DNA of 64,000 nucleotides, from contig NZ_JAGQEE010000001.1 of NCBI RefSeq assembly GCF_018304945.1, positions 1 through 64,000 of the forward strand, in the 5' to 3' direction. Position 1 is the stretch's first letter. Each line of letters starts with the position of its first letter. The translations under genes were made by a program, and so were the position numbers. Below are positions 1 to 64,000 of the stretch, piece by piece. The notes under the pieces are model-generated. The model ran no database searches, was not told the origin of the DNA, and saw only the letters and a program-made list of their open reading frames with translations. This stretch comes from Collimonas humicola. Its GTDB lineage: Bacteria > Pseudomonadota > Gammaproteobacteria > Burkholderiales > Burkholderiaceae_D.

Positions 1-1394
1 AGGTCAAGATCCGCGGCTTCCGCATTGAATTGGGCGAGATTGAAGCGCGGCTGGCCTTGCATCCGGCGATCCGCGAGGCAGTGGTGATTGCGCGCGAGGA
101 CAATCCTGGCGACAAGCGCCTGGCGGCTTATATCGTCGTCAATGAAGAGATCGACGCGGCAGCGCTGCGCGCCTACCTGAGCGCCGGCATGCCGGAGTAC
201 ATGGTGCCGGCAGCTTATGTTGCGCTGGCAGAGCTGCCGCTGACGGCCAATGGCAAGGTGGACCGCAAGAAGCTGCCGGCGCCGGAAGCGGATGCTTATG
301 CGGTTGGCGGCTACGCGGCGCCGGAGGGGGAAATCGAAGTTGTCCTGGCCGAGATCTGGTCGGAGCTGCTGCAGGTTGCCCGCATCGGCCGCCACGACAA
401 TTTCTTCTCGCTCGGCGGCCATTCGCTGTCGATACTGCAAGTGGTGACCCTGCTGAAGAAAAAGGGCGTGCGGATTTCAGCCAGCGATGTGTTTACCTAT
501 CCGACCGTAGCCGCGCTGGCTGCCCATATAGCGCAGCTGAATCCGCTGAAGACTGAGAATGCGGCGGTGCTGGTGCGCGCCGGCGGGCGCCAGCGTCCCT
601 TGTTCCTGATGCACGAGGGTTCCGGGCTGCTGATTTATGCGCACATGCTGGCGCAGCACGTTGATCCCGGCATCCCGGTCTACGGCTTGCCGCCGGTGCC
701 GCCGGAAGAGGCGCCGCTGCTGAGCGTGGAGAGCATGGCGACGCGCATGCTGGGGCTGATACGCGCGGTGCAGCCGAGCGGGCCGTATCGCCTTGCCGGC
801 TGGTCTTTTGGCGGCATGCTGGCCTATGAGACGGCGCAGCAGTTCCTCAAGGAAGGCGAGCAGGTGGAGTTTGTCGGCCTGTTCGATACGCATTGCACTC
901 TCGGCGACGACGATGAACGCGAAGAGAAGCTGGGCGACAAGCAGCTGATGCTGAAGCTGCTGGAAGCCGCCGCCGGCAATGATCCGCTGCTGCTGGCGGC
1001 GATGGACAAGCTGAAAGCGATCGCCGACGAGGTCGATATCCAGACCCTGCTGCAGACGGCAAGACGAGCCGGCCTGTTCCCGGCCGGCTTTTCCCTGCAA
1101 GGCCTGCTGCAGCTGATGGAAAACAGCCGCACCATCATCCGCGCCTACGGCGAATATAAAACACAGCCGATCGCCATTCCCGTGCACTATTACAGCGCCG
1201 TGGGCGATACCGTCAACGAACCGCTGCGCGGCTGGGGCGAGGTGCTGTCAGAGCTGCAGCTGCGGCTGTTCCCGGTGCCGGGAACGCATCAGACGATGAT
1301 GATTTCGCCGCATATCGAGGTCTTTGCCCAGGTGCTGAATATAGCGCTGCAACCGGCAAGGCTGGAAGGGAAGGTGGCGACTCTGCAGCTTTGA
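1..1394 (+). CDS. Non-ribosomal peptide synthetase, C-terminal part (A domain end, PCP, thioesterase)
   Basis: The gene runs in from before the window; the open frame is already in phase at base 3. The first ~90 residues are the small subdomain of an adenylation domain (A8-A10 region, ending in NGKVDRKKLPAPE). A peptidyl carrier protein follows with the LGGHSL phosphopantetheine site (Ser codon at 423-425). The rest is a type I thioesterase: nucleophile motif GWSFGG, an Asp in GLFDTH, and a His in PGTHQTMM form a complete triad. The A-PCP-TE order marks this as the terminal, product-releasing module, similar in layout to EntF-type synthetases. The substrate cannot be read because the A-domain specificity residues lie outside the window. 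It ends head-on against a truncated condensation-domain gene on the other strand. Confidence 0.93.
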   Translation, partial: VKIRGFRIELGEIEARLALHPAIREAVVIAREDNPGDKRLAAYIVVNEEIDAAALRAYLSAGMPEYMVPAAYVALAELPLTANGKVDRKKLPAPEADAYAVGGYAAPEGEIEVVLAEIWSELLQVARIGRHDNFFSLGGHSLSILQVVTLLKKKGVRISASDVFTYPTVAALAAHIAQLNPLKTENAAVLVRAGGRQRPLFLMHEGSGLLIYAHMLAQHVDPGIPVYGLPPVPPEEAPLLSVESMATRMLGLIRAVQPSGPYRLAGWSFGGMLAYETAQQFLKEGEQVEFVGLFDTHCTLGDDDEREEKLGDKQLMLKLLEAAAGNDPLLLAAMDKLKAIADEVDIQTLLQTARRAGLFPAGFSLQGLLQLMENSRTIIRAYGEYKTQPIAIPVHYYSAVGDTVNEPLRGWGEVLSELQLRLFPVPGTHQTMMISPHIEVFAQVLNIALQPARLEGKVATLQL

Positions 1395-1409
1395 GCGGGG
1401 TCATGCCGC

Positions 1410-1445
1410 GCGGCGGCTCAGGCAGAATTTGCCTGGGCTGCCGCG
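1410..1445. terminator. Hairpin between two convergent NRPS genes
   Basis: An interrupted inverted repeat (GCGGC..CAGGCA - loop GAATT - TGCCTG..GCCGC) lies in the 58-bp gap between the two convergent stop codons. It has no long T run, so it is only a possible bidirectional terminator. Confidence 0.4.
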
Positions 1446-1452
1446 GCGATCG

Positions 1453-2919
1453 TCAACCAGGGGTGTTTTCGGCGCTGCGCCGCGGCAGCGGCTCGCCGTC
1501 GAAATGCAGCACGGCGGCGTGTTCGTTGCGCGCGAGCTGTTCTTCTATCAGGCGCGCCAGATTGCTGTCCGCGGCTGCAGGTTCGGCATCGTTGCGGTTT
1601 GCCGGCAGATGCTTGCGCCCGGTCGCATCGGACAGCTCCAGCTGGCCGATCTTCTGCGCCGGGCTATGCGTCGCCGCCGCCAGGAAAGTGAGCAGCCGGC
1701 GCTGATGTTCGGCCAGCATCTGTGCGTCATGCAGCGCAGGATTGGCGTCGAACTCGATGTACAAGTCCTGGCCGGCGCCGCGTTCGTAGAGGGAGATCGC
1801 CAGGTCCTGGGCGCTGCCGCCGCACAGCTGGCGCAGCCTGGCCGGATGGCTGCCGAAATGCAGATCGCTGTGGCAAGACTCGACCTTGACCACGGTGCTG
1901 AACAGCTGCCGTTTCTCGGGCAGCATGTGCAAATCATTACGCAGCTGTTCGTACGGATAGGATTGGTGCCGCAGGATTTGCCGCATCTGCCGGCTGACGT
2001 CTCGCATCAATTCTTCGATGGACAGCTGCGCGCTCAGCGCCAGCCGCAGCGGCAGGATTTCAGGCGCCTGCACCGCCACGCCGATCACCATGTCCGCCAT
2101 GCCGGTAGCGCGATACAGGAAAGCGGTAGTGACCGCAATCAGCAGCTGCGGCATGGGAATCTCCAGCTTGCGCGCGATGCCGCGCAAGGCATGCACGCCG
2201 GCAGCCGGAAAACGGGCGCTCTGGCGCAGCAAGCCGGCGCCATCGGCCGAGGGCTGAGCCGCCAGGGTCAATGGCGGCGGCGCATCGCCGAAGCGTTGCA
2301 TCCAGTATTGGCGGTCGCTCGCGTAGCGCTCCGATCCGCGGTAGTCGTTTTCTTCTTGCAGCAGTTGCGCAATGGACGGCAAGGCAGCTGCAGCCGGCAG
2401 CGTCTGGTTCTTGACCAGCGCGCTATAGACATCGGCCAGACGGCGCGCCATCGTGCCGCCGTCCGAGCCGTCGAGCAAGATGCGATGGCTGCGGTGATAC
2501 CAGACATAGTGGTCGCGGGCGGTGCGCAGCAATGCCGACAGCCAGGGCCGGCCGCGCGTCAGATCGACGGCGCGGCTGAAATCAGCGCGCATCCAGGCTT
2601 GCGCAGCGGCTTTCGGATCACGCTCGCGGCTGAAGTCGAGATAGGGCAGCTCGCCGCTGAAGCCTGGCTCCACGATCTGGCGCGGTCCGTGTTCGGTATC
2701 GAGCAGCCGCAGGCGCGCCGGTTCGCTTTCATCCGCCACGGTCTGCATGGCTGCCAGGAACCGCGCAAGGTCGATCTCGCCGAAGATGTCGACGGCTTCG
2801 GCGAGGTTGAAGTTGTAGCCAGGCGCGGCGCATTTGATGTCAAGCCACACTGCCGCTTGAGCAGAGGTCAGCGCAGCTGCGGCGGCCGGGGGGGCGACGA
2901 TTTCCAAGCAGTTCTCCAT
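1453..2919 (-). pseudogene. Truncated NRPS condensation domain with altered active-site motif
   Basis: About 488 residues that begin like the N-terminal condensation domain of an EntF-type NRPS (LTSAQAAVWLD near the start) and run through the whole domain. The frame then enters the linker and first residues of an adenylation domain (LIEEQLARNEHAAVLHFDGE) and stops; no A-domain core follows. The HHxxxDG site reads HRILLDG, so the second, catalytic His is Arg. The chosen ATG (2919) places the usual C-domain start near the N-terminus; an in-frame ATG at 2967 is possible and neither has a strong ribosome binding site. It may be a decayed fragment of a larger NRPS or a stand-alone scaffold-like C protein. 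The frame is otherwise intact, so pseudogene is an inference. Confidence 0.7.
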
Positions 2920-3277
2920 GTCATGAATGAAACGGGAATGATCTGCGTGCCTGTGCGCTGACAGCATGACTCGGCGGTCTGCATTGGGGCATGCGTAAAA
3001 CAGATAGCTTTACGAGTTAAATTTATTGCATGCGATGGGTGGCGTGCGGGGCGTCTGCCGTTTCCAAGCGCAAAAGAATATAGCTGCTGGTTTTCCGTTT
3101 TGCTAGCTATAAAAAGTGACAGCTGGTTTAAAGCGGCAATCGGTGTTAGGCGGTTTTTGCGAAGGCGGGGAGAATTGCTTCCAGCTGATTGCGGGAGAGC
3201 CACGTTGTGTCGCGGTGCATGGGATGCGCCTGGCGCGCTTGCTGCATGTCGCTGGGCCAGGCACTGGAGCGGCACCG
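2920..3277. other. Intergenic, no gene recognised
   Basis: About 360 bases, more AT-rich than the flanking genes, upstream of the truncated C-domain gene and downstream of the thioesterase. No convincing gene, RNA or clear terminator seen. Confidence 0.5.
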
Positions 3278-3808
3278 CTATGGTAGCGCAAACACCAGGC
3301 AAGTGGTAGTGGCGTGCGCATAAATTTTTCCATCGATGTCGACGATATTGGCTTCCGCCACGCCGACCCTGCCGCCGACCTGTATCACCTTGCCGATGGC
3401 ACGCACCGGGCCGGTCTTGTCGGTCAGCGCGCGGATCAGGTTGACCTTCAGTTCCAGCGTGGTGTAGCCGCTTCCTTTCGGCAGGGTGGATTGCACCGCG
3501 CAGCCCAGCGCCGAATCCAGCAAGGTGCAAAAGTAGCCGCCATGCACGCTGCCGATCGGGTTGTAGTGCTGCATGCCCGGCGTGCCTTGGAACGTCACGC
3601 AGCCCGGCTCCGCTTCCAGCAGGGTGAAATCCAGCGTCTGCGCAATCGGCGGTATCGGCAGTTCGCCGGCCAGGATGCGTTGTAAAAACTCGACACCGCT
3701 GCATTGCTTCAGCTGCTCCAGCGAGGCGACGCCGGGCGCGGCCAGTTTGGCGCGCACGGCGCTTTCCTGCGCCAGCCATTGGGCCAGGGTTTCTTCACGG
3801 GTGGGCAT
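3278..3808 (-). CDS. PaaI/YbgC-like hotdog-fold acyl-CoA thioesterase
   Basis: A 176-residue hotdog thioesterase of the PaaI class. The central motif NPIGSVHGGYFCTLLDSALG matches the family pattern HGG(x)n D/E of the hydratase-like active site, and the conserved second half (LELKVNLIRAL, GKVIQVGGRVGVAEANI) fits the same fold. Such enzymes hydrolyse short or aryl acyl-CoA thioesters in the cytosol; the substrate here is not predictable. The ATG at 3808 is chosen because AGGAGA lies about 7 bases upstream. An upstream extension in the same frame exists but lacks family similarity. It stands alone, head-to-head with the lipase operon. Confidence 0.85.
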   Translation of the reverse strand: MPTREETLAQWLAQESAVRAKLAAPGVASLEQLKQCSGVEFLQRILAGELPIPPIAQTLDFTLLEAEPGCVTFQGTPGMQHYNPIGSVHGGYFCTLLDSALGCAVQSTLPKGSGYTTLELKVNLIRALTDKTGPVRAIGKVIQVGGRVGVAEANIVDIDGKIYAHATTTCLVFALP

Positions 3809-4004
3809 GTTCTCTCCTGTTGATCTGGTGATTTGACGGGCCGCGCCATTATGCCTTGCCGGCTCGAACGTTGCTGCCGACCGCTGCGGGCGGTCGTTTT
3901 GGAATGCTGCTCTGCACGATGGGTATTGATTGTAGACAGGTCTGTATATGTGTACCATTGAGATAACAAAAGAGCACGACCGTGCGTTTATTTAAGGAGA
4001 TGTG

Positions 4005-4982
4005 ATGATGAAATCGCTACGCCGAATCGCAGTTGCTTCTGTCTTTTGCTGTTGCCTGCCGTTGGGGCAGGCCCAGGCTTCCGTGTTCAGCCTGTTCGGG
4101 ACCTCAGCGTCCAGCGCCTACGCGCAAACCAAGTATCCGATCGTGCTGGTGCACGGGCTGGCCGGCACTTCCAAGTACTTCGGCGTCGTCGATTACTGGT
4201 GGCAGATTCCCAGCGACCTGCGCGCCAACGGCGCCACAGTGTATGTCGCCGATGTCGCCGCCTTCAACAGCGACGAACAGCGCGGCGAGGAATTGCTGAA
4301 GCAGATCAGCAGCGTGCTGGCTGCTACCGGCGCCAGCAAGGTCAACCTGATTTCGCATAGCCAGGGCGGCACCACTTCACGCTACGCTGCCGCGGTCAAG
4401 CCGCAATGGATCGCCTCGGTCACCACCATCGCCACGCCGCATGCAGGAACTCCGGTAGCCGATACGGTCAACATGACGCCCCAGGCCCTGAAAAACCTGC
4501 TGGCTGACGGCACCTCGGTGCTCGGGCAATTGCTCAGCCTGTTTGTCGGCAATCCGCAGCCGCAAGATCCGCTGGCTGCCTTGAGCGGCCTGACCACGGC
4601 CGGTGCGGCGAACTTCAACCGTCTTTATCCCAGCGCCGGCGTGCCCGCCAACTGCGGCGTGAATGGCGCCGCGTCCGAGGTCCGCAGCGGCAATACCCAG
4701 CTGCTGTATTCCTGGACCGGCAACCAGGCCGGCACCAATGTCCTCGATGTCACCGACCCGATCATGGTGCTCGGCAGCGTGATCATCAAGACTGCCGGCG
4801 GCGGCGCCAACGATGGGCTGGTGCCGGTATGCAGCGCGCGCTTCGGCCGTGAGCTGGGCGTATACGGTTGGAACCACCTGGACGAGGTCAACCAGCTGTT
4901 CGGCCTGCGCGGCCTGTTCAGCGCCGATCCTGTGGTGACCATCCGCACCCAGGCCAATCGTCTCAAGACCGCCGGTCTGTAA
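4005..4982 (+). CDS. lip: Secreted triacylglycerol lipase (Burkholderia/Pseudomonas family I)
   Basis: A 325-residue lipase with a signal peptide ending near AQAS or AYAQ, then mature sequence starting TKYPIVLVHGLAG (oxyanion-hole motif). The nucleophile motif is SHSQGG; the first Gly of the usual GxSxG is Ser. The triad is completed by Asp in NDGLVPVC and His in NHLDEVN. Two Cys (PANCGVNG, VPVCSAR) match the single disulphide of subfamily I.2 lipases. These enzymes fold in the periplasm with a dedicated foldase and leave by type II secretion. The foldase gene follows 8 bases downstream. AAGGAG sits 5 bases before this ATG; ATG 4008 and GTG 4002 are alternatives. Confidence 0.93.
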   Translation: MMKSLRRIAVASVFCCCLPLGQAQASVFSLFGTSASSAYAQTKYPIVLVHGLAGTSKYFGVVDYWWQIPSDLRANGATVYVADVAAFNSDEQRGEELLKQISSVLAATGASKVNLISHSQGGTTSRYAAAVKPQWIASVTTIATPHAGTPVADTVNMTPQALKNLLADGTSVLGQLLSLFVGNPQPQDPLAALSGLTTAGAANFNRLYPSAGVPANCGVNGAASEVRSGNTQLLYSWTGNQAGTNVLDVTDPIMVLGSVIIKTAGGGANDGLVPVCSARFGRELGVYGWNHLDEVNQLFGLRGLFSADPVVTIRTQANRLKTAGL

Positions 4983-4990
4983 GGGCCGCG

Positions 4991-5947
4991 ATGCAGACCA
5001 GACACCGCTTTGGCCTGGGGCTGACGGTTGCCGTGCTTGGTTTGCTTGCCGCAGCGCTGTTCTGGTTCCGTTCCGCGGAACCGGCAGCGCCAGCCGCCGG
5101 CACGCCAGCCGTTATGCAAACAAGCGCGGCAGGTCGCATCGGCCCCGGCCGGGTGAGCGACGCCGCCGGCATCGGTGCGCCGGCCGCCAGAGACACCAGT
5201 CCGCCGCCCGGCCTGGCTGTGGGCGCTGACCAGCATCTGCTGGTCAGCCGCGCCTTGCGCGATGTGTTCGATTATTACCTGCTGGGCGGCTTGCCCGGTT
5301 CCCGCGGCGAACACATGGCGCAGCTGCTGGCTTACCTGAAGAGCAACCTGCCGGCGCCGGCCTACGCCGACGGCGAACGGCTGGCGCGCGCCTATGTCGC
5401 GTACCTGGCGGCGCATGACGCGCTGCTGGAGCGGCAAACTCCGCCGGCGCTGACGGCGGACAGCAAGATGGCGCCGCTGGATGTGGAACGCGTTGCAAGC
5501 TGGCTGGCGCAGTTGTCGCGCTTGCGTCAGGACATGCTGGGCATGGAGGTGGCGAGGATCTGGTTTGGCGAGGAGGAAGCGGAATCGCAACGCATGCTGG
5601 CGGCTTTGCGCAGCGGCGTCAAGAGTGGCTTAAGTGCGGCCGATCCTGTGCAAAAGAGTTTTGACGATCTGCGCCAGTTGCGGCAACAGGGCGCCAGCCA
5701 GCAGGCGCAGCGCGACATGATGGCGCAGCAGTTCGGTCCGGCGGCGGCGCAGCGCTTTGACCAGCTTGGCCGGGAAGAGCAAGCCTGGCAGGAGCGCTAC
5801 GCCCGATACCGCCAGGCCGCCGACCTGATCGGCCAGCAGAGCGGCAGCGCCGAAGAAGACCGCAACCGGCAGATCGAGGCTTTGCGCAACCAGACCTTTA
5901 GCGATCCCGCCGAACGCATGCGAGCGCAGGGGCTGGACCGCCGCTGA
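4991..5947 (+). CDS. lifO: Lipase foldase (steric chaperone)
   Basis: A 318-residue lipase-specific foldase. It has an N-terminal membrane anchor (GLTVAVLGLLAAALFWF), an Ala/Pro-rich linker, then the family signature RDVFDYYL (consensus RxxFDY(F/C)L) near residue 90. The remainder is a long, Gln/Arg/Glu-rich helical region, as in the extended foldase that embraces the lipase. It acts in the periplasm, anchored in the inner membrane, to fold the upstream lipase. The ATG 8 bases after the lipase stop is used; the preceding in-frame extension overlaps the lipase and has no family match. Confidence 0.92.
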   Translation: MQTRHRFGLGLTVAVLGLLAAALFWFRSAEPAAPAAGTPAVMQTSAAGRIGPGRVSDAAGIGAPAARDTSPPPGLAVGADQHLLVSRALRDVFDYYLLGGLPGSRGEHMAQLLAYLKSNLPAPAYADGERLARAYVAYLAAHDALLERQTPPALTADSKMAPLDVERVASWLAQLSRLRQDMLGMEVARIWFGEEEAESQRMLAALRSGVKSGLSAADPVQKSFDDLRQLRQQGASQQAQRDMMAQQFGPAAAQRFDQLGREEQAWQERYARYRQAADLIGQQSGSAEEDRNRQIEALRNQTFSDPAERMRAQGLDRR

Positions 5948-5970
5948 GCCAGGAGAAAATCCCTTTAGGC

Positions 5971-5998
5971 CGTCATTCCCGCGTTCGCGGGAATGACG
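5971..5998. repeat. Palindromic intergenic repeat (CGTCATTCCCGCG type)
   Basis: Perfect 28-base inverted repeat: CGTCATTCCCGCG, TT at the centre, then its complement. It lies between the convergent foldase and RND permease genes and could stop transcription from both sides. Related copies are at 46875-46945. Confidence 0.8.
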
Positions 5999-6051
5999 GG
6001 GTCGCCTAGACGGGGTCGCCAAGACCGGGGCATGGCCGAGGATGTGAGAAT

Positions 6052-9000
6052 TCAACTGAAGGGCATTTGTACGTCGGGCAGCGCTGCCGTCTCCGCTTCC
6101 TTGGCATGGCCGCCCTTGAAATAGCGCAGCGCCCGTTTGCCCCAGCTGTCCAGGTAGCTATAGGCTACCGGCACCACCACCAGGGTCAGCAGGGTCGAGG
6201 TGATGATGCCGCCGATCACCGCGCGTCCCATCGGCGCCTGGGTTTCGCCGCCGTCGCCCAGGCCCAGCGCCATCGGCAGCATGCCGAACAGCATCGCCAG
6301 CGTGGTCATCAGGATAGGGCGCAGGCGCACCTGGCCGGCCGCCAGGATGGCCTCGTATTGCGAGCGGCCGCCGCGCTGTTCGCGGTTGCTGAAATCGACC
6401 AGCAGGATCGCATTCTTGGTGACCAGCCCCATCAGCATGATGAAACCGATGATGGAAAAGATGTTCAGGGTGCTGCCGGTGATCAGCAAGGCCAGGAACA
6501 CGCCGATCAGGGAAAACGGCAGCGAGGCCATGATGGCGATCGGCTGCAGGAAGCTGCCGAACTGCGAAGCCAGGATCAGGTAGATGAAGATCACGGCGAT
6601 GCCCAGCGCCGCCAGCGCCGAGCCGAAGGCTTCCTGCATGTCCTTGGTGCGGCCGCCGACATCGAAACGATAGCCGGGCGGCAGTTCGATCTGCTTGATC
6701 ACAGCCTGCACCTCGGTGCCGACGTCGCCCGAAGGACGGCCTTCGACGTTGGCGTAGATGCCGATGCGGCGCTGCAGGTCCTGGCGCTTGATCACGCGCG
6801 GGCTGGAGGTGTGGACGAATTCGACCACCTGCCGCAGCGGCACCATGATCGGCTTGCCGTCGCTGTCGAGGTTGCTGCTGGCGACCGACAGGTCGCCGAG
6901 GTCGGCGATCTTCTGCCGGCCGGATTTCGGCAGCTGCACATTGACTTCATAGTTTTGCCCGTCCGCCGCCAGCCAATGGCCGTTGGCGTCGCCGGAGACG
7001 AACGGCCGCAGGGCGGCGCCGATCTGCTGCACGCTCAGGCCGAGGTCGCTGGCCAGGGTGTTGTTGACCTTGATGGTGACCGCCGGGTTGGCCGCGGTCA
7101 GGCTGTTTTCGAGGTCGGTGATGCCCTTGATCTTGCCGATCTTCAGCATCACCTGGTCGGCGATGGCGCTCAGCTTGTCGGTCTCGGGGCCGAGGATCGC
7201 CACATAGATAGGCTTGTCCCAGCCGACCGACAGCTCAATCCCGGGAATCGATTTCAGGCGTTCGCGGATATTCTTTTCCACTTCCTTCTGCGCGATGCGA
7301 TGGCTGGTGTTGCGGTTGGTCAAAGTCAGGTTCATGTCGGCTGCATTGCGGCCGTCGTCGGTGCCGACGGTGGTGCTGATGGTCTCGATCTGCGGCATCT
7401 GGCGCAGCGCGTCTTCGACCTGGCGCATCTTGCTGTCGGTGTACGCCAGGCTGGAGCCGACCGGGGTCTTGAGCTTGAGGGCGATGAAGCCCTGGTCGGT
7501 ATCCGGAATGAATTCGGTGCCGACCAGCGGCGCCAGGAACAGGCTGCCGACGAACAGCGCCAGCGCCAGTGTGAGCGTGGTCTTGCGCCATGCCAGGGCG
7601 CGCTGCAGGATGCGGCCGTAGACGCCGTGGATGCGCTCTATCAAGTGCTCGATGCCGGCCATCAGGCGCGCCAGCCAGGGCAGGCGCCGGAAGCGGTTTT
7701 CCGGCGGATCGGGCCAGATCGAGGACAGCATCGGGTCCAGCGTAAAGCTGACGAACAAGGACACCAGCACCGCCACCGTGACGGTGACGCCGAACTGCAG
7801 GAAGAAGCGGCCGATGATGCCCTTCATGAAGGCCACCGGCACAAATACGGCAACGATTGCAAAGGTGGTGGCCATCACCGCCAGGCCGATTTCCTGGGTG
7901 CCGTCGCGCGCCGCGGCGACGTGGCTCTTGCCCATGTCCAGGTGGCGCACGATGTTTTCGCGCACCACGATGGCGTCGTCGATCAGCAAGCCGATGCACA
8001 GCGACAGCGCCATCAGGGTCATGAAGTTCAGGGTAAAGCCGAAGGCGTGCAGGGCGATGAAGCTGGCGATCACGGAAATCGGCAGGGTCAGGCCGGTAAT
8101 GATGGTGCTGCGCCAGGAGTGCAGGAACAGGAACACGATCAGGATCGTCAGCACCGCGCCTTCGAGGATGGTTTCCTTGACCCGGTCGAGCGAGCTTTTG
8201 ACGTTGTCCGAGTTGGCATGGACGATCTTGATCTCGACATCCTTCGGCAGCTGCGTCTTTAGGACTTCCACTTCGTTGCGCACGCCGTCGCCTACCGCGA
8301 CGATGTTGGCGTCCTGGATCTTGGTGATGTCCAGGTTGATGGCGCGCTGGCCGTTGAAGCGCGAGATCGAGGTTTCTTCGCGCTCGCCGTCGACGATCTG
8401 CGCCACCTGGTCCAGGTAGACCGGGGTGCCGGCGCGGCGGGCGACGATGATCTGGCCGAAGGCGCGCGGATCTTTCATCTTGCCCTCCAGCCGCACCAGC
8501 TGCTCGGAGGCGCCGCGGGTGATGAGGCCGGCCGGCATGTCCTGGTTGGTGCTCTGGATCGCATTCAAGACTTCGTCGACGCCGACTTTCTGCGCTGCCA
8601 TCTGCTCCGGCTTGAGATTGACCAGCACCTGGCGGCTGACGTTGCCGCCGACATCGATCTTGGCGACGCCGGCCACCGCTTGCAGGCGTTTGACGATGAT
8701 CTGTTCGGTCAGGGTCGAGAGGTCGCGCAGGCTCCGCGTGCTGGAGGTCACGCTGAGCGAAGCCAGCGGCTGGGTATTGAGGGTGTCGCCGCGGACGATG
8801 AAAGGATCCTTGGCCTCTTTCGGCATGCCGGGGCGGATCTGGGCGATCTTGTCGCGCACTTCCTGCACCGCGCGGTCCATGTTGACGCTCAGCTCGAAGG
8901 TCACCCAGGTCGAGTTGCGGCCTTCATACGAACTGGAGAGGATGGACTTGATGCCGCTGACTGAATTGATGGTGTCTTCGATCGGCTTGGTGATGTCGTT

Positions 9001-9180
9001 CTCGACCGCTTCCGGCGATGCGCCCGGATAGCGCATCTCGATCAGCAGGCCGGGCGTCTGTATGTCCGGCATCTGTTCCAGCCCCAGTTCCTGGTAGGAG
9101 AACAGGCCGAGCACCAGCAAGGCCACCATCACCATGGTGGCGAACACCGGGTGGTTGATACTGATTTTGGTTATCCACAT
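6052..9180 (-). CDS. RND-family (HAE1) multidrug efflux permease
   Basis: A 1042-residue resistance-nodulation-division permease of the AcrB/MexB class. It starts MWITKISINHPVFATMV (first transmembrane helix), has the porter-domain repeat in each half, and carries the proton-relay motif LIDDAIVV in TM4. The second half ends with the repeated membrane block (GLVTKNAILLVDF). It exports drugs or other amphipathic compounds using the proton gradient in a tripartite pump. The adaptor gene lies 15 bases upstream in the same operon; no outer-membrane factor gene is adjacent, so a TolC/OprM-like partner must come from elsewhere. Substrate unknown. Confidence 0.95.
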   Translation of the reverse strand: MWITKISINHPVFATMVMVALLVLGLFSYQELGLEQMPDIQTPGLLIEMRYPGASPEAVENDITKPIEDTINSVSGIKSILSSSYEGRNSTWVTFELSVNMDRAVQEVRDKIAQIRPGMPKEAKDPFIVRGDTLNTQPLASLSVTSSTRSLRDLSTLTEQIIVKRLQAVAGVAKIDVGGNVSRQVLVNLKPEQMAAQKVGVDEVLNAIQSTNQDMPAGLITRGASEQLVRLEGKMKDPRAFGQIIVARRAGTPVYLDQVAQIVDGEREETSISRFNGQRAINLDITKIQDANIVAVGDGVRNEVEVLKTQLPKDVEIKIVHANSDNVKSSLDRVKETILEGAVLTILIVFLFLHSWRSTIITGLTLPISVIASFIALHAFGFTLNFMTLMALSLCIGLLIDDAIVVRENIVRHLDMGKSHVAAARDGTQEIGLAVMATTFAIVAVFVPVAFMKGIIGRFFLQFGVTVTVAVLVSLFVSFTLDPMLSSIWPDPPENRFRRLPWLARLMAGIEHLIERIHGVYGRILQRALAWRKTTLTLALALFVGSLFLAPLVGTEFIPDTDQGFIALKLKTPVGSSLAYTDSKMRQVEDALRQMPQIETISTTVGTDDGRNAADMNLTLTNRNTSHRIAQKEVEKNIRERLKSIPGIELSVGWDKPIYVAILGPETDKLSAIADQVMLKIGKIKGITDLENSLTAANPAVTIKVNNTLASDLGLSVQQIGAALRPFVSGDANGHWLAADGQNYEVNVQLPKSGRQKIADLGDLSVASSNLDSDGKPIMVPLRQVVEFVHTSSPRVIKRQDLQRRIGIYANVEGRPSGDVGTEVQAVIKQIELPPGYRFDVGGRTKDMQEAFGSALAALGIAVIFIYLILASQFGSFLQPIAIMASLPFSLIGVFLALLITGSTLNIFSIIGFIMLMGLVTKNAILLVDFSNREQRGGRSQYEAILAAGQVRLRPILMTTLAMLFGMLPMALGLGDGGETQAPMGRAVIGGIITSTLLTLVVVPVAYSYLDSWGKRALRYFKGGHAKEAETAALPDVQMPFS

Positions 9181-9195
9181 GACGCGTCGTGTCCC

Positions 9196-10377
9196 TTAGC
9201 TGTTGCGCTTGGCGCCGGCGCTTTCCGCCATCTTGACCGCGCTGCCGGGCTTGACGCCGTCCAGCCTGGTCACGATCACATGCGCCCCTGCCGCCAGGCC
9301 GGAAGTCACTTCGGCCAGGTTTTCATCGTCGTTGCGCAAGCCCAGCGTCACCGGCTGCGCCACGATCAGGTTGTTTTGCACCGTGTAGACCAGGTCGACG
9401 CCATTTTCGCGGCGCAGTGCGCCCAGCGGCAGCAACGGCCGCACTTCGGATTTTTGCAGGGTGATGGCGCCCTTGGCGAACATGCCGCCTTTCAGCGCGC
9501 CATCGTTGTTGTCGACGGCGATATACACCTTGATGGCGCGCGAGCCGGTTTCGGTAGCGGGATTGACGCGCGTCACCTTGCCGGCGAAGCGGCGCTCCTG
9601 GAAACCGTCCACAGCAAACGTCACGTCTTGCCCCAGCTTGACCCGCGGGATCTCGCTGGCCGGCACCTGGGCTTCCAGCGTCATCTGGCTCAGGTCCATG
9701 ATGGAAAACAGCGGCGAGTCGGGCGAGACCTTGTCGCCTTGCTGGATTTCGCGCTTGCTGACGATGCCGGCGATCGGCGCATGGATCGTGGCGTCATCCA
9801 TCGCCCGCTGTGCGATTTCCAGCTGCGACGAGGCTGACTTGACCGCCGCTTCCGCTACCTCGACGCTGTTGTGGGCGGTATCGAAGGCATTTTGCGAGAT
9901 GTATTTCTGCTTCAGCAGCATCTGGTTGATGTCGTGGTTCTTGTTGGCCAGCGCCAGCTTGGCCCTGGCTTCGTCCAGCGTCGCCTGCTGGCTGGCGTAG
10001 CGCGCCTTCAGGTCCGCCGTGTCCAGCTGGGCCATGACCTGGCCGCGCCTGACCTGCATCCCTTCGCGCACCAGGGTTTCACGGACTTCGGCGGCGACCT
10101 TGGATTTGACCGTGGCCTGCACCAGCGGCATCAGCGATCCCGACAAGGGCAGGGTGATGCGCAGCTCCCTGGCGCCGATCAGCGCGACGTCGCTGGCGGC
10201 CAGCTCGAACGCATGCGCCTTCGCCTGTTCCGCCTGGCCATTGCCGGCCTGTCTGGCGTCGCTGTTCTTGCCATGCAGGACGAGCCAGCCGCCGCCGCCA
10301 AGCGCCATGGCCAGCAACAGGGCAAGCGGCTTGCGCCAGCCGATACGTGAACGCGACGACGGGGAAGGATTTGTCAT
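9196..10377 (-). CDS. RND efflux periplasmic adaptor (membrane fusion protein)
   Basis: A 393-residue adaptor. The N-terminus has a signal anchor (KPLALLLAMALGGGGWLVL). The lipoyl halves are visible (SLMPLVQATVKSKVAAEV near residue 76; IHAPIAGIVSKREIQQGD near residue 195) around a coiled-coil hairpin rich in Ala/Gln/Lys, followed by beta-barrel and membrane-proximal domains. It bridges the permease downstream to an outer-membrane channel. First gene of a two-gene operon. Confidence 0.94.
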   Translation of the reverse strand: MTNPSPSSRSRIGWRKPLALLLAMALGGGGWLVLHGKNSDARQAGNGQAEQAKAHAFELAASDVALIGARELRITLPLSGSLMPLVQATVKSKVAAEVRETLVREGMQVRRGQVMAQLDTADLKARYASQQATLDEARAKLALANKNHDINQMLLKQKYISQNAFDTAHNSVEVAEAAVKSASSQLEIAQRAMDDATIHAPIAGIVSKREIQQGDKVSPDSPLFSIMDLSQMTLEAQVPASEIPRVKLGQDVTFAVDGFQERRFAGKVTRVNPATETGSRAIKVYIAVDNNDGALKGGMFAKGAITLQKSEVRPLLPLGALRRENGVDLVYTVQNNLIVAQPVTLGLRNDDENLAEVTSGLAAGAHVIVTRLDGVKPGSAVKMAESAGAKRNS

Positions 10378-10736
10378 GATTGCCCTGGTAAATGTGACAG
10401 GTCAGGAAAAAAGTTGTGGCATATTATGGAGGAACTTGCATGGCCGTGTAGAAACATTTTTGATGGCTTGGGGCGGGCTGCGACGATCCGCAGATGGCCT
10501 GGAAACGCATGATAATCCCTGCAACTGTGTTGCAATTGGCTTGCAAGCAATGCCGGTTCGCGATTACACTCTCTGCTTGACGTTCCGATTTCCCGCGAAT
10601 TCCCGCTAATAAAAACAGGTTTGCACCGCATGCGCCCTCACACCAGCCCAACCCAGCCAGCGCCGCGTCCAGCACGCGCGCTGGAGGCGTGTGCGGCCGG
10701 GCCGGGCGAGATGCCGGTCGAGCGCGGGGCGCCGCC
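10378..10736. other. Divergent intergenic region
   Basis: About 360 bases between the divergent efflux operon and the small protein at 10737. It must hold both promoters. No regulator box, riboswitch or gene was recognised; short frames here have no family features. Confidence 0.45.
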
Positions 10737-11072
10737 ATGCGCCTGATCGTCGAATCCCATTTCCATGCGCGGCGCCGCTTCAAGCTGCGTTTGCAGCAGT
10801 GCGCACTGTGGCTGGCGCTGGCGATCCTGGTGCTGCAACTGGTCGGGATGGCTTTCCACAAGCACAGCCTGGCGGAAGTATCTTCCGACTGTATCAGCTG
10901 CGATCTGGCGGCCGATTTCCCGGCGCCGGCCCCGTCCACCCCGGTGCCGGTGCTGACGCCGGTACTGGTATTCGTCTACAGCAGCGCCGCCGAACCGGCA
11001 TATTCCTTTACCCCGGCGCAGAAACACTATCTGACGCCGCATTCCCAAGCTCCGCCATCCTCCCTGGTCTGA
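10737..11072 (+). CDS. Small membrane-anchored His/Cys protein upstream of a TonB receptor
   Basis: A 111-residue protein of unknown function. It begins with basic residues and a single hydrophobic helix (LWLALAILVLQLVGMAF) that could be a signal anchor. The helix is followed by FHKHS and a CISC pair, then a Pro-rich stretch and a short hydrophobic segment. The HxH and CxxC pair after the membrane segment suggest metal contact, as in some small periplasmic proteins linked to metal uptake; this is inference. ATG 10737 is chosen because it gives a proper signal-like N-terminus. It precedes and probably shares regulation with the TonB-dependent receptor at 11206. Confidence 0.6.
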   Translation: MRLIVESHFHARRRFKLRLQQCALWLALAILVLQLVGMAFHKHSLAEVSSDCISCDLAADFPAPAPSTPVPVLTPVLVFVYSSAAEPAYSFTPAQKHYLTPHSQAPPSSLV

Positions 11073-11096
11073 CGTTCTGTTCTTTCTTTCGGCCCG

Positions 11097-11159
11097 AGGC
11101 TGCTTGAGACCAAGCAGCCTATAGCGATTTTCCGTGCGCCCCGATCTTTAATGGGGGCG
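11097..11159 (+). promoter_or_regulatory. Two hairpins in the leader of the TonB receptor gene
   Basis: Between the small His/Cys gene and the receptor there is a perfect 10-bp stem (AGGCTGCTTG / CAAGCAGCCT, 4-base loop, 11097-11120) and a second stem CGCCCC / GGGGCG (11137-11159). Neither is followed by a T run. They could be mRNA processing or leader structures; no known riboswitch class is matched. Confidence 0.4.
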
Positions 11160-11205
11160 ATGCGGGAGATGCCGGCCGGGTTATTCGTCTTACCGGAGTT
11201 TGAGT

Positions 11206-13584
11206 ATGAAAACACGCTTGTTGCGCCGACTACAATTAAGCGCCCTGATTGCGCTGGCTTATGGCTTCGCGCTTCCTGCCGCCTATGCGCAGTCCGCGCC
11301 TAAACAGATCAGCGGCGCCATCCACGATGCCCTCGGCCATCCTTTGCCGGACGCTACGGTTGCCCTGAAAGATGCTGCCGGCAAAGCGGTAGGCACCACC
11401 AGGAGCGACCAGCAAGGCCGCTTCACGTTCAGCGACATCGCCCCCGGCAGCTACGCCATCAGCGTCGGCAAGCCTTCTTTCCAGTCTGAGAACGGCACCG
11501 TCACCGTGGCCGACGAAAGCGGCGCGACGGCGGACGTGACCCTGAAAGCCAGCCAGGCCGGCAGCGTCGATGCGAGCAATTCGATAGTGGTCACCGCCGA
11601 CCGCCTCGACCGCGCCCGCAACGGCATCCAGGTGGAGACCGGCAGCAGCATCTACCGCATCGGCCGCAAGGAAATCGCCGCCATGCCGCAAGGCGAAGAT
11701 ACGGCCTTCAATGACGTGCTGCTGCGCGCGCCCGGCGTCGCCCAGGATTCCTTCGGCCAGCTGCACGTGCGCGGCGATCACGCCAACCTGCAATACCGCC
11801 TGAACGGCATCATCCTGCCGGAAAGCATTTCCGGCTTCGGCCAGACCCTGGACACCCGCTTTGTCGACAGCGTCAGCGTGCTCACCGGCGCCTTGCCGGC
11901 GCAATACGGCTACCGCACCGCCGGCGTGGTCGATATCCACACCAAGACCGGCGAGCTGGCCAATGGCGGCAACATCGGCGTGCAGGTCGGCAGCAACAAT
12001 ACGCGCCAGGTCAGCGGCGACGTCAGCGGCAGCACCGATTCCTTCAGCTATTACATCAACGGTTCGTTCGAAGCCAACAACCTCGGCATCGAGAATCCTA
12101 CCGGCGCTTCCAGCGCCTTGCATGACCGCACCTTGCAAAACAAGGCTTTCGGTTATTTTTCCTATCTGCTCGATCCGGACACCCGCGTCAGCCTGATCCT
12201 GGGCAATTCGGACAGCCGTTTCCAGATCCCGAACCTGCCGGGGCAGACGCCTGGCTTCCAGCTCGACGGCGTGACCGACTATCCGTCCGCCAGCGTCAAT
12301 GAACGGCAGCATGAAACCAACCGCTACGGCATCCTCGCCTTGCAAGGGAAGATCGGTGCCGATATCGACTACCAGGTGGCTGCCTTCAGCCGTTATTCCA
12401 AAGTGCTGTTCGAGCCGGACCAGGTCGGCGACCTGCTATATACCGGCGTCGCTTCGCGGGTATTGCGCACCGGCCTGGCGAATGGCCTGCAGGCGGACGG
12501 CAGTTATCGCCTGAACGCCAATCACACGATACGGGCCGGCATCAACTACACCCGCGAGAACCTGAAAAACAGCAGCGATTCCCTGACTTTCCCGGCGGAC
12601 GACACCGGCGCCCAATTATCCGGACAGCCGATCGCGCTGTCCGACAGCAATCGCAAGATCACCAACCAGACCGGCTTGTATCTGCAGGATGAGTGGAAGA
12701 TCAGCGACAAGGTGACCGTCAATTACGGCGCTCGCGCCGACTGGGTGAACGCCTATGTCACCGCCAGCCAGTTCAGTCCGCGCATCGGGGTGGTCTACCA
12801 GATGACGCCGCGCACCACCTTCCATGCCGGTTACGCCAGGTACTTCACGCCGCCTGCCAGCGAGCTGATCGGCTCCAGCACCATCGCCAGCTTCAACGGC
12901 ACCACCAATGCGTCCGCCAGCAGCCAGAACGACCCGGTGCAGGCGGAGCGCTCGCATTATTTCGACCTGGGCGTCAATCATCAGCTGACGCAGCACCTGA
13001 CCCTGGGGCTGGACGGCTACTACAAGAAAGTGGAGAACCTGCTGGACGAGGGGCAGTTCGGATCGGCTTTACTGTATACGCCGTTCAACTACGCGCAGGG
13101 CAAGGTCTATGGGCTGGAGCTGACCTTGAACTATCGTAATGGCGACCTGGGGGCGTATCTGAACCTGGCGCGCGCGACGGCTCTGGGCAAGAATATCGTG
13201 TCCGGCCAGTACAACTTCTCGCAGGACAAACTCGACTACATCGCCAGCAACTGGGTGCATCTGGACCACGACCAGGCAATCACCGCTTCAACCGGCGTTT
13301 CCTACGTGTGGCACGGCACCACCTTGACTGCCGACGCCTTGTTCGGCAGCGGCCTGCGTAGCGGTTTCGCCAATACCGACCACCTGGCGGCGTATACCGA
13401 AGTCAACCTCGGCGCCAGCCACGTGTTCAGCGAAAGCCCGATCGGCAAGGTCACGACCCGCTTGAGCGTGATCAACCTGTTCGACAAGGTGTATGAAATC
13501 CGCGACGGCTCCGGCATCGGCGTCGGCGCGCCGCAGTTCGGACAGCGGCGCGGTTTCTATCTGTCGATGACAAAATCGTTCTAG
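11206..13584 (+). CDS. TonB-dependent outer-membrane receptor with carboxypeptidase-regulatory-like N-terminal domain
   Basis: A 792-residue receptor. After the signal peptide (ending AAYAQ) comes an ~90-residue CarboxypepD_reg-like domain (GHPLPDATVALKD, GRFTFSDIAPGSYAI). The plug domain follows (NDVLLRAPGVAQDSFGQLHVRG, near residues 175-195) and a 22-strand-type barrel ending in aromatic F (GFYLSMTKSF), typical of outer-membrane insertion. It imports a ligand using TonB energy. Ligand unknown: the extra N-terminal domain occurs in receptors for diverse ligands and no TonB-box or signalling domain was recognised. The upstream small His/Cys protein hints at a metal link. ATG 11206 has CGGAG about 9 bases upstream. 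Confidence 0.9.
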   Translation: MKTRLLRRLQLSALIALAYGFALPAAYAQSAPKQISGAIHDALGHPLPDATVALKDAAGKAVGTTRSDQQGRFTFSDIAPGSYAISVGKPSFQSENGTVTVADESGATADVTLKASQAGSVDASNSIVVTADRLDRARNGIQVETGSSIYRIGRKEIAAMPQGEDTAFNDVLLRAPGVAQDSFGQLHVRGDHANLQYRLNGIILPESISGFGQTLDTRFVDSVSVLTGALPAQYGYRTAGVVDIHTKTGELANGGNIGVQVGSNNTRQVSGDVSGSTDSFSYYINGSFEANNLGIENPTGASSALHDRTLQNKAFGYFSYLLDPDTRVSLILGNSDSRFQIPNLPGQTPGFQLDGVTDYPSASVNERQHETNRYGILALQGKIGADIDYQVAAFSRYSKVLFEPDQVGDLLYTGVASRVLRTGLANGLQADGSYRLNANHTIRAGINYTRENLKNSSDSLTFPADDTGAQLSGQPIALSDSNRKITNQTGLYLQDEWKISDKVTVNYGARADWVNAYVTASQFSPRIGVVYQMTPRTTFHAGYARYFTPPASELIGSSTIASFNGTTNASASSQNDPVQAERSHYFDLGVNHQLTQHLTLGLDGYYKKVENLLDEGQFGSALLYTPFNYAQGKVYGLELTLNYRNGDLGAYLNLARATALGKNIVSGQYNFSQDKLDYIASNWVHLDHDQAITASTGVSYVWHGTTLTADALFGSGLRSGFANTDHLAAYTEVNLGASHVFSESPIGKVTTRLSVINLFDKVYEIRDGSGIGVGAPQFGQRRGFYLSMTKSF

Positions 13585-13636
13585 CCGAGGCCGGCTGCAT
13601 GCCGGTGGGATGAGCGATTCAAGCTGCAAGGCTAAG

Positions 13637-13665
13637 GCGGGGAGCTTGCTCCTCGCTTTTTTTTT
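13637..13665 (+). terminator. Intrinsic terminator after TonB receptor
   Basis: GCGGGGAG - CTTG - CTCCTCGC stem directly followed by nine T residues, about 50 bases after the receptor stop codon. Confidence 0.9.
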
Positions 13666-13812
13666 GTTTTTCAGGATACGCAATTTGCATTTCATAATGT
13701 GAAAAATGCAAATGCACAGCACCATTTCAAAATTTCATTCTCAGAAATTTTATTCCACATCGCGAAAAATTAAAATTAAGTCTTTGAATTTAAACGAAAT
13801 AAAAAAACTTAT

Positions 13813-13830
13813 ATGTCTTATATAAGACAT
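13813..13830. promoter_or_regulatory. Perfect 18-bp palindrome upstream of isocitrate lyase
   Basis: ATGTCTTATATAAGACAT is a perfect inverted repeat in a very AT-rich stretch about 80 bases before the aceA start. Position and symmetry fit an operator for a dimeric repressor or activator of glyoxylate/TCA genes. The regulator is not identifiable from the window. Confidence 0.7.
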
Positions 13831-13907
13831 TGTTGCCGCGCACAGATAAGCCTACTATTTAGTCATCGGATTTGATTTCACTTTTTGTTTTTAACAGGAG
13901 AACGACG

Positions 13908-15203
13908 ATGACTACACGTGAACAGCAAGTTGCAGCACTGGCCAAGGACTGGGCCGAGAATCCACGCTGGAAGGGCGTTACCCGCAATTACTCGGCAGAA
14001 GACGTAGTGCGTCTGCGCGGTTCGGTCCAGATCGAACACACGCTGGCAAAGCGCGGCGCCGACAAGCTGTGGACACTGCTGCACGAAGAGCCATTCGTCA
14101 ACGCCCTCGGCGCACTGACCGGCAACCAGGCAATGCAGCAAGTCAAGGCTGGCCTGAAAGCGATCTACCTGTCGGGCTGGCAAGTCGCCGGCGACGCCAA
14201 CCTGGCCGGTGAAATGTATCCCGACCAGTCGCTGTATCCTGCCAACTCGGTGCCGCTGGTCGTCAAGCGCATCAACAACACCTTCCAGCGCGCCGACCAG
14301 ATCCAATGGTCGGAAGGCAAGAACGACATCGATTTCTTCGCGCCTATCGTGGCCGATGCCGAAGCCGGTTTCGGCGGCGTGCTGAATGCCTACGAGCTGA
14401 TGAAGTCGATGATCGACGCCGGCGCCGCGGGCGTTCACTTCGAAGACCAACTGGCTTCGGTCAAGAAGTGCGGCCACATGGGCGGCAAAGTGCTGGTGCC
14501 AAGCCGCGAAGCGGTTGAAAAGCTGAACGCGGCGCGCCTGGCGGCCGACGTTTCCGGCACTTCGACGCTGGTGATCGCCCGTACCGATGCTGAAGCGGCT
14601 GACTTGCTGACTTCCGATGTCGATGAAAACGACAAGCCGTTCCTGACTGGCGAGCGCACCGTGGAAGGCTTCTACAAGACCCGCCCAGGCATCGACCAGG
14701 CCATCTCGCGCGCGCTGGCTTACTCGCCGTACGCCGACCTGGTGTGGTGCGAAACCGGCAAGCCGGACCTGGCGTTCGCCAAGAAATTCGCAGAAGCGGT
14801 GCACGCCAAGTTCCCAGGCAAGATGCTGGCCTACAACTGCTCGCCATCGTTCAACTGGAAAAAGAACCTGGACGACGCCACCATCGCCAAGTTCCAGAAA
14901 GAACTGGGCGCCATGGGCTACAAGTTCCAGTTCATCACGTTGGCCGGCTTCCACGCCTTGAACTATTCGATGTTCAACCTGGCGCACGGCTATGCACGCA
15001 ACCAGATGTCGGCATTCGTCGAACTGCAGGAAGCCGAATTCGCTGCCGCCGACAAGGGCTTCACCGCGGTCAAGCACCAGCGCGAAGTCGGCACCGGTTA
15101 CTTCGATGCCGTGACCCAGGCCATCCAGCAAGGCCAGTCCTCGACGACCGCGCTGCACGGCTCGACCGAAGATGAACAGTTCTTCGAAGCCAAGGTAGCT
15201 TGA
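13908..15203 (+). CDS. aceA: Isocitrate lyase
   Basis: A 431-residue isocitrate lyase, the first enzyme of the glyoxylate shunt, splitting isocitrate to glyoxylate and succinate in the cytosol. The active-site loop KKCGHMGGK is present (catalytic Cys), as are the Mg-site region [13 protein letters not shown] and NCSPSFNW. Length matches the short bacterial class. Start: ATG 13908, with AGGAGA 7 bases upstream; an in-frame upstream start would bypass this site. It is monocistronic between a palindromic operator candidate and a strong terminator; malate synthase is not adjacent. Confidence 0.97.
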
Positions 15204-15286
15204 TTAGATTGATTCAGTAGAACGACCAGGTTTATTGAACGCCGGCTCGCCGGCAGGGCGCCGGTGTTATCTCGCCGGCGCTCCAG

Positions 15287-15318
15287 AAAGCCGCATCCCA
15301 CAAGGGTGCGGCTTTTTT
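15287..15318 (+). terminator. Intrinsic terminator after aceA
   Basis: Stem GCCGCATCCC / GGGTGCGGC with ACA-type loop followed by six T residues, about 85 bases after the aceA stop. Confidence 0.92.
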
Positions 15319-15428
15319 ACCTAGAAATACGGTGGACTGTGAATCCGTCGCGTTGAATGTGGCTCAGGACTGGCGCATGGTGACTGGCGAGAAAAAGTCC
15401 AGCAGTACAAGGCTATTCAACGCCTCTT

Positions 15429-16445
15429 TCACAGCACCGGACGCTGAAGCATAAAGAGAATATGCTCAAGGTCCTTGAGCGCGGCAGCAGCCGTTCCGTA
15501 TGGATGAGATCCGCCGCCAACGATCGTAAAGTCGCCGATGAGGTCGGTCGTGATACGGACCGCCTTAGTGCTGCCGTGCACCTGCGCAAAAGGGTGTGCC
15601 TGGTCGCACAGGTCGAGGCGGACGCAGGCCTGATATGTTTCGTCAATATAGTCGATATGGCCTACCAAACGCGGCATTAGGCCAGCGGCGCGCCATTGAC
15701 GCACATCCGCCAGGGTCACGCCGCTGATCCCTTGCCTGAACATCTTCTCGACCTCGATGGCAGTGCCAAACGCTGCGTTGGACAGGATGGCGATCTTGCA
15801 TGCGGTGTCCCATCCATCCGTATCGAGCGTTGGATCCGACTCCGCAATGCCTAGGCGCTGTGCTGCGGCAAGCGCATCTGCAAATGAGCACTCTTTGTCC
15901 ATCATCTCCGATAAGATGACGTTTGTCGTTCCGGTGACGATGGCCGATACGGACGATACTCGACACCCGGCCAAATTGTATTGAATCAGATCTATGGTCG
16001 GTATTGCAGAACCCACTGCGCCACTCAGCTTGAGTGCGACCCTTTGCCGGCTCGCCTCTTCGCGGATGCCCGCGTAGTCGACAGCGAGGGCGCCTTTCGA
16101 GATCGCAATAATGTGCATCCTGCGGGCCAAGGCCGACCTGATGTAGGCCAGTGCCGCACCGCCGGTCCGGAAGTCCGTTGGGCTGGCTTCGACCAGGACA
16201 TCGGCTGGCACATGATCGATAAAGGCTGCGCCTGACAATCCTTTGAAATAAGCTTCCTTGTCCTCCAGGGCGGCCTGGTCGAGGCCATCCTCATGGATAA
16301 TTCCGGCAGACCCGGTGCAAACACCCACTATACGTAGGTCGAAGCCATATCGTTTTTTATAGTCGGCCCGCCGCTCGTGCAATAGATGCGCCACCTTGCG
16401 CCCGATTCCCCCGAACCCGGTTATTGCTACGTTTAAATTGCGCAT
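15429..16445 (-). CDS. Homoserine dehydrogenase, short form without ACT domain
   Basis: A 338-residue protein with an N-terminal Rossmann motif (VAITGFGGIGRKVAHLL, residues ~5-21), the segment SGAVGSAIPTIDLI, the conserved GTTNVIL, and the catalytic-domain motif DTDGWDTACKIAIL (Asp and Lys of the active site). These identify homoserine dehydrogenase, which reduces aspartate semialdehyde to homoserine. The feedback-sensing C-terminal ACT domain found in most bacterial enzymes (~430 residues) is absent. ATG 16445 has AAGGAAT just upstream. It sits in an accessory patch next to a MITE-like element, an amidotransferase and a VOC protein, so it may be a second, specialised copy in a dedicated pathway rather than the housekeeping Hom. 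Confidence 0.85.
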   Translation of the reverse strand: MRNLNVAITGFGGIGRKVAHLLHERRADYKKRYGFDLRIVGVCTGSAGIIHEDGLDQAALEDKEAYFKGLSGAAFIDHVPADVLVEASPTDFRTGGAALAYIRSALARRMHIIAISKGALAVDYAGIREEASRQRVALKLSGAVGSAIPTIDLIQYNLAGCRVSSVSAIVTGTTNVILSEMMDKECSFADALAAAQRLGIAESDPTLDTDGWDTACKIAILSNAAFGTAIEVEKMFRQGISGVTLADVRQWRAAGLMPRLVGHIDYIDETYQACVRLDLCDQAHPFAQVHGSTKAVRITTDLIGDFTIVGGGSHPYGTAAAALKDLEHILFMLQRPVL

Positions 16446-16496
16446 AAGATTCCTTCCGTGGGTGCTTTGCATCAATCGAATCCCCCATCCTGCCAA

Positions 16497-16520
16497 CCGT
16501 GAAACCGTGAAACCGTGAAA
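16497..16520. repeat. Three tandem copies of CCGTGAAA
   Basis: Exact 8-bp unit repeated three times in the region upstream of the homoserine dehydrogenase gene, about 50 bases before its start. Such short tandem repeats can vary in copy number. Confidence 0.75.
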
Positions 16521-16634
16521 GAAGGAGCGGTCGGCCGCTCAAGCCATGCCGGCGCGCAAGCATGCTGGCGTCTACCCGGCACGGCGTCGATCAATATATC
16601 GGGGAAACTGCTTGGCAAACGTCAAGTACATGCC

Positions 16635-16802
16635 CTAGCAGCCTGTCGGACTTAGGATGATCGGCTGCAAAAATACCTGAGCGGTCCCTCCGGACCGGGC
16701 CATATTTCACCGGCCTAAGCTATTGACACTGCAAATCCGGCAAAATCTGTCCTCGCTCAGCTATTTTTTCGCTTCGATCCCCTAAGTCCGACAGGCTGCT
16801 AG
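16635..16802. mobile_element. MITE-like element, 168 bp, with 22-bp perfect terminal inverted repeats
   Basis: The ends 16635-16656 and 16781-16802 are exact reverse complements (outer part CTAGCAGCCTGTCGGACT). The interior has no gene and contains a small hairpin (CGGTCC / GGACCG). Size, perfect terminal repeats and lack of coding capacity fit a miniature inverted-repeat element mobilised by a transposase elsewhere. No clear target-site duplication was seen. Its right end contains the TAG stop codon of the neighbouring amidotransferase gene (16799-16801). Confidence 0.8.
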
Positions 16803-17509
16803 AGGCCGGCCGTATCGAGCCAGGTATCGAAAACTATCTGCGCCATCGTAGCCAATTCTTCTCCGTAGCGTTGCGCATCTGCCCGCAGAGTTTTCGGATC
16901 GATGCCCGCTTGCGCCAACTCGCCCGCGTTTCCGACCAGCCATCGCTCGATAAATCGTGCGTCTACCTCTAGGTGGAACTGCAGTCCGAGCACGTGCTTT
17001 CCCAGGGCGAATGCCTGGTGCTTGCCAATGGCTGTCTGTGCCAGATTGGATGCTCCAGGCGGGATATCGAACGCATCGCCATGCCAATGTAGAACTGGCG
17101 TAGCCGTCAGCGCCGCCAGCGCTGACGCCGTCCCAGCCTGCGTGAGTTCGATTGGGCCGAAGCCGATTTCCTTTGCGCCCATGGGCGCAACACTCGCACC
17201 CAGGCTCGTGGCGATAAGTTGCGCCCCAAGGCAAATACCAATGAGCGGTATCTTGTCGGCAAGGCATCGTTTGATGAAAGCCAGCTCCTTCGACAGGAAG
17301 GGATACGCGGCCTCGTCGGCGACTCCCAACGGTCCCCCGAGAATGACGACAAGATCGGCAGGAGCTTGCGCCAATGCATTCCAATCGGCGGTCGGTCCAT
17401 CCACCTGCCGAATCTCGAAACCGCGTTCCTCAAGGGATGCGCGCAAGGTCCCGAGACCCTCGAAGTCGACGTGCGAAATGGCAATCGCTTGCTTCATGTT
17501 TTCCTTCAT
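16799..17509 (-). CDS. Class I glutamine amidotransferase-like protein (GuaA-type domain)
   Basis: A 236-residue stand-alone class I glutamine amidotransferase domain. The nucleophile elbow is GICLGAQ (Cys), and the His-Glu pair is in LQFHLEVD, giving a complete triad; VVILGGPLG precedes it as in GMP-synthase-like proteins. Such proteins hydrolyse glutamine or gamma-glutamyl compounds; the partner is unknown. The last codons run into the MITE-like repeat, which provides the stop, so the original C-terminus may have been longer or different. GAGG lies about 8 bases before ATG 17509; ATG 17497 (preceded by AAGG) is an alternative. Same direction as the homoserine dehydrogenase and VOC genes. 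Confidence 0.88.
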   Translation of the reverse strand: MKENMKQAIAISHVDFEGLGTLRASLEERGFEIRQVDGPTADWNALAQAPADLVVILGGPLGVADEAAYPFLSKELAFIKRCLADKIPLIGICLGAQLIATSLGASVAPMGAKEIGFGPIELTQAGTASALAALTATPVLHWHGDAFDIPPGASNLAQTAIGKHQAFALGKHVLGLQFHLEVDARFIERWLVGNAGELAQAGIDPKTLRADAQRYGEELATMAQIVFDTWLDTAGL

Positions 17510-17698
17510 TCATTTTCCTCTATGCCGATATTCTGGCCGGACTAGCTTGAAAATATTCAACCAGAACCATGGATGGCCGCCAGACATGCGCAGGCTGTTA
17601 GCGTCCGGTTCAGCTCTTCGGCATGACCCGATGGCGCGGCTTGAGCGCTGATGTGGCACAGCGCCGGCAAGAATTGGCCGCCATGATGATTGCAATGA

Positions 17699-18121
17699 TT
17701 ATTTGGCGAAGATGTAATCCATGTTCGCAAACGATTTGAATTCGAGGGCGTTGCCGGACGGATCCAGGAAAAACATCGTGGCCTGCTCACCGACTTCTCC
17801 CTTGAAACGAATATGCGGTTCAATGATGAATTTGATGCCGGCGGCTTTCAGCTTCGCAGCCAGCGCCTCCCATTCTGGCAAGGACAAGATCACCCCGAAA
17901 TGACGTGACGGCACATCGTGCTCATCCACTGGATTGGTGGCGCTGAGACCGGTTTCGCCCGGCGCCAGGTGCGCCACAAGTTGATGCCCATAGAAATTGA
18001 AGTCCACCCATTTTTCGGCGCTGCGGCCTTCATGGCAGCCCAATAGATCGCCATAAAAGGCGCGCGCCTGGGCAATGTCGTTGACGGGAAATGCCAAATG
18101 GAACAACGGTGTCGGTGTCAT
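17699..18121 (-). CDS. VOC-family (glyoxalase/bleomycin resistance/dioxygenase-like) protein
   Basis: A 140-residue VOC fold protein made of two beta-alpha-beta-beta-beta modules: PLFHLAFPVNDIAQARAFYG at the N-terminus and SLPEWEALAAKLKAAGIKFI plus FFLDPSGNALEFKSF at the C-terminus. Candidate metal ligands are His-8, the His in SRHFGVIL and the Glu in ALEFK, the usual set for this superfamily. The reaction cannot be predicted. AAGAGAA is upstream of the ATG. It is divergent from the LysR gene at 18313, which probably controls it. Confidence 0.87.
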   Translation of the reverse strand: MTPTPLFHLAFPVNDIAQARAFYGDLLGCHEGRSAEKWVDFNFYGHQLVAHLAPGETGLSATNPVDEHDVPSRHFGVILSLPEWEALAAKLKAAGIKFIIEPHIRFKGEVGEQATMFFLDPSGNALEFKSFANMDYIFAK

Positions 18122-18312
18122 CTTGGATTCTCTTTCCTAACGCTTTATTGGTGATGGGTAAGTCGGCTATGCAGCACGCAAGGAGGCTGGGAAGCAGAAT
18201 CGCCTGTGATTGCCATTCCTGTGCGTGCTGAGCTTTGAAGCAAGTCTATATACATATATTTGTGATGTAAAATGATGGTTTTTGATGCTTCTAATTCAAA
18301 TATTTCATAAGC

Positions 18313-19236
18313 ATGATACGTTACCTGAAGACCTTTGCAGCCGCGGCGCAACTGGGATCGTTTTCGACCGCCGGCGCCAGGCTTGGCTTAACGCAATCTG
18401 CGGTGAGCATGCAAATCAAGCGCCTGGAGGATGAGCTGAATTGCGAACTCTTCACGCGCGCGGGAAAGTCCGTCGCTGTCAGTGATCACGGCAGGCAGTT
18501 GCTACATACCGCGGAGGAAATCATCAGGCTTTTCGAATCCATGAAGGGGCAGACCGAAGTCGCTGCCACGCGTGGAAAAATCGATATCGGCGCCATCTCC
18601 ACCGTCCAGCTGGGCTTGCTGCCGGCAGCGCTGGCGGAATTTCGCAAGTGCTTCCCATTGGTTGTGGTCAACGTAGTGCCAGGAACATCGGTCCAGCTCA
18701 TGTCGCAAATCGACAGTAACGATTTATCGCTCGCGGTCATGATTCGCCCCAATCTGAAAATGACCAAGAGCTTGCAATGGACCACCATGTTGCGCGAAAC
18801 CTACGTGGCAATTGCACCGCTGTCGGCGCGCCAGGCAACGGTCAAGGACCTGTTGTTGGCGCATCCGTTTCTGCGCTACAGCAGAAGGTCTTACGGCGGT
18901 CAGCTGGTTGAGCGCTACCTCAAGCGTACTCGCCTCGGCGTGAACGATACGATGGAGCTGGACGAACCGATGGTGATCATGGAGATGGTCAGAAAAGGAC
19001 TCGGAGTCGCCATCATCCCTTATGATCTCACTGTAAGCGCATCGAGCAAAAAGCTGCGTGTCTTACCGTTAGGGGATGCGGGGTTTTTTCGGGAAATTGG
19101 CGTTTTGCAACATATCTCTCCCGTCTCGAATGTCGCTGTTGAAAAATTGCTGGACTGCATTGCAAAAGCTGCGAGTGCAAAGCAAATCGTTAGTACAGAA
19201 AATCTGAAATCCGATATCGCAAAAGGGATGCGTTGA
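18313..19236 (+). CDS. LysR-family transcriptional regulator
   Basis: A 307-residue LysR regulator. The N-terminal winged helix reads MIRYLKTFAAAAQLGSFSTA with the recognition helix LGLTQSAVSMQIKRLEDEL (residues ~24-42); the rest is a two-lobed effector-binding domain (RGKIDIGAISTVQLGLLPAAL onwards). It is divergent from the VOC gene across an AT-rich 190-bp gap, the classic position for a LysR protein regulating the opposite genes. Effector unknown. Confidence 0.93.
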   Translation: MIRYLKTFAAAAQLGSFSTAGARLGLTQSAVSMQIKRLEDELNCELFTRAGKSVAVSDHGRQLLHTAEEIIRLFESMKGQTEVAATRGKIDIGAISTVQLGLLPAALAEFRKCFPLVVVNVVPGTSVQLMSQIDSNDLSLAVMIRPNLKMTKSLQWTTMLRETYVAIAPLSARQATVKDLLLAHPFLRYSRRSYGGQLVERYLKRTRLGVNDTMELDEPMVIMEMVRKGLGVAIIPYDLTVSASSKKLRVLPLGDAGFFREIGVLQHISPVSNVAVEKLLDCIAKAASAKQIVSTENLKSDIAKGMR

Positions 19237-19316
19237 GCGATGGCATGATCGATGCCGCGTTAACAAAGCAAGCATCCTGGCGAAAACTGAGCGTGTATGC
19301 GTATTTATGATGTGAA

Positions 19317-19835
19317 CTAGACCGGCGGCAGCGGCAACATATTGGTCGCCTTGATTTCATCCAGGCAGACGCTGGAGCGGACGCCGCTGACGCCGCGCAT
19401 GCGCATCAGCTTTTCCATCAGGAAGTCCGACAGTTCTTTCAGATCGTGCGCGGTCACTTTCAATACATAGTCGAAATCGCCGGTGATCGAGTAGCACTCC
19501 AGGATTTGCGGCCATTCGTTGATGGCCGCCTTGAATCCCGATAAGTCGTTAATATGTCCTTTCTCCATCGATACATGGACAAAGGCGATCACGTTCAGCC
19601 CCAGGCTGGCCGGGCTCAGCCTGGTTTCATAGCCGACGATGAAGCCGGCTTCTTCCAGCCGGCGATGGCGGCGGTGGCATTGCGGGGCGGACAGGCTGAC
19701 GGCTTCCGCCAGTTCCAGATTGGATGCACGGCCGTTCTGCTGCAGGAAGGTCAACATTTTGCGGTCGATTTGATCGATATCAATTTTGTGCAATTTATTC
19801 TCGATTTCTGGATTTGTGACGAAATTATATTTCAT
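19317..19835 (-). CDS. Lrp/AsnC-family transcriptional regulator
   Basis: A 172-residue Lrp/AsnC protein. It has an N-terminal helix-turn-helix (DIDQIDRKMLTFLQQNGRASNLELAE, residues ~18-44, with SLSAPQCHRRHRRLEEAGFI as recognition part) and a C-terminal RAM ligand-binding domain (LECYSITGDFDYVLKV). It is divergent from an ABC importer operon that ends in hppD, so it probably senses an aromatic amino acid (Tyr/Phe) and controls that operon. ATG 19835 was chosen; a longer in-frame start lies 30 bases upstream. Confidence 0.93.
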   Translation of the reverse strand: MKYNFVTNPEIENKLHKIDIDQIDRKMLTFLQQNGRASNLELAEAVSLSAPQCHRRHRRLEEAGFIVGYETRLSPASLGLNVIAFVHVSMEKGHINDLSGFKAAINEWPQILECYSITGDFDYVLKVTAHDLKELSDFLMEKLMRMRGVSGVRSSVCLDEIKATNMLPLPPV

Positions 19836-20007
19836 AACCGTATAAAAATCGGCCGCAACTCGCAAACCAATTTTCAGCGTTCAAAGCTATACTTTTTTCA
19901 AAATAATATATAGAGCAGCAGGGGCGCAAGCCAGAATAATCCTTTGTTGCAATATAATAAAGCAGCCGATTTCCGGCAACCAAACTGACTCATTTGGAGA
20001 CAAAGTC

Positions 20008-20979
20008 ATGAAATTTCCTTTCTTGCGTACCGCTATTGCATCTGTCGTGCTGTTGAGCCTGGCGGGCGTATCCGCTGCCTATGCTGCGGACAAAACCGTG
20101 GTGGTCACTGCCATCGTTGAACACCCGGCGCTGGATGCCGTGCGCGACGGCGTCAAGGACGAGTTGAAGGCCGACGGCTACGAAGCTGGCAAGAACCTGA
20201 AATTCGAATATCAAAGCGCGCAAGGCAATACCGGCACCGCGGCGCAGATCGCCCGCAAATATGCCGGCAGCCAGCCGGACGTCGCCGTGGCGATCGCCAC
20301 CCCTTCCGCCCAGGCGCTGGTGTCGGCCACCAAGACCGTGCCTATCGTCTACGCTGCCGTGACCGATCCGGTCGCCGCCAAGCTGGTCAAGAGCTGGGAT
20401 GCTTCCGGCACCAATGTCACCGGCGTGTCCGACATGTCGCCTCTGGATAAGCAGATCGAACTGATCCGCAAGGTGGCGCCGAAAGCCAAGCGCATCGGCG
20501 TCATCTACAGCCCGGGCGAGGCCAATTCGGTATCCATCGTCGAATCGCTCAAGAAACTGCTGGCCGGCACCGACCTGACCCTGGTTGAAGCCGCCGCCGC
20601 CCGCACCATCGACGTGCCGAGCGCCGCGCAAAGCCTGATCGGCAAGGCCGACGTCATCTACGCGCCGACCGACAACAATGTCATGTCAGCGCTTGAAGGC
20701 ATCATCAAAGTGGCCGAGCAAGCCAAGCTGCCGGTGGTCGCCGCCGATACCGGCGCGGTCAAGCGCGGCGCTGCTGCTGCGATCGGCCTCAACTACTACG
20801 ACCTGGGCCGCCAGACCGGCAAGATCGTCGTTCGCATCCTGAAGGGCGAAGCGCCAGGCAAGATTGCTTCGCAAACCAGCACCACATTCGAGCTCTACGT
20901 GAATCCTAAGGCAGCGCTCAAGCAAGGCCTGACCTTGCCGGCTGATCTGGTCAAGTCCGCCAAAGTCGTCGAACAATAA
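20008..20979 (+). CDS. ABC importer substrate-binding protein (PF04392-type)
   Basis: A 323-residue periplasmic binding protein with a clear signal peptide (AIASVVLLSLAGVSAAYA). The mature part has the ABC_sub_bind features KTVVVTAIVEHPALDAVRDG, PIVYAAVTDPVAAKLV and ADVIYAPTDNNVMSAL. This family accompanies the permease and ATPase encoded just downstream and is often near tryptophan/tyrosine genes. The operon with an amino acid dehydrogenase and HppD suggests an aromatic amino acid ligand. First gene of the operon. Confidence 0.92.
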   Translation: MKFPFLRTAIASVVLLSLAGVSAAYAADKTVVVTAIVEHPALDAVRDGVKDELKADGYEAGKNLKFEYQSAQGNTGTAAQIARKYAGSQPDVAVAIATPSAQALVSATKTVPIVYAAVTDPVAAKLVKSWDASGTNVTGVSDMSPLDKQIELIRKVAPKAKRIGVIYSPGEANSVSIVESLKKLLAGTDLTLVEAAAARTIDVPSAAQSLIGKADVIYAPTDNNVMSALEGIIKVAEQAKLPVVAADTGAVKRGAAAAIGLNYYDLGRQTGKIVVRILKGEAPGKIASQTSTTFELYVNPKAALKQGLTLPADLVKSAKVVEQ

Positions 20980-20984
20980 ACAGG

Positions 20985-21021
20985 GCTGGCGGATGACGCA
21001 TGCCTTCATCCGCCAGCTTTT
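20985..21021 (+). terminator. Intercistronic hairpin after the binding-protein gene
   Basis: A 12-bp perfect stem (GCTGGCGGATGA / TCATCCGCCAGC) followed by TTTT directly after the binding-protein stop. It probably allows partial read-through, keeping binding protein more abundant than the membrane parts. Confidence 0.75.
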
Positions 21022-21130
21022 GCTTCGTAGATTCTGGTTTGCCTGATTTGGCGTGTTTTTTGCCGCGCATTTTGCTGATGAACCGCGCTCGGTCTGCTGT
21101 TCCGGCTAGCCGCGGCTCCGTAATTTAAGG

Positions 21131-22087
21131 ATGTATATGTCGCTCATCGCTTCACTTGGCGCTATTGAGATCGGCCTGATTTTCGGCCTGGTCGCGCTTG
21201 GCGTGTTCTTGTCTTTCCGCGTCGTCAATTTTCCCGACCTCACGGTCGACGGCAGTTTCCCTCTCGGCGGCGCCGTTGCCGCAACCCTGATCGTCTCTGG
21301 CTGGAATCCCTTCCTGGCGACCTTCATCGCGCTGCTGGCCGGCGGCCTGGCCGGCTGTATCACCGCCTGCCTCAATGTCTACCTGAAGATCATGCAATTG
21401 CTGGCCAGTATCCTGGTGATGATTGCCCTCTATTCGGTCAACCTGCGCATCATGGGCAAACCTAACGTGGCGCTGATCAGCGAGCCGACAGTGTTCAGCA
21501 TGATCAACATCGGCGACTTGCCGGACTACTGGGTGCAGCCGCTGGTGATGCTGGTGATCGTGCTGATCGCCAAGCTCTTACTGGACGCTTTTTTCGCTTC
21601 CGAGACCGGCCTGTCGATGCGCGCCACCGGCGCCAATGCACGCATGGCGCGGGCCCAGGGCATTTCCACCAGCCGGCAAACGGTGTGGGGCCTGGCGATT
21701 TCCAATGCGCTGGTCGCGCTGGCCGGCGCCCTGTTCGTACAGACCCAGGGCGGCGCCGATATCTCTATGGGCATCGGCACCATCGTGATCGGCCTGGCGG
21801 CGGTGATCATCGGCGAAACCGTGGTGCCGGCGCGCAGCCTGGTGGTGACCACTGCGGCCTGTATTTTCGGCGCGGTGCTGTACCGCTTCTTCATTGCACT
21901 GGCGCTGGACATGGATTTCATCGGCCTCAAGGCGCAGGATCTGAATCTGGTGACGGCGGCGCTGGTCGGCCTGGCGCTGCTGATTCCCAATTTCAAGCGC
22001 AGTTACAAGCGCATGCGTGGCAACGGAAAAACCAAGCCTTCCGCCAGCATCAGCAGTGGCCTGGCAGCACGCAAAGGGGAAAACTGA
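21131..22087 (+). CDS. ABC importer permease
   Basis: A 318-residue integral membrane permease of the branched-chain-like type with around eight to nine hydrophobic segments (for example LIFGLVALGVFLSF, LVMLVIVLIAKLLL, AAVIIGETVVPARSLVV). The cytoplasmic coupling loop ARMARAQGIST resembles that of LivH/LivM-type permeases. It pairs with the ATPase whose ATG overlaps its stop (ATG at 22087). Part of the presumed aromatic amino acid importer. Confidence 0.92.
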   Translation: MYMSLIASLGAIEIGLIFGLVALGVFLSFRVVNFPDLTVDGSFPLGGAVAATLIVSGWNPFLATFIALLAGGLAGCITACLNVYLKIMQLLASILVMIALYSVNLRIMGKPNVALISEPTVFSMINIGDLPDYWVQPLVMLVIVLIAKLLLDAFFASETGLSMRATGANARMARAQGISTSRQTVWGLAISNALVALAGALFVQTQGGADISMGIGTIVIGLAAVIIGETVVPARSLVVTTAACIFGAVLYRFFIALALDMDFIGLKAQDLNLVTAALVGLALLIPNFKRSYKRMRGNGKTKPSASISSGLAARKGEN

Positions 22088-22881
22088 TGTTGAAACTCGA
22101 TAACCTTGAAATCACTTTCAATCCCGATACGCCGATCGAAAACAAGGTCTTGCGCGGCCTGTCGCTGGAAATTCCCTCCGGCCAGTTCGTCACCGTGATC
22201 GGTTCCAACGGCGCCGGCAAATCGACCATGCTCAATGCGGTCTGCGGCGACCTGATGGTCGACAGCGGCAGCATCACCATCGACGGCACCGACGCCACGC
22301 GGCGTTCCAGCTGGCAGCGCGCCGACCTGGTGGCGCGCGTGTTCCAGGACCCGATGGCGGGCACCTGCGAAAGCCTGACGATTGAAGAAAACATGGCGCT
22401 GGCCTGGAAGCGCGGCAGCAAGCGCGGCCTGCGTTTTTCCCTGAACCGCAACCTGCGCGAACTGTTCCGCGAAAAGCTCAGCATCCTCAACCTGGGGCTG
22501 GAAAACCGCTTGTCGGACCGCATGGGCCTGCTGTCCGGCGGCCAGCGCCAGGCGGTCAGCCTGCTGATGGCTTCGCTGCAGCCCTCGCGCATCCTGCTGC
22601 TGGACGAGCATACCGCGGCGCTGGATCCCAAGACCGCGGCCTTTATCCTGTCGCTGACCGCAAAGATCGTCGAATCCAGCAAGCTGACGGCGATGATGGT
22701 CACCCACAGCATGCGCCAGGCGCTGGACTACGGGACGCGCACCGTGATGCTGCACGAAGGCAAAGTCATCCTGGATGTGCACGGCGAGCAGCGCCAAGGC
22801 CTGGATGTGCCGGATCTGCTGCGGATGTTTGAAACCACCCGCGGCGAAAAAATCGATGACGACAAGCTGTTGCTGGGCTGA
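22087..22881 (+). CDS. ABC importer ATP-binding protein
   Basis: A 264-residue ABC ATPase: Walker A GSNGAGKST, Q-loop ARVFQDP, signature LLSGGQRQ, Walker B ILLLDEHTAALDP and a switch His in MVTHSM. Note HTAALD instead of the usual PTSALD after the catalytic Glu, characteristic of this transporter group. Its start overlaps the permease stop by one base, showing translational coupling. It powers import through the upstream permease. Confidence 0.94.
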   Translation: MLKLDNLEITFNPDTPIENKVLRGLSLEIPSGQFVTVIGSNGAGKSTMLNAVCGDLMVDSGSITIDGTDATRRSSWQRADLVARVFQDPMAGTCESLTIEENMALAWKRGSKRGLRFSLNRNLRELFREKLSILNLGLENRLSDRMGLLSGGQRQAVSLLMASLQPSRILLLDEHTAALDPKTAAFILSLTAKIVESSKLTAMMVTHSMRQALDYGTRTVMLHEGKVILDVHGEQRQGLDVPDLLRMFETTRGEKIDDDKLLLG

Positions 22882-22933
22882 CCAGACCGGCAGAAGCAGG
22901 GTCGTTGCAACCATGGAAATCTGAAGGAGCAGT

Positions 22934-24196
22934 ATGAAGGCTTTACTCAATGCGTTTGAAAGCAAGGCGCCGGAAATCGTCTTTGAATGGCATGACGCCG
23001 AGACCCCGGCGCGCGGCTGGATCGTGATCAATTCGCTGCGCGGCGGCGCAGCGGGCGGCGGCACGCGCATGCGCAGCGGGCTGGACCGGCGCGAAGTGGA
23101 GTCGCTGGCGAAGACCATGGAAGTCAAGTTCACCGTGTCCGGGCCCGCCATCGGCGGCGCCAAGTCCGGCATCGATTTCGACCCTGCCGATCCGCGCAAG
23201 GCCGGTGTGCTTAGCCGCTGGTACAAGGCGGTCACGCCTTTGCTGAAGACTTACTACGGCACCGGCGGCGACCTCAACGTCGACGAAGTGCATGAAGTGA
23301 TTCCGATGACCGAGCGCTACGGCCTGTGGCATCCGCAGGAAGGCATCGTCAACGGCCATTTCGAGCCTAGCGACAACGAGCGCATCCAGAAGGTCGGCCA
23401 GCTGCGCATGGGCGTGGCGAAAGTGGTGGAAGATGCGCGCTACACGCCGCAAGCCAGCCGCAAATACCTGGTGGCGGACCTGATCACAGGCTGGGGCGTG
23501 GCGGAATCGGTGCGCCATTACTACCGCTTGTATGGCGGCAGCCTTGAAGGCAAGCGCGTGATCGTGCAAGGCTGGGGCAATGTCGGCTCGACCGCGGCTT
23601 ACTACCTGGCCAAGGCCGGCGCCCGCGTGGTCGGCATCATCGACCGCAACGGCGGCCTGATCAAGGCCGACGGCTACAGCTACGAAGAAGTGCATGCCTT
23701 GTTCCTGGCCAAGCAGGGCAACCAGCTGATCGCGGACGACATGCTCTCTTTCGACGAGTGCAACGCCGCCATCTGGAGCGTCGGCGCCGATATCTTCCTG
23801 CCATGCGCCGGTTCGCGCCTGGTCAAGCAGGAACAGGTCGACCAGCTCATCGCCAACGGCCTGCAAGTGGTGTCCAGCGGCGCCAACGTGCCGTTTGCCG
23901 ACAGCGATATCTTCTACGGTCCGATCTATGAACATGCGGACAACCGCGTCGCCGTGATCCCTGACTTCATCGCCAACTGCGGCATGGCGCGCGCTTTCGC
24001 CTTCCTCATGCAGAGCCAGGTCGAAGTATCCGACGAAGCGATCTTCGGCGACGTCTCCGCCACCGTCGGTGCGGCGCTGGAAAAATGCCACGGCCATTCG
24101 GCCAGCCATACCGGGATTGCCAAGGTCGCATTTGAAATCGCTTTGCAGCAGCTGATCAAGCCAGAAATATCGGAGAGCGCCGCTACCCGCGGCTGA
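22934..24196 (+). CDS. Glu/Leu/Phe/Val-type amino acid dehydrogenase
   Basis: A 420-residue NAD(P)-dependent amino acid dehydrogenase. The catalytic segment GPAIGGAKSGIDFDP contains the conserved Lys, the second block GTGGDLNVDE the conserved Asp, and the coenzyme domain holds VIVQGWGNVGSTAAYYL. These enzymes oxidatively deaminate an amino acid to a 2-oxo acid. Placed between the ABC importer and HppD, it could produce aryl pyruvate (phenylpyruvate or 4-hydroxyphenylpyruvate) for HppD, though the family name alone does not settle the substrate. AAGGAG is 6 bases before the ATG. Confidence 0.9.
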   Translation: MKALLNAFESKAPEIVFEWHDAETPARGWIVINSLRGGAAGGGTRMRSGLDRREVESLAKTMEVKFTVSGPAIGGAKSGIDFDPADPRKAGVLSRWYKAVTPLLKTYYGTGGDLNVDEVHEVIPMTERYGLWHPQEGIVNGHFEPSDNERIQKVGQLRMGVAKVVEDARYTPQASRKYLVADLITGWGVAESVRHYYRLYGGSLEGKRVIVQGWGNVGSTAAYYLAKAGARVVGIIDRNGGLIKADGYSYEEVHALFLAKQGNQLIADDMLSFDECNAAIWSVGADIFLPCAGSRLVKQEQVDQLIANGLQVVSSGANVPFADSDIFYGPIYEHADNRVAVIPDFIANCGMARAFAFLMQSQVEVSDEAIFGDVSATVGAALEKCHGHSASHTGIAKVAFEIALQQLIKPEISESAATRG

Positions 24197-24244
24197 TCCG
24201 TTTTTATGCAGTCCACCAGACTTTATCTATACCAGGAGTAGCGC

Positions 24245-25321
24245 ATGACTGATTTATTTGATAACCCTATGGGCCTGTGCGGCTTTGAATTCGTCGAGTA
24301 CGCATCGCCAATCCCCAACGTGATCGAGCCGGCCTTCGAGGCCATGGGCTTTGTCAAGGTTGCCCGCCACCGCTCCAAGAACGTGTCGCTGTATCGCCAG
24401 GGCGATATCAATTTCATCATCAACCATGAGCCGAAAAGCCCGGCGCATTACTTTGCGGCCGAACACGGACCGTCTGCCTGCGGCATGGCGTTCCGCGTCA
24501 AGGATGCGCACAAGGCTTACCAGCGTGCGCTGGAACTGGGCGCCGAGCCGATGGACATGGCGACCGGCGTGATGGAGCTGCGGTTGCCGGCGATCAAGGG
24601 CATCGGCGGCGCGCCGCTGTACCTGATCGATCGTTTCACGCCGGGCAAGTCGATCTATGACATCGATTTCGAATTCATCGAAGGCGTCGATCGCAACCCG
24701 GTCGGCGCCGGCCTCAAGACCATCGACCATCTGACCCACAACGTCTACCGCGGCCGCATGGCGCACTGGGCGGCGTTCTACGAGCGACTGTTCAATTTCC
24801 GCGAAATCCGCTATTTCGACATCAAGGGCGAATACACCGGCCTGACTTCGAAGGCGATGAGTGCGCCGGACGGCATGATCCGCATCCCCTTGAACGAAGA
24901 ATCGTCCAAGGGCTCGGGCCAGATCGAGGAATTCCTGATGCAGTTCAGCGGCGAAGGCATCCAGCACATCGCGCTGGCGACCGACAACCTGGTGCAAACC
25001 TGGGATGCGCTGAAGAAAATGGGCACCAAATTCATGGTGGCGCCGCCGGCGACTTACTACGAAATGCTGGAAGGGCGCCTGCCAGGCCATGGCGAGCCGA
25101 CCGACCAGCTGCAGATGCGCGGCATCCTGCTGGACGGCGTCTCCAACGACCAGGGCCAGCGCCTGCTGCTGCAAATCTTTTCGGCCAACACGCTGGGCCC
25201 GGTATTTTTCGAATTCATCCAGCGCAAGGGCGACGAAGGCTTTGGCGAAGGCAATTTCAAGGCCCTGTTCGAATCGATCGAACGCGACCAGATCCGCCGC
25301 GGCGTGCTGAAGGCGGAATAA
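24245..25321 (+). CDS. hppD: 4-hydroxyphenylpyruvate dioxygenase
   Basis: A 358-residue HppD with two VOC-fold halves. The C-terminal half carries the iron ligands: His in [12 protein letters not shown], His in [12 protein letters not shown], Glu in [12 protein letters not shown]. It converts 4-hydroxyphenylpyruvate to homogentisate in tyrosine breakdown. Last gene of the operon with importer and amino acid dehydrogenase; the homogentisate-cleaving genes are not in the window. AGGAG lies 6 bases before the ATG. Confidence 0.97.
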
Positions 25322-25549
25322 ATTCAAGTTGTGTTTTCACAACAGCTTGTCTTGGGGGAAAGTTAGCCTGCTATGATGGCAGCTCAGCTTTACCCCTAGC
25401 GGGTTGTTACAGCCCGCGACAGCGCCGGAATGGCGGCGTTGTGGCAGTAGCGGTAAAGCGACGGTGGGGGCAGCGTGGTGGAGATTTGATGACGCCGTTC
25501 CCAGCCTGTCGTACAAAATCTAAAAAATATTAATCCTATGGAGACGTGC

Positions 25550-26638
25550 ATGAAAAAATATTCCTTGTTGCTGGTAGCGGCGGGCTTGGCCAGTAGCGGC
25601 GCGATGGCGCAGACCTCGGTCACGATCTACGGTATCGTCGATACCAGCATCCGTTATATCAGCAGCGACAACGCTGCCGGACAAAAGAACTTTGTCGTCA
25701 CCAACGGCGCCATCTCGAACAGCCGCCTGGGTTTCAAGGGCACTGAAGACCTGGGCGGCGGCCTGAAAGCCATTTTCCGCTTGGAAAACGGCTTCAATTC
25801 CGATAACGGCAGCCTGTCCAGCGCCGGCACATTGTTCAGCCGCCAGTCGTATGTCGGCCTGAGCGGCAGCTTCGGCCAAGTCACCCTGGGCCGTCAGCAA
25901 ACGCCGCTGTTCGACCTGATGGCTGATCATTTCGATCCGCTGACCGTCGGCAATTACGACCAGAACGCATGGATGCCTGCCGGCGCCACCTTGGTCCGCA
26001 ATTCCAACATGATCAAGTACTCCGGCACATTCGGCGGCTTCGCCGGCGCCCTGAGCTATGCTGCGGGCGAAAAGGCCGGATCGGTCAAGTCGGGCAGCCA
26101 GGTCGGCGCCACCGGCCAGTACACGGTCGGTCCGTTTTCCATCGGCGGCGGCTATCAGCAGACTGTCAGCTCGGTCAACACCGACTGGAAAGACACTGCC
26201 TATAACCTGAGCCTTTCCTACGCAATCGGCGCAGCCAAGCTGTTCGGCGGCTACTACCGCATCAAGGACAGCACCGGCACCACGCCTGCGTATTTTGGCG
26301 TCTCCGGAAGCGCAGCTGCGACCAACGGCGGCATCGCCGGCGTTGAGCGCCAGGACAATGCTTACTTCCTGGGCGCGACTTTCCAGGCAACGCCAGCCTG
26401 GTCGCTGTCGGCCGCCGGCTACTACGACAAGAGCAAGAACGTCACCGTTGCCACTATCGGCAACCTGGGCGACGGCACCCGTTACGCGCTGGTCGGCGTA
26501 GCGGAATATGCTTTGTCCAAGCGTACCCAGGTGTACGGTACGGTCGACTACAACAAGGCTAAAGATGCAGCCTTGTCGGAACTGGTCGGCAAGGATAGCG
26601 TGACTGGCGTTGCAGTTGGCATCCGTCACATTTTCTAA
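25550..26638 (+). CDS. Outer-membrane porin (Burkholderiales trimeric type)
   Basis: A 362-residue general porin with signal peptide MKKYSLLLVAAGLASSGAMAQ, first strand SVTIYGIVDTSIRY, the conserved block SRLGFKGTEDLGGGLKAIF, constriction-loop region and C-terminal VGIRHIF ending in Phe, as required for barrel assembly. It forms a diffusion channel. ATG 25550 gives a standard signal peptide and has GGAGA upstream; an in-frame ATG at 25538 would add four residues. Confidence 0.95.
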   Translation: MKKYSLLLVAAGLASSGAMAQTSVTIYGIVDTSIRYISSDNAAGQKNFVVTNGAISNSRLGFKGTEDLGGGLKAIFRLENGFNSDNGSLSSAGTLFSRQSYVGLSGSFGQVTLGRQQTPLFDLMADHFDPLTVGNYDQNAWMPAGATLVRNSNMIKYSGTFGGFAGALSYAAGEKAGSVKSGSQVGATGQYTVGPFSIGGGYQQTVSSVNTDWKDTAYNLSLSYAIGAAKLFGGYYRIKDSTGTTPAYFGVSGSAAATNGGIAGVERQDNAYFLGATFQATPAWSLSAAGYYDKSKNVTVATIGNLGDGTRYALVGVAEYALSKRTQVYGTVDYNKAKDAALSELVGKDSVTGVAVGIRHIF

Positions 26639-26686
26639 ATAGCGGAATCGCTGCAGTCGCCAGCGGCGGCTGCAGGCAAGTCGATG

Positions 26687-26723
26687 AAAAGCGCGGGGCC
26701 GGTTCGGTTCCGCGCTTTTTTTT
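26687..26723. terminator. Intrinsic terminator between porin and modC
   Basis: Stem AAAGCGCGG / CCGCGCTTT with a 13-base loop and a run of eight T residues. It ends porin transcription and, having A residues on the other side, may also serve the convergent modC. Confidence 0.88.
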
Positions 26724-26730
26724 GCGGTTT

Positions 26731-27405
<675 letters not shown>

Positions 27406-27415
27406 GGCCTCGTCC

Positions 27416-28093
27416 TCACCAGTTCCTGCGGCGCTGGCTTTTCGGCAGCAGGCGGCCGGCGATCAGCAGCACCGCGATGCAGGTGGCGGAGGTGATCAGC
27501 ACCAGCAGGTTGGCGCTCTGGTCGTCTCCGGCCTGTACCGCTTCATAGATCGCCACCGACAAGGTCTGGGTTCGGCCCGGCAGGTTGCCGGCGATCATCA
27601 GGGTGGCGCCGAACTCGCCCAGGGCGCGGGCGAAAGCCAGCAGCACGCCGGCGGCAATGCCCTTGGAGGCCAGCGGCAAGGTGACGCGGAAGAAGACCCC
27701 GGCTTCCGACACGCCAAGCACGCGGGCGGCATTTTCCAGCTGCGCATCGACGTTTTCAAAGGCCGCGCGGGCGGATTTGAGAACCAGCGGAAAGGCGACG
27801 ATGGTGGCGGCGATCACTGCGCCTTGCCAGGTAAAGACCAGCTCGATGCCCCATTTTTCCAGCCAGGCGCCGAACACGCCGCGGCGTCCCAGCAGCACCA
27901 GAAGATAGTAGCCGAGCACGGTCGGCGGCAGCACCAGCGGCAAGGTCAGCACGGCGTCGACCAGATCGCGCGCCGGCGAGCGCCAGCGCGATAAGCCGTA
28001 GGCGGCTGCAACGCCGAAAAGCATGTTGAGTAGGGTGGCCCAGCCTGCGACTTTCAGCGACAGCGTGAGGGCAACCCAGACTCCGCTGTTCAT
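27416..28093 (-). CDS. modB: Molybdate ABC importer permease
   Basis: A 225-residue permease with about five membrane segments. The coupling motif EFGATLMIAGNLPGRTQT is diagnostic of molybdate/sulfate-type permeases. It lies between modA and modC on the same strand, 10 bases before modC. Confidence 0.94.
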   Translation of the reverse strand: MNSGVWVALTLSLKVAGWATLLNMLFGVAAAYGLSRWRSPARDLVDAVLTLPLVLPPTVLGYYLLVLLGRRGVFGAWLEKWGIELVFTWQGAVIAATIVAFPLVLKSARAAFENVDAQLENAARVLGVSEAGVFFRVTLPLASKGIAAGVLLAFARALGEFGATLMIAGNLPGRTQTLSVAIYEAVQAGDDQSANLLVLITSATCIAVLLIAGRLLPKSQRRRNW

Positions 28094-28187
28094 GACTTCT
28101 GCTTTCTATTCACTGCTGACCCTTGGCCCTGTGCGGAAGAACTTGACGATAACACTATTGATGCGCTTGTTACAGCCCACCAGGTGC

Positions 28188-28949
28188 TCAGGGTTTCAAG
28201 AAACCATAGCGCGCCAGCGTCGCCTGGCCGACAGGCGAGAGTACATAGGCGACGAACTTGGCAGCCATCTCGGCTTGCTTGGTATTTGCGGTGACCGCGA
28301 TCGGATAGCTCACCGGCGTTTGCGACGGCACGCGCAGGGCGACCTTCACCTTGTCCGGCATGATCGCCGCATCGGTGGAGAAAACGAAGCCGGCTTCGAC
28401 TTCGCCGCGCGCGACGTAGTCCAGGCTCTGGCGCACGTTCTGCGCCGGTACGCCCTTGGCTGCCACAGCATCCCACAGGTTAGCGTGTTCCAGCGCAGCC
28501 TTGGTGTAGCGGCCGACCGGCACCGAAGCCGGATTGCCGTAGGCGACGCGCTTCACCGCCGCCTGCGTCAGGTCTTGCAGTTGCGCGATGTGCAGCGTGC
28601 TGTCGGCTGGCACGATCAGCACGATCTGGTTGCTGGCGAAATTCTTGCGGCTGGCGGGCTGCACCGCCTTTTCCGCTTCCGCCTTGTTCATGGCTTCCTG
28701 GTCGGCCGAGGCAAACACGTCGGCTGGCGCACCCTTGATGATCTGCTGCAGCAAGACATCGGAGGCGGCGAAGTTGAGCAGCACCTTGGTGTCCGGATTC
28801 TGCGCTTCAAACGACTGTCCCAGTTCCTTGAAGGCGTTGGTCAGGCTGGCCGCGGCCGACACTACCAGGTCGGCGGCATGGGCGGCCGGCGTCAACAGGA
28901 AAAGGGGGAGGGCGCTGGCAATAGCAAGGCGTTTCAAGCGGCACAACAT
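28188..28949 (-). CDS. modA: Molybdate-binding periplasmic protein
   Basis: A 253-residue binding protein with signal peptide ending TPAAHAA. The ligand-binding block DLVVSAAASLTNAFKELG holds the Ser residues that contact the oxyanion; FAASDVLLQQI and GAPADVFASADQ follow as in ModA. It captures molybdate (or tungstate) for ModBC. AGGAGA is 8 bases upstream of ATG 28949; the longer in-frame opening upstream covers the regulator gene on the other strand and is not coding. Confidence 0.95.
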   Translation of the reverse strand: MLCRLKRLAIASALPLFLLTPAAHAADLVVSAAASLTNAFKELGQSFEAQNPDTKVLLNFAASDVLLQQIIKGAPADVFASADQEAMNKAEAEKAVQPASRKNFASNQIVLIVPADSTLHIAQLQDLTQAAVKRVAYGNPASVPVGRYTKAALEHANLWDAVAAKGVPAQNVRQSLDYVARGEVEAGFVFSTDAAIMPDKVKVALRVPSQTPVSYPIAVTANTKQAEMAAKFVAYVLSPVGQATLARYGFLKP

Positions 28950-28985
28950 CGCGGTATCTCCTGGCAGGAAGTAACAAAATGGAAA

Positions 28986-29010
28986 GCGAAATATATGGCA
29001 GGATACAGCG
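28986..29010. promoter_or_regulatory. Possible ModE-type operator upstream of modA
   Basis: GCGAAATATATGGCAGGATA and the following CAGCG form an imperfect dyad of CG-ATATA type in the modA / modE-like divergent gap, about 40 bases before modA. It loosely resembles the ModE box; the match is weak. Confidence 0.35.
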
Positions 29011-29117
29011 TGAGTCAACCTGAAAAGCGGCCTGGAGGACGCGCTGCGGCTGGCGCAATCCGGGGGTTGCCAACAAAATGCCTGTAATCTGCCGACCTCC
29101 TTGTTACAATCGCGCCT

Positions 29118-29492
29118 ATGGCAAATTCCAAATCGATACGGCTCAGAGTGTTGCAAGGCGAGACCATCGCCTTCGGTCCCGGCAAGGCGGCGCTGCTGCT
29201 GGCGATACAGCAAAGCGGTTCGATTTCCGCGGCGGCACGCGCGATCGGCATGTCTTACCGGCGCGCCTGGCTGCTGGTGGAAGCCATGAACCAGTGCTTC
29301 CGGCAGCCCTTGGTGGCGACCGCCACCGGCGGCGCCAAGGGCGGCGGGGCGCAGGTGACGGCGCTGGGGCAGGAAGTCCTGGCGCGCTATCAAGCCATGC
29401 AGGACCGGGCGGAAGCGGCGGTGGCGGCCGACATGGCGTATTTTGCGGGGCTGATGACGGCGGCCGGCAGCGGTGCTGACCTGCAAATTTAA
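29118..29492 (+). CDS. ModE-like N-terminal-domain regulator (winged helix only)
   Basis: A 124-residue protein equivalent to the DNA-binding part of ModE: LGxG-type start then LLLAIQQSGSISAAARAIGMSYRRAWLLVEAMN (helix-turn-helix, residues ~28-60) and the conserved GGAKGGGAQVTALGQEVL wing. The C-terminal molybdate-sensing MOP domains are absent. Divergent from modABC, which it most likely regulates, but without an obvious metal-binding domain. Confidence 0.88.
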   Translation: MANSKSIRLRVLQGETIAFGPGKAALLLAIQQSGSISAAARAIGMSYRRAWLLVEAMNQCFRQPLVATATGGAKGGGAQVTALGQEVLARYQAMQDRAEAAVAADMAYFAGLMTAAGSGADLQI

Positions 29493-29532
29493 GCACCGTA
29501 CTTCTCCCACGATCAACTTGCCGACACCGACC

Positions 29533-31296
29533 ATGCCCTCAAGCAGCACACTTCGCAGCACACTCCTTGCTTACCGCGTCCGCCTGCAGCGCTTGTTTCA
29601 TTTCTCTGAAAGCCATTCGATGCTGCTGTGGGCGGCCGTGGTCGGCTTCCTCGGCGCGCTGGCGACGATCCTGTTCCGCGAATGCATGTACGGCTTGCAG
29701 CAGCTGCTGACCGGGCAAAGCGGCAGTTTCGTCGCCATGGCCAAGAGCTTGCCATGGTGGATGCGGCTGCTGCTGCCGGCGGCCGGCGGCCTGGTCGCCG
29801 GCGCCATCCTGATGCTGGCCAAGCGGGTGCCGGCCAGCGCCACCTCGGATTACATGGAAGCGGTAGCAATCGGCGACGGCCATATCCCGGTGCGGCAAAG
29901 CCTGCTGCGCAGCCTGTCTTCGCTGGCGACGGTGGTGACGGGCGGTTCGATCGGGCGCGAAGGGCCGATGGTGCAGCTGGCGGCGCTGGCGGCGTCGCTG
30001 GTCGGCCGCCTCACCTATTTCAGTCCTGCACGGCTGCGCCTGCTGGTGGCGTGCGGCGCGGCGGCGGGGATTACTTCGGCCTACAACGCGCCGATCGCCG
30101 GCGCTTTTTTTGTCACCGAGATCGTGCTGGGCGCGATCGTCATGGAAAGCTTCGGCCCGGTGGTGGTGGCTTCTGTGGTTGCCAACATCACCATGCGCGG
30201 GCTGCCCGGCTACCATCCGGCCTACGAGATGCCGTCCTTCCCGCCGCTGGCCGGCATTGAGATCGTGTGGTTCGTGCTGCTGGGGATCATGGCCGGCGTC
30301 GCCGCGCCGCAATTTTTGCGCCTGCTGACGCTTTCCAAGCATGCGTTCAGCAAGACCGGCATGCCGCTGCCGCTGCGGCTGGGCGTGGGAGGCCTGCTGG
30401 TGGGCCTGATTTCGATCTGGATGCCGGAGGTCTGGGGCAACGGCTACAGCGTGGTCAATTCCCTGCTGCACACGCCATGGCTGTGGTGGAGCGTGCTGCT
30501 GGTGCTGGTGCTCAAGGTCCTGGCGACCAGCATCACCACCGGTTCAGGGGCGGTCGGCGGCATCTTCACGCCGACGCTGTTTGTCGGCGCCGCCATCGGC
30601 TATCTGTTCGGCGAGGTGCTGCACACGCTGCTGCCGGGCATGACTTCGGCGCCGTTCGCCTATGCCATGGTGGGCATGGGCGCTTTCCTGGCGGCGGCCA
30701 CCAGCGCGCCGCTGATGGCGATCCTGATGATTTTCGAGATGACCCTGAGCTACCAGGTGGTGCTGCCGCTGATGCTGTCCTGCGTGGTGGCTTACTTCGT
30801 GGCGCGCAGCATCAACGGCGCTTCCATGTACGACATCACCATCAAGCGCAACCGCGATGCGCAGGAGCGGGTGCGGCTGCGCGGCATCCATATGAGCGAG
30901 CTGATCCGGCCGGCCGACACGGTGTTGCCGCTGAACGCATCGTTTGCGGAAATCAGCGGCCTGTTCCTCAAGTATCCGGTGAAATACATCTATGTGGTCG
31001 ACCAGCGCAACCGCTATTGCGGCGTGGTGGCGCTGCAAGACATCACTTCCTGCCTGCTGGAGAAGGCCGATACCCAGGCCAAGGTGGCCGAGGATTTCGT
31101 GCGGCGCGAATTCCTGCACGTGGTGACGCCAGACATGTCGCTCGGCGATGCCTTGCAATCCTTCCTCGATCACCAGGGCGAACGGCTGCCGGTGGTGCGC
31201 AGCCATGAAGATCCGGAACTGCTGGGCGCGGTCTACAAGACCTCCTTGCTGGATGCCTATTTCCGGCTGGATCGTTCGCACGAGCTGCGCGCATGA
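29533..31296 (+). CDS. clcB: ClC-family chloride channel/antiporter with CBS domains
   Basis: A 587-residue ClC protein of the ClcB type. The anion-pathway motifs are GGSIGREGP (gating Glu) and TTGSGAVGGIFTP; around ten hydrophobic helices are present. After the membrane domain a CBS pair begins (MSELIRPADTVLPLNASFAEI; FLHVVTPDMSLGDALQSFLD), which may sense adenine nucleotides. It moves chloride across the inner membrane, with or without protons. ATG 29533 gives a normal cytoplasmic start; an in-frame upstream opening to 29473 is less likely. Confidence 0.92.
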   Translation: MPSSSTLRSTLLAYRVRLQRLFHFSESHSMLLWAAVVGFLGALATILFRECMYGLQQLLTGQSGSFVAMAKSLPWWMRLLLPAAGGLVAGAILMLAKRVPASATSDYMEAVAIGDGHIPVRQSLLRSLSSLATVVTGGSIGREGPMVQLAALAASLVGRLTYFSPARLRLLVACGAAAGITSAYNAPIAGAFFVTEIVLGAIVMESFGPVVVASVVANITMRGLPGYHPAYEMPSFPPLAGIEIVWFVLLGIMAGVAAPQFLRLLTLSKHAFSKTGMPLPLRLGVGGLLVGLISIWMPEVWGNGYSVVNSLLHTPWLWWSVLLVLVLKVLATSITTGSGAVGGIFTPTLFVGAAIGYLFGEVLHTLLPGMTSAPFAYAMVGMGAFLAAATSAPLMAILMIFEMTLSYQVVLPLMLSCVVAYFVARSINGASMYDITIKRNRDAQERVRLRGIHMSELIRPADTVLPLNASFAEISGLFLKYPVKYIYVVDQRNRYCGVVALQDITSCLLEKADTQAKVAEDFVRREFLHVVTPDMSLGDALQSFLDHQGERLPVVRSHEDPELLGAVYKTSLLDAYFRLDRSHELRA

Positions 31297-31451
31297 TTGA
31301 ATGTTGCCGGGATGCCGTTCAGCCAACATTTCACATAAGTTCACCTTGCAAGCGCTGCAGATGGCCGCACTTTGCTCTATATTGGATCCCGCACCGGCGC
31401 TTGGTACCGGTGCTGCCATTGCGCAGCCAAACTCAACCATGAGGAGCATCT

Positions 31452-31706
31452 ATGGAAATTCTGGGGACCATCATCGTGGGTTTCATCGTCGGCGTGATCG
31501 CTAAGCTGATCCATCCCGGACGCGAGAACATGGGCTTTATCGTCACCACCCTGCTGGGCATCGCCGGCTCATTCCTGGCCGGCTACGTCGGCCAGGCGCT
31601 GGGCTGGTATCACGCCGGCCAGGGCGCAGGATTCATCGGCTCCATCGTCGGCGCCTTCGTCCTGCTGGTGATCTACGGCTTTGTCAAAGGCAAGGCGGCC
31701 AGCTGA
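31452..31706 (+). CDS. GlsB/YeaQ/YmgE-family small membrane protein
   Basis: An 84-residue, Gly-rich protein with two to three membrane segments: MEILGTIIVGFIVGVIAKLI, PGRENMGFIVTTLLGIAGSF and GFIGSIVGAFVLLVIYGF. This pattern (GxIAxxIxPGRxxxG) is the transglycosylase-associated/YeaQ family, linked with stress in enterobacteria but of unknown mechanism. AGGAG is upstream of the start. The next gene overlaps by one base. Confidence 0.92.
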   Translation: MEILGTIIVGFIVGVIAKLIHPGRENMGFIVTTLLGIAGSFLAGYVGQALGWYHAGQGAGFIGSIVGAFVLLVIYGFVKGKAAS

Positions 31707-32236
31707 TGCTGGATCGCCTGCCATGGCGCAAGCCCGCCAGGCGGAGCGCGGGCGTACTGCTGCCGGCGTCCGAAACGGCGCTGCAGGCGGTGCGCCTGCG
31801 CTGCCGCCAGATGGTGGCCAAGCGGGCGCTGCTGTCGGCCGGCGCGTCCGCCTTGCCGATCATGGGGGTCGATATCGCCGTCGATATCCATTTGCTGTCG
31901 CGCCTGATCGAAGACATCAATGCAGCCTTCGGCCTGACGCCGCAGCAGATTGAAAAGCTCCAGCCCAAGCTGCGGGTAGCCACCTACAGCACCATCGTCG
32001 GCCTTGGCAGCACGCTGGTGGGAAGGGTGGTGACGCGCGAGCTGCTGCTGAAAATCCTGACCCGCAGCGGCGTCAAGGTGGTTTCCAAGAACGCCACCCG
32101 GCTGGTGCCCATCGCCGGCCAGATGGTGTCGGCGGCGATCGGCTTTTCCGCCTTCCGGGCGATCGGCAACAAGCATATCGAAGCTTGCGTCGAAGTGGCT
32201 GGGCAGATGCTGAAAATGCAAGCCGCCGGCGAGTGA
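31706..32236 (+). CDS. DUF697-like membrane-associated protein of unknown function
   Basis: A 176-residue protein starting on the stop of the YeaQ-like gene (ATG overlaps TGA), so probably translated with it. It has a basic N-terminus, an Ala-rich segment (ALLSAGASALPIMGVDIAVDI) and the C-terminal motif LVPIAGQMVSAAIGFSAF with RAIGNKHIEAC, similar to the DUF697 tail of YcjF-type GTPase-associated proteins. No enzymatic motif is visible. Role unknown, possibly envelope stress given its partner. Confidence 0.75.
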   Translation: MLDRLPWRKPARRSAGVLLPASETALQAVRLRCRQMVAKRALLSAGASALPIMGVDIAVDIHLLSRLIEDINAAFGLTPQQIEKLQPKLRVATYSTIVGLGSTLVGRVVTRELLLKILTRSGVKVVSKNATRLVPIAGQMVSAAIGFSAFRAIGNKHIEACVEVAGQMLKMQAAGE

Positions 32237-32484
32237 GTTGTTTGTCTGGCATCGGTGTTGTTTGCCGGCTGTTGCCGTACAGCTGGCGCATCCATCTCCG
32301 CCATCCCGCGCCGCAATGTTAGAATGCGGGTCGTTTGCGCTGCGGGATACTGGAAAACTGCTGCTCCCGCGCGACTTTACCGCACTTCTGCACGCCAGCC
32401 CGGCCCGCCATCGCGTTACCACATTGCGCGGCCGGCGCTTTGATGTAGAGTGTGGCAACACACTTCACCACGATAGAGTTCCCT

Positions 32485-33393
32485 ATGTTGAGTTACCGCC
32501 ATGCCTTCCATGCGGGCAATCATGCCGATGTGCTGAAGCACTTGGTCACCATCCAGCTGTTGCGCTACCTGGGCCAGAAGGACACGTCCTACATGGTCAT
32601 CGATACCCACGCCGGCGCCGGCGTGTACGCGCTGGACGGCGGCTATGCCTCGAAAAATGCCGAGTACGAGTCCGGCATCAGCCGCCTGTGGGACCGCAAG
32701 GACCTGCCGCCGGCGGCAGCCGAATATGTGGACGTCGTCAGGCAACTGAATCCGGACGGCAAGCTGCGCTATTACCCGGGTTCGCCGTACTGCGCCGATG
32801 CCGTCATGCGCGAGCAGGATCGCCTGCGCCTGTTTGAACTGCATCCGAGCGACGGCAAGATCCTGACCGACAATTTCCGCCGCCTGGAGGCCGAGCGCAA
32901 CCCGCGCGGCAGCGGCCGCGGCAAGCGCGTCATGATCCAGCTGGGCGACGGCTTCCTCGGCCTGAAAGCCTTGCTGCCGCCGCCGTCGCGCCGCGGCCTG
33001 GTGCTGATCGATCCGCCGTATGAAGTGAAAGAGGACTACCGTCACGTCAAGAACACCATCGAAGATGCGCTCACGCGTTTTTCCACCGGCACTTACGCGG
33101 TCTGGTATCCCTTGCTGAACCGCATGGAATCGCGCCAGTTGCCGGACAAGCTCAAGCGCATGAAAGCCAATGGCTGGCTGAACGTCACGCTGACGGTGAA
33201 GACACCGTCGCCGGATGGCTTCGGCTTGCACAGCAGCGGCATGTTCGTGATCAACCCGCCATGGACGCTGGAACCGATGCTGAAGGAACTGATGCCCTAT
33301 CTGGTGAAGGTGATGGGCACCGATTCCGGGGCGGGCTTTACGCTGGAATCGGGGCAGACCAAGGCGGTCGATACCGGCACCCGGCGGGTCTGA
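32485..33393 (+). CDS. rlmJ: 23S rRNA (adenine2030-N6)-methyltransferase
   Basis: A 302-residue RlmJ. The N-terminal family signature LSYRHAFHAGNHADVLKH is present, with SAM-binding YMVIDTHAGAGVY (residues ~36-48) and the catalytic N6-adenine motif DPPYE in LVLIDPPYEVKED. It methylates A2030 of 23S rRNA. ATG 32485 is chosen because RlmJ proteins begin MLSYRHAFHAG; an upstream in-frame start adds unrelated residues. Confidence 0.96.
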   Translation: MLSYRHAFHAGNHADVLKHLVTIQLLRYLGQKDTSYMVIDTHAGAGVYALDGGYASKNAEYESGISRLWDRKDLPPAAAEYVDVVRQLNPDGKLRYYPGSPYCADAVMREQDRLRLFELHPSDGKILTDNFRRLEAERNPRGSGRGKRVMIQLGDGFLGLKALLPPPSRRGLVLIDPPYEVKEDYRHVKNTIEDALTRFSTGTYAVWYPLLNRMESRQLPDKLKRMKANGWLNVTLTVKTPSPDGFGLHSSGMFVINPPWTLEPMLKELMPYLVKVMGTDSGAGFTLESGQTKAVDTGTRRV

Positions 33394-33424
33394 GCGGCCG
33401 GCGGGACCGGTCTCGATACTGCGC

Positions 33425-33913
33425 TCAGATTTCCGGCATGAATTTCAACGCGGCGCCATTCATGCAATAACGCAGGCCGGTGGGTTTCGGGCCGTCCTCG
33501 AAGACATGGCCGAGGTGGCCGCCGCAGCGGCGGCAGTGCACTTCGGTGCGGCTCATGCCGAGCGTGCTGTCGATGCGGGTGGCGACGGCGTTCGGCAGCG
33601 GCTGCCAGAAGCTGGGCCAGCCGGTGCCGCTGTCGAACTTGGTCTTGGAGGAGTAGAGCGCCAGGTCGCAGCCGGCGCAAGAATAGGTGCCGGCGTGTTT
33701 TTCATGGTCCAGCGGACTGGAAAACGGCCGCTCGGTCGCTTCCTGCCGCAAAATCGCATACTGGGTCGGGTTCAGGCGCTGCTTCCATTCGGCGTCTGTA
33801 TGCATGATTTCGTACTTCTCCGCCGCGCTGGCGCGCCAGCCCAGCGTCGCCAGCACGCTCCCCAGCAGCAGGCCGCCGCCGGTCCTGAACATCAAGGTGC
33901 GTCGGGTTGGCAT
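33425..33913 (-). CDS. msrB: Exported methionine-R-sulfoxide reductase
   Basis: A 162-residue MsrB with zinc pairs CAGC and CRRC, the motif GTGWPSFW and the catalytic Cys in RYCMNG. An N-terminal RRTLMFRTGGGLLLGS stretch looks like a Tat-type signal peptide, so the enzyme is probably periplasmic and repairs oxidised methionines (R form) in envelope proteins. Convergent with rlmJ across 31 bases. Most bacterial MsrB proteins are cytosolic, so the signal is notable. Confidence 0.94.
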   Translation of the reverse strand: MPTRRTLMFRTGGGLLLGSVLATLGWRASAAEKYEIMHTDAEWKQRLNPTQYAILRQEATERPFSSPLDHEKHAGTYSCAGCDLALYSSKTKFDSGTGWPSFWQPLPNAVATRIDSTLGMSRTEVHCRRCGGHLGHVFEDGPKPTGLRYCMNGAALKFMPEI

Positions 33914-34350
33914 GGCAATCTCTCCTTGTCTCGTCGATGGCCGGCGCAGGCCGTTCTTGCGCTATGCATATGCAGCCTGCAGTTTCGTGTTGCCTGTATT
34001 GCGTGATTCCGTGTAATCAATATACGAAGAAATCCAGCGTACGGATGCAAACAGCGCGTCTTCCCCCAGTTTGCGCCGAATTGCGCCAGTCTGCTGGTCG
34101 CTGGCACCCTGAAGGCGCCCCGAAAGCCAGGCAGAGGCAAATTGTCAAATAATGTTTCTTTTCGGGAATTTTATGGGCGTTTGCAGCATCCGCCTGTTGT
34201 CAATGCCCGTCAGCCATATAGGTGTATTGCGCAGTTTTTAAGTATCGGCTGGAAATTGGACGGATAATGCGGATCCTGTTTTAATCACGCCCGGATTTCC
34301 AGACGCAAAATGCGGGTGCGTTATCTATTTAATATGGCGTCGGCACAACA
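33914..34350. other. Divergent intergenic region upstream of TonB receptor
   Basis: About 440 bases between msrB and the receptor gene. It must contain promoters for both. A TPP riboswitch (CUGAGA core) was looked for because of the vitamin-uptake genes and not found; no other known riboswitch or clear Fur box was seen. Confidence 0.45.
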
Positions 34351-36621
34351 ATGACAACTACGAAAAGAACCTATCCAGCGGCCGGAGGCCGGGTAGCGCT
34401 GCAGACTAAAAGAAAATTGCTGATTACCCTGATTGCAGCAGCGACTGCCGGCATGGCGCATGCGCAAAGCGATCCCGAACAAAATGGCAAGCCGGCTGCC
34501 GGCGCCGGGCAGGGCGCCCAGCCGCAGAATGAAACCGCGCTGCCGACCGTAACAGTGACCGGCGCCGGTCCCGCCGCCGACAGCTATCGCAAGACCTCGG
34601 CCTCGGTCGCCAGCTTCGGCGCCGCCTCGCTGCTCGATACGCCAGCCTCGGTGTCCGTGGTTACCCGCACCCAGCTGGACGACCAGCAGGCGCGCCTGCT
34701 GAGCGACGTCGTGCGCAACGATGCTGCCGTCGGCGACAATTACACGCCGGTCGGCTACTACGAAAATTTCAGCATCCGCGGCTTTCCGCTGGACCTGGCG
34801 ACGAGCCTGCAGATCAATGGCATGAGCATCGCCGGCGAACAGAATGTCGCGCTGGAAAACAAGGAAAGCGTCGAGATCCTGAAGGGCCTGGCCGGCCTGC
34901 AAAGCGGGATGACGCCGCCCGGCGGCCTGATCAACTATGTCACCAAGCGGCCGGCCGATGTGCGTTCGATTACGCTGGAAACAGATTCGCGCGGCTCGCG
35001 CTACCTGGCCACCGACATCGGCGCCCTGTTCGGCGCGCAAAAGCAGTTCGGCCTGCGTATCAATGCCGCCCATGAGAGTCTGCATTCCTATGTCAACAAC
35101 GCGGACGGCGAGCGCAATTTCGCCGCGCTGGCGGCCGACTGGGTGATCAGCCCGCAGGCGCGCCTGCAGTTCGACGCCGAGTACCAGCACCGCGAGCAGC
35201 GCTCCGCCCCGGGCTACCAGCTGCTGGGCGGCACTGTCGTCCCGAGCAATGTGTCGCCCTCGACCTTGCTGGGCGCGCAGCCGTGGGCCAAGCCGGTCAC
35301 CATTAACTCTGTCAATCTGAACCTGCGCCTGGATCTCGACCTGGCGCCGGACTGGCGCGCTTATGTCGCGGCCAGCCGCAGCCGTGTGGTGATCGACGAC
35401 AATTCCGCGTTTCCCTATGGGCATTGTGCTATCCCCAGCACCTGCGTTGATGATGGAACGCCGCAGCGCTATTTCAGCGCGAACGGCGATTTCGATATCT
35501 ACGATTACCGCTTTCCTGACGACACCCGCCGCAACGATCAGCTACAAGCGGTGCTGCAGGGAAAACTGGATACCGGCAAGATTGGCCACGACCTGACTTT
35601 TGGCGCCAGCATGTTCCGGCGTACCGTGTCGCAGAGCGATGGCGTCAATGATCCGATCGGCAGCGATAATATTTATAACCCCAATCCGATCGTCTACGCG
35701 CCTTCGCCGTTGTCGCCGGATGCCTCCACTCTGCGCCTCGACAGCCGGCAAAAGGCGCTGTTTGCGGTCGACCGCATCAGCCTGACGCCGCAATGGCAGG
35801 TGATTGCCGGCGGCCGCCAGGTGTGGCTCAATGAACGGGCCCTGGACGCCACCGGCGCTGTGACCCGCACTACCGAGAAGTCCCTGTTCCTGCCGCAAGT
35901 CGCGCTGGTCTACAAGCCGCTGGCCGATCTCTCGCTCTACACCAGCTACAGCAAAGGCTTGACCATGGGCGGTCAGGCGCCGTTCTGGGCCGAGAATGCC
36001 TATGCCTTCCTGGCGCCGACCGTATCGCGCCAGGTCGAAGCCGGCGTCAAGTACGACTGGCGCGGCCAGCTCAGCCTGAGCGCGGCGCTGTTCCAGATGA
36101 CCAAGCCCTACGAATATCCGAAGCCGGATGAGAATGGCTATACCTACACCCAGCAAGGTACGGAAACGCACCGCGGCCTGGAGCTGAGCGCCGCCGGCCA
36201 GGTCACCCGGCAGCTGCGGCTGACCGCCAGCCTGGCCCTGATTCAGGCGCGTGCCGACGACACTGGCACGCCTGCCTACGACGGCCACCAGGCCATCAAC
36301 GTGCCGCGCTTGCGCACGGCGCTGTATGCGTCGTATGCGCTGCCGCAGGTCAGCGGCCTGAGCCTGCTCGGCGGCTGGCAGTACAGCGCCAGCAAGGCGG
36401 CTACGCGTGGAGGCGACGTCAACGTCGCCGCCTATAGCGTGTTCGATGCCGGCCTGCGCTACAAGACCAGCCTGGCCGGGCATGCTGCGGTGCTGCGCCT
36501 GAGCGTGGATAATTTGTTCGACAAGCGCTACTGGAAAGACGTCGGCGAATATTTCGGCGACAGCTACCTGCACCTGGGGGCGCCGCGCACCGCGCGGCTG
36601 TCGCTCCAGTACGACTTTTAA
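34351..36621 (+). CDS. TonB-dependent receptor, siderophore-receptor-like, in a putative vitamin uptake operon
   Basis: A 756-residue receptor with signal peptide (LLITLIAAATAGMAHAQ), plug start TPASVSVVTRTQLDDQQ (near residue 95), plug core FSIRGFPLDLATSLQINGM and a barrel ending LSLQYDF. Sequence features are those of the siderophore-receptor group, but the two following genes encode a small-molecule kinase and a PnuC-type transporter, an arrangement associated with B-vitamin (for example thiamine) uptake rather than iron. No strong ribosome binding site precedes ATG 34351; it was chosen because it gives a complete signal peptide. Confidence 0.9.
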   Translation: MTTTKRTYPAAGGRVALQTKRKLLITLIAAATAGMAHAQSDPEQNGKPAAGAGQGAQPQNETALPTVTVTGAGPAADSYRKTSASVASFGAASLLDTPASVSVVTRTQLDDQQARLLSDVVRNDAAVGDNYTPVGYYENFSIRGFPLDLATSLQINGMSIAGEQNVALENKESVEILKGLAGLQSGMTPPGGLINYVTKRPADVRSITLETDSRGSRYLATDIGALFGAQKQFGLRINAAHESLHSYVNNADGERNFAALAADWVISPQARLQFDAEYQHREQRSAPGYQLLGGTVVPSNVSPSTLLGAQPWAKPVTINSVNLNLRLDLDLAPDWRAYVAASRSRVVIDDNSAFPYGHCAIPSTCVDDGTPQRYFSANGDFDIYDYRFPDDTRRNDQLQAVLQGKLDTGKIGHDLTFGASMFRRTVSQSDGVNDPIGSDNIYNPNPIVYAPSPLSPDASTLRLDSRQKALFAVDRISLTPQWQVIAGGRQVWLNERALDATGAVTRTTEKSLFLPQVALVYKPLADLSLYTSYSKGLTMGGQAPFWAENAYAFLAPTVSRQVEAGVKYDWRGQLSLSAALFQMTKPYEYPKPDENGYTYTQQGTETHRGLELSAAGQVTRQLRLTASLALIQARADDTGTPAYDGHQAINVPRLRTALYASYALPQVSGLSLLGGWQYSASKAATRGGDVNVAAYSVFDAGLRYKTSLAGHAAVLRLSVDNLFDKRYWKDVGEYFGDSYLHLGAPRTARLSLQYDF

Positions 36622-36639
36622 GGGCGGGATGGAAGCGGC

Positions 36640-37851
36640 ATGAAGGATGCAAAACCAGACGACGTCAGCGGCCTGCCTGCCGTGCTCAGCCACGGCATGG
36701 GCATGGACGCGGTGCCGCCGAGCTGGCCCACATTGACGCTGGATGAAGTGGCCGGCCTGCTGCGCCACTACCCGCAGGCGGGCGCGGTGACGCGCCTGGA
36801 CTGGCACAGCCCGCGGCCGTTTTCCAGCGCCTGCGTGGCGGACACCGTTTCCGGCCCTCTGTTCATCAAACGCTTGCTGCGTGAGATACGGACTGTCGAC
36901 GAGCTGATGGACGAGCACCGCTTCATGGCCCATCTGCGGGCCAACGGACTGGCCGTCAGTGAAGTGCTGAGCACCGGCGACGGCAATACGGCCTATGCCG
37001 ACGGCGACTGGACTTACGAAGTGCAGCGCGTCGGGCAGGGCGTCGACCGCTACCGCGACGCCACCTCATGGACGCCTTTCCTCAGTTGCGCCGACGCCGC
37101 CGCTGCCGGCCGCGAACTGGCCCGGCTGCACCTGGCCGCGCGCGGCTATGACGCGCCGGCGCGCAGCACCAGGCTGCTCGCCTCCGGCTTTACCTTGTTG
37201 AGTGCAGAACAGCCGCAAGCAGTGCTGGAGCGCATCCAGCTTTATATTCAGCAGCGTCCGGCATTAAGCGATTATCTGGCCTCGCGCGACTGGCGCGCCG
37301 ACGTGGCGCGGGTGCTGCTGCCGTTCCACGCCCGCCTCAGCCCCTTGCTGCATGGCTTGGCGCCGTTGTGGACGCATAATGACTGGCACGCTTCCAATCT
37401 GCTGTGGCAGGCCGCCCCGGCGCCGGCTGCCGTCGAAACAGTGCTGGATTTCGGCCTGGCCGACCGCACTTGCGCGGTCTACGACCTGGCCAACGCGATT
37501 GAACGCAACCTGATCGAATGGCTGGCCTTGCCTTCGGCCAGCGGCGACCAGCGCCATCTGGTGCATATCGACCAGCTGGACGCCATGCTGGACGCCTATG
37601 AAACCGTGACGCCCTTGTCGGCCCTGGAAGCTGCGGCATTGCCGGCCATGCTGCCCTTGGTGCATATCGAGTTCGCGCTGTCCGAGCTGGCGTATTTTCA
37701 TGGCGTGCAGCATTCCGCCGACAATGCGGCGCTGGCCTACGACACTTATTTTCTCGGCCATGCGGTATGGTTCGACAGCGATGCCGGCCGCTATCTGCTC
37801 GACCATCTGCAGCGCCGCTGCGAGCGTAAAACCGAACCACAGGAGTCTTGA
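36640..37851 (+). CDS. APH/choline-kinase-fold phosphotransferase
   Basis: A 403-residue kinase of the aminoglycoside/choline/thiamine kinase superfamily. The catalytic loop LWTHNDWHASNLLW (H-x-D-x4-N type, near residue 250) and the metal site VLDFGLADR (DFG-like) are both present. It starts 18 bases after the receptor stop and its own stop overlaps the pnuC-like start. A kinase next to a facilitated transporter suggests metabolic trapping by phosphorylation of an imported vitamin. Thiamine or another vitamin precursor is the best guess; an antibiotic kinase is less likely in this context. Confidence 0.82.
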   Translation: MKDAKPDDVSGLPAVLSHGMGMDAVPPSWPTLTLDEVAGLLRHYPQAGAVTRLDWHSPRPFSSACVADTVSGPLFIKRLLREIRTVDELMDEHRFMAHLRANGLAVSEVLSTGDGNTAYADGDWTYEVQRVGQGVDRYRDATSWTPFLSCADAAAAGRELARLHLAARGYDAPARSTRLLASGFTLLSAEQPQAVLERIQLYIQQRPALSDYLASRDWRADVARVLLPFHARLSPLLHGLAPLWTHNDWHASNLLWQAAPAPAAVETVLDFGLADRTCAVYDLANAIERNLIEWLALPSASGDQRHLVHIDQLDAMLDAYETVTPLSALEAAALPAMLPLVHIEFALSELAYFHGVQHSADNAALAYDTYFLGHAVWFDSDAGRYLLDHLQRRCERKTEPQES

Positions 37852-38444
37852 TGTCAGGCCTGGAAATCGTTGCAGTCATCGTGAGCGCCCTGGCAGTCTG
37901 GCTGACCGCGCGCCGTCATTTGTGGTGCTGGCCGATAGGCCTGGTATCCGTGCTGCTGTATGCGCGCATCTTCCTGGTGGCGAAGCTGTATTCGGACCTG
38001 CTGCTGCAACTGATCTTCGCCGTCATGCAGCTGTACGGCTGGTGGCAATGGAAGAGCGGGGCATCGGAACAGGATAGCCAGCATATCCAGCCGCAGCGCC
38101 TGCCGAAACGCGGTTTGCTGACCGGCCTGCTGGCCGGCGCCGCGGGCAGCGTCGTGTTGGGCTATGCCATGGCCAGCTTCACCGACGCCCATATTCCATG
38201 GCTGGATTCGGCGCTGACCAGCTTCAGCCTGGTGGCCCAATTCTGGATGGCGCGCAAATATGTCGCCAACTGGTGGCTGTGGATTGCGGTCGACATTATC
38301 TATGTCGGCGTGTACATCTATAAAGACCTGAACCTGACCGCGGGCTTGTATGCGGGGTTCATCGTGCTGGCCCTTGTCGGCTTGCGCAACTGGCGGCGGC
38401 AGCTGCCTGCGAATCATCCGCCAGCGGCTGCCGCAGCACTTTAG
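37851..38444 (+). CDS. pnuC: PnuC-family vitamin transporter
   Basis: A 197-residue membrane protein with about six to seven helices. PnuC features: LWCWPIGLVSVLLYARIFLVAKLYSD and FWMARKYVANWWLWIAVDIIYVGVYIYKDL. PnuC-type proteins are facilitators for nicotinamide riboside; sister groups (PnuT, PnuX) take up thiamine or riboflavin, with kinases trapping the cargo. Cargo is not decidable from sequence here. AGGAG before an ATG that overlaps the kinase stop shows coupling. The name pnuC is used in the family sense. Confidence 0.88.
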   Translation: MSGLEIVAVIVSALAVWLTARRHLWCWPIGLVSVLLYARIFLVAKLYSDLLLQLIFAVMQLYGWWQWKSGASEQDSQHIQPQRLPKRGLLTGLLAGAAGSVVLGYAMASFTDAHIPWLDSALTSFSLVAQFWMARKYVANWWLWIAVDIIYVGVYIYKDLNLTAGLYAGFIVLALVGLRNWRRQLPANHPPAAAAAL

Positions 38445-38512
38445 GCAGGGCGGCATGCCATGCCCATGCGCAAGCAGATAATGCGAAGCTGCTGGCACAA
38501 CGCCGCGCGCGT

Positions 38513-38527
38513 GTAAAGATTCGTAAA
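38513..38527 (+). promoter_or_regulatory. GTAAA-N5-GTAAA direct repeat (CpxR-box-like)
   Basis: GTAAAGATTCGTAAA is a perfect match to the GTAAA-N5-GTAAA pattern recognised by CpxR in enterobacteria. It lies about 350 bases upstream of the fimbrial pilin start, in the 432-bp gap after pnuC. Whether a CpxR-like regulator uses it here is unknown. Confidence 0.45.
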
Positions 38528-38750
38528 GATTTGTTGCAATCTCACGACAAATATCATATTTCCAGGCGGAATTTCAAGGATTTCCCGGATTCAATTCTCT
38601 TGCTTTTCAGATTGATGGCGCTGCGCAACGCTCGCCGCAAAGGCAAGCCAGGCGCGGGTTTCTTGCATTTAGTTAAATGTCATCAATGATTATATATTTG
38701 CTAACAATCAAGATTGGCAGCGCCTTTTATTTCCAATGGAAAATTAGTGG

Positions 38751-38780
38751 TTGTTAGTAATTGTTAAACATTGTCAGTAA
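38751..38780 (+). promoter_or_regulatory. Three 10-bp phased repeats upstream of the pilin gene
   Basis: Three contiguous 10-mers, TTGTTAGTAA, TTGTTAAACA and TTGTCAGTAA, end about 97 bases before the pilin ATG. The 10-bp period puts each copy on the same face of the helix, as expected for cooperative binding of an activator. Confidence 0.55.
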
Positions 38781-38876
38781 TGACATTTTGTGAACTTTTG
38801 CCCCTACAATTTGTTTCGCCGTGTTGGCAATTCATTAATTTGAATCGAACATCTACTTTTATATCTGAGGGTAAAA

Positions 38877-39416
38877 ATGAAACAAATGACTATCGCTAAG
38901 TTGGTTGCTGTTGCTGCTGCAGGTCTGTTGTCCCAAGCGGCCTTCGCTGACGGCGGCACCGTGAATTTCAACGGCCAGATCGTTGATTCGCCTTGCTCGA
39001 TCGATCCTTCCAGCCAAAACATCACTGTTCCTATGGGCACAGTGTCGCGCGCAGTACTGAACGGCGCCGCCGGCAAGAAGGCAACGCCATCGAAGTTTCA
39101 GATCCTGTTGACCAACTGCGGCGCAACCGCCAAAGGCGCAACCGTGACTTTCACCGGCACGACCGATGCTAACGTCACCGACGATCTGGCTCTGGCTAAC
39201 GCTGGCCAGGTTGGCGTGACTACAGCAACCGGCGTGGCGATCGAGCTGGGCGACTCTGCCGGCACCAAGATCCCTGTCGGTTCGGCATCGGGCACTTACG
39301 TTCTGGGTCTGGGCAACAACCCTCTGAACTTCCAGGCTACCTACGTTTCGACTGGTCCTGCAGTCACCGTCGGCCCAGCTAACTCCACTGCACAGTTCGT
39401 CGTTACTTACCTGTAA
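38877..39416 (+). CDS. Major fimbrial subunit (type 1-like pilin)
   Basis: A 179-residue chaperone-usher pilin. Signal peptide ends SQAAFA; the mature protein has the donor strand region GTVNFNGQIVDSPCSI, the two conserved Cys (SPCSI, TNCGA) and the C-terminal beta-zipper ending FVVTYL with penultimate Tyr. First gene of the fimbrial operon and probably the main shaft subunit, as it precedes a leaky hairpin. Confidence 0.93.
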   Translation: MKQMTIAKLVAVAAAGLLSQAAFADGGTVNFNGQIVDSPCSIDPSSQNITVPMGTVSRAVLNGAAGKKATPSKFQILLTNCGATAKGATVTFTGTTDANVTDDLALANAGQVGVTTATGVAIELGDSAGTKIPVGSASGTYVLGLGNNPLNFQATYVSTGPAVTVGPANSTAQFVVTYL

Positions 39417-39483
39417 TCGGCGCGCTTCGCAAAAATCCTGAAACGGCATTACCTCGTTGCGCCGCCTGCGGCGGGACGGGCAG

Positions 39484-39509
39484 CCTGGCGCTTGCTGCGG
39501 CCAGGTTTT
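39484..39509 (+). terminator. Possible attenuator after the pilin gene
   Basis: CCTGGC / GCCAGG stem followed by TTTT, in the 240-bp gap between pilin and chaperone genes. It would raise pilin expression relative to assembly genes. Confidence 0.5.
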
Positions 39510-39655
39510 AAGGATGGGCTGGCAAGCCGCAACGGTAGCGGCAAGCCGGCCATCATTTTCCAGCATCACCCATGCATCAATTTGTGAGCACGCGCCAGCG
39601 GCCTGTGCTTGCTTAGAAATTTGTGCATAGGACATTTTGACAGACGAGGTTTTTC

Positions 39656-40426
39656 ATGTTGAACAAACGAATCATCACTTCCGCAATTCTCGGCAGCGTG
39701 CTGATGATGAGCGCGCTGGCGGCGAACGCCAGCGTCATGCTGGGCGGCACTCGCGTGATCCTTGGCGAGAAAGACCGGCAAGCGTCGATTCCGCTGAAGA
39801 ACACCGGCACCTCGCCGTACGTGGTGCAAACCTGGGTCGATGCCGGCGAAGGCAAGAACAAGGCGCCGCTGCTGGTGACGCCGCCTTTGTCGCGGCTCGA
39901 TCCCGGCGCCGAAAACATCTTGCGCATCGTCCGCATTTCCGGCGACCTGCCGAGCGACCGCGAAACGGTGTTCTGGCTCAACGTCAAAGAGATTCCAGAA
40001 AAGTCGGACCAGGTCAACGTGCTGCAGGTCGCCGTGCGCACCCGCATCAAGATTTTCTACCGACCGGCGGGGCTGGCCGGCAAGCCTGACGAAGCGCGCA
40101 GCCTGGTGGCGCTGTCGGTGGTGCCGGGCCAGGACGGCAAGGGCGCAGCGCTGCGGGTCAGCAATCCGAGCGCCTACAACCTGACCTTCACCGGTTTCAA
40201 AATCAACGGCGACAAAGAGCAAACCAAGGCCGGCATGGTGCTGCCGTTCAGTTCCAGCGATTTTCCGCTGACCGCGATCAGCACGCCGCAACCGATCGAC
40301 GTCAGCTACACCACGATCAATGACTACGGCGGCGAAACGCCGGAAGTCGCGGCCAAAGTGGCGGTTGGCGCCGCAGTTGCAGTGCAGCCTGCCGCCGCGG
40401 CTGCAACCGGCAGCACCGGAAAGTAA
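39656..40426 (+). CDS. Periplasmic fimbrial chaperone (PapD family)
   Basis: A 256-residue chaperone with signal peptide ending AANAS. The two Ig-like domains are recognisable: G1-strand region SRLDPGAENILRIVRIS, the family signature ETVFWLNVKEIP and the subunit-binding Arg/Lys segments. An Ala-rich tail (~20 residues) extends the usual C-terminus. It caps subunits in the periplasm before delivery to the usher. Preceded by a weak ribosome binding site; the usher follows 90 bases later. Confidence 0.93.
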   Translation: MLNKRIITSAILGSVLMMSALAANASVMLGGTRVILGEKDRQASIPLKNTGTSPYVVQTWVDAGEGKNKAPLLVTPPLSRLDPGAENILRIVRISGDLPSDRETVFWLNVKEIPEKSDQVNVLQVAVRTRIKIFYRPAGLAGKPDEARSLVALSVVPGQDGKGAALRVSNPSAYNLTFTGFKINGDKEQTKAGMVLPFSSSDFPLTAISTPQPIDVSYTTINDYGGETPEVAAKVAVGAAVAVQPAAAAATGSTGK

Positions 40427-40516
40427 CGCCGTCGTCATCTCCCAGGTAGCAAGCACCAGATCCTGTCAGGGCAATTCAGTCTGCCGCGCAAGGCAGAAAC
40501 AAAGGAAGGGAAAGCT

Positions 40517-43087
40517 GTGATCAGATTGTCGCATCAACGCAAACCGGTACGCCTGGCGCTGTCAGCGATCACGCTGGCCGTGCTGTCGCAGCTGGCTCAG
40601 GCGCAAGGCCAGGGCGGCTCGGTATTCAACGAGCAGTTCCTGGATATCGGCGGCGAACAAAGCCGCGCCGACTTGTCGCTGTTCGCGTTCGGCAATCGGG
40701 TCATGCCCGGCAGCTACCTGGTCGATGTCAGCCTCAACGAAAGCAGCGTCGGCCAGAGCCAGGTGGTGTTTACTGACCAGGGCGAGGGCAAGAATGCCCA
40801 GGCTTGCATCACCCGCGCCATGCTGGAAGGCTGGGGCGTCAAGGTAGAAGTGTTTCCCGTCCTGATGGCGGCCGGCGACCAATGCGTCGACCTGGCGCAG
40901 GCCATCCCCGGTTCCAGCGTTTCCTACGACGGCGAGAAGCTGCGCCTGACCCTGAGCATCCCGCAGGCAGCCATGAAGCGCCAGGCGCGCGGCGCCATCA
41001 GCCCAGACAAATGGGACAAGGGCATCAATGTCGCCATGCTGGACTACCAGATTTCAGCGGCGCGCTATGACGGCGGCAATAATGCCGCCAGCACCATGAA
41101 CAGCAGCATTACCGAATTCAACGCCAATCCCAGCGCCACCACGCAAGCCCGCAATACCTTGTACGCCGGCCTGCGCGGCGGCTTCAACCTGGGCGACTGG
41201 CGCTTCCGCAATTTCTCGACCTACAACCGCGGCGTCGACGGCGAAGGCCATTGGCAATCGGTGACTTCCTACCTGCAGCGCGATATCGCCTCGCTCGGCG
41301 GCCAGCTGGTGATCGGCGACAGCACCACTCCCGGCAATTTCTTCGACGCTTTCCAGTTCCGCGGCGTGCAGCTGTCATCCGACGACGGCATGCTGCCTGA
41401 CAGCCAGCAGGGCTATGCGCCGACCATCCGCGGCGTGGCGCAGACCAATGCGCGCGTCACGGTGCGCCAGAACGGCTTCGTGGTGTACAGCACCTATGTC
41501 GCGCCCGGTCCGTTTGTGCTGGACGACTTGTACCCGACTTCCACCAGCGGCGACCTGGAAGTGACGATCACCGAAGCCGATGGCCGTGAAACCAAGTTCC
41601 GCCAGGCTTTTTCGGCCGTGCCGACCCTGCTGCGCGAAGGCGTCTGGCGCTACAGCGTGACGGGCGGCCAGTATCGCAACGGCTATTCCACCATCAACGC
41701 CGGCTCCAGCAACGCCAAGCCGAATTTCGTGCAAGGCACGGTGGCGCGCGGCTTGGGCAAGGAATACTCGGTGTACGGCGGCGTGATCGGCTCTGAAATC
41801 TATCAGTCGGCATTGTTCGGGGTCGGCAAGAACCTGCGCGATTTCGGCGCGATTTCGGCCGACGTCTCGCAGGCGCATACCAAGGGGCCGTTCAACCAGA
41901 ACTATGACGGCCAGTCGCTGCGCTTCCTGTACGCCAAATCGTTCGAGAATTACGGCACCAGCGTGCGCATGGCCGGTTACCGTTATTCCACCGGCGGCTT
42001 CCGCACCTTCCAGGAAGCGGCGCAGATGCAAGACCTGCAGAACGGCCAGGTGCTCAACAACCGGCGCAACCAGGTGCGGCTGGAGCTGGCGCAGCAGCTG
42101 GGCAGCAAGGGCGGCACAGCCTACGCTTCGATCCAGCAGCAAAGCTATTGGGGCACCGATCAGAAAGACCGCCTGATGCAGGTCGGCTATTCGAATTTCT
42201 ACAAGCAGTTCAGCTACAGCATTTTTTATAACTACAGCACCAATCTGAACGGCCCGTCGAACCGCCAGCTGATGGCGACCCTGTCGATACCGCTGGGCGA
42301 CAGCCGCTCCTATGCGCGCTACACCGTGGCCAAGGGCAATAACGGCGAAGTGACGCAGCAAGCCAGCGTCTACGGCTCAGCGCTGGACGATGGACGCCTG
42401 ACGTACAACGTCACGGCTGCGCATTCGAACCAGAACGACAACAGCGGCAGCGCCTCCGCCAGCTACCTGTCGCAATACGGCCGCGTCGATTTCGGCCGCG
42501 CGCAAGGCTCCGGCTACGGCCAGACCACGCTGGGCATGGCCGGCGGCCTGGTGGCGCACGGCGGCGGCGTGACCTTGTCGCAGCCTCTGGGCGAAACCAT
42601 GGCGCTGGTGGAAGCGCCGGATGCCGCCAATGTCGGCTTTGAAGTCTATCCGGGGGTGCGTACCGACAGCCGCGGCAATGCGGTGCTGGCCAACCTGAGT
42701 CCATATCGCGTCAACCGCCTGGCGGTGCGCACCGAAGACCTGGGCGACAACGTCGAGGTCAAGAATGCAGCGCTGGATGTGGTGCCGACGCGCGGCGCGG
42801 TGGTGCTGGCGAAATTCGAAACCTCGATCGGCCTGCGCATCATGCTGAACCTGAGCGACAAGAGCGGCAAGCCGCTGCCGTTCGGCGCCAAGGTCGAGAA
42901 CGAGCAAGGGCAGGAGATGGGGATCGTCGGCAGCGAAGGCCAGACTTTTATCAGCGGCGCGAAGGAAAGCGGCGTGCTGAACGTCAAGTGGGGGCAGGGC
43001 GCGACGGAACAGTGCAGCGTCAAATACCATGTCCCGGCGGATAAGAATCCGGCGCCGATCCGTGAGTTGAACGGACAATGCGAATGA
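40517..43087 (+). CDS. Outer-membrane fimbrial usher
   Basis: An 856-residue usher starting at GTG 40517 (AAGGAAGG upstream). Signal peptide ends SQLAQAQ; the N-terminal domain has VFNEQFLDIGGEQSRADLSLF, the barrel/plug region includes FRGVQLSSDDGMLPDSQQGYAPTIRG, the middle domain PGPFVLDDLYPTSTSGDLEVTI and the C-terminal domains GAKVENEQGQEMGIVG. It secretes and assembles subunits into the fimbria. Its end overlaps the next gene by 10 bases. Confidence 0.96.
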   Translation: MIRLSHQRKPVRLALSAITLAVLSQLAQAQGQGGSVFNEQFLDIGGEQSRADLSLFAFGNRVMPGSYLVDVSLNESSVGQSQVVFTDQGEGKNAQACITRAMLEGWGVKVEVFPVLMAAGDQCVDLAQAIPGSSVSYDGEKLRLTLSIPQAAMKRQARGAISPDKWDKGINVAMLDYQISAARYDGGNNAASTMNSSITEFNANPSATTQARNTLYAGLRGGFNLGDWRFRNFSTYNRGVDGEGHWQSVTSYLQRDIASLGGQLVIGDSTTPGNFFDAFQFRGVQLSSDDGMLPDSQQGYAPTIRGVAQTNARVTVRQNGFVVYSTYVAPGPFVLDDLYPTSTSGDLEVTITEADGRETKFRQAFSAVPTLLREGVWRYSVTGGQYRNGYSTINAGSSNAKPNFVQGTVARGLGKEYSVYGGVIGSEIYQSALFGVGKNLRDFGAISADVSQAHTKGPFNQNYDGQSLRFLYAKSFENYGTSVRMAGYRYSTGGFRTFQEAAQMQDLQNGQVLNNRRNQVRLELAQQLGSKGGTAYASIQQQSYWGTDQKDRLMQVGYSNFYKQFSYSIFYNYSTNLNGPSNRQLMATLSIPLGDSRSYARYTVAKGNNGEVTQQASVYGSALDDGRLTYNVTAAHSNQNDNSGSASASYLSQYGRVDFGRAQGSGYGQTTLGMAGGLVAHGGGVTLSQPLGETMALVEAPDAANVGFEVYPGVRTDSRGNAVLANLSPYRVNRLAVRTEDLGDNVEVKNAALDVVPTRGAVVLAKFETSIGLRIMLNLSDKSGKPLPFGAKVENEQGQEMGIVGSEGQTFISGAKESGVLNVKWGQGATEQCSVKYHVPADKNPAPIRELNGQCE

Positions 43088-44091
43088 TCATGAAATCACT
43101 GCGGGACAAGATCGCGCGCTGCCTGGCATGGACGGCGCTTGCGGCGGCTGCCTTGCTGAGCGCTGCCAGCGCGCAGGCGGCATGCGTGCGGCCTGCGGGC
43201 GCTACCGAGAAAATCATCCAGATGGATATGGGCACGGTGGTTATCCCAAACAGCGCCGCCGTCGGCGCCGTTTTTGCCACCAAGAGCTTCACCATCCCGA
43301 TTGCCGGCGCGTCGGAAACGTCCTGGATCTGCACCGGCGGCGGCTATGTGACGGGCAGCATCCTGCAAGGTTCGCCGGTGCCCGGCATGCCGAATGTTTA
43401 CACCACGGCCGTGACCGGTGTGGGAATCAGGCTGTCGCGTCAGATTACCGGCATAGGGCAGACCTATTATCCCCACGTCATCAATATCACCAGCGGCACC
43501 GCGGTATTTCTGAGCCCGTCGTATTTTACGGTCGAGCTGATCAAGACCGCGACCAAGACCGGCAACGGCCCGCTCGCTGCCGGCACTTACACCACTTATG
43601 TCGGCAATGGCGACAACAAATCCGCCATCACATCGATCCTGTCGGGCAATGGCATCACCATCATCACGCCCTCATGCACGGTCGATACCGGCTCGCAGAA
43701 CGTGGTGGTGAATTTCGGCTCGATTTCCAGGGGCAGCTTCAAAGGCGTCGGTTCGACTGCCGGAGCCCGTTCCTTCAATATCAAGCTCAATTGCCAGCGC
43801 GGCGAGAATGCCCAGAATACTATCCTGCTGAACATGCAGGCGACGGCAGACCTGTCGAAGATTCCCGGAGTTACACAGTTGACGCAGGGGACAGGCGTGG
43901 CGACCGGGGTCGGCATCCAGATCCTGGACAAGAACAGCAACCCGGTGGTGTTCGGCACCGCGGCGACGGTCGGTCCATCCGCAGACATCCAATACGTGGT
44001 GCCGTTCACGGCGCGCTACTACCAGACCGCATCCAATATCACTACCGGGCCGGCCAACGGCACCGCAACTTTCACGATTGAATATCAATAG
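43078..44091 (+). CDS. Fimbrial tip/adhesin-type subunit, copy 1
   Basis: A 337-residue two-domain subunit: signal peptide (ends ASAQA), an N-terminal ~160-residue adhesin-like domain with its own Cys pair (AACVRP, SWICTG), then a pilin domain with Cys pair (TPSCTV, KLNCQR) and the pilin-like end FTIEYQ. Two-domain layout and position after the usher are typical of the tip adhesin. The start overlaps the usher stop, so the genes are coupled. A paralogue follows immediately. Confidence 0.88.
   Translation: MRMIMKSLRDKIARCLAWTALAAAALLSAASAQAACVRPAGATEKIIQMDMGTVVIPNSAAVGAVFATKSFTIPIAGASETSWICTGGGYVTGSILQGSPVPGMPNVYTTAVTGVGIRLSRQITGIGQTYYPHVINITSGTAVFLSPSYFTVELIKTATKTGNGPLAAGTYTTYVGNGDNKSAITSILSGNGITIITPSCTVDTGSQNVVVNFGSISRGSFKGVGSTAGARSFNIKLNCQRGENAQNTILLNMQATADLSKIPGVTQLTQGTGVATGVGIQILDKNSNPVVFGTAATVGPSADIQYVVPFTARYYQTASNITTGPANGTATFTIEYQ
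43561..44090 (+). repeat. Near-identical direct repeat, copy 1 (3' half of tip subunit gene)
   Basis: 530 bases that match 44652-45181 with eight base differences counted by eye. It covers the pilin domain of the first tip subunit. Confidence 0.9.
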
Positions 44092-44156
44092 CCATCGGCC
44101 TGCCGGTACGGTTCCGGCCGATGCACCGGCCTGAAGCCCGGCAAACGAGGAATGGC

Positions 44157-45182
44157 ATGAAAAGAACACGAGCAACTACAGAAAAGATCAACGACACCCT
44201 GGCATGGCTGGCGGCGCTGGGACTATTGGCGCTGCTGTCCTTGTTCTTTATGGGCGATGCGCAGGCCGCTTGCGTCCGTCCGGCCGGCGCTACCGAAAAA
44301 ATCATCCAGATGGATATGGGCACGGTGGTTATTCCGAACAGCGCCGCCGTCGGCGCGGTATTCGCCACCAAGAGCTTTCCGATTCCGATTTCGGGGGCTT
44401 CTGAAACCGCCTGGAACTGCAACGGCGGCGGCACGGCGACCGGCAGCATGCTGCAGGGCAGCGCAGTGCCGGGCATGCCGAATGTCTACACCACAGCCGT
44501 TACCGGCGTAGGCATCCGCCTGTCGCGCCAGATTACCGGGATCGGCCAGACTTTTTACCCGCATGTGCTGAGCTGGTCGGTTTCCACTACGGTGGCTTTT
44601 TATAGTCCGTCTTATTTCACGGTCGAACTGGTCAAGATCGCCACCAAGACCGGCAACGGTCCGCTCGCTGCCGGCACTTACACCACTTATGTCGGCAATG
44701 GCGACAACAAATCCGCCATCACATCGATCCTGTCGGGCAATGGCATCACCATCATCACGCCCTCATGCACGGTCGATACCGGCTCGCAGAATGTGGTGGT
44801 GAATTTCGGCTCGATTTCCAGGGGCAGCTTCAAAGGCGTCGGTTCGACAGCCGGAGCCCGTCCCTTCAATATCAAGCTCAATTGCCAGCGCGGCGAGAAT
44901 GCCCAGAATACTATCCTGCTGAACATGCAGGCGACGGCAGACCTGTCGAAGATTCCCGGAGTTACACAGTTGACGCAAGGGACAGGCGTGGCGACCGGTG
45001 TCGGCATCCAGATCCTGGACAAGAACAGCAACCCGGTGGTGTTCGGCACCGCGGCGACGGTCGGTCCATCGGCAGACATCCAATACGTGGTGCCGTTCAC
45101 GGCGCGCTACTACCAGACCGCACCCAATATCACTACCGGGCCGGCCAACGGCACCGCAACTTTCACGATTGAATATCAATGA
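44157..45182 (+). CDS. Fimbrial tip/adhesin-type subunit, copy 2
   Basis: A 341-residue paralogue of the preceding gene. The signal peptide is unrelated in sequence (LALLSLFFMGDAQA), and the adhesin-like domain is similar but divergent in short blocks (for example HVLSWSVSTTVAFYSP against HVINITSGTAVFLSP in copy 1). The pilin domain is nearly identical. GAGG precedes ATG 44157; an in-frame start 36 bases upstream lacks a signal peptide. Two tip-like subunits in one operon may give alternative binding specificities. Confidence 0.88.
   Translation: MKRTRATTEKINDTLAWLAALGLLALLSLFFMGDAQAACVRPAGATEKIIQMDMGTVVIPNSAAVGAVFATKSFPIPISGASETAWNCNGGGTATGSMLQGSAVPGMPNVYTTAVTGVGIRLSRQITGIGQTFYPHVLSWSVSTTVAFYSPSYFTVELVKIATKTGNGPLAAGTYTTYVGNGDNKSAITSILSGNGITIITPSCTVDTGSQNVVVNFGSISRGSFKGVGSTAGARPFNIKLNCQRGENAQNTILLNMQATADLSKIPGVTQLTQGTGVATGVGIQILDKNSNPVVFGTAATVGPSADIQYVVPFTARYYQTAPNITTGPANGTATFTIEYQ
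44652..45181 (+). repeat. Near-identical direct repeat, copy 2
   Basis: Second copy of the 530-base segment at 43561-44090, offset by 1091 bases. Recent duplication or gene conversion is the likely origin; recombination between the copies would fuse the two genes. Confidence 0.9.
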
Positions 45183-45209
45183 CGGCAAGCCCTGCCGACA
45201 GGGCAGGTC

Positions 45210-46145
45210 CTAGGAGCTGGCCAATGCCGCGCGCTGCTGCAGCAGACTCAGCCAGCGTTCGCCGCATTCGGCATCGCTGATGCAGAGCGCGTAGTCGGTG
45301 ACGGTGCGGGCGGCGCGCTCCAATAGCTGGATATCGGCCTCATGCTGGCGCGCCACGTGCGGGTCTTCCAGGAACAGCACGCGCCGGCATTGCTGGCGAT
45401 CGAGGATCAGTTCGGCGATCTGGGCGTCGCCGCCGAGCGGGCCGCTGAGGAAGGGCTTGACCCAGTTGCGGCCGGCTTCTTCTCCCTTGATTTTCTGCGC
45501 CAGCTTGTTGAGCAGGCTGCCGGTGGTGCCGGTGGCGCAGCGGAAGGCGAACTGGTCGAGCAGGGCGAAATGGCGTTCCGCGATATCCAGCATGCGTTCT
45601 TTCATGGCATCGTGGGCGATCAGCGCGATGCCCTCCTGTCCCAGGTCGAAACTCGGATCGAGCAGCGGATTCGGCGCGGCGCCGGCCGCCACCGCTTCCA
45701 GTTCCAGCCATTCAAGCGCACCGGCCAGGGTCGACAGGAATGGCTTGCCATGGATCACGCATTGCCGCTTCAGGGCCACCGCTTCCGGAAAAGTCGAGGA
45801 TGGATCGACCGGATCCATCAGGTAGATCACCGCGTCCAGGGTGCGCGCCGGGTCGGCGTCCACCACCCGCGACACCAGCTTCATCAGGCCGCCGTGGCGG
45901 CCGTAGGGAAAGCGTTCGATATGTGGATAGTCTGGCAACAGGCCGAGCTGCTGCATGGCGTCCAGGGTGCGTCCCACCACGATCAGCTGCGGCTGCAACT
46001 GCTGTTCGATGATCTTGCGGCTGCCGTTGAGCAGCTGCGCCAGCGCCGATTCCTGGCCGTGCTGATGGCTGCGGCTGGTGGCAAGGCCAATCCGGAACGG
46101 CGTGGCGGAATCTGAGCGGGCAGGGCGGGAGGAATTGGCAGGCAT
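45210..46145 (-). CDS. mgsA: Two-domain methylglyoxal synthase-like protein
   Basis: A 311-residue protein made of two methylglyoxal-synthase-like halves. The C-terminal half keeps the catalytic set: IALIAHDAMK (His-Asp), CATGTTGSLL, FLSGPLGGDAQI (Asp) and QHEADIQLL (His..Asp). The N-terminal half (IGLATSRSHQ, RHGGLMKLV, DPVDPSSTFPEAVAL) has the same layout but has lost these residues. The enzyme turns dihydroxyacetone phosphate into methylglyoxal and phosphate; MgsA of E. coli is a single ~150-residue domain, so a fused, degenerate copy is unusual. Start uncertain: ATG 46145 was chosen, ATG 46199 is possible; neither has a good ribosome binding site. Divergent from greB. Confidence 0.82.
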   Translation of the reverse strand: MPANSSRPARSDSATPFRIGLATSRSHQHGQESALAQLLNGSRKIIEQQLQPQLIVVGRTLDAMQQLGLLPDYPHIERFPYGRHGGLMKLVSRVVDADPARTLDAVIYLMDPVDPSSTFPEAVALKRQCVIHGKPFLSTLAGALEWLELEAVAAGAAPNPLLDPSFDLGQEGIALIAHDAMKERMLDIAERHFALLDQFAFRCATGTTGSLLNKLAQKIKGEEAGRNWVKPFLSGPLGGDAQIAELILDRQQCRRVLFLEDPHVARQHEADIQLLERAARTVTDYALCISDAECGERWLSLLQQRAALASS

Positions 46146-46264
46146 AGGGCGGGATAGTGAGTCAGCACGGGCAACATTGCACCTGCCTGACTTTACCATA
46201 CCGCCATGGCGGCTAAGCCCGGGTTTTGGGCAAAATCGTCAGCCGGCGCGCAATTGGAATTACA

Positions 46265-46828
46265 ATGTCTGCTATGAACAAGGCATTTGTTAAAGAATCG
46301 GAAGGCGACGACGACGATCTGGAATTCGGATTGCCGCCGATCCCGCCTGGCACAAAAAACTACATGACGCCGGCCGGCTATCAGCGCATGAAAGACGAGC
46401 TCCTGCGCCTGATCGACGTCGACCGGCCGGAGGTGGTGCGCATCGTTTCCTGGGCCGCCTCCAACGGCGACCGTTCGGAAAACGGCGATTACATTTATGG
46501 CAAGCGCCGGCTGCGCGAAATCGACCGCCGCATCCGCTTTCTGACCAAGCGGCTTGATCTGGCGGAAGTGGTAAACCCCAGCGTCCACCATGGCCGCGAC
46601 CAGGTGTTCTTCGGCGCCACGGTGACTTACCAGAATTCCGCCGGCGAGGAACACACCGTGACCATCGTCGGCATCGACGAGCTGGACCCCTTGCATGGAA
46701 AAATCAGCTGGATTTCACCGGTCGCGCGCGCCCTGACCAAGGCGCACGAAGGTGAAACGGTGACCTTCATGACCCCGGCCGGGCTGGATGAGCTGGAAAT
46801 ACTGGCGGTCAGCTACCCGGAAACGTAG
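46265..46828 (+). CDS. greB: Transcript cleavage factor GreB
   Basis: A 187-residue Gre factor. Coiled-coil domain: YMTPAGYQRMKDELLRL with the catalytic acidic tip GDRSENGDYIYGKRRLREIDRRI; C-terminal FKBP-like domain with SPVARALTKAHEGETVTF. GreB rescues backtracked RNA polymerase by stimulating RNA cleavage. An acidic N-terminal extension (~35 residues) is common in betaproteobacterial GreB. ATG 46265 or 46274. Confidence 0.95.
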   Translation: MSAMNKAFVKESEGDDDDLEFGLPPIPPGTKNYMTPAGYQRMKDELLRLIDVDRPEVVRIVSWAASNGDRSENGDYIYGKRRLREIDRRIRFLTKRLDLAEVVNPSVHHGRDQVFFGATVTYQNSAGEEHTVTIVGIDELDPLHGKISWISPVARALTKAHEGETVTFMTPAGLDELEILAVSYPET

Positions 46829-46874
46829 ATTTTTCCTTGCCCTGTCAATACCTGCCAATATTATTTGCCGCATC

Positions 46875-46945
46875 ATCCCCGCGAACGCGGGGAATCCGTT
46901 TTTATGCGCAAACAACATAGATTCCCGCGTTCGCGGAAATGACCG
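46875..46945. repeat. Pair of palindromic intergenic repeats
   Basis: CCCCGCGAACGCGGGG at 46877-46892 and ATTCCCGCGTTCGCGGAAAT at 46921-46940 are each palindromic and together form a larger inverted pair, between greB and the convergent GST gene. They belong to the same family as 5971-5998. Confidence 0.75.
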
Positions 46946-46976
46946 GGACGCGTAGTCGGGGGCGCCCAGACTGATC

Positions 46977-47669
46977 CTACCGTCTCTGGTATTGCTGGCT
47001 GCCGAACAAGATATCGCGCGCCTTGTCGTCCGTCAGCGGCTTGCGGTGCGATGCCAGTACCTCGACGCCGCGCTTGACCGCCGGCCGTTCGCTGATGGTG
47101 TCGAACCAGGCTTGCAGATGCGGATAGTCGCTCAGTTCGATGCCCTGGTTTTTCCATGAACGTATCCATGGGAAGGTAGCGATGTCGGCGATGGTGTATT
47201 CGTTGCCGGCCAGGTACGGATGCTGCGACAGCTGCTTGTCGATCACGCCGTAGATGCGCTTGGCTTCGTTGCTGTAGCGGTTGATGGCGTATTCGATCTT
47301 TTCCGGCGCGTAGATGCGGAAATGGTGGGTCTGGCCCAGCATCGGTCCGACGGCGCCCATCTGGAACATCAGCCACTGCAGGGTGTTGAATTTCTCGCGC
47401 TCGGTATTACCGAGGAACTTGCCGCTCTTGCCGGCCAGGTAGACCAGGATCGCGCCCGATTCAAATAGTGAAATCGGCTTGCCGTCCGGACCGTCGGCGT
47501 CAACGATGGCAGGAATCTTGTTGTTGGGCGAAATCGACAGGAAATCCGGCTTGAACTGGTCGCCGGCGCCGATATCGACGGCGTGCGCGCGATACGGCAG
47601 GCCTAGCTCTTCCAGCATGATGTGAATCTTGTGCCCGTTCGGCGTGGCCCAGCTATAGACATCGATCAT
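46977..47669 (-). CDS. Glutathione S-transferase (YfcG/YghU-like)
   Basis: A 230-residue GST. The thioredoxin-like domain reads MIDVYSWATPNGHKIHIMLEEL, with NNKIPAIVD (cis-Pro) and the glutathione-binding LFESGAILVYLA; the C-terminal helical domain has YTIADIATFPWI. The N-terminal Thr/Asn (WATPNG) pattern is that of the nu-class/YfcG group, which have disulphide-bond reductase activity toward glutathione disulphide. No operon partner. Specific role unknown. Confidence 0.92.
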   Translation of the reverse strand: MIDVYSWATPNGHKIHIMLEELGLPYRAHAVDIGAGDQFKPDFLSISPNNKIPAIVDADGPDGKPISLFESGAILVYLAGKSGKFLGNTEREKFNTLQWLMFQMGAVGPMLGQTHHFRIYAPEKIEYAINRYSNEAKRIYGVIDKQLSQHPYLAGNEYTIADIATFPWIRSWKNQGIELSDYPHLQAWFDTISERPAVKRGVEVLASHRKPLTDDKARDILFGSQQYQRR

Positions 47670-47720
47670 GATTATTCCCTTTTGTTGAGAGTGAGGACTT
47701 GTAATGGAAGCGGGTTTTGC

Positions 47721-48911
47721 TCAGATCCTGGCCAGCCGCTCCAGCGCCAGCTGCAGCGTCTGGTCCTGTTTGGCGAAGCAGAAACGGACGATGCCCGATT
47801 CGCGCGGCGACTGGTAGAAAGCCGAAACCGGGATGGCGGCGACGCCGATTTCCGAGGTCAGCCAGATGGCGAAGTCGGCTTCGCTCAGCGATGAAATGGC
47901 CGAGTAGTCGACGCAGAGGAAATAGGTGCCGTCCGCCGGCAGCAGCTTGAAGCGGGTGTTTTCCAGGCCGGTGCGGAACAGGTCGCGCTTGCGCTGGTAG
48001 AAGGCCGGCAGCTCCAGGTAGGGCGCCGGATTCTGCATGTACTGCGCGATCCCGTGCTGTACCGGGGTGTTGACGGTAAAAATATTGTATTGATGGACCT
48101 TGCGGAACTCCGCCGACAGCGCCGCAGGCGCCGCTACATAGCCGATTTTCCAGCCGGTGACGTGGTAGGTCTTGCCGAAGCTGGAGACCACGAAGGCGCG
48201 CTCGGCCAGTTCAGGATGGCGGCAGACCGACTCGTGGCGGGCGCCGTCGAACACCATGTGTTCATACACTTCATCCGACAATATCAGGATGTCGGTGCCG
48301 CGCACGATGTTTTTCAGCGCTTCGATGTCGGCCAGGCTGAGCACGCTGCCGGTCGGGTTGTGCGGCGAATTGATCATGATCATGCGGGTGCGCGCGGTCA
48401 CCGCGGCGGCGATCCGCTCCCAGGGGATGCTGAAGCCGTCCGCGCCCACCGCCATCTGCACCAGCACCGGCTTGCCGCCCGCCAGTTCGATGGCCGGCAC
48501 GTAGCTGTCGTAGGCCGGCTCGATCACGATCACTTCGTCGCCGGGATGGACGGCGCACATGATCGCGGTCAGCAGGCCCTGGGTGGCGCCAGCGGTGACC
48601 GTGATGTCGCTGGCGGCATCGTAGCGGTGGCCGTAGATGGTTTCTATATTGCTGGCGATGGCCTGGCGCAGGGCCGGCACGCCGGGCATGGGCGGATACT
48701 GGTTGAAGCCGCTTTTCATGGCCCCGCTGACGGCGTCCACCAAAGCCGGGTCGCAATCGAAATCGGGGAAGCCCTGGCCCAGGTTGACCGCCGATTTTTC
48801 GCTGGCCAGGGCCGACATCACCGTGAAAATGGTGGTGCCGACGCGCGGCAGTTTGGAGTTGAGGCGGCGTGCTGCCGCCTTGCCGGTCGAATCTATTGAA
48901 TCACGTTTCAT
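47721..48911 (-). CDS. PLP-dependent aminotransferase (methionine aminotransferase YbdL-like)
   Basis: A 396-residue class I aminotransferase. Key motifs: INSPHNPTG, ILILSDEVYEHMVFDG, and the PLP Lys in SSFGKTYHVTGWKIGY; the substrate Arg is near the C-terminus (SGIVRFCFAK). YbdL-type enzymes use methionine and aromatic amino acids with 2-oxo acids. ATG 48911 matches where this family normally starts (SKLPRVGTTIFTVMS soon follows); further in-frame ATGs lie upstream and no strong ribosome binding site favours one. Confidence 0.9.
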   Translation of the reverse strand: MKRDSIDSTGKAAARRLNSKLPRVGTTIFTVMSALASEKSAVNLGQGFPDFDCDPALVDAVSGAMKSGFNQYPPMPGVPALRQAIASNIETIYGHRYDAASDITVTAGATQGLLTAIMCAVHPGDEVIVIEPAYDSYVPAIELAGGKPVLVQMAVGADGFSIPWERIAAAVTARTRMIMINSPHNPTGSVLSLADIEALKNIVRGTDILILSDEVYEHMVFDGARHESVCRHPELAERAFVVSSFGKTYHVTGWKIGYVAAPAALSAEFRKVHQYNIFTVNTPVQHGIAQYMQNPAPYLELPAFYQRKRDLFRTGLENTRFKLLPADGTYFLCVDYSAISSLSEADFAIWLTSEIGVAAIPVSAFYQSPRESGIVRFCFAKQDQTLQLALERLARI

Positions 48912-49020
48912 TTGCTGGCTATCTGGGCTTGTGTCTGGATTCCGCATTTTAGCGTTTTGTCGCAGACCGCACAGCGCCGCGCCAAACTGTTGTTGGCGCA
49001 ATAAGGCAGGCTGATCCGGC

Positions 49021-49530
49021 CTACGAGGCGGCTGGCGCCCAGGCTTGCGGCGGGATGATGGCGAACAGTCCGATCTTGGCGGTCTTGCGCGCCAGCTTCA
49101 GCAGCGCCTTGTCCTTGGTGATCAGGATGGCGGCATGGGCGCCCAGCGCTAGTTCCAGGAACTTCTGGTCGTCGCGGTCGGTGCACAGCGGCAGGCGGAT
49201 GTCGGTGCGTGGCGTCAGTTCTTCCGCCGCCAGGCAGGTGATCAGGGCGTCATATTCGGCGTTGAAGCCGGGCCGGGTCTGGTCGGTAATCGGCAAGTGG
49301 CTGTAATGCAAAACCATCTGCCACTCCAGGCGGCAGTCGGCGCGCGTCACAGCTTCCACTGCGCCGCTTTGCAAGGCGTCCATCAAGCCTTGCCAGCGCG
49401 GGTCGCGGAAGACGAACAGGTCGAGGCAGACATTGGTGTCGATGACAATGCGCGGCCGCGGCCGCGGCGGCTGCTGTTGCGAGGCGGGCGTCTGGGTCGG
49501 TGAATCTGGGTGCATGCGGGTTTCCATCAA
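49021..49530 (-). CDS. PIN-domain protein (putative ribonuclease, toxin family type)
   Basis: A 169-residue protein with an N-terminal Pro-rich lead (PQ-rich residues 12-26) and a PIN domain: IVIDTNVCLDLFVF (first Asp), an acidic centre at the Glu of DCRLEW and CTDRDDQKFLELAL (acidic metal ligands), then AAILITKDKAL. This is the COG1569-type putative toxin PIN family. No small antitoxin gene precedes it, so a toxin role is doubtful. It lies 15 bases after the DJ-1/PfpI gene. Confidence 0.85.
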   Translation of the reverse strand: MMETRMHPDSPTQTPASQQQPPRPRPRIVIDTNVCLDLFVFRDPRWQGLMDALQSGAVEAVTRADCRLEWQMVLHYSHLPITDQTRPGFNAEYDALITCLAAEELTPRTDIRLPLCTDRDDQKFLELALGAHAAILITKDKALLKLARKTAKIGLFAIIPPQAWAPAAS

Positions 49531-49545
49531 TCGGTTGCGCGCATT

Positions 49546-50442
49546 TTACCCTGCGTCCTGCCGTCCTGAAGCGGCTTCCAGCAAATCGGCGAAGGTCTTG
49601 GCGAACAGGTGGACGTCGCCCGGCCAGCGGGCCGAAACGTAATTGCCATCCGTGACCACGAATGCCGGCCGGCTGTCGCCGCCGCTGTCGCGGAACAGGC
49701 CGCTGCTCTTGCGGAAGAAATCCGGCGCCGCCGGGCTGGCGTCGAGGAAGTCGCCGGGCTGCGCCAGGGCGCGGCTGACCTCGGCCTGTACGCTGCGGTA
49801 GCCGGCCGCCTCGCCGCTTTGCTCAACATAGGTGCGGTAGTAGGCCGGGTCCCAGCAGCGGCCGCAAAATCTCATCAGATTCCAGGCAGTCCGTTCCAGC
49901 TTCCATGTGAGCGCAGTGGTCTTGCGTCCGAACAGCGCTGATTTGCCGCTGCGCGGCGAGCGGCTGCGGGCGGCCAGCACGACGCCGTGGCAGATGGCGG
50001 CGACCGGCTTGCCGCTGTCGAAAAAGGCGCCGACGAAATCCTGCAGCGGCTGGCTTTCCAGGTAAGCCAGCATGCCGCGCGCGCGATGGCCGCCGGGCAG
50101 CAGCAGACCATCGTAGTCGGCCTGCCGCAGTTCGACGTAACTCAGCGGCGCCAGAAATGCGCGCTCGCTTTGCAGCGCCGCATAGTCGGCGCGGGCGGCG
50201 GCGTTGGCACGCAGCGCCAATCCGAGCAGCTTCAGCTTTTTCAGCAAGGGAATGCAGCCCCACATGTCGAGGCCTTCGCCGGACAGCATCAGCGGATCGG
50301 CTGCGGCGGCGCGGCCGTCGGGCGTGGCAAAGATCACGCGGTGTCCCCGCGCGCTAAGGATGCGCCAGGAGGCCGCTACTTCGCTTGGATCGAAGTCCAG
50401 ATTGGGAACCGGGATCAGCACGGTTTTTTGAGAGGGATTCAT
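49546..50442 (-). CDS. DJ-1/PfpI-superfamily protein
   Basis: A 298-residue class I glutamine-amidotransferase-like protein of the DJ-1/PfpI type. It begins KTVLIPVPNLDFDPSEVAASW, has the Glu-containing region and nucleophile elbow AAICHGVVLAARS (Cys). The C-terminal part binds as a long extension (~100 residues) with FVVTDGNYVSARWPGDVHLF. Related proteins are chaperones, glyoxalase III or proteases. The precise function is not readable. Same strand as and probably cotranscribed with the PIN gene. Confidence 0.87.
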   Translation of the reverse strand: MNPSQKTVLIPVPNLDFDPSEVAASWRILSARGHRVIFATPDGRAAAADPLMLSGEGLDMWGCIPLLKKLKLLGLALRANAAARADYAALQSERAFLAPLSYVELRQADYDGLLLPGGHRARGMLAYLESQPLQDFVGAFFDSGKPVAAICHGVVLAARSRSPRSGKSALFGRKTTALTWKLERTAWNLMRFCGRCWDPAYYRTYVEQSGEAAGYRSVQAEVSRALAQPGDFLDASPAAPDFFRKSSGLFRDSGGDSRPAFVVTDGNYVSARWPGDVHLFAKTFADLLEAASGRQDAG

Positions 50443-50797
50443 CGCTCAGATCATAGCCGAATGTCATGGCCTATCGGTTGTTGAAGGAGCGGTGCTGCGC
50501 GATGCGACGCTCATCTGCGATTCCGCCGCATCGCCAGGAATGCTTGCCTGCCGGTGCTTCAGGCAGGCATGGATAGTATCGGAAGCGCATCTTCTGACAT
50601 GGATTTTCATATGGGACAACTACAAACATTAGTAGGATGACAGCTGTATTTTTTGGTTCTAGACTCCGAAAAATTAAATAATAAGCAGTTTTTCCAGTGG
50701 CAAGTGAAATTCCGGGGAGGGACAAGCTGAACGGCGCATGAGAGCTTGGGTCCCTAATTTTTATGGTCCTAATCAGAAGAAGCTAGAAAAACAAGCT
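50443..50797. promoter_or_regulatory. Intergenic region upstream of the polyketide-like operon
   Basis: About 355 bases between the divergent DJ-1/PfpI gene and the first biosynthetic gene, AT-rich near 50620-50700. It must hold the promoter of the whole 13-kb operon, as no other sizeable gap exists downstream. No regulator gene is adjacent and no operator was recognised. Confidence 0.5.
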
Positions 50798-51952
50798 ATG
50801 CGCCCATCGATTCTTTTAACCGGAGCAACAGGTGCGCTTGGCAGCGCTCTGCTGCCAGAGCTGCTGTCTGATTTCGATCAGCACGATATATATTGCCTGG
50901 TCCGTGGCAATTCTGCCGAAGACGCCCGGCAACGACTGGCGGCAATCCTCTCGAACGCCGGATTGACAGCAGACAGCTGTGCAAGGGTGAAGCTGCTGCA
51001 CGGCGACGTCTCGGCCCCGCAACTCGGGCTGGCGCCACAGGCATACAGCGAAATTCTATCCAGCGTCGAGCAGATTTACCATCTCGCCGCCAGTGTCGAT
51101 TTCGATCTTCCCTTGTCCGTCTCGCGCCAGGCCAACGTCGACAGCGCGATCCAAATCCTCGATTTTTCCCGCCGATGCAGATATCACTCGGCCGCGCAAT
51201 TCCGCCTCAACTATGTCTCGACCGCCTATGTCTGCGGCAAACGCGACGGCCTTCTCAAGGAATCCGAGCTGGGGCTCGGCCAGGAATTCTGGAATAGTTA
51301 CGAGCAAAGCAAGCTGGAAGCTGAGCAACTGGTCGAGCTGGCAAAGGCGCAAACCGCGATCACCATCTATCGTCCAAGCCAGATCGTCGGAGATTCGGGC
51401 AGCGGCAAGATCAACAAGTTCTTCGGTTTCTATGAATTCATCGGACTGGCCGCGCGCGGACGTTCGGATATCCTGGTGGCCGATCCCGGCATGCGCGCCG
51501 ACATGGTGCCGCTGGATTACGTATGTTCCGCGATACGGCATTTTTCCCGTCAGAGCGCGGCGATCGGCCAGACTTATCATCTGGTCGCCGGACTGCGGCA
51601 CAGCATCACGGTCGACCAGGTAGTCGACGCCGTCCTCGGGGTCATGCGTGCGGCCAACGAAAGCGTCGCCGTCGCTCGCCCAAGAATCATCCCTCTTGAG
51701 CGCCTGGAAACCGACACCACAGCCCTGCAACTGGCGCGCTACAACGCCAGCGCGCAAAAACTCCTGCTTAGGACCTACCAGCCGTACCTGGCCTATGAGC
51801 GCGATTTCGATTGCGGCGCGACCCAGCAGCTGTTGCAAGCCGCCGGCATCTCGATTCCATGCATGGAAAGCGTGATCAAGGTAACGACGCAGTATGCGCT
51901 GTCCTTTCGAACCAGAAAGACGCGCGGCACGACCCCGGCATCAGTCCAATAA
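50798..51952 (+). CDS. SDR oxidoreductase, thioester-reductase-like
   Basis: A 384-residue extended SDR. Cofactor motif LLTGATGALGSALL (residues 6-19), the NVDSAIQILDF core, STAYVCGKRDG (Ser141/Thr142) and the catalytic Y168-EQS-K172. This is the NAD_binding_4 (fatty acyl / thioester reductase) fold. In a cluster with an acyl carrier protein it is likely to cut the finished chain from the carrier as an aldehyde or alcohol. Its start is uncertain: ATG 50798 gives the Rossmann motif at the usual distance, while an upstream in-frame ATG at 50738 would add 20 residues. First gene of the operon. Confidence 0.85.
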   Translation: MRPSILLTGATGALGSALLPELLSDFDQHDIYCLVRGNSAEDARQRLAAILSNAGLTADSCARVKLLHGDVSAPQLGLAPQAYSEILSSVEQIYHLAASVDFDLPLSVSRQANVDSAIQILDFSRRCRYHSAAQFRLNYVSTAYVCGKRDGLLKESELGLGQEFWNSYEQSKLEAEQLVELAKAQTAITIYRPSQIVGDSGSGKINKFFGFYEFIGLAARGRSDILVADPGMRADMVPLDYVCSAIRHFSRQSAAIGQTYHLVAGLRHSITVDQVVDAVLGVMRAANESVAVARPRIIPLERLETDTTALQLARYNASAQKLLLRTYQPYLAYERDFDCGATQQLLQAAGISIPCMESVIKVTTQYALSFRTRKTRGTTPASVQ

Positions 51953-51984
51953 AACCCTTCATTACACAGAAAGAGAGAAAGCCA

Positions 51985-52314
51985 GTGAGCCTTACCAACA
52001 AGACACAGGTGGAACAAAAGGTTGCTGCAATCCTGCGCAAGATGCTGTCGATTGAAGACGATATCGTGCTCGATGTGAATGCCGACCTGGTGCAGCAGAT
52101 CGGGCTGGACTCGATCGAGGCGTTTGATGCCGTCGCCACCTTGCACGAGATTATCGGCGAGGCTATCCCGAATACCTTCAATCCGAAGATCAGCAATTCG
52201 ATTGGCCTGCTGAGCGAATACGTGATCCAGCAGTTCGGCGAAGCAGGCGTCGCCAAATTGCTGGCGGTGAACGTCGACGAGCTCGATCTTTCCCTCTCCG
52301 ACGACGAGCTGTAA
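51985..52314 (+). CDS. Acyl carrier protein
   Basis: A 109-residue carrier protein starting at GTG 51985 (AGAGAGAAAG upstream). The phosphopantetheine site is LDSIEAFD with Ser43; the preceding helix TQVEQKVAAILRKMLSI fits helix I. It has a ~25-residue C-terminal extension (NVDELDLSLSDDEL, acidic) beyond the standard ACP, possibly a docking tail. It carries the growing chain for the following dehydratase, ketosynthase and reductase. Stop overlaps the dehydratase start (TAATG). Confidence 0.9.
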   Translation: MSLTNKTQVEQKVAAILRKMLSIEDDIVLDVNADLVQQIGLDSIEAFDAVATLHEIIGEAIPNTFNPKISNSIGLLSEYVIQQFGEAGVAKLLAVNVDELDLSLSDDEL

Positions 52315-52745
52315 TGGCAGAGAGTTTCGACCGCGCGGAGATTGAAGCGCTATTGCCGCACCGCTCGCATGCGCTGTTCATCGCCGATGCCGTGGTGGAT
52401 GGGGCGCAGGTGAGCGGCCACGCCGGCTGGGAGGTTTCGCATCCGCATCTGAGCGGGCATTTTCCAGGAAATCCGATTGTGCCGGGCGTCTTCCTCATCG
52501 AGGCAGGCGCGCAGCTGGCAGGGGTCTGGATTGCCGCGGGCAATCGCCAGCAGGCCGGGCTTGGCATGCTGGCCGGCGTCAAGCGCGTTTTGATTCACAA
52601 ACCGGTAGTCCCCGGCGACCGCCTCAGTTTCGAACTGACGGTCAGCCATGTTTCCGCGAATTTCTTCGACGCCGCCGGCGTCGCCGTGTTCGCGGATGGC
52701 GCAAAGGCCATCACGCTTCGTATCACCATTGCAGTTCTTACCTAA
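52314..52745 (+). CDS. 3-hydroxyacyl-ACP dehydratase (FabZ-like)
   Basis: A 143-residue hotdog dehydratase. The active site is SGHFPGNPIVPGVFLIEAGAQ, with His49 and Glu63, as in FabZ. It removes water from 3-hydroxyacyl-ACP to give a trans-2-enoyl chain. The start overlaps the ACP stop. Full catalytic set present; no second, inactive dehydratase partner is visible. Confidence 0.92.
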   Translation: MAESFDRAEIEALLPHRSHALFIADAVVDGAQVSGHAGWEVSHPHLSGHFPGNPIVPGVFLIEAGAQLAGVWIAAGNRQQAGLGMLAGVKRVLIHKPVVPGDRLSFELTVSHVSANFFDAAGVAVFADGAKAITLRITIAVLT

Positions 52746-52784
52746 TCGGCACTGAGAGCCCGATGGCTTCTCGGAGGAACATAC

Positions 52785-54017
52785 ATGACAAGTAATCGCG
52801 TTGTAGTAACGGGCATCGGAGTGGTTTCCCCATTTGGCGTCGGGCTTGAGGCCTATTGGAATGGCCTGCTGCAAGGCGAGACTGAAATCGGCGTGGTGCC
52901 GACATTCTCCGCCGACCGCTTTCGCAGCGTACTTGGCGCCCAGGTGCCTGCGGCGGCGGTGCAAGGCCTGGCGGCGCTGGCGGTGGACAACAAGCCTTTC
53001 GACAAAGGCGCGCTATTCGCCTCGTTTGCCGTCGACGAGGCGCTGCGCATGGCTGGCGTCGGCCCTGTATTTGGCAGCGAGCAGCGGGTCGGCTGCGTGC
53101 TGGGATCCCTGTGCGCCGGGATTGACAACCTGATCATGGTCGCAGAGTCTTACCACGAAGGCCAGGAACTGGCCGCCGATTTCCCGTACGACGCAGCGCT
53201 GGTCAACTATCAGCTTGAATATCTTTCCAGGAAACATAATCTGACCGGACCGACCAGCATAGTCTCGACCGCGTGCGCATCGACTACCGATGCTATCGGC
53301 TATGGCATGGACCTGATCCGCCACCAGGAATGCGATGCCGTCATTGTCGGCGGCGGCGATATCCTGGCAGAGCTGATCCATGCCGGCTTCAACGCGCTTT
53401 ACTCGATCACCAATTCCACCCCGCGGCCCTTCGATACCCGGCGCGACGGCTTTGCCATCGGCGAGGGCGGCGGCATCCTGTACCTGGAATCGCTGGAGAG
53501 CGCAACCCGGCGCCAGGCCAGGATCTACGCAGAAATCTCCGGCTACGGCTTGAGCAATACGGCGTTCCACCTGACCGCGACGTCCAACGACGGCGTTGGC
53601 GAAGCCCTGGCGATCGAACGCGCGCTTGACGACGCCGGCTTGGCGCCGCACCAGGTCGACTATATCAATACCCATGGCACCGCCACGGTCCACAACGACC
53701 GCTCCGAAATGAAAGCGATCAACAAGGTTTTCGGAGAGCACGCGCAACGCATCATGGCCAGCTCCAACAAGCCGCTGATCGGACATTGCATGGGGGCGGC
53801 CGGCATCATGGAGGCGATCAGCACGGTGATGGCGCTGGAAACGCAGATAGTGCCGGCGACGCCGTTTACGTCGGGAGACGAGTCTGAGCTTTCATTCGAT
53901 CTTGTCAAGAATCAGCCAAGGCCAGCCAAGCTGGTGCACGCCATTTCACAATCGTTCGGATTCGGCGGCGCCTGTTCATGCGTGGTGTTTAGCAAGCCGG
54001 AATATAGGGGAGTCTGA
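52785..54017 (+). CDS. Beta-ketoacyl-ACP synthase (ketosynthase, FabF-like)
   Basis: A 410-residue KAS-II-type ketosynthase with the complete triad: Cys164 in VSTACASTTDA, His297 in NTHGTATVHNDRSE, His334 in LIGHCMGAAG. It condenses an acyl chain with malonyl-ACP. It is directly followed, with no gap, by a ketosynthase-like protein lacking these residues, the arrangement of KS and chain-length factor in type II polyketide synthases. GGAGG lies upstream of the ATG. Confidence 0.95.
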   Translation: MTSNRVVVTGIGVVSPFGVGLEAYWNGLLQGETEIGVVPTFSADRFRSVLGAQVPAAAVQGLAALAVDNKPFDKGALFASFAVDEALRMAGVGPVFGSEQRVGCVLGSLCAGIDNLIMVAESYHEGQELAADFPYDAALVNYQLEYLSRKHNLTGPTSIVSTACASTTDAIGYGMDLIRHQECDAVIVGGGDILAELIHAGFNALYSITNSTPRPFDTRRDGFAIGEGGGILYLESLESATRRQARIYAEISGYGLSNTAFHLTATSNDGVGEALAIERALDDAGLAPHQVDYINTHGTATVHNDRSEMKAINKVFGEHAQRIMASSNKPLIGHCMGAAGIMEAISTVMALETQIVPATPFTSGDESELSFDLVKNQPRPAKLVHAISQSFGFGGACSCVVFSKPEYRGV

Positions 54018-55217
54018 ATGGAGCGCGTTGTCATCACAGGAATCGGCGTGGTCGGGCCGCATGGTACCGGACTCGAACCGATTTTCAATCATCCCGGCGA
54101 CCTGGCGCTGCCATTCGCACCTTGGCCGGAAGCCATCGATCCGCCGCACCGGCAGGCCAGGATCGCCCAGGTCACCGACTATCCGGTGAAGCGCTTTTTT
54201 ACCGAACGCCAGATACGGTTGATGGACCGCGCCATGGCGCTTTCATCCACCGCTGCCGGGCTGGCGATCGAAAACGCCGGCCTGAGCGACGCCGAACGCC
54301 TTGAAGCGTGCACATTCCTTGGGACCGCGCGGGCCGAATTGCCTTCCTGCTATCAGTTCATCCAGCCCCAGCTGGGGCAGCAGAAAACGCAGCTCAATGC
54401 CGCCGATTTTCCCAAGATTGCAAGGAATGTCGCCTGCGGCCAGGTAGCGATCCGCTATCGCATGCAAGGTCCCAGCACCGTCCTTGCCTCGGGATCGCTG
54501 GCTTCCGTCGAGGCGCTGGCGCGCGCCGCCCATTACATCCGGGTCGGCCGTTCCAAGGTGGCGCTGGTCGGCGGCTACGAGTCCTTGTCCAAGTTTTCGC
54601 TGTACTTTTTGCGGCGCCTGTATGCGTCCCACCTTGCCGCCGGCAAGCCGCAGTTTTTTGGCACACAGCCGGGCTATCTGGTGCCTTCCGAAGGATCATG
54701 CATGCTGGTGCTGGAATCGGCAGCGCATGCCGAAGCACGCGGCGCCGCGGCGTATTGCTCGGTCGATGCCTGGGATGCAGGCCGCTTCGGCGCCGATTTT
54801 TCCGCCGGCCAGGCGCTCGAAGACAGCTGGGCGCGTGCGCTGGCGCGGGCCGGCAATACGCCGGCAAGCCTGGGGCTGATCAGCGCTGCTTCGGGTGGAG
54901 CCAACCGTACGCATGAGCTGGCCGAGCGCAGCGCCCTGAACGCCTTTTTCGAGAAAAATCCAGGCGCGGCGGCGCAGGTGCATACGCCAAGGTCACTGGT
55001 CGGCGAAGGTGAATCGTGGGCCTCGGCGCTGCAGGTGGCGATGGCGGCGTTCATCTTGAAGCATGGACGCAGTCCGGCTACGCGCAATGTGGCGGAAGAC
55101 GTGCCGGCGCAATTCCACAAGCGCTTGCATGACGACGATATTTCGCATCGCAGCGCCTTGGTCTCGGGCGTCGGTTCAGGCGGAAATTTCTGTTCCATCC
55201 ACCTGTCGCGTCCGTAA
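54018..55217 (+). CDS. Ketosynthase-like protein without catalytic residues (chain-length-factor-like)
   Basis: A 399-residue thiolase-fold paralogue of the preceding ketosynthase, starting on the base after its stop. At the nucleophile position it has GPSTVLASGSLAS, with Ser160 where Cys164 sits in the partner. The first His motif is replaced by SAASGGANRT and the second by SLVGEGESWAS, so no Cys-His-His triad remains. The N-terminal motif VVITGIGVVGPHGTG and C-terminal GVGSGGNFCSIHLS show the fold is intact. By analogy with type II PKS it should dimerise with the active KS and set chain length. It lacks the active-site Gln typical of classical CLFs, so this is an inference. Confidence 0.85.
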   Translation: MERVVITGIGVVGPHGTGLEPIFNHPGDLALPFAPWPEAIDPPHRQARIAQVTDYPVKRFFTERQIRLMDRAMALSSTAAGLAIENAGLSDAERLEACTFLGTARAELPSCYQFIQPQLGQQKTQLNAADFPKIARNVACGQVAIRYRMQGPSTVLASGSLASVEALARAAHYIRVGRSKVALVGGYESLSKFSLYFLRRLYASHLAAGKPQFFGTQPGYLVPSEGSCMLVLESAAHAEARGAAAYCSVDAWDAGRFGADFSAGQALEDSWARALARAGNTPASLGLISAASGGANRTHELAERSALNAFFEKNPGAAAQVHTPRSLVGEGESWASALQVAMAAFILKHGRSPATRNVAEDVPAQFHKRLHDDDISHRSALVSGVGSGGNFCSIHLSRP

Positions 55218-55312
55218 GACGGCTGGCAGCTGGGGCGCCCGGGATGGCGGTGGCAGGAACCCGGGTTCTGCGGTTGCCGGAAAACTAAAAAACATCGAGA
55301 AAAAGATCTTCT

Positions 55313-56083
55313 ATGAATATCGCTGCACGCCCTCAAAAGGCGGTCCTCGTTACCGGCGGAAGCCGCGGCATAGGCCGCGCCATCTGCGCCGCCATGGCCG
55401 ATCCGGCCATGCCCGTTTTCGTCAACTATGCGCGCAACCCGCAAGCCGCAGAGGAAACCTGCGCCGTGGTGGCGGCGGCCGGCGGCAAGGCATTTGCCGT
55501 CCAGGCAGATGTCTCGGATCATGAGCAGGTGCAGCGGATGTTCCTGTCCATCCGGGAGCAAGGTTACTGGGTGCATACGCTGATCAACAATGCCGGCATT
55601 GTCGCCGATACGATCGCGGCGTCGATGTCGATAGAGCAATGGCGTTCGGTCCTGGCTACCAACCTGGACGGCAGCTTTTTCTGCATCCGGACCGCGCTAT
55701 CGACCATGTCTGCCCGCAAGAGCGGGCGCATCGTCAACATTGCTTCGGTGAGCGGCATCAAGGCGCAGCCCGGCCAGGTCAACTACGCTGCCTCGAAAGC
55801 CGGGGTAATGGCGCTCACCCGTGGCCTGGCGCGCGAGCTTGGACGCTATGGCGTGCGGGTCAATGCGGTTGCGCCGGGCTTCATCGAGACCGAAATGCTG
55901 TCCGATTTGCGCAGCAGCGAAAAAGGCGAGGAATTCCTGCAGCAGACCGCGGCGGCCGCAATTCCTTTGGGGCGGCTCGGCCAACCTGAGGAAATCGCCT
56001 CGGTGGTGCGCTTCCTGTGTTCCAAGGCGGCGAGCTATGTCACAGGACAGGTGATTACAGTTGATGGAGGCCTAAGTGTCTGA
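55313..56083 (+). CDS. 3-oxoacyl-ACP reductase (FabG-like)
   Basis: A 256-residue SDR ketoreductase: NADP motif [13 protein letters not shown] (residues 11-23), NNAG at 92-95, catalytic Ser145/147, Tyr158 and Lys162 in NYAASKAG, and C-terminal GQVITVDGG. It reduces the 3-keto group made by the ketosynthase. Its 3' end overlaps the next gene by 8 bases. Complete catalytic set. Confidence 0.94.
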
Positions 56084-58148
56084 TCTGAGCATCGTTGATA
56101 AAAATACCAAGCCGCTGCTGAACCGTTTCTTTTCGCCGATCCGCATCAACGGCATGGAAATGGAAAACCGCTCCTTGATGAGCTCCATTCATTTGAACCT
56201 GGAAGATTTCGAAGACCAGTTCGAACGCATGGCCTACTTTTACGCAAAGCGCGCCGCCGAAGGCGTTGGCCTGATTGTCACCTCGGGCTGCTCGCCGGAT
56301 GTGCCGGGCATGTTCGCGGTCAAGGGTTTTTCCCTGAAAGAGGATGCGGAGATCGCCTCGCATCGCATCATCACTGATGCCGTGCACCAGAAAGGCGGCA
56401 AGATCGCATTGCAGATCATGCATTTCGGCCGCGAGGCGGTGCACGGCAATATCGTGTCGTCGTCCAATCGCAAGCTGGCGTCGAGTCTGTTTACGCCGAA
56501 AGCCTTGGAAGAGCCTGAGATCCTTGCCATCATCGACGCCTTTGCCGCTTGCGCGCAGCGCGCCGTGGATGCCGGCTACGACGCGATAGAACTGATTTTT
56601 TCGCAGGGCTTCCTGGTGCATCAGTTCCTGGCGCCGGCCTGCAACAACCGCACAGACGCCTGGGGTGGAAGTTTCGACAACCGCAGCCGCCTGGCCACGG
56701 AAATTGCAAGGCGCGTGCGGGCCAGGGTCGGCCCGGATTACCCCATCATTTTCCGCGTTCCCTGCATGGATCTGCTGACCGGCGGCATCACCGAAGACGA
56801 GTCGATCGAACTGATCCGCCGCCTGCTGCCATTCGGCGTCGATCTGCTGAGCGTGAGCATCGGCTGGCACAATTCCGATGTGCCGACGATTGCGATGGTG
56901 GTGCCGCGTGCCGGCTTTGCGTCGGCGACGCGGCTGGTGCGCGACAACTTTCCCGACCTGAAGATTTGCATCAGCAATCGTATCAACGACCCGCGCGTGG
57001 CGGAGTCGCTGCTGATAGACGGCGGCGCCGATGTGATCGCCATGGCCAGGCCGTTCCTGGCCGATGCGGCGTTGGTCAGCAAAGCCAGGCGGAATGCTTT
57101 CGACCAGATCAATCCGTGCATTGCCTGCAACCAGAACTGCCTCGACTATGTGTTTTCCGGCCAGCCGGTCGGTTGCAGTGTCAATCCCGAAGCAGTGCAG
57201 CCAGATGAGGGCGTTTACGCCGCTCTGCCGCGCAAGCAAAAGGTCGCCGTGGTCGGCGGCGGCATCGCCGGCATGGGCTCGGCGCTATTCCTGGCGCGGC
57301 GCGGTGCGGCCGTCGATCTTTTCGAAGCCGGCAGTTCGCTCGGCGGGCAGCTGAGGCTGGCGGCCAGGATTCCGGAAAAGGATGAATTTCTGGGAACCGT
57401 GCGCTATTACACGCAAGCCGTTATCGAGGCCGGGGTGAAGCTGCATCTGGGTACGGAGTTCGGTGCGGCGCAGCTGGCGCAGGGCTACGATCATGTCGTC
57501 ATCGCCACCGGATGCGCCACGCGTCATCCCGGGAATCTGCCGGGCGCGGATCTGCCGCATGTGATCCAGTACAGCGACGTGCTGGAAAACAGCTGCCCGG
57601 TCGAACATCCGGTGGTGATTATCGGCGGCGGCGGAGTCGCCTGCGACGTGGCGAAATATCTGATGAAAACCAAGAATAGCCTGCGCAGCGCGGCGCATTC
57701 CTATCTGAACTTGAAGGTGGCCGACGACAGCCTGTCCAAATATCTGGCAGCCGATACCAGCAGCGCGGCATCGGTGACCCTGCTGCAGCGTTCGAGCCGC
57801 AAGTTCGCATTCAGGCTTGGCCGCACCACGCGCTGGATCCAGATGGCCGATATGGAACGCCTGAATGTCAGCATGCGCAACAAGGTGGACATCATCGCCA
57901 TAACCCGTGACGGCGTTGAGATATTCAACCGCGCCACCAAGGTCAGCGAAATCGTGCCGGCCAGGACAGTGGTGCTGGCGGTCGGCCATGAGCCCAGGCT
58001 GCAGCTGCTTGAACTGCTTGAAAAAGCCAAGATCAGGCACTCCGTGGTGGGTTCGGCGGCGACAGAAGGCGACGTAGCCAGGCGCACCAACATCAGCTCG
58101 GCGCTGGGCGACGCCTATCAGATGGCGCTTTCTTATGCGGACAGGTGA
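56076..58148 (+). CDS. FadH-like (2,4-dienoyl reductase / OYE-type) Fe-S flavoenzyme
   Basis: A 690-residue enzyme starting at GTG 56076 (GGAGG 5 bases upstream). Residues ~15-345 form an old-yellow-enzyme FMN barrel ([24 protein letters not shown]; EHxLR region). Cys348, 351, 355 and 367 (CIACNQNC..C) bind a 4Fe-4S cluster. The C-terminal half has FAD/NADH domains ([14 protein letters not shown] near 388; [17 protein letters not shown] near 510). FadH reduces 2,4-dienoyl-CoA, using electrons from NADPH through FAD, Fe-S and FMN. Here it may act as the enoyl or dienoyl reductase of the ACP-bound chain, setting the number and position of double bonds. Confidence 0.9.
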
Positions 58149-58154
58149 GGCGCC

Positions 58155-58262
58155 ATGGAGACCGTGCAATCGATCCTTGGCCGCCGACCGGATATCGCCG
58201 GCGGCGCTGCATATGCGTGTGTTCGATGTGTCGATGACCGACTGATTCCGTCCTGTCCATGA
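58155..58262 (+). CDS. Possible small peptide gene coupled to the desaturase
   Basis: A 35-codon frame starting ATG 6 bases after the flavoenzyme stop, ending TGA that overlaps the ATG of the desaturase. It has three Cys (CVRC, PSCP) and no recognisable family. The overlap could mean translational coupling, but no strong ribosome binding site precedes it and the frame could be chance. Confidence 0.3.
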   Translation: METVQSILGRRPDIAGGAAYACVRCVDDRLIPSCP

Positions 58263-59155
58263 TGCTGCCCATTCTTCCTTTTCCCCGCGTGCGGCGCGCG
58301 TTCAAGGTTACTGCGCTGTTTGTCCACCAATGGCTGTGGCTGGGCATTTTTGCCGTCCCGTTCCAGCTGTCGCTGCTGGCGCCCTGTGTCATATTGGGTT
58401 TTTTGCTGATTCTTGGGGTGGAGCTTGGGCACCATCGTTATTTCTCACATCGCAGCTTCCGCACCGGCCGGGTGTTCCAGTTCGTGCTGGGGGTCTGGGC
58501 GACCGCGGCGTTCCAGCGCGACGTGCTTTGGTGGGCCAGCATGCATCGGCTGCATCACCGCTTTTCCGATACCCCCAACGACCCGCACAGCCCGTATGCC
58601 GAAAATGCCGGCGGCTACTGGCATGCGCATCTGGTGTGGGCCGTCGTCAAGCGCAACGCCGAAGTCGATCAGCGCGGCATTCCCGACCTGCTTGCTTATC
58701 CGGAGCTGCGCTGGCTTGGGAACTGGCATTACCTGATCAGCATTGCCCTCGCCGCAATCTGCTATTCCCTGGGGGCGAGCGGGCTGGCGGGAACGTCTGG
58801 CTGGCAGACGCTGATATGGCTGTACGTGATGCCGGTATTCATTTGCCAGCACGTGATCAGCTGCCAGGCAACGTTTGCGCATGCCGCGCCGCGCTTGCCG
58901 GGAGCCTATCGTTCATTTGAGACAGACGACGAATCAGTCAATCATCTGCTGATGGGCCTTGTCAGCAGCGGCGGCGGCTTTCATAACAATCACCATCGGT
59001 TTCCCGGTTCCGCGCGCCTGGGGCTGAAGCCCGGCGAATTCGACATCACCTATCTGGTCATCAGGGTCTTGCACAGGCTGGGCATCGTGCACAAGGTGAC
59101 GATCCCGCGCGCGGTGCTGAGTTACATAAAAGAACAGCGCGAGCCGCGGCCCTGA
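58259..59155 (+). CDS. Membrane fatty acid desaturase (acyl-CoA delta-9 type)
   Basis: A 298-residue membrane desaturase with all three His boxes: H59RYFSH64, H96RLHH100 and H242NNHH246. About four hydrophobic helices flank them. It inserts a cis double bond into a long acyl chain using two iron ions, oxygen and an electron donor, at the cytoplasmic side of the inner membrane. In this operon it probably modifies the product chain, as the housekeeping desaturase would not be placed here. ATG 58259 or 58262. Confidence 0.92.
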   Translation: MMLPILPFPRVRRAFKVTALFVHQWLWLGIFAVPFQLSLLAPCVILGFLLILGVELGHHRYFSHRSFRTGRVFQFVLGVWATAAFQRDVLWWASMHRLHHRFSDTPNDPHSPYAENAGGYWHAHLVWAVVKRNAEVDQRGIPDLLAYPELRWLGNWHYLISIALAAICYSLGASGLAGTSGWQTLIWLYVMPVFICQHVISCQATFAHAAPRLPGAYRSFETDDESVNHLLMGLVSSGGGFHNNHHRFPGSARLGLKPGEFDITYLVIRVLHRLGIVHKVTIPRAVLSYIKEQREPRP

Positions 59156-59232
59156 TTGCGGCGCGCGGGATCTTGCCCCGCGATCGCCCCGGAGCTGTGG
59201 TCCATGCATCTTGAATTGAAGGAGGTTTCACC

Positions 59233-60084
59233 ATGTCAGCATCAGAAGGCACATACCCGGTACGCAAGCTGAGCATCGATTTTGCGGCCAAATCCAATCG
59301 CTACTGGTTCAAGAACCGGCCTTTTGAGACGCATTGGTTCAACGCGCTGTCGTTCGGCATTGTTCCGGCCGAACGGTTTGCGATCTCCTGCATCAAGGAC
59401 AGCTTGCCGCTGGTGCAGGAAGAGACCCTGAAGGCGGAAGCCCGCGCTTTCATCGGCCAGGAATCGACGCACAGCTTTTTACATGCGAAATGCAATGCTG
59501 AGCTGGAACGGCAGGGCTATCGCTTTTTCCTGCATCGCTATTGCGAATGGCGCCTGTCCAAGGCGCATTGGCTGAGCCGCCTGAGCGGACTGGCGCTGAC
59601 AGCATGCTGGGAACACATCACCGCGATCATTTGCGAACACACCTTGTCCCGCTTCGATATTTTCAAGGACGCCGAAGATCCGTTCTGCGCGCTATGGACC
59701 TGGCATAGCGCCGAAGAACTGGAGCATAAATGCCTGGCGCACGATCTGTATATCGGCACTGCGGGGGGCTATCCCTTGAAGATCGGCTGGCTGCTTTACG
59801 GCACGGCCCTGTTCGTGACCGATTTTGCAACACAGACCGCGCACAATATGTATCGCGACGGCCGCCTGTTCGATCCGAGGGTCTGGCTGGGCTGCCTGCG
59901 CTATTTTTTTGGACGGCAGGGCTTGTTCTGGTTTGCGTTTCCGCGCTGGCTGGCATTCATGCATCCGCGCTTTCATCCCGGCGATGTCGACAACCGTGCC
60001 CTGAGTGCGTTCGCGCTGGAGCAGCTGAAGACGCGCCTGAAAGTTGTTGGTCCACCTGTGGCAAGCCATGGCGCCGCGGATTAG
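59233..60084 (+). CDS. PF10118 'metal-dependent hydrolase', probable ferritin-like diiron oxygenase, copy 1
   Basis: A 283-residue protein of the PF10118 family. Residues line up with a helical diiron centre: Glu47, E77-S-T-H80 (GQESTHSFLH), Glu127 or Glu135, and E162-L-E-H165 in WHSAEELEHK. The order E, ExxH, E, ExxH is the canonical ferritin-like diiron set. Several hydrophobic stretches follow (LLYGTALFVTDFA), so the protein may be membrane-associated. The family is named as a hydrolase by prediction only. AAGGAGG lies 7 bases upstream. A second copy is at 62969. Confidence 0.85.
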   Translation: MSASEGTYPVRKLSIDFAAKSNRYWFKNRPFETHWFNALSFGIVPAERFAISCIKDSLPLVQEETLKAEARAFIGQESTHSFLHAKCNAELERQGYRFFLHRYCEWRLSKAHWLSRLSGLALTACWEHITAIICEHTLSRFDIFKDAEDPFCALWTWHSAEELEHKCLAHDLYIGTAGGYPLKIGWLLYGTALFVTDFATQTAHNMYRDGRLFDPRVWLGCLRYFFGRQGLFWFAFPRWLAFMHPRFHPGDVDNRALSAFALEQLKTRLKVVGPPVASHGAAD

Positions 60085-60397
60085 CGGCGGGGCGGCCGGC
60101 ATTGTGCTGCATCCTGTCCTGTTCATGAGCGTGCCGCTGGATGGCTTGCGCCTGCCGCAGGGCGCTCTGACCGCGGCGACCCGTGTCGACACCGGCTACG
60201 GCGCGGTGTGGATCGCCGATCTGCCAGGCGCCGCGGAGCAGAGCGCGTGCGTGGCCTCGCACCGCGCCTTCGATTCGATCGAGGTGGTGTGCAGCGCGCC
60301 GGTTCGCGCGCTGCTGAGCCACCGGCCCGGAGCGCTAACTGTCTCGTGGGTCGATCAGGCGCCGGCCGGGCATCAGATCATGCAACCTTGTCGCTAA
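60068..60397 (+). CDS. Small protein of unknown function in the polyketide-like operon
   Basis: A 109-residue protein whose start overlaps the end of the preceding PF10118 gene by 17 bases. It is largely beta-type in appearance (LFMSVPLDGLRL, AAVTR..VDTGYGAVWIADL, FDSIEVVCSA) with two Cys and no known motif. It could be a pathway-specific accessory factor. A shorter start at 60125 is possible. Gene status is supported by overlap and position, not by family. Confidence 0.55.
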   Translation: MAPRISGGAAGIVLHPVLFMSVPLDGLRLPQGALTAATRVDTGYGAVWIADLPGAAEQSACVASHRAFDSIEVVCSAPVRALLSHRPGALTVSWVDQAPAGHQIMQPCR

Positions 60398-60419
60398 CTT
60401 TCAATCAGCAGATACGCAC

Positions 60420-61583
60420 ATGACAACTCAAATCACGATGGTTCAGTCTCACAAGAATCTCCGGCGTCTATTGTGGCTGCTCAGCCCGCTGGTGCCGCTG
60501 ACGGCGCTGTTTTATCTATGGGCCGGCCACCATAGCGGGCATGGCATCTGGTACTGGGCCTTGTTGATAGCGATCTATGTCGTGGTGCCGCTGGGCGACT
60601 GGCTGGGCGGCCTGGACACCAGCAATCCGCAAGCCGGCGAGATGGAAAGGATGGATCGCGACGCCTTCTATCGCATCATCGTGTACGCCTTTGTACCGAT
60701 CCAGATAGCGGTGGTGGTGCTCGGAGCATGGATCTACGCCAGCACGCCGTTGGCTGCCTGGGAAGTTGCGGGAATGGCGCTGAGCGTCGGCACGGTCAAC
60801 GGCCTGGCGTTCATTGCAGCCCACGACCTGCTGCACAAGAAGCAGCCCGTTGAGCGCTGGCTTGCCAAGCTGGTCCTGGCGCCCACCGTTTATGGCCATT
60901 TTTTTGCGGAGCATGTACGAGGGCACCACAAGAATGTGGCGACGCCGGGCGATCCGACCAGTTCCATGATGGGCGAGACGTTCTGGAGCTATCTGTTGCG
61001 CGCAATTGTTTCCGGCGTCGCCTCAGCCTGGCGCATCGAGCGCGAGCGGCTGGCGCGGGAAGGGCGCAGCGTGTGGAGCTGGTCCAATGAAAACCTGCAT
61101 TCATGGGCCATGACTGCCGTGATGTTTGCGGCACTGAGCGTGTGGCTGGGACCGGGAGTGCTGGTATTCCTGATGCTGCAGGCGTTCTACGGCATTGTCT
61201 TGCTGGAAGTGACCAACTATATAGAACACTACGGCTTGCTGCGGAAAAAGCTGGCGGACGGAAGCTATGAGCGCTGTTCGCCGGCCCATGCCTGGGTCAG
61301 CAATCATGTCGTTTGCACCTTGTTCCTGTACCAGCTGCAAAGGCATGCCGACCATCACATCCATCCTTCCCGCAGCTATCAAACCTTGCATCATCATGAA
61401 GGAACGCCGCAGCTGCCGGCCAGCTATGTGACGCTGATGCTGGTCGCCTATCTGCCGCCGCTATGGTTCCGGCTGATGGATCATCGGGTCTTTCAGCACT
61501 ATCGCGGCGATCTGACCGTTGCGCATCTCGATCCGCGCAAGCGCAACGCCCTGCTGGCCCGCAGCTATGGAGACGAGGCATGA
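60420..61583 (+). CDS. AlkB-type alkane / fatty acid omega-hydroxylase
   Basis: A 387-residue integral-membrane diiron monooxygenase. All AlkB signatures are present: H135DLLHK, E164HVRGHH170, NYIEHYGL (266-273) and LQRHADHHIHPSRSYQ (306-321). Six hydrophobic helices fit the fold. AlkB adds a terminal hydroxyl to medium-chain alkanes or alkyl chains using rubredoxin-delivered electrons; no rubredoxin gene is adjacent. Finding it inside a carrier-protein pathway suggests it hydroxylates the product tail. Stop overlaps the next start. Confidence 0.93.
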   Translation: MTTQITMVQSHKNLRRLLWLLSPLVPLTALFYLWAGHHSGHGIWYWALLIAIYVVVPLGDWLGGLDTSNPQAGEMERMDRDAFYRIIVYAFVPIQIAVVVLGAWIYASTPLAAWEVAGMALSVGTVNGLAFIAAHDLLHKKQPVERWLAKLVLAPTVYGHFFAEHVRGHHKNVATPGDPTSSMMGETFWSYLLRAIVSGVASAWRIERERLAREGRSVWSWSNENLHSWAMTAVMFAALSVWLGPGVLVFLMLQAFYGIVLLEVTNYIEHYGLLRKKLADGSYERCSPAHAWVSNHVVCTLFLYQLQRHADHHIHPSRSYQTLHHHEGTPQLPASYVTLMLVAYLPPLWFRLMDHRVFQHYRGDLTVAHLDPRKRNALLARSYGDEA

Positions 61584-62881
61584 GAAGCGCCAAAGATTAC
61601 TGCAGCTATGTAGGCAATGCCTATTTCATGGCGATGGACAGCCTGGGGAGCAATACCGATATCGTCGTCACCTGCGATCTCAAGCGGGCTGTACCGGTTG
61701 AAACGGCTGTCAAGGCGTTCCAGGAATTGCTGGCCGGGCATGAGGCGCTGCAGCGGCTGCGCTCGCGGGCGCCCGCTGCGGCAAGCTGGGAATGGCTGGC
61801 TGCGCCGGAGCAGGCGTGGCGGCAGGACTGGGAGCTTATCCGGAACGAGTTGCTGGAGACCGGCATTGCGCCGGCCGCGCTTCATCCAGCTTGCAGGCTG
61901 CCGTTCCGTCTGTTCGAATGCAGCGAACTGAAACTGGTGTTCCGGGTGGAGCATACTTTTGCCAACGGCCGCGGCAGCTACGCATGGCTGGAACGGTATT
62001 TCTCCTTGCTGTCGGCAAGCCAGGGGCTGGCGGCGCCCGAACCAGCGCCCGCCGGCCAGGCAGAGATCGCCGACGATGCGCCATTGCGCCTGGCCTTGCT
62101 GCATGCCGCCGCATCATTGTTTCGCCGCAAGCGGATCCTGCGGGGAAGCAGTGATATGCGGCTGCCGCTGTTGCGGCAGTCGCGTTCACCGCTCTTCAGC
62201 TTTCATGCAGAAAGATTTGTCCTATCGGATCGAGAGGTCAGCGCGGCGTTTCTGCGTCACCGTGCCGCGGGAGAAAGCTATACGCAGACGTTGACGCGGC
62301 GTCTCTCCGAGCAGGTCCTTGCCGATTACCCCGCCTTGCGTGGCGTCGGCGTGCAGGTAGCCGCGGACTTGCATCGCCATTGCGGGATCGATCTTTACGA
62401 GGTCGGCAATTTTACCGGCCTGATAACCGGCTACATAGAGCGGCGGTTGCCAGCGCTGGAACAAACGGCGGCCTTGTTCAAGCGGATACGAGGCGGTGCT
62501 GCGCCCGGCTTCAGCAAGCTGTTCGCACAGGTAATGCCGAATCGCCTGAAGCTGGTGCGCTGGTTCCGGGGGCAATGCCGCAGCGCGCTGGAAGATGCCG
62601 GCGAACTCATGATGGACCCGCTGTTCACCGTCTCCAACATGGGCAACATCGAAGGGCCGCACACCTGCTTATGGCTGGCGGCCACGTCGCTGCGCACCTC
62701 GATGCCGTCTGTCTATGTGTCGGCGACCCGGATCGGCGAGTGGACGGCTTTTGAAGTTGTTTTTCCGGATAATATTTTCGACCGGCAAAAGATCCGCGCG
62801 CTGATGCTGCGCTTCTTCGGATTCGAGCAAGGCTTGCCGCCGGACCACGCCGAGCGCGGCGCGCTGGCCGGCACGGCCTGA
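61580..62881 (+). CDS. Condensation-superfamily acyltransferase-like protein
   Basis: A 433-residue protein that resembles the CoA/carrier-dependent acyltransferase fold (NRPS C domain, PapA, wax-ester synthase). The active-site motif reads E124-H125-TFA-N129-G130, so the catalytic His stays and the usual Asp of HHxxxDG is Asn. A late block (MMDPLFTVSNMGNIEG) fits the second half of the fold. It could join the hydroxyl of the product to an acyl group or amine. The start overlaps the AlkB stop by four bases. Family assignment by motif and length only. Confidence 0.72.
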   Translation: MRSAKDYCSYVGNAYFMAMDSLGSNTDIVVTCDLKRAVPVETAVKAFQELLAGHEALQRLRSRAPAAASWEWLAAPEQAWRQDWELIRNELLETGIAPAALHPACRLPFRLFECSELKLVFRVEHTFANGRGSYAWLERYFSLLSASQGLAAPEPAPAGQAEIADDAPLRLALLHAAASLFRRKRILRGSSDMRLPLLRQSRSPLFSFHAERFVLSDREVSAAFLRHRAAGESYTQTLTRRLSEQVLADYPALRGVGVQVAADLHRHCGIDLYEVGNFTGLITGYIERRLPALEQTAALFKRIRGGAAPGFSKLFAQVMPNRLKLVRWFRGQCRSALEDAGELMMDPLFTVSNMGNIEGPHTCLWLAATSLRTSMPSVYVSATRIGEWTAFEVVFPDNIFDRQKIRALMLRFFGFEQGLPPDHAERGALAGTA

Positions 62882-62968
62882 GCCAGGCGGGTAGCTGCCG
62901 CGGTGCTTGCGCGGCAATGGATTTCTTGCCGAATATTGCGTATTTATTGAGCATTGATATTGATTTTT

Positions 62969-63826
62969 ATGAACCCAGACAGCGCAAAAAAAATGATCCC
63001 CAGGCGTATCGAACTACGCATCGACGACGGCTTCGATATCAACTGGAATGGTGGCGATGCCTATCGAAGCCAGCTGTTCAACGCGGTATCGATGTTGTTC
63101 CCGGTTGGCGAAAAATGGATTATCGATACCGTGCGACGAGTGGTCGATATCCTTCCTGCGGCAGAAAAGGCAGCCTGGGCCGGCAGCACGAGGGATTTCA
63201 TCGCGCAAGAGTCGATACACAGTTCGGTGCATCGCAAATACAATGATCACCTCAAGCATCAGGGGCTGCGCAACTGGCTGGAACTGCGCGCCAAGCGACG
63301 CATGGAGTGGGGCGGCAAGGGTACGCCGATCAACCAGCTGGCGTCGTCGGTGGCCTATGAATACCTGACAGCCAACCTGTCCTCCTCGCTGCTGTGCACG
63401 CCGCGGCTGCTCGAAGGCGCCGACGCGCGGCTGGCAAATGTGTGGCGCTGGCATTCAGCGGAAGAGCTTGAGCACAGGCATTTCGTGCTGGACCTGTATG
63501 AGGCGGCGGGCGGTGGCTATGTGCGGCGCCTGCTGTGGTACGTGTGGGCCTTGTCGACTTTCATGCTGGACTTGCACATCCAGGTTTTCTTGAATCTGCG
63601 CGATTCGCGGCAGCTATTCAAATGGTCGACCTTGGGCCAGGCGCTGCGCTTCAATTTCTGGCCGGGCGGCATGTTCTGGACCATCTCGGCCGCGTCTGTC
63701 AAGTTTTTGAATCCGACATACCATCACAGGGACGACCTTGGCGACCAGATCGCCAGGGCATGGCTCGCCGACAATGCCGCCAGCTTCAGGGACGCCGATA
63801 AATTTCCCGACGCGCGAGGATCGTGA
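62969..63826 (+). CDS. PF10118 'metal-dependent hydrolase', probable ferritin-like diiron oxygenase, copy 2
   Basis: A 285-residue paralogue of the protein at 59233. The same ligand pattern is kept: Glu48, E81-SI-H84, Glu131, and E166-LE-H169 in WHSAEELEHR. Overall similarity to copy 1 is moderate, with different N-termini, so the two enzymes probably act at different positions or stages. It is the last gene of the run and its start at 62969 is separated by 87 bases from the previous gene; TTG 62954 is a less likely start. Confidence 0.84.
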   Translation: MNPDSAKKMIPRRIELRIDDGFDINWNGGDAYRSQLFNAVSMLFPVGEKWIIDTVRRVVDILPAAEKAAWAGSTRDFIAQESIHSSVHRKYNDHLKHQGLRNWLELRAKRRMEWGGKGTPINQLASSVAYEYLTANLSSSLLCTPRLLEGADARLANVWRWHSAEELEHRHFVLDLYEAAGGGYVRRLLWYVWALSTFMLDLHIQVFLNLRDSRQLFKWSTLGQALRFNFWPGGMFWTISAASVKFLNPTYHHRDDLGDQIARAWLADNAASFRDADKFPDARGS

Positions 63827-63900
63827 GTTAACAGGCCCTAGACATCCGGCGATTCTGTCCATAAGCTTCGGGGTAGTCAAATTCATGGAAAATCATTGCG

Positions 63901-64000
63901 ATGAAAATTCTTGAAACCGAGCGGCTCATCTTGCGGACCTTGAACGGCGGCGATGCCGAGTTTTACCTGCGGCTAGTGACGCAGCCTGCCTGGCTGCAGT
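63901..64000 (+). CDS. GNAT-family N-acetyltransferase, 5' end only
   Basis: The first 33 codons before the window edge read MKILETERLILRTLNGGD, the typical start of a RimJ/RimL-like GNAT acetyltransferase. Too short to say more; 74 bases downstream of the last biosynthetic gene and probably outside the pathway. Confidence 0.7.
   Translation, partial: MKILETERLILRTLNGGDAEFYLRLVTQPAWLQ

What the first reader, a model, noticed from the sequence alone, without database searches (positions are those of the whole stretch)
50798..63826. Dissociated, highly reducing type II polyketide-like operon with heavy iron-dependent tailoring
Seen: about 13 same-strand genes, several overlapping by 1-17 bases, encoding SDR reductase, ACP, FabZ, KS, KS-like partner, FabG, FadH-like reductase, desaturase, two PF10118 proteins, AlkB, a condensation-like protein and a small unknown. 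Known: KS/CLF + KR + DH + ACP sets make polyenes in highly reducing type II PKS pathways. Inference: an enoyl/dienoyl reductase, a desaturase, an AlkB and two diiron proteins would give a partly reduced, multiply oxidised chain, released by thioester reduction or ester formation. I know no described pathway with this gene set.
Basis: partly seen in the sequence, partly recalled or inferred. Interest (0 to 1): 0.9.

Follow-up and report, generated by a model that had tools for sequence, protein, structure and literature searches.

The report
Rare oxidised-lipid type II polyketide operon
A 13-gene bacterial operon, found here in only two species, looks built to make a partly unsaturated fatty chain, oxidise it with four enzymes of iron-dependent families and release it as an aldehyde or alcohol; my searches found no described pathway with this gene set.

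Summary
Thirteen + strand ORFs (50738/50798-63826) form one compact unit: a ketosynthase with complete active site, a full-length partner that has lost Cys-His-His, KR, DH, ACP, a FadH-like reductase, a desaturase, a genuine AlkB, two PF10118 proteins and a thioester reductase. It is an island: 13 readable congeners lack it, and 11 of them have near-full DJ-1 and GNAT matches side by side at this site. The only close relative found is in Pseudoduganella rivuli FT92W: 12 shared genes, 41-71% identical, tail rearranged, one more PF10118 gene, also near tpiA-nuo.

Corrections: the 'small unknown' is best read as the C-terminal remnant of a phosphopantetheinyl transferase gene. PF10118 is more likely a dimetal oxygenase than a hydrolase: invariant E/ExxH/E/ExxH pattern, confident all-helical model, best (not significant) fold matches to dimetal oxidases. 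The 'condensation-like' protein has no supporting family match, only short motifs. The FadH-like enzyme has Phe for catalytic Tyr166 in both species.

Best reading: a highly reducing type II PKS variant making a linear, partly reduced, multiply oxidised aldehyde, alcohol or ester. The product is unknown.

The parts
50798..51952 (+). Thioester reductase-like SDR (NAD_binding_4); ORF opens at 50738, likely start 50798
   Evidence: PF07993 197 bits; TIGR01746 168 bits, below its cut-off of 213; PDB 4u7w, named MxaA, 107 bits; TGxTGxxG and YxxxK present
51985..52314 (+). Acyl carrier protein (GTG start), GLDS motif
   Evidence: PF00550 22 bits; GLDSI in window and P. rivuli
52314..52745 (+). FabZ-type dehydratase
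   Evidence: PF07977; FabZ equivalogs 80 and 77.5 bits, below cut-offs 113 and 155
52785..54017 (+). Ketosynthase with Cys-His-His
   Evidence: PF00109/PF02801; TACAS, HGTAT, GHCMGA; FabF equivalog 353 of 494 bits
54018..55217 (+). Full-length KS-like partner (CLF-like), all three catalytic positions lost
55313..56083 (+). FabG-type ketoreductase
   Evidence: PF13561; TIGR01830 271 of 298 bits; TGxxxGIG, YAASK
56076..58148 (+). FadH/BaiCD-like flavin/Fe-S ene-reductase; Tyr166 and Glu164 of FadH replaced by Phe and Gln, His252 and Fe-S Cys kept
   Evidence: 488 bits to E. [quoted passage not shown] same residues in P. rivuli
58259..59155 (+). Membrane acyl desaturase with three His boxes
   Evidence: PF00487 62 bits; acyl-CoA desaturases 4ymk/4zyo 80/78 bits; HRYFSH, HRLHH, HNNHH
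59233..60084 (+). PF10118 protein a (ferritin-like dimetal pattern)
   Evidence: 205 bits; QESTH and EELEH; alignment A4
60044..60397 (+). Remnant: C-terminal piece of a phosphopantetheinyl transferase gene (core missing)
   Evidence: aligns in order to the two pieces of the P. rivuli gene: score 86 against the C piece (maximum of 300 shuffles 44), 52 against the N piece (maximum 54, not significant alone)
60420..61583 (+). AlkB alkane 1-monooxygenase-like hydroxylase
   Evidence: 462 bits to 8f6t; HDLLHK, EHVRGHH, NYIEHYG, LQRHADHH
61580..62881 (+). Orphan protein with HxxxNG and SNxG motifs, perhaps acyltransferase-like; start chosen at 61580
   Evidence: no Pfam, NCBIfam or relevant PDB match for the window protein; 41% identical P. 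rivuli homologue; in 1 of 321 class genomes, its own
62954..63826 (+). PF10118 protein b (ferritin-like dimetal pattern)
   Evidence: 175 bits; model pLDDT 91.5; Foldseek best rows R2lox and AurF, none significant
50426..63886 (.). Extent of the island relative to the empty site of the nearest congener
   Evidence: homology to G208 stops at 50425 and resumes at 63887; 129 bases lie between in G208

Best explanation
A sporadically distributed biosynthetic island encoding a variant highly reducing type II PKS. KS with an inactive full-length partner (CLF-like), FabG and FabZ extend and process an acyl chain on the dedicated ACP. A FadH-like flavin/Fe-S reductase removes or moves selected double bonds, giving a partly unsaturated aliphatic chain. 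A membrane desaturase, an AlkB hydroxylase and two ferritin-like dimetal proteins (PF10118 a and b) oxidise it; the thioester reductase releases it as aldehyde or alcohol; the orphan protein may acylate it. Shown here: gene set, motifs, conservation in a second species, empty site in congeners, dimetal ligand pattern. Inferred: heterodimer, order of steps, substrates, product.
For: Family assignments; catalytic motifs in both species; KS active and partner inactive by residues; 12 shared genes in P. rivuli at 41-71% identity, in each with codon positions 1 and 2 more conserved than 3; a PPTase gene split over the two P. rivuli contig ends, beside PF10118a on one and the orphan gene on the other, which ties an ACP to the unit (adjacency across the break is inferred); island absent from 13 readable congeners; KS and FabZ below housekeeping equivalog cut-offs; KS pair and CLF pair each on their own 100/100 branch; PF10118 dimetal pattern and model.
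Against: No product or expression data. The PPTase of the unit is broken in this genome, so it depends on another one (four PF01648 matches) or is decaying here. No starter enzyme, regulator or exporter was recognised among the 13 genes. The FadH-like enzyme lacks the catalytic Tyr. Fold matches of PF10118 are not significant (0 with E <= 0.001). FabG passes two broad subfamily cut-offs, so it is not distinctive. Only two species were found to carry it.
Confidence: 0.62

Rival explanations
1. A membrane-lipid or wax pathway: the KS pair is a specialised fatty acid synthase making an unusual fatty acid, alcohol or ester for membranes or storage rather than a secreted secondary metabolite; the orphan protein is a wax-ester/acyl transferase.
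For: Desaturase, AlkB and reductase families act on fatty chains in known systems (recalled); no exporter recognised in the unit; the orphan protein has HxxxNG and SNxG, recalled as resembling the HHxxxDG family.
Against: Rarity: CLF relatives only in the own genome among 294 family, 369 class and 388 phylum genomes (overlapping sets); no family match for the orphan protein.
Confidence: 0.2
2. A hydrocarbon-type pathway: the thioester reductase makes an aldehyde, a PF10118 protein deformylates it as cyanobacterial ADO does, and AlkB hydroxylates the resulting alkene.
For: Acyl-ACP reductase plus ferritin-like dimetal protein recalls AAR/ADO (abstract beginnings seen); ADO structures are among the weak fold matches; AlkB is a typical alkane hydroxylase by motif and similarity.
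Against: R2lox and AurF rank above ADO and no match is significant; no relevant PDB sequence match for PF10118a, the only one searched.
Confidence: 0.1
3. A decaying remnant: the cluster is losing function in this genome, shown by the PPTase deletion, and has no present product here.
For: PPTase core missing.
Against: The other 12 ORFs are intact with the motifs that were tested; four other PPTase matches exist in the genome.
Confidence: 0.08

Closest known systems
Highly reducing type II PKS (ishigamide Iga11-Iga12; aryl polyene ApeO-ApeC)
   Same: KS + inactive KS-like partner, KR, DH and ACP as separate proteins (passages of PMC10698177 and PMC8358021)
   Different: Carries a FadH-like reductase, desaturase, AlkB, two PF10118 proteins and a thioester reductase; [quoted passage not shown] KS nearer FabF (265 bits) than 6kxd (183 bits), recalled as the Iga KS
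Cispentacin AmcF-AmcG (type II PKS-like)
   Same: KS beside a degenerate partner, with a DH-like enzyme (passages of PMC10698177)
   Different: NCBIfam AmcF 231 of 325 bits for KS, AmcE 35.5 of 140 for DH; no AlkB or PF10118 in that pathway (recalled)
E. coli FadH 2,4-dienoyl-CoA reductase
   Same: Similarity over residues 18-667 of 690, Fe-S Cys motif and His252
   Different: Tyr166 to Phe and Glu164 to Gln in both species; Tyr166/His252 are named the catalytic dyad in PMC12691678 (passage)
AlkB alkane 1-monooxygenase (8f6t, 8sbb)
   Same: All four tested His/HYG motifs, 462 and 347 bits
   Different: Sits in an apparently biosynthetic operon; no rubredoxin recognised among its 13 genes
Cyanobacterial AAR/ADO alkane pathway
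   Same: Acyl-ACP reductase with a ferritin-like dimetal enzyme (analogy only)
   Different: No PDB sequence match for PF10118a; weak fold similarity only

Membership tests
Highly reducing type II PKS | KS with catalytic Cys-His-His | tested here: met
   TACAS, HGTAT, GHCMGA in both species
Highly reducing type II PKS | Adjacent KS-like partner lacking the catalytic residues | tested here: met
   Cys to Ser (window) or Pro (P. rivuli), both His lost; genes abut at 54017/54018
Highly reducing type II PKS | KR, DH and ACP encoded with the KS pair | tested here: met
Highly reducing type II PKS | KS and CLF group with known HR type II clades | tested here: inconclusive
   Tree holds no Iga or ApeO reference by name; the KS pair joins OWN_APE_KSa (97/75) with a long-branch warning; the CLF pair stands alone on a 3.64 branch; PDB ranking puts FabF above 6kxd
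Highly reducing type II PKS | KS-CLF heterodimer and polyene-type product | not testable with these tools
   needs biochemistry
Housekeeping type II FAS (FabF, FabZ, FabG) | Scores over FabF/FabZ/FabG equivalog cut-offs | tested here: not met
   KS 353/494, partner 107/494, FabZ 80/113, FabG TIGR01830 271/298 bits; FabG does pass the broad subfamilies NF009466 (243/222) and NF005559 (218/215)
AlkB alkane monooxygenase | HxxxHK, EHxxGHH, NYxEHYG, LQRHxDHH (recalled motifs) | tested here: met
   462 bits to 8f6t
PF10118 as ferritin-like dimetal oxygenase | E, ExxH, E, ExxH on four helices | tested here: met
   E53, E86xxH89, E136, E171xxH174 invariant in 25 rows, on helices 36-65, 69-102, 125-148, 158-184 of a pLDDT 91.5 model
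PF10118 as ferritin-like dimetal oxygenase | Significant fold match to a solved dimetal oxygenase | tested here: inconclusive
   Rows 1-10 are R2lox and AurF, E 0.18-0.29, prob 0.85-0.98, TMq 0.39-0.46; 0 with E <= 0.001; unrelated helical proteins such as F-BAR domains also appear lower down
FadH 2,4-dienoyl-CoA reductase | Tyr166/His252 dyad | tested here: not met
   Tyr to Phe, His kept, in both species
Condensation / wax ester synthase superfamily | Pfam or PDB similarity, HHxxxDG | tested here: not met
   no Pfam match at E <= 10 for the window protein; the P. rivuli homologue only MR_MLE_C at E 0.016, under its cut-off; PDB only a ribosomal protein and RBL4 at E 0.23 and 0.55; motif is EHTFANG; model too poor to use (pLDDT 37)
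Sfp-type phosphopantetheinyl transferase (small ORF) | ACPS domain with catalytic core | tested here: not met
   0 families; only the C-terminal part aligns to the P. rivuli gene, whose first piece scores 24.7 bits to PF01648, just under the cut-off of 25

The most novel reading that the evidence does not exclude
A new subclass of type II polyketide synthase in which a dedicated, catalytically re-tuned dienoyl reductase sets isolated double bonds during chain growth, and a team of an AlkB hydroxylase, a desaturase and two PF10118 dimetal oxygenases turns the chain into a new kind of oxidised aliphatic aldehyde, alcohol or hydrocarbon, giving PF10118 an assignable pathway.
Probability: 0.25. 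Interest if true: 0.8.

Novelty: new variant of a known kind. Interest (0 to 1): 0.6.

Why it matters
It would extend type II polyketide chemistry from aromatic rings and conjugated polyenes to linear, selectively reduced and C-H-oxidised chains. It would also give PF10118, which Pfam still describes as 'Predicted metal-dependent hydrolase', a concrete testable role as dimetal oxygenases. AlkB, best known from alkane degradation (recalled), would here be a biosynthetic tailoring enzyme. Two natural versions of the operon, 41-71% identical per protein, offer a direct comparison.

Tried and rejected
Housekeeping FAS: judged unlikely on equivalog cut-offs and on the empty site in congeners.

Relative search in viral contigs: no relatives. 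The 28 other KS loci of the genome scan are 25-36% identical; none shows TR, FadH-like, Des, PF10118, AlkB or the orphan protein over 60 bits, so they are not this system. Plasmid records: 195 hold a CLF match, all under 60% identity, the 20 listed at 27-30%; no match for the orphan protein.

Structure of the orphan protein: a two-row alignment gave pLDDT 37, so its fold search means nothing. Profile comparison with one Streptomyces protein annotated as condensation-domain-containing: no similarity.

The tool warned of long-branch joins, so I claim only that each pair stands on its own branch.

PF10118 alignment A4: 6 rows from A3 plus 19 rows from 18 of the 27 loci L076-L102. Nine loci were left out: L086, L087 and L094 gave no ORF by my pattern, L095 repeats L084, L101 is a fusion, L077 and L080 run to a locus end, L099 and L100 were left out without a tested reason.

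Base composition of 46-64 kb gives no mark of foreign origin. Over the island, 8 promoter-like sites against a shuffled mean of 4.2 (sd 2.1) and 16 terminator-like against 13.2; before the first gene, 1 promoter-like against 0.7. No tRNA and no Rfam match in the window.

Rarity caveats: the large genome searches scored at most 4-6 candidates per genome (25), and the genome-contig scan used six exact 8-residue patterns of one KS, so more distant relatives can be missed. Paper listings were capped: 20 of 88, 12 of 26, 12 of 18.
Full report
What is there. The window is G000:C11:1-64000 of a 5.62 Mb, 24-contig genome. Thirteen + strand ORFs lie between 50738/50798 and 63826, with overlaps of 1, 8, 41 and 4 bases and gaps of 0-110 bases under the starts I chose. 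Left of them, on the - strand, is a DJ-1/PfpI gene (49546-50442). Beyond the window on the same contig are ORFs that I read as GNAT, yaaA, threonine dehydratase, tpiA and nuo genes (names are my reading of the translations, no family search was run on them). Pfam gives thioester-reductase-type SDR, ACP, FabZ-like DH, KS, KS-like partner, FabG-like KR, an OYE/Pyr_redox enzyme, two FA_desaturase proteins and two PF10118 proteins; NCBIfam agrees where it has a match. The second FA_desaturase protein is an AlkB: 462 bits to PDB 8f6t and 347 to 8sbb, both named alkane 1-monooxygenase, with all four AlkB motifs tested (motif names recalled).

Is it one functional unit? A scan of the genome collection (84,980 species by its description) with the KS gave 29 loci. 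One of 29, L036 from Pseudoduganella rivuli FT92W, is 70% identical; the other 28 are 25-36% identical, and none of these carries the tailoring genes over 60 bits. L036 holds TR-ACP-FabZ-KS-CLF-FabG-FadH-like-Des, an additional PF10118 gene, PF10118a and a gene cut by the contig end. The rest sits at the end of another contig of the same genome (G1045:C17, L069): end of that gene, orphan protein, PF10118b, AlkB. The cut gene looks like a phosphopantetheinyl transferase: PF01648 24.7 bits on the first piece (cut-off 25) and an N-terminal PPTase family 19.8 bits (cut-off 27). So 12 genes are shared at 41-71% protein identity, with the order changed at the 3' end (orphan-PF10118b-AlkB instead of AlkB-orphan-PF10118b). 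In all 12, codon positions 1 and 2 are more conserved than position 3, which fits purifying selection on protein function.

The small unknown. Window ORF 60044-60397 aligns to the end of the P. rivuli PPTase: 17 residues to the end of the first piece (score 52, maximum of 300 shuffles 54, so not significant alone) and 49 columns to the second piece (score 86, maximum 44), in order. The catalytic core is absent and no Pfam family matches. It is best read as the tail of a PPTase gene that lost its core. The genome has four other PF01648 matches, so the ACP can still be activated; one lies beside a second, aryl-polyene-like type II cluster (L075; my reading of the ORFs).

An island. yaaA was found in 15 of 15 genomes of the genus. 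The site was fetched for the 14 others. In 13 of these 14 it can be read and none shows island genes between the flanks; the 14th (L135) ends at a contig end. In 11 of the 13 a near-full DJ-1 match lies next to a GNAT match; L127 has only a fragment of DJ-1 and L129 none, with PIN next to GNAT. Distances between the flanking matches are 78-236 bases. Against the nearest congener (G208, yaaA 98% identical), homology stops at 50425 and resumes at 63887, with 129 bases between in G208. Composition does not stand out from the 4-5 kb to the left. In P. rivuli the operon has other neighbours, yet ORFs that I read as tpiA, secG and nuo lie downstream there too: tpiA about 6.2 kb after the operon against 3.0 kb in the window's contig. 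So transfer by recombination in shared flanks, or an old location with many losses, are both possible.

How rare. CLF relatives: at E <= 1e-30, 1 of 294 family genomes; at 1e-32, 1 of 369 class genomes and 1 of 388 phylum genomes (two-row profile), each time the own genome; at 1e-30, 1 of 74 in the genus of P. rivuli, itself. These sets overlap. At the looser 1e-15, 171 of 399 order genomes match, but listed rows other than the own gene are 23-31% identical, which I take as ordinary KS. The orphan protein: 1 of 321 class genomes, its own. In the large calls only the best 4-6 candidates per genome were scored.

Core chemistry. The KS keeps Cys-His-His; the partner has Ser (window) or Pro (P. 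rivuli) at the Cys and neither His. The KS scores 353 bits to the FabF equivalog (cut-off 494) and FabZ 80 of 113; the FabG-like protein passes two broad subfamily cut-offs and is not distinctive. The best PDB relatives of the KS are FabF enzymes (265 bits), then actinorhodin KS (197) and 6kxd (183) (6kxd is named only 'Ketosynthase' there and 'typical KS-CLF' in a passage; that it is the ishigamide KS is recalled). In the tree the two KS and the two partners each form a 100/100 pair; the KS pair groups with OWN_APE_KSa (97/75) and L038 (92/93), not with the FabF-like rows, but the tool warns of long branches, so I draw nothing finer. HR type II PKSs are described as KS-CLF, KR and DH acting in repeated cycles (PMC10698177, passages); the gene content fits. 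A catalogue of type II PKS clusters reports that 58% of non-actinobacterial KS-CLF regions hold FAS-FAS type pairs (PMC10132072, passages), in line with this FabF-like KS.

The reductase is homologous over nearly its whole length to E. coli FadH (488 bits). FadH uses Tyr166 and His252 as a catalytic dyad (PMC12691678, passage). In both species Tyr166 is Phe and Glu164 is Gln, while His252 and the Fe-S cysteines are kept. A 2008 paper in its reference list speaks of two distinct proton donors giving different products (title seen; details recalled, not read). I infer altered protonation, hence a different double-bond outcome; this is a guess with a clear test.

The oxidative enzymes. In 25 PF10118 proteins E53, E86xxH89, E136 and E170/E171 with H174 are invariant; they fall on four long helices of a pLDDT 91.5 model. 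This is the ligand pattern of ferritin-like dimetal proteins (recalled). Foldseek's first ten rows are R2-like ligand-binding oxidases and AurF, with aldehyde-deformylating oxygenase from row 11 and acyl-ACP desaturases lower, but none is significant (best E 0.18) and some unrelated helical proteins also appear. PF10118 genes occur in 13 of 114 class genomes. Of 20 ORFs scanned from such loci, five are FMO-like flavoproteins, one has a ferredoxin domain, one is an aldehyde dehydrogenase, and one is a PF10118 fused to an alpha/beta hydrolase; the other 12 are mixed or unmatched. The fusion could also be held for a hydrolytic setting. An oxygenase role is more likely than a hydrolase role, not proven. 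The desaturase has three His boxes and matches acyl-CoA desaturases.

The orphan protein of the window has no match in Pfam (to E 10) or NCBIfam and no relevant PDB match; its P. rivuli homologue has only a sub-threshold MR_MLE_C match, E 0.016. The motifs HTFANG and SN(M/L)G are shared with P. rivuli. 'Condensation-like' remains a motif-level hint.

Literature. Full-text searches for such a pathway, for PF10118, for P. rivuli, for the reductase and for ADO-like enzymes listed nothing with this gene set, as far as titles and abstract beginnings tell; I read passages of four papers. The library lacks most subscription journals and the listings are capped.

Verdict. It is a rare, conserved biosynthetic island and looks like a highly reducing type II PKS with unusual tailoring. 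The product, and thus the degree of novelty, is open.

Noticed in passing
L075 (G000:C11:553000-571000), 414-10013: A second, aryl-polyene-like type II cluster in the same genome: ORFs read from translations as LolA-like, MMPL-like, FAD oxidoreductase, two KS, DH, KR and a PPTase (PF01648 match at C11:562638; ORFs).
   Followed up: partly
L101:1429-3336 (-): An alpha/beta hydrolase fused to a PF10118 domain in one protein.
   Followed up: no
L077, L091, L096, L099, L100: PF10118 genes in other genomes of the class lie beside FMO-like flavin monooxygenases.
   Followed up: partly
L069:4575-9489: In P. rivuli a LolA-like gene (7508-8248) and ORFs that I guess to be an MMPL-type transporter (not searched) lie between the operon and tpiA; possibly export genes, not seen at the window site.
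   Followed up: no
L036:16197-16994: A third PF10118 gene in the P. rivuli operon, diverged from a and b.
   Followed up: no
G000:C11:185637-186386 (-): A third PF10118 gene of the window's genome, outside the operon.
   Followed up: no
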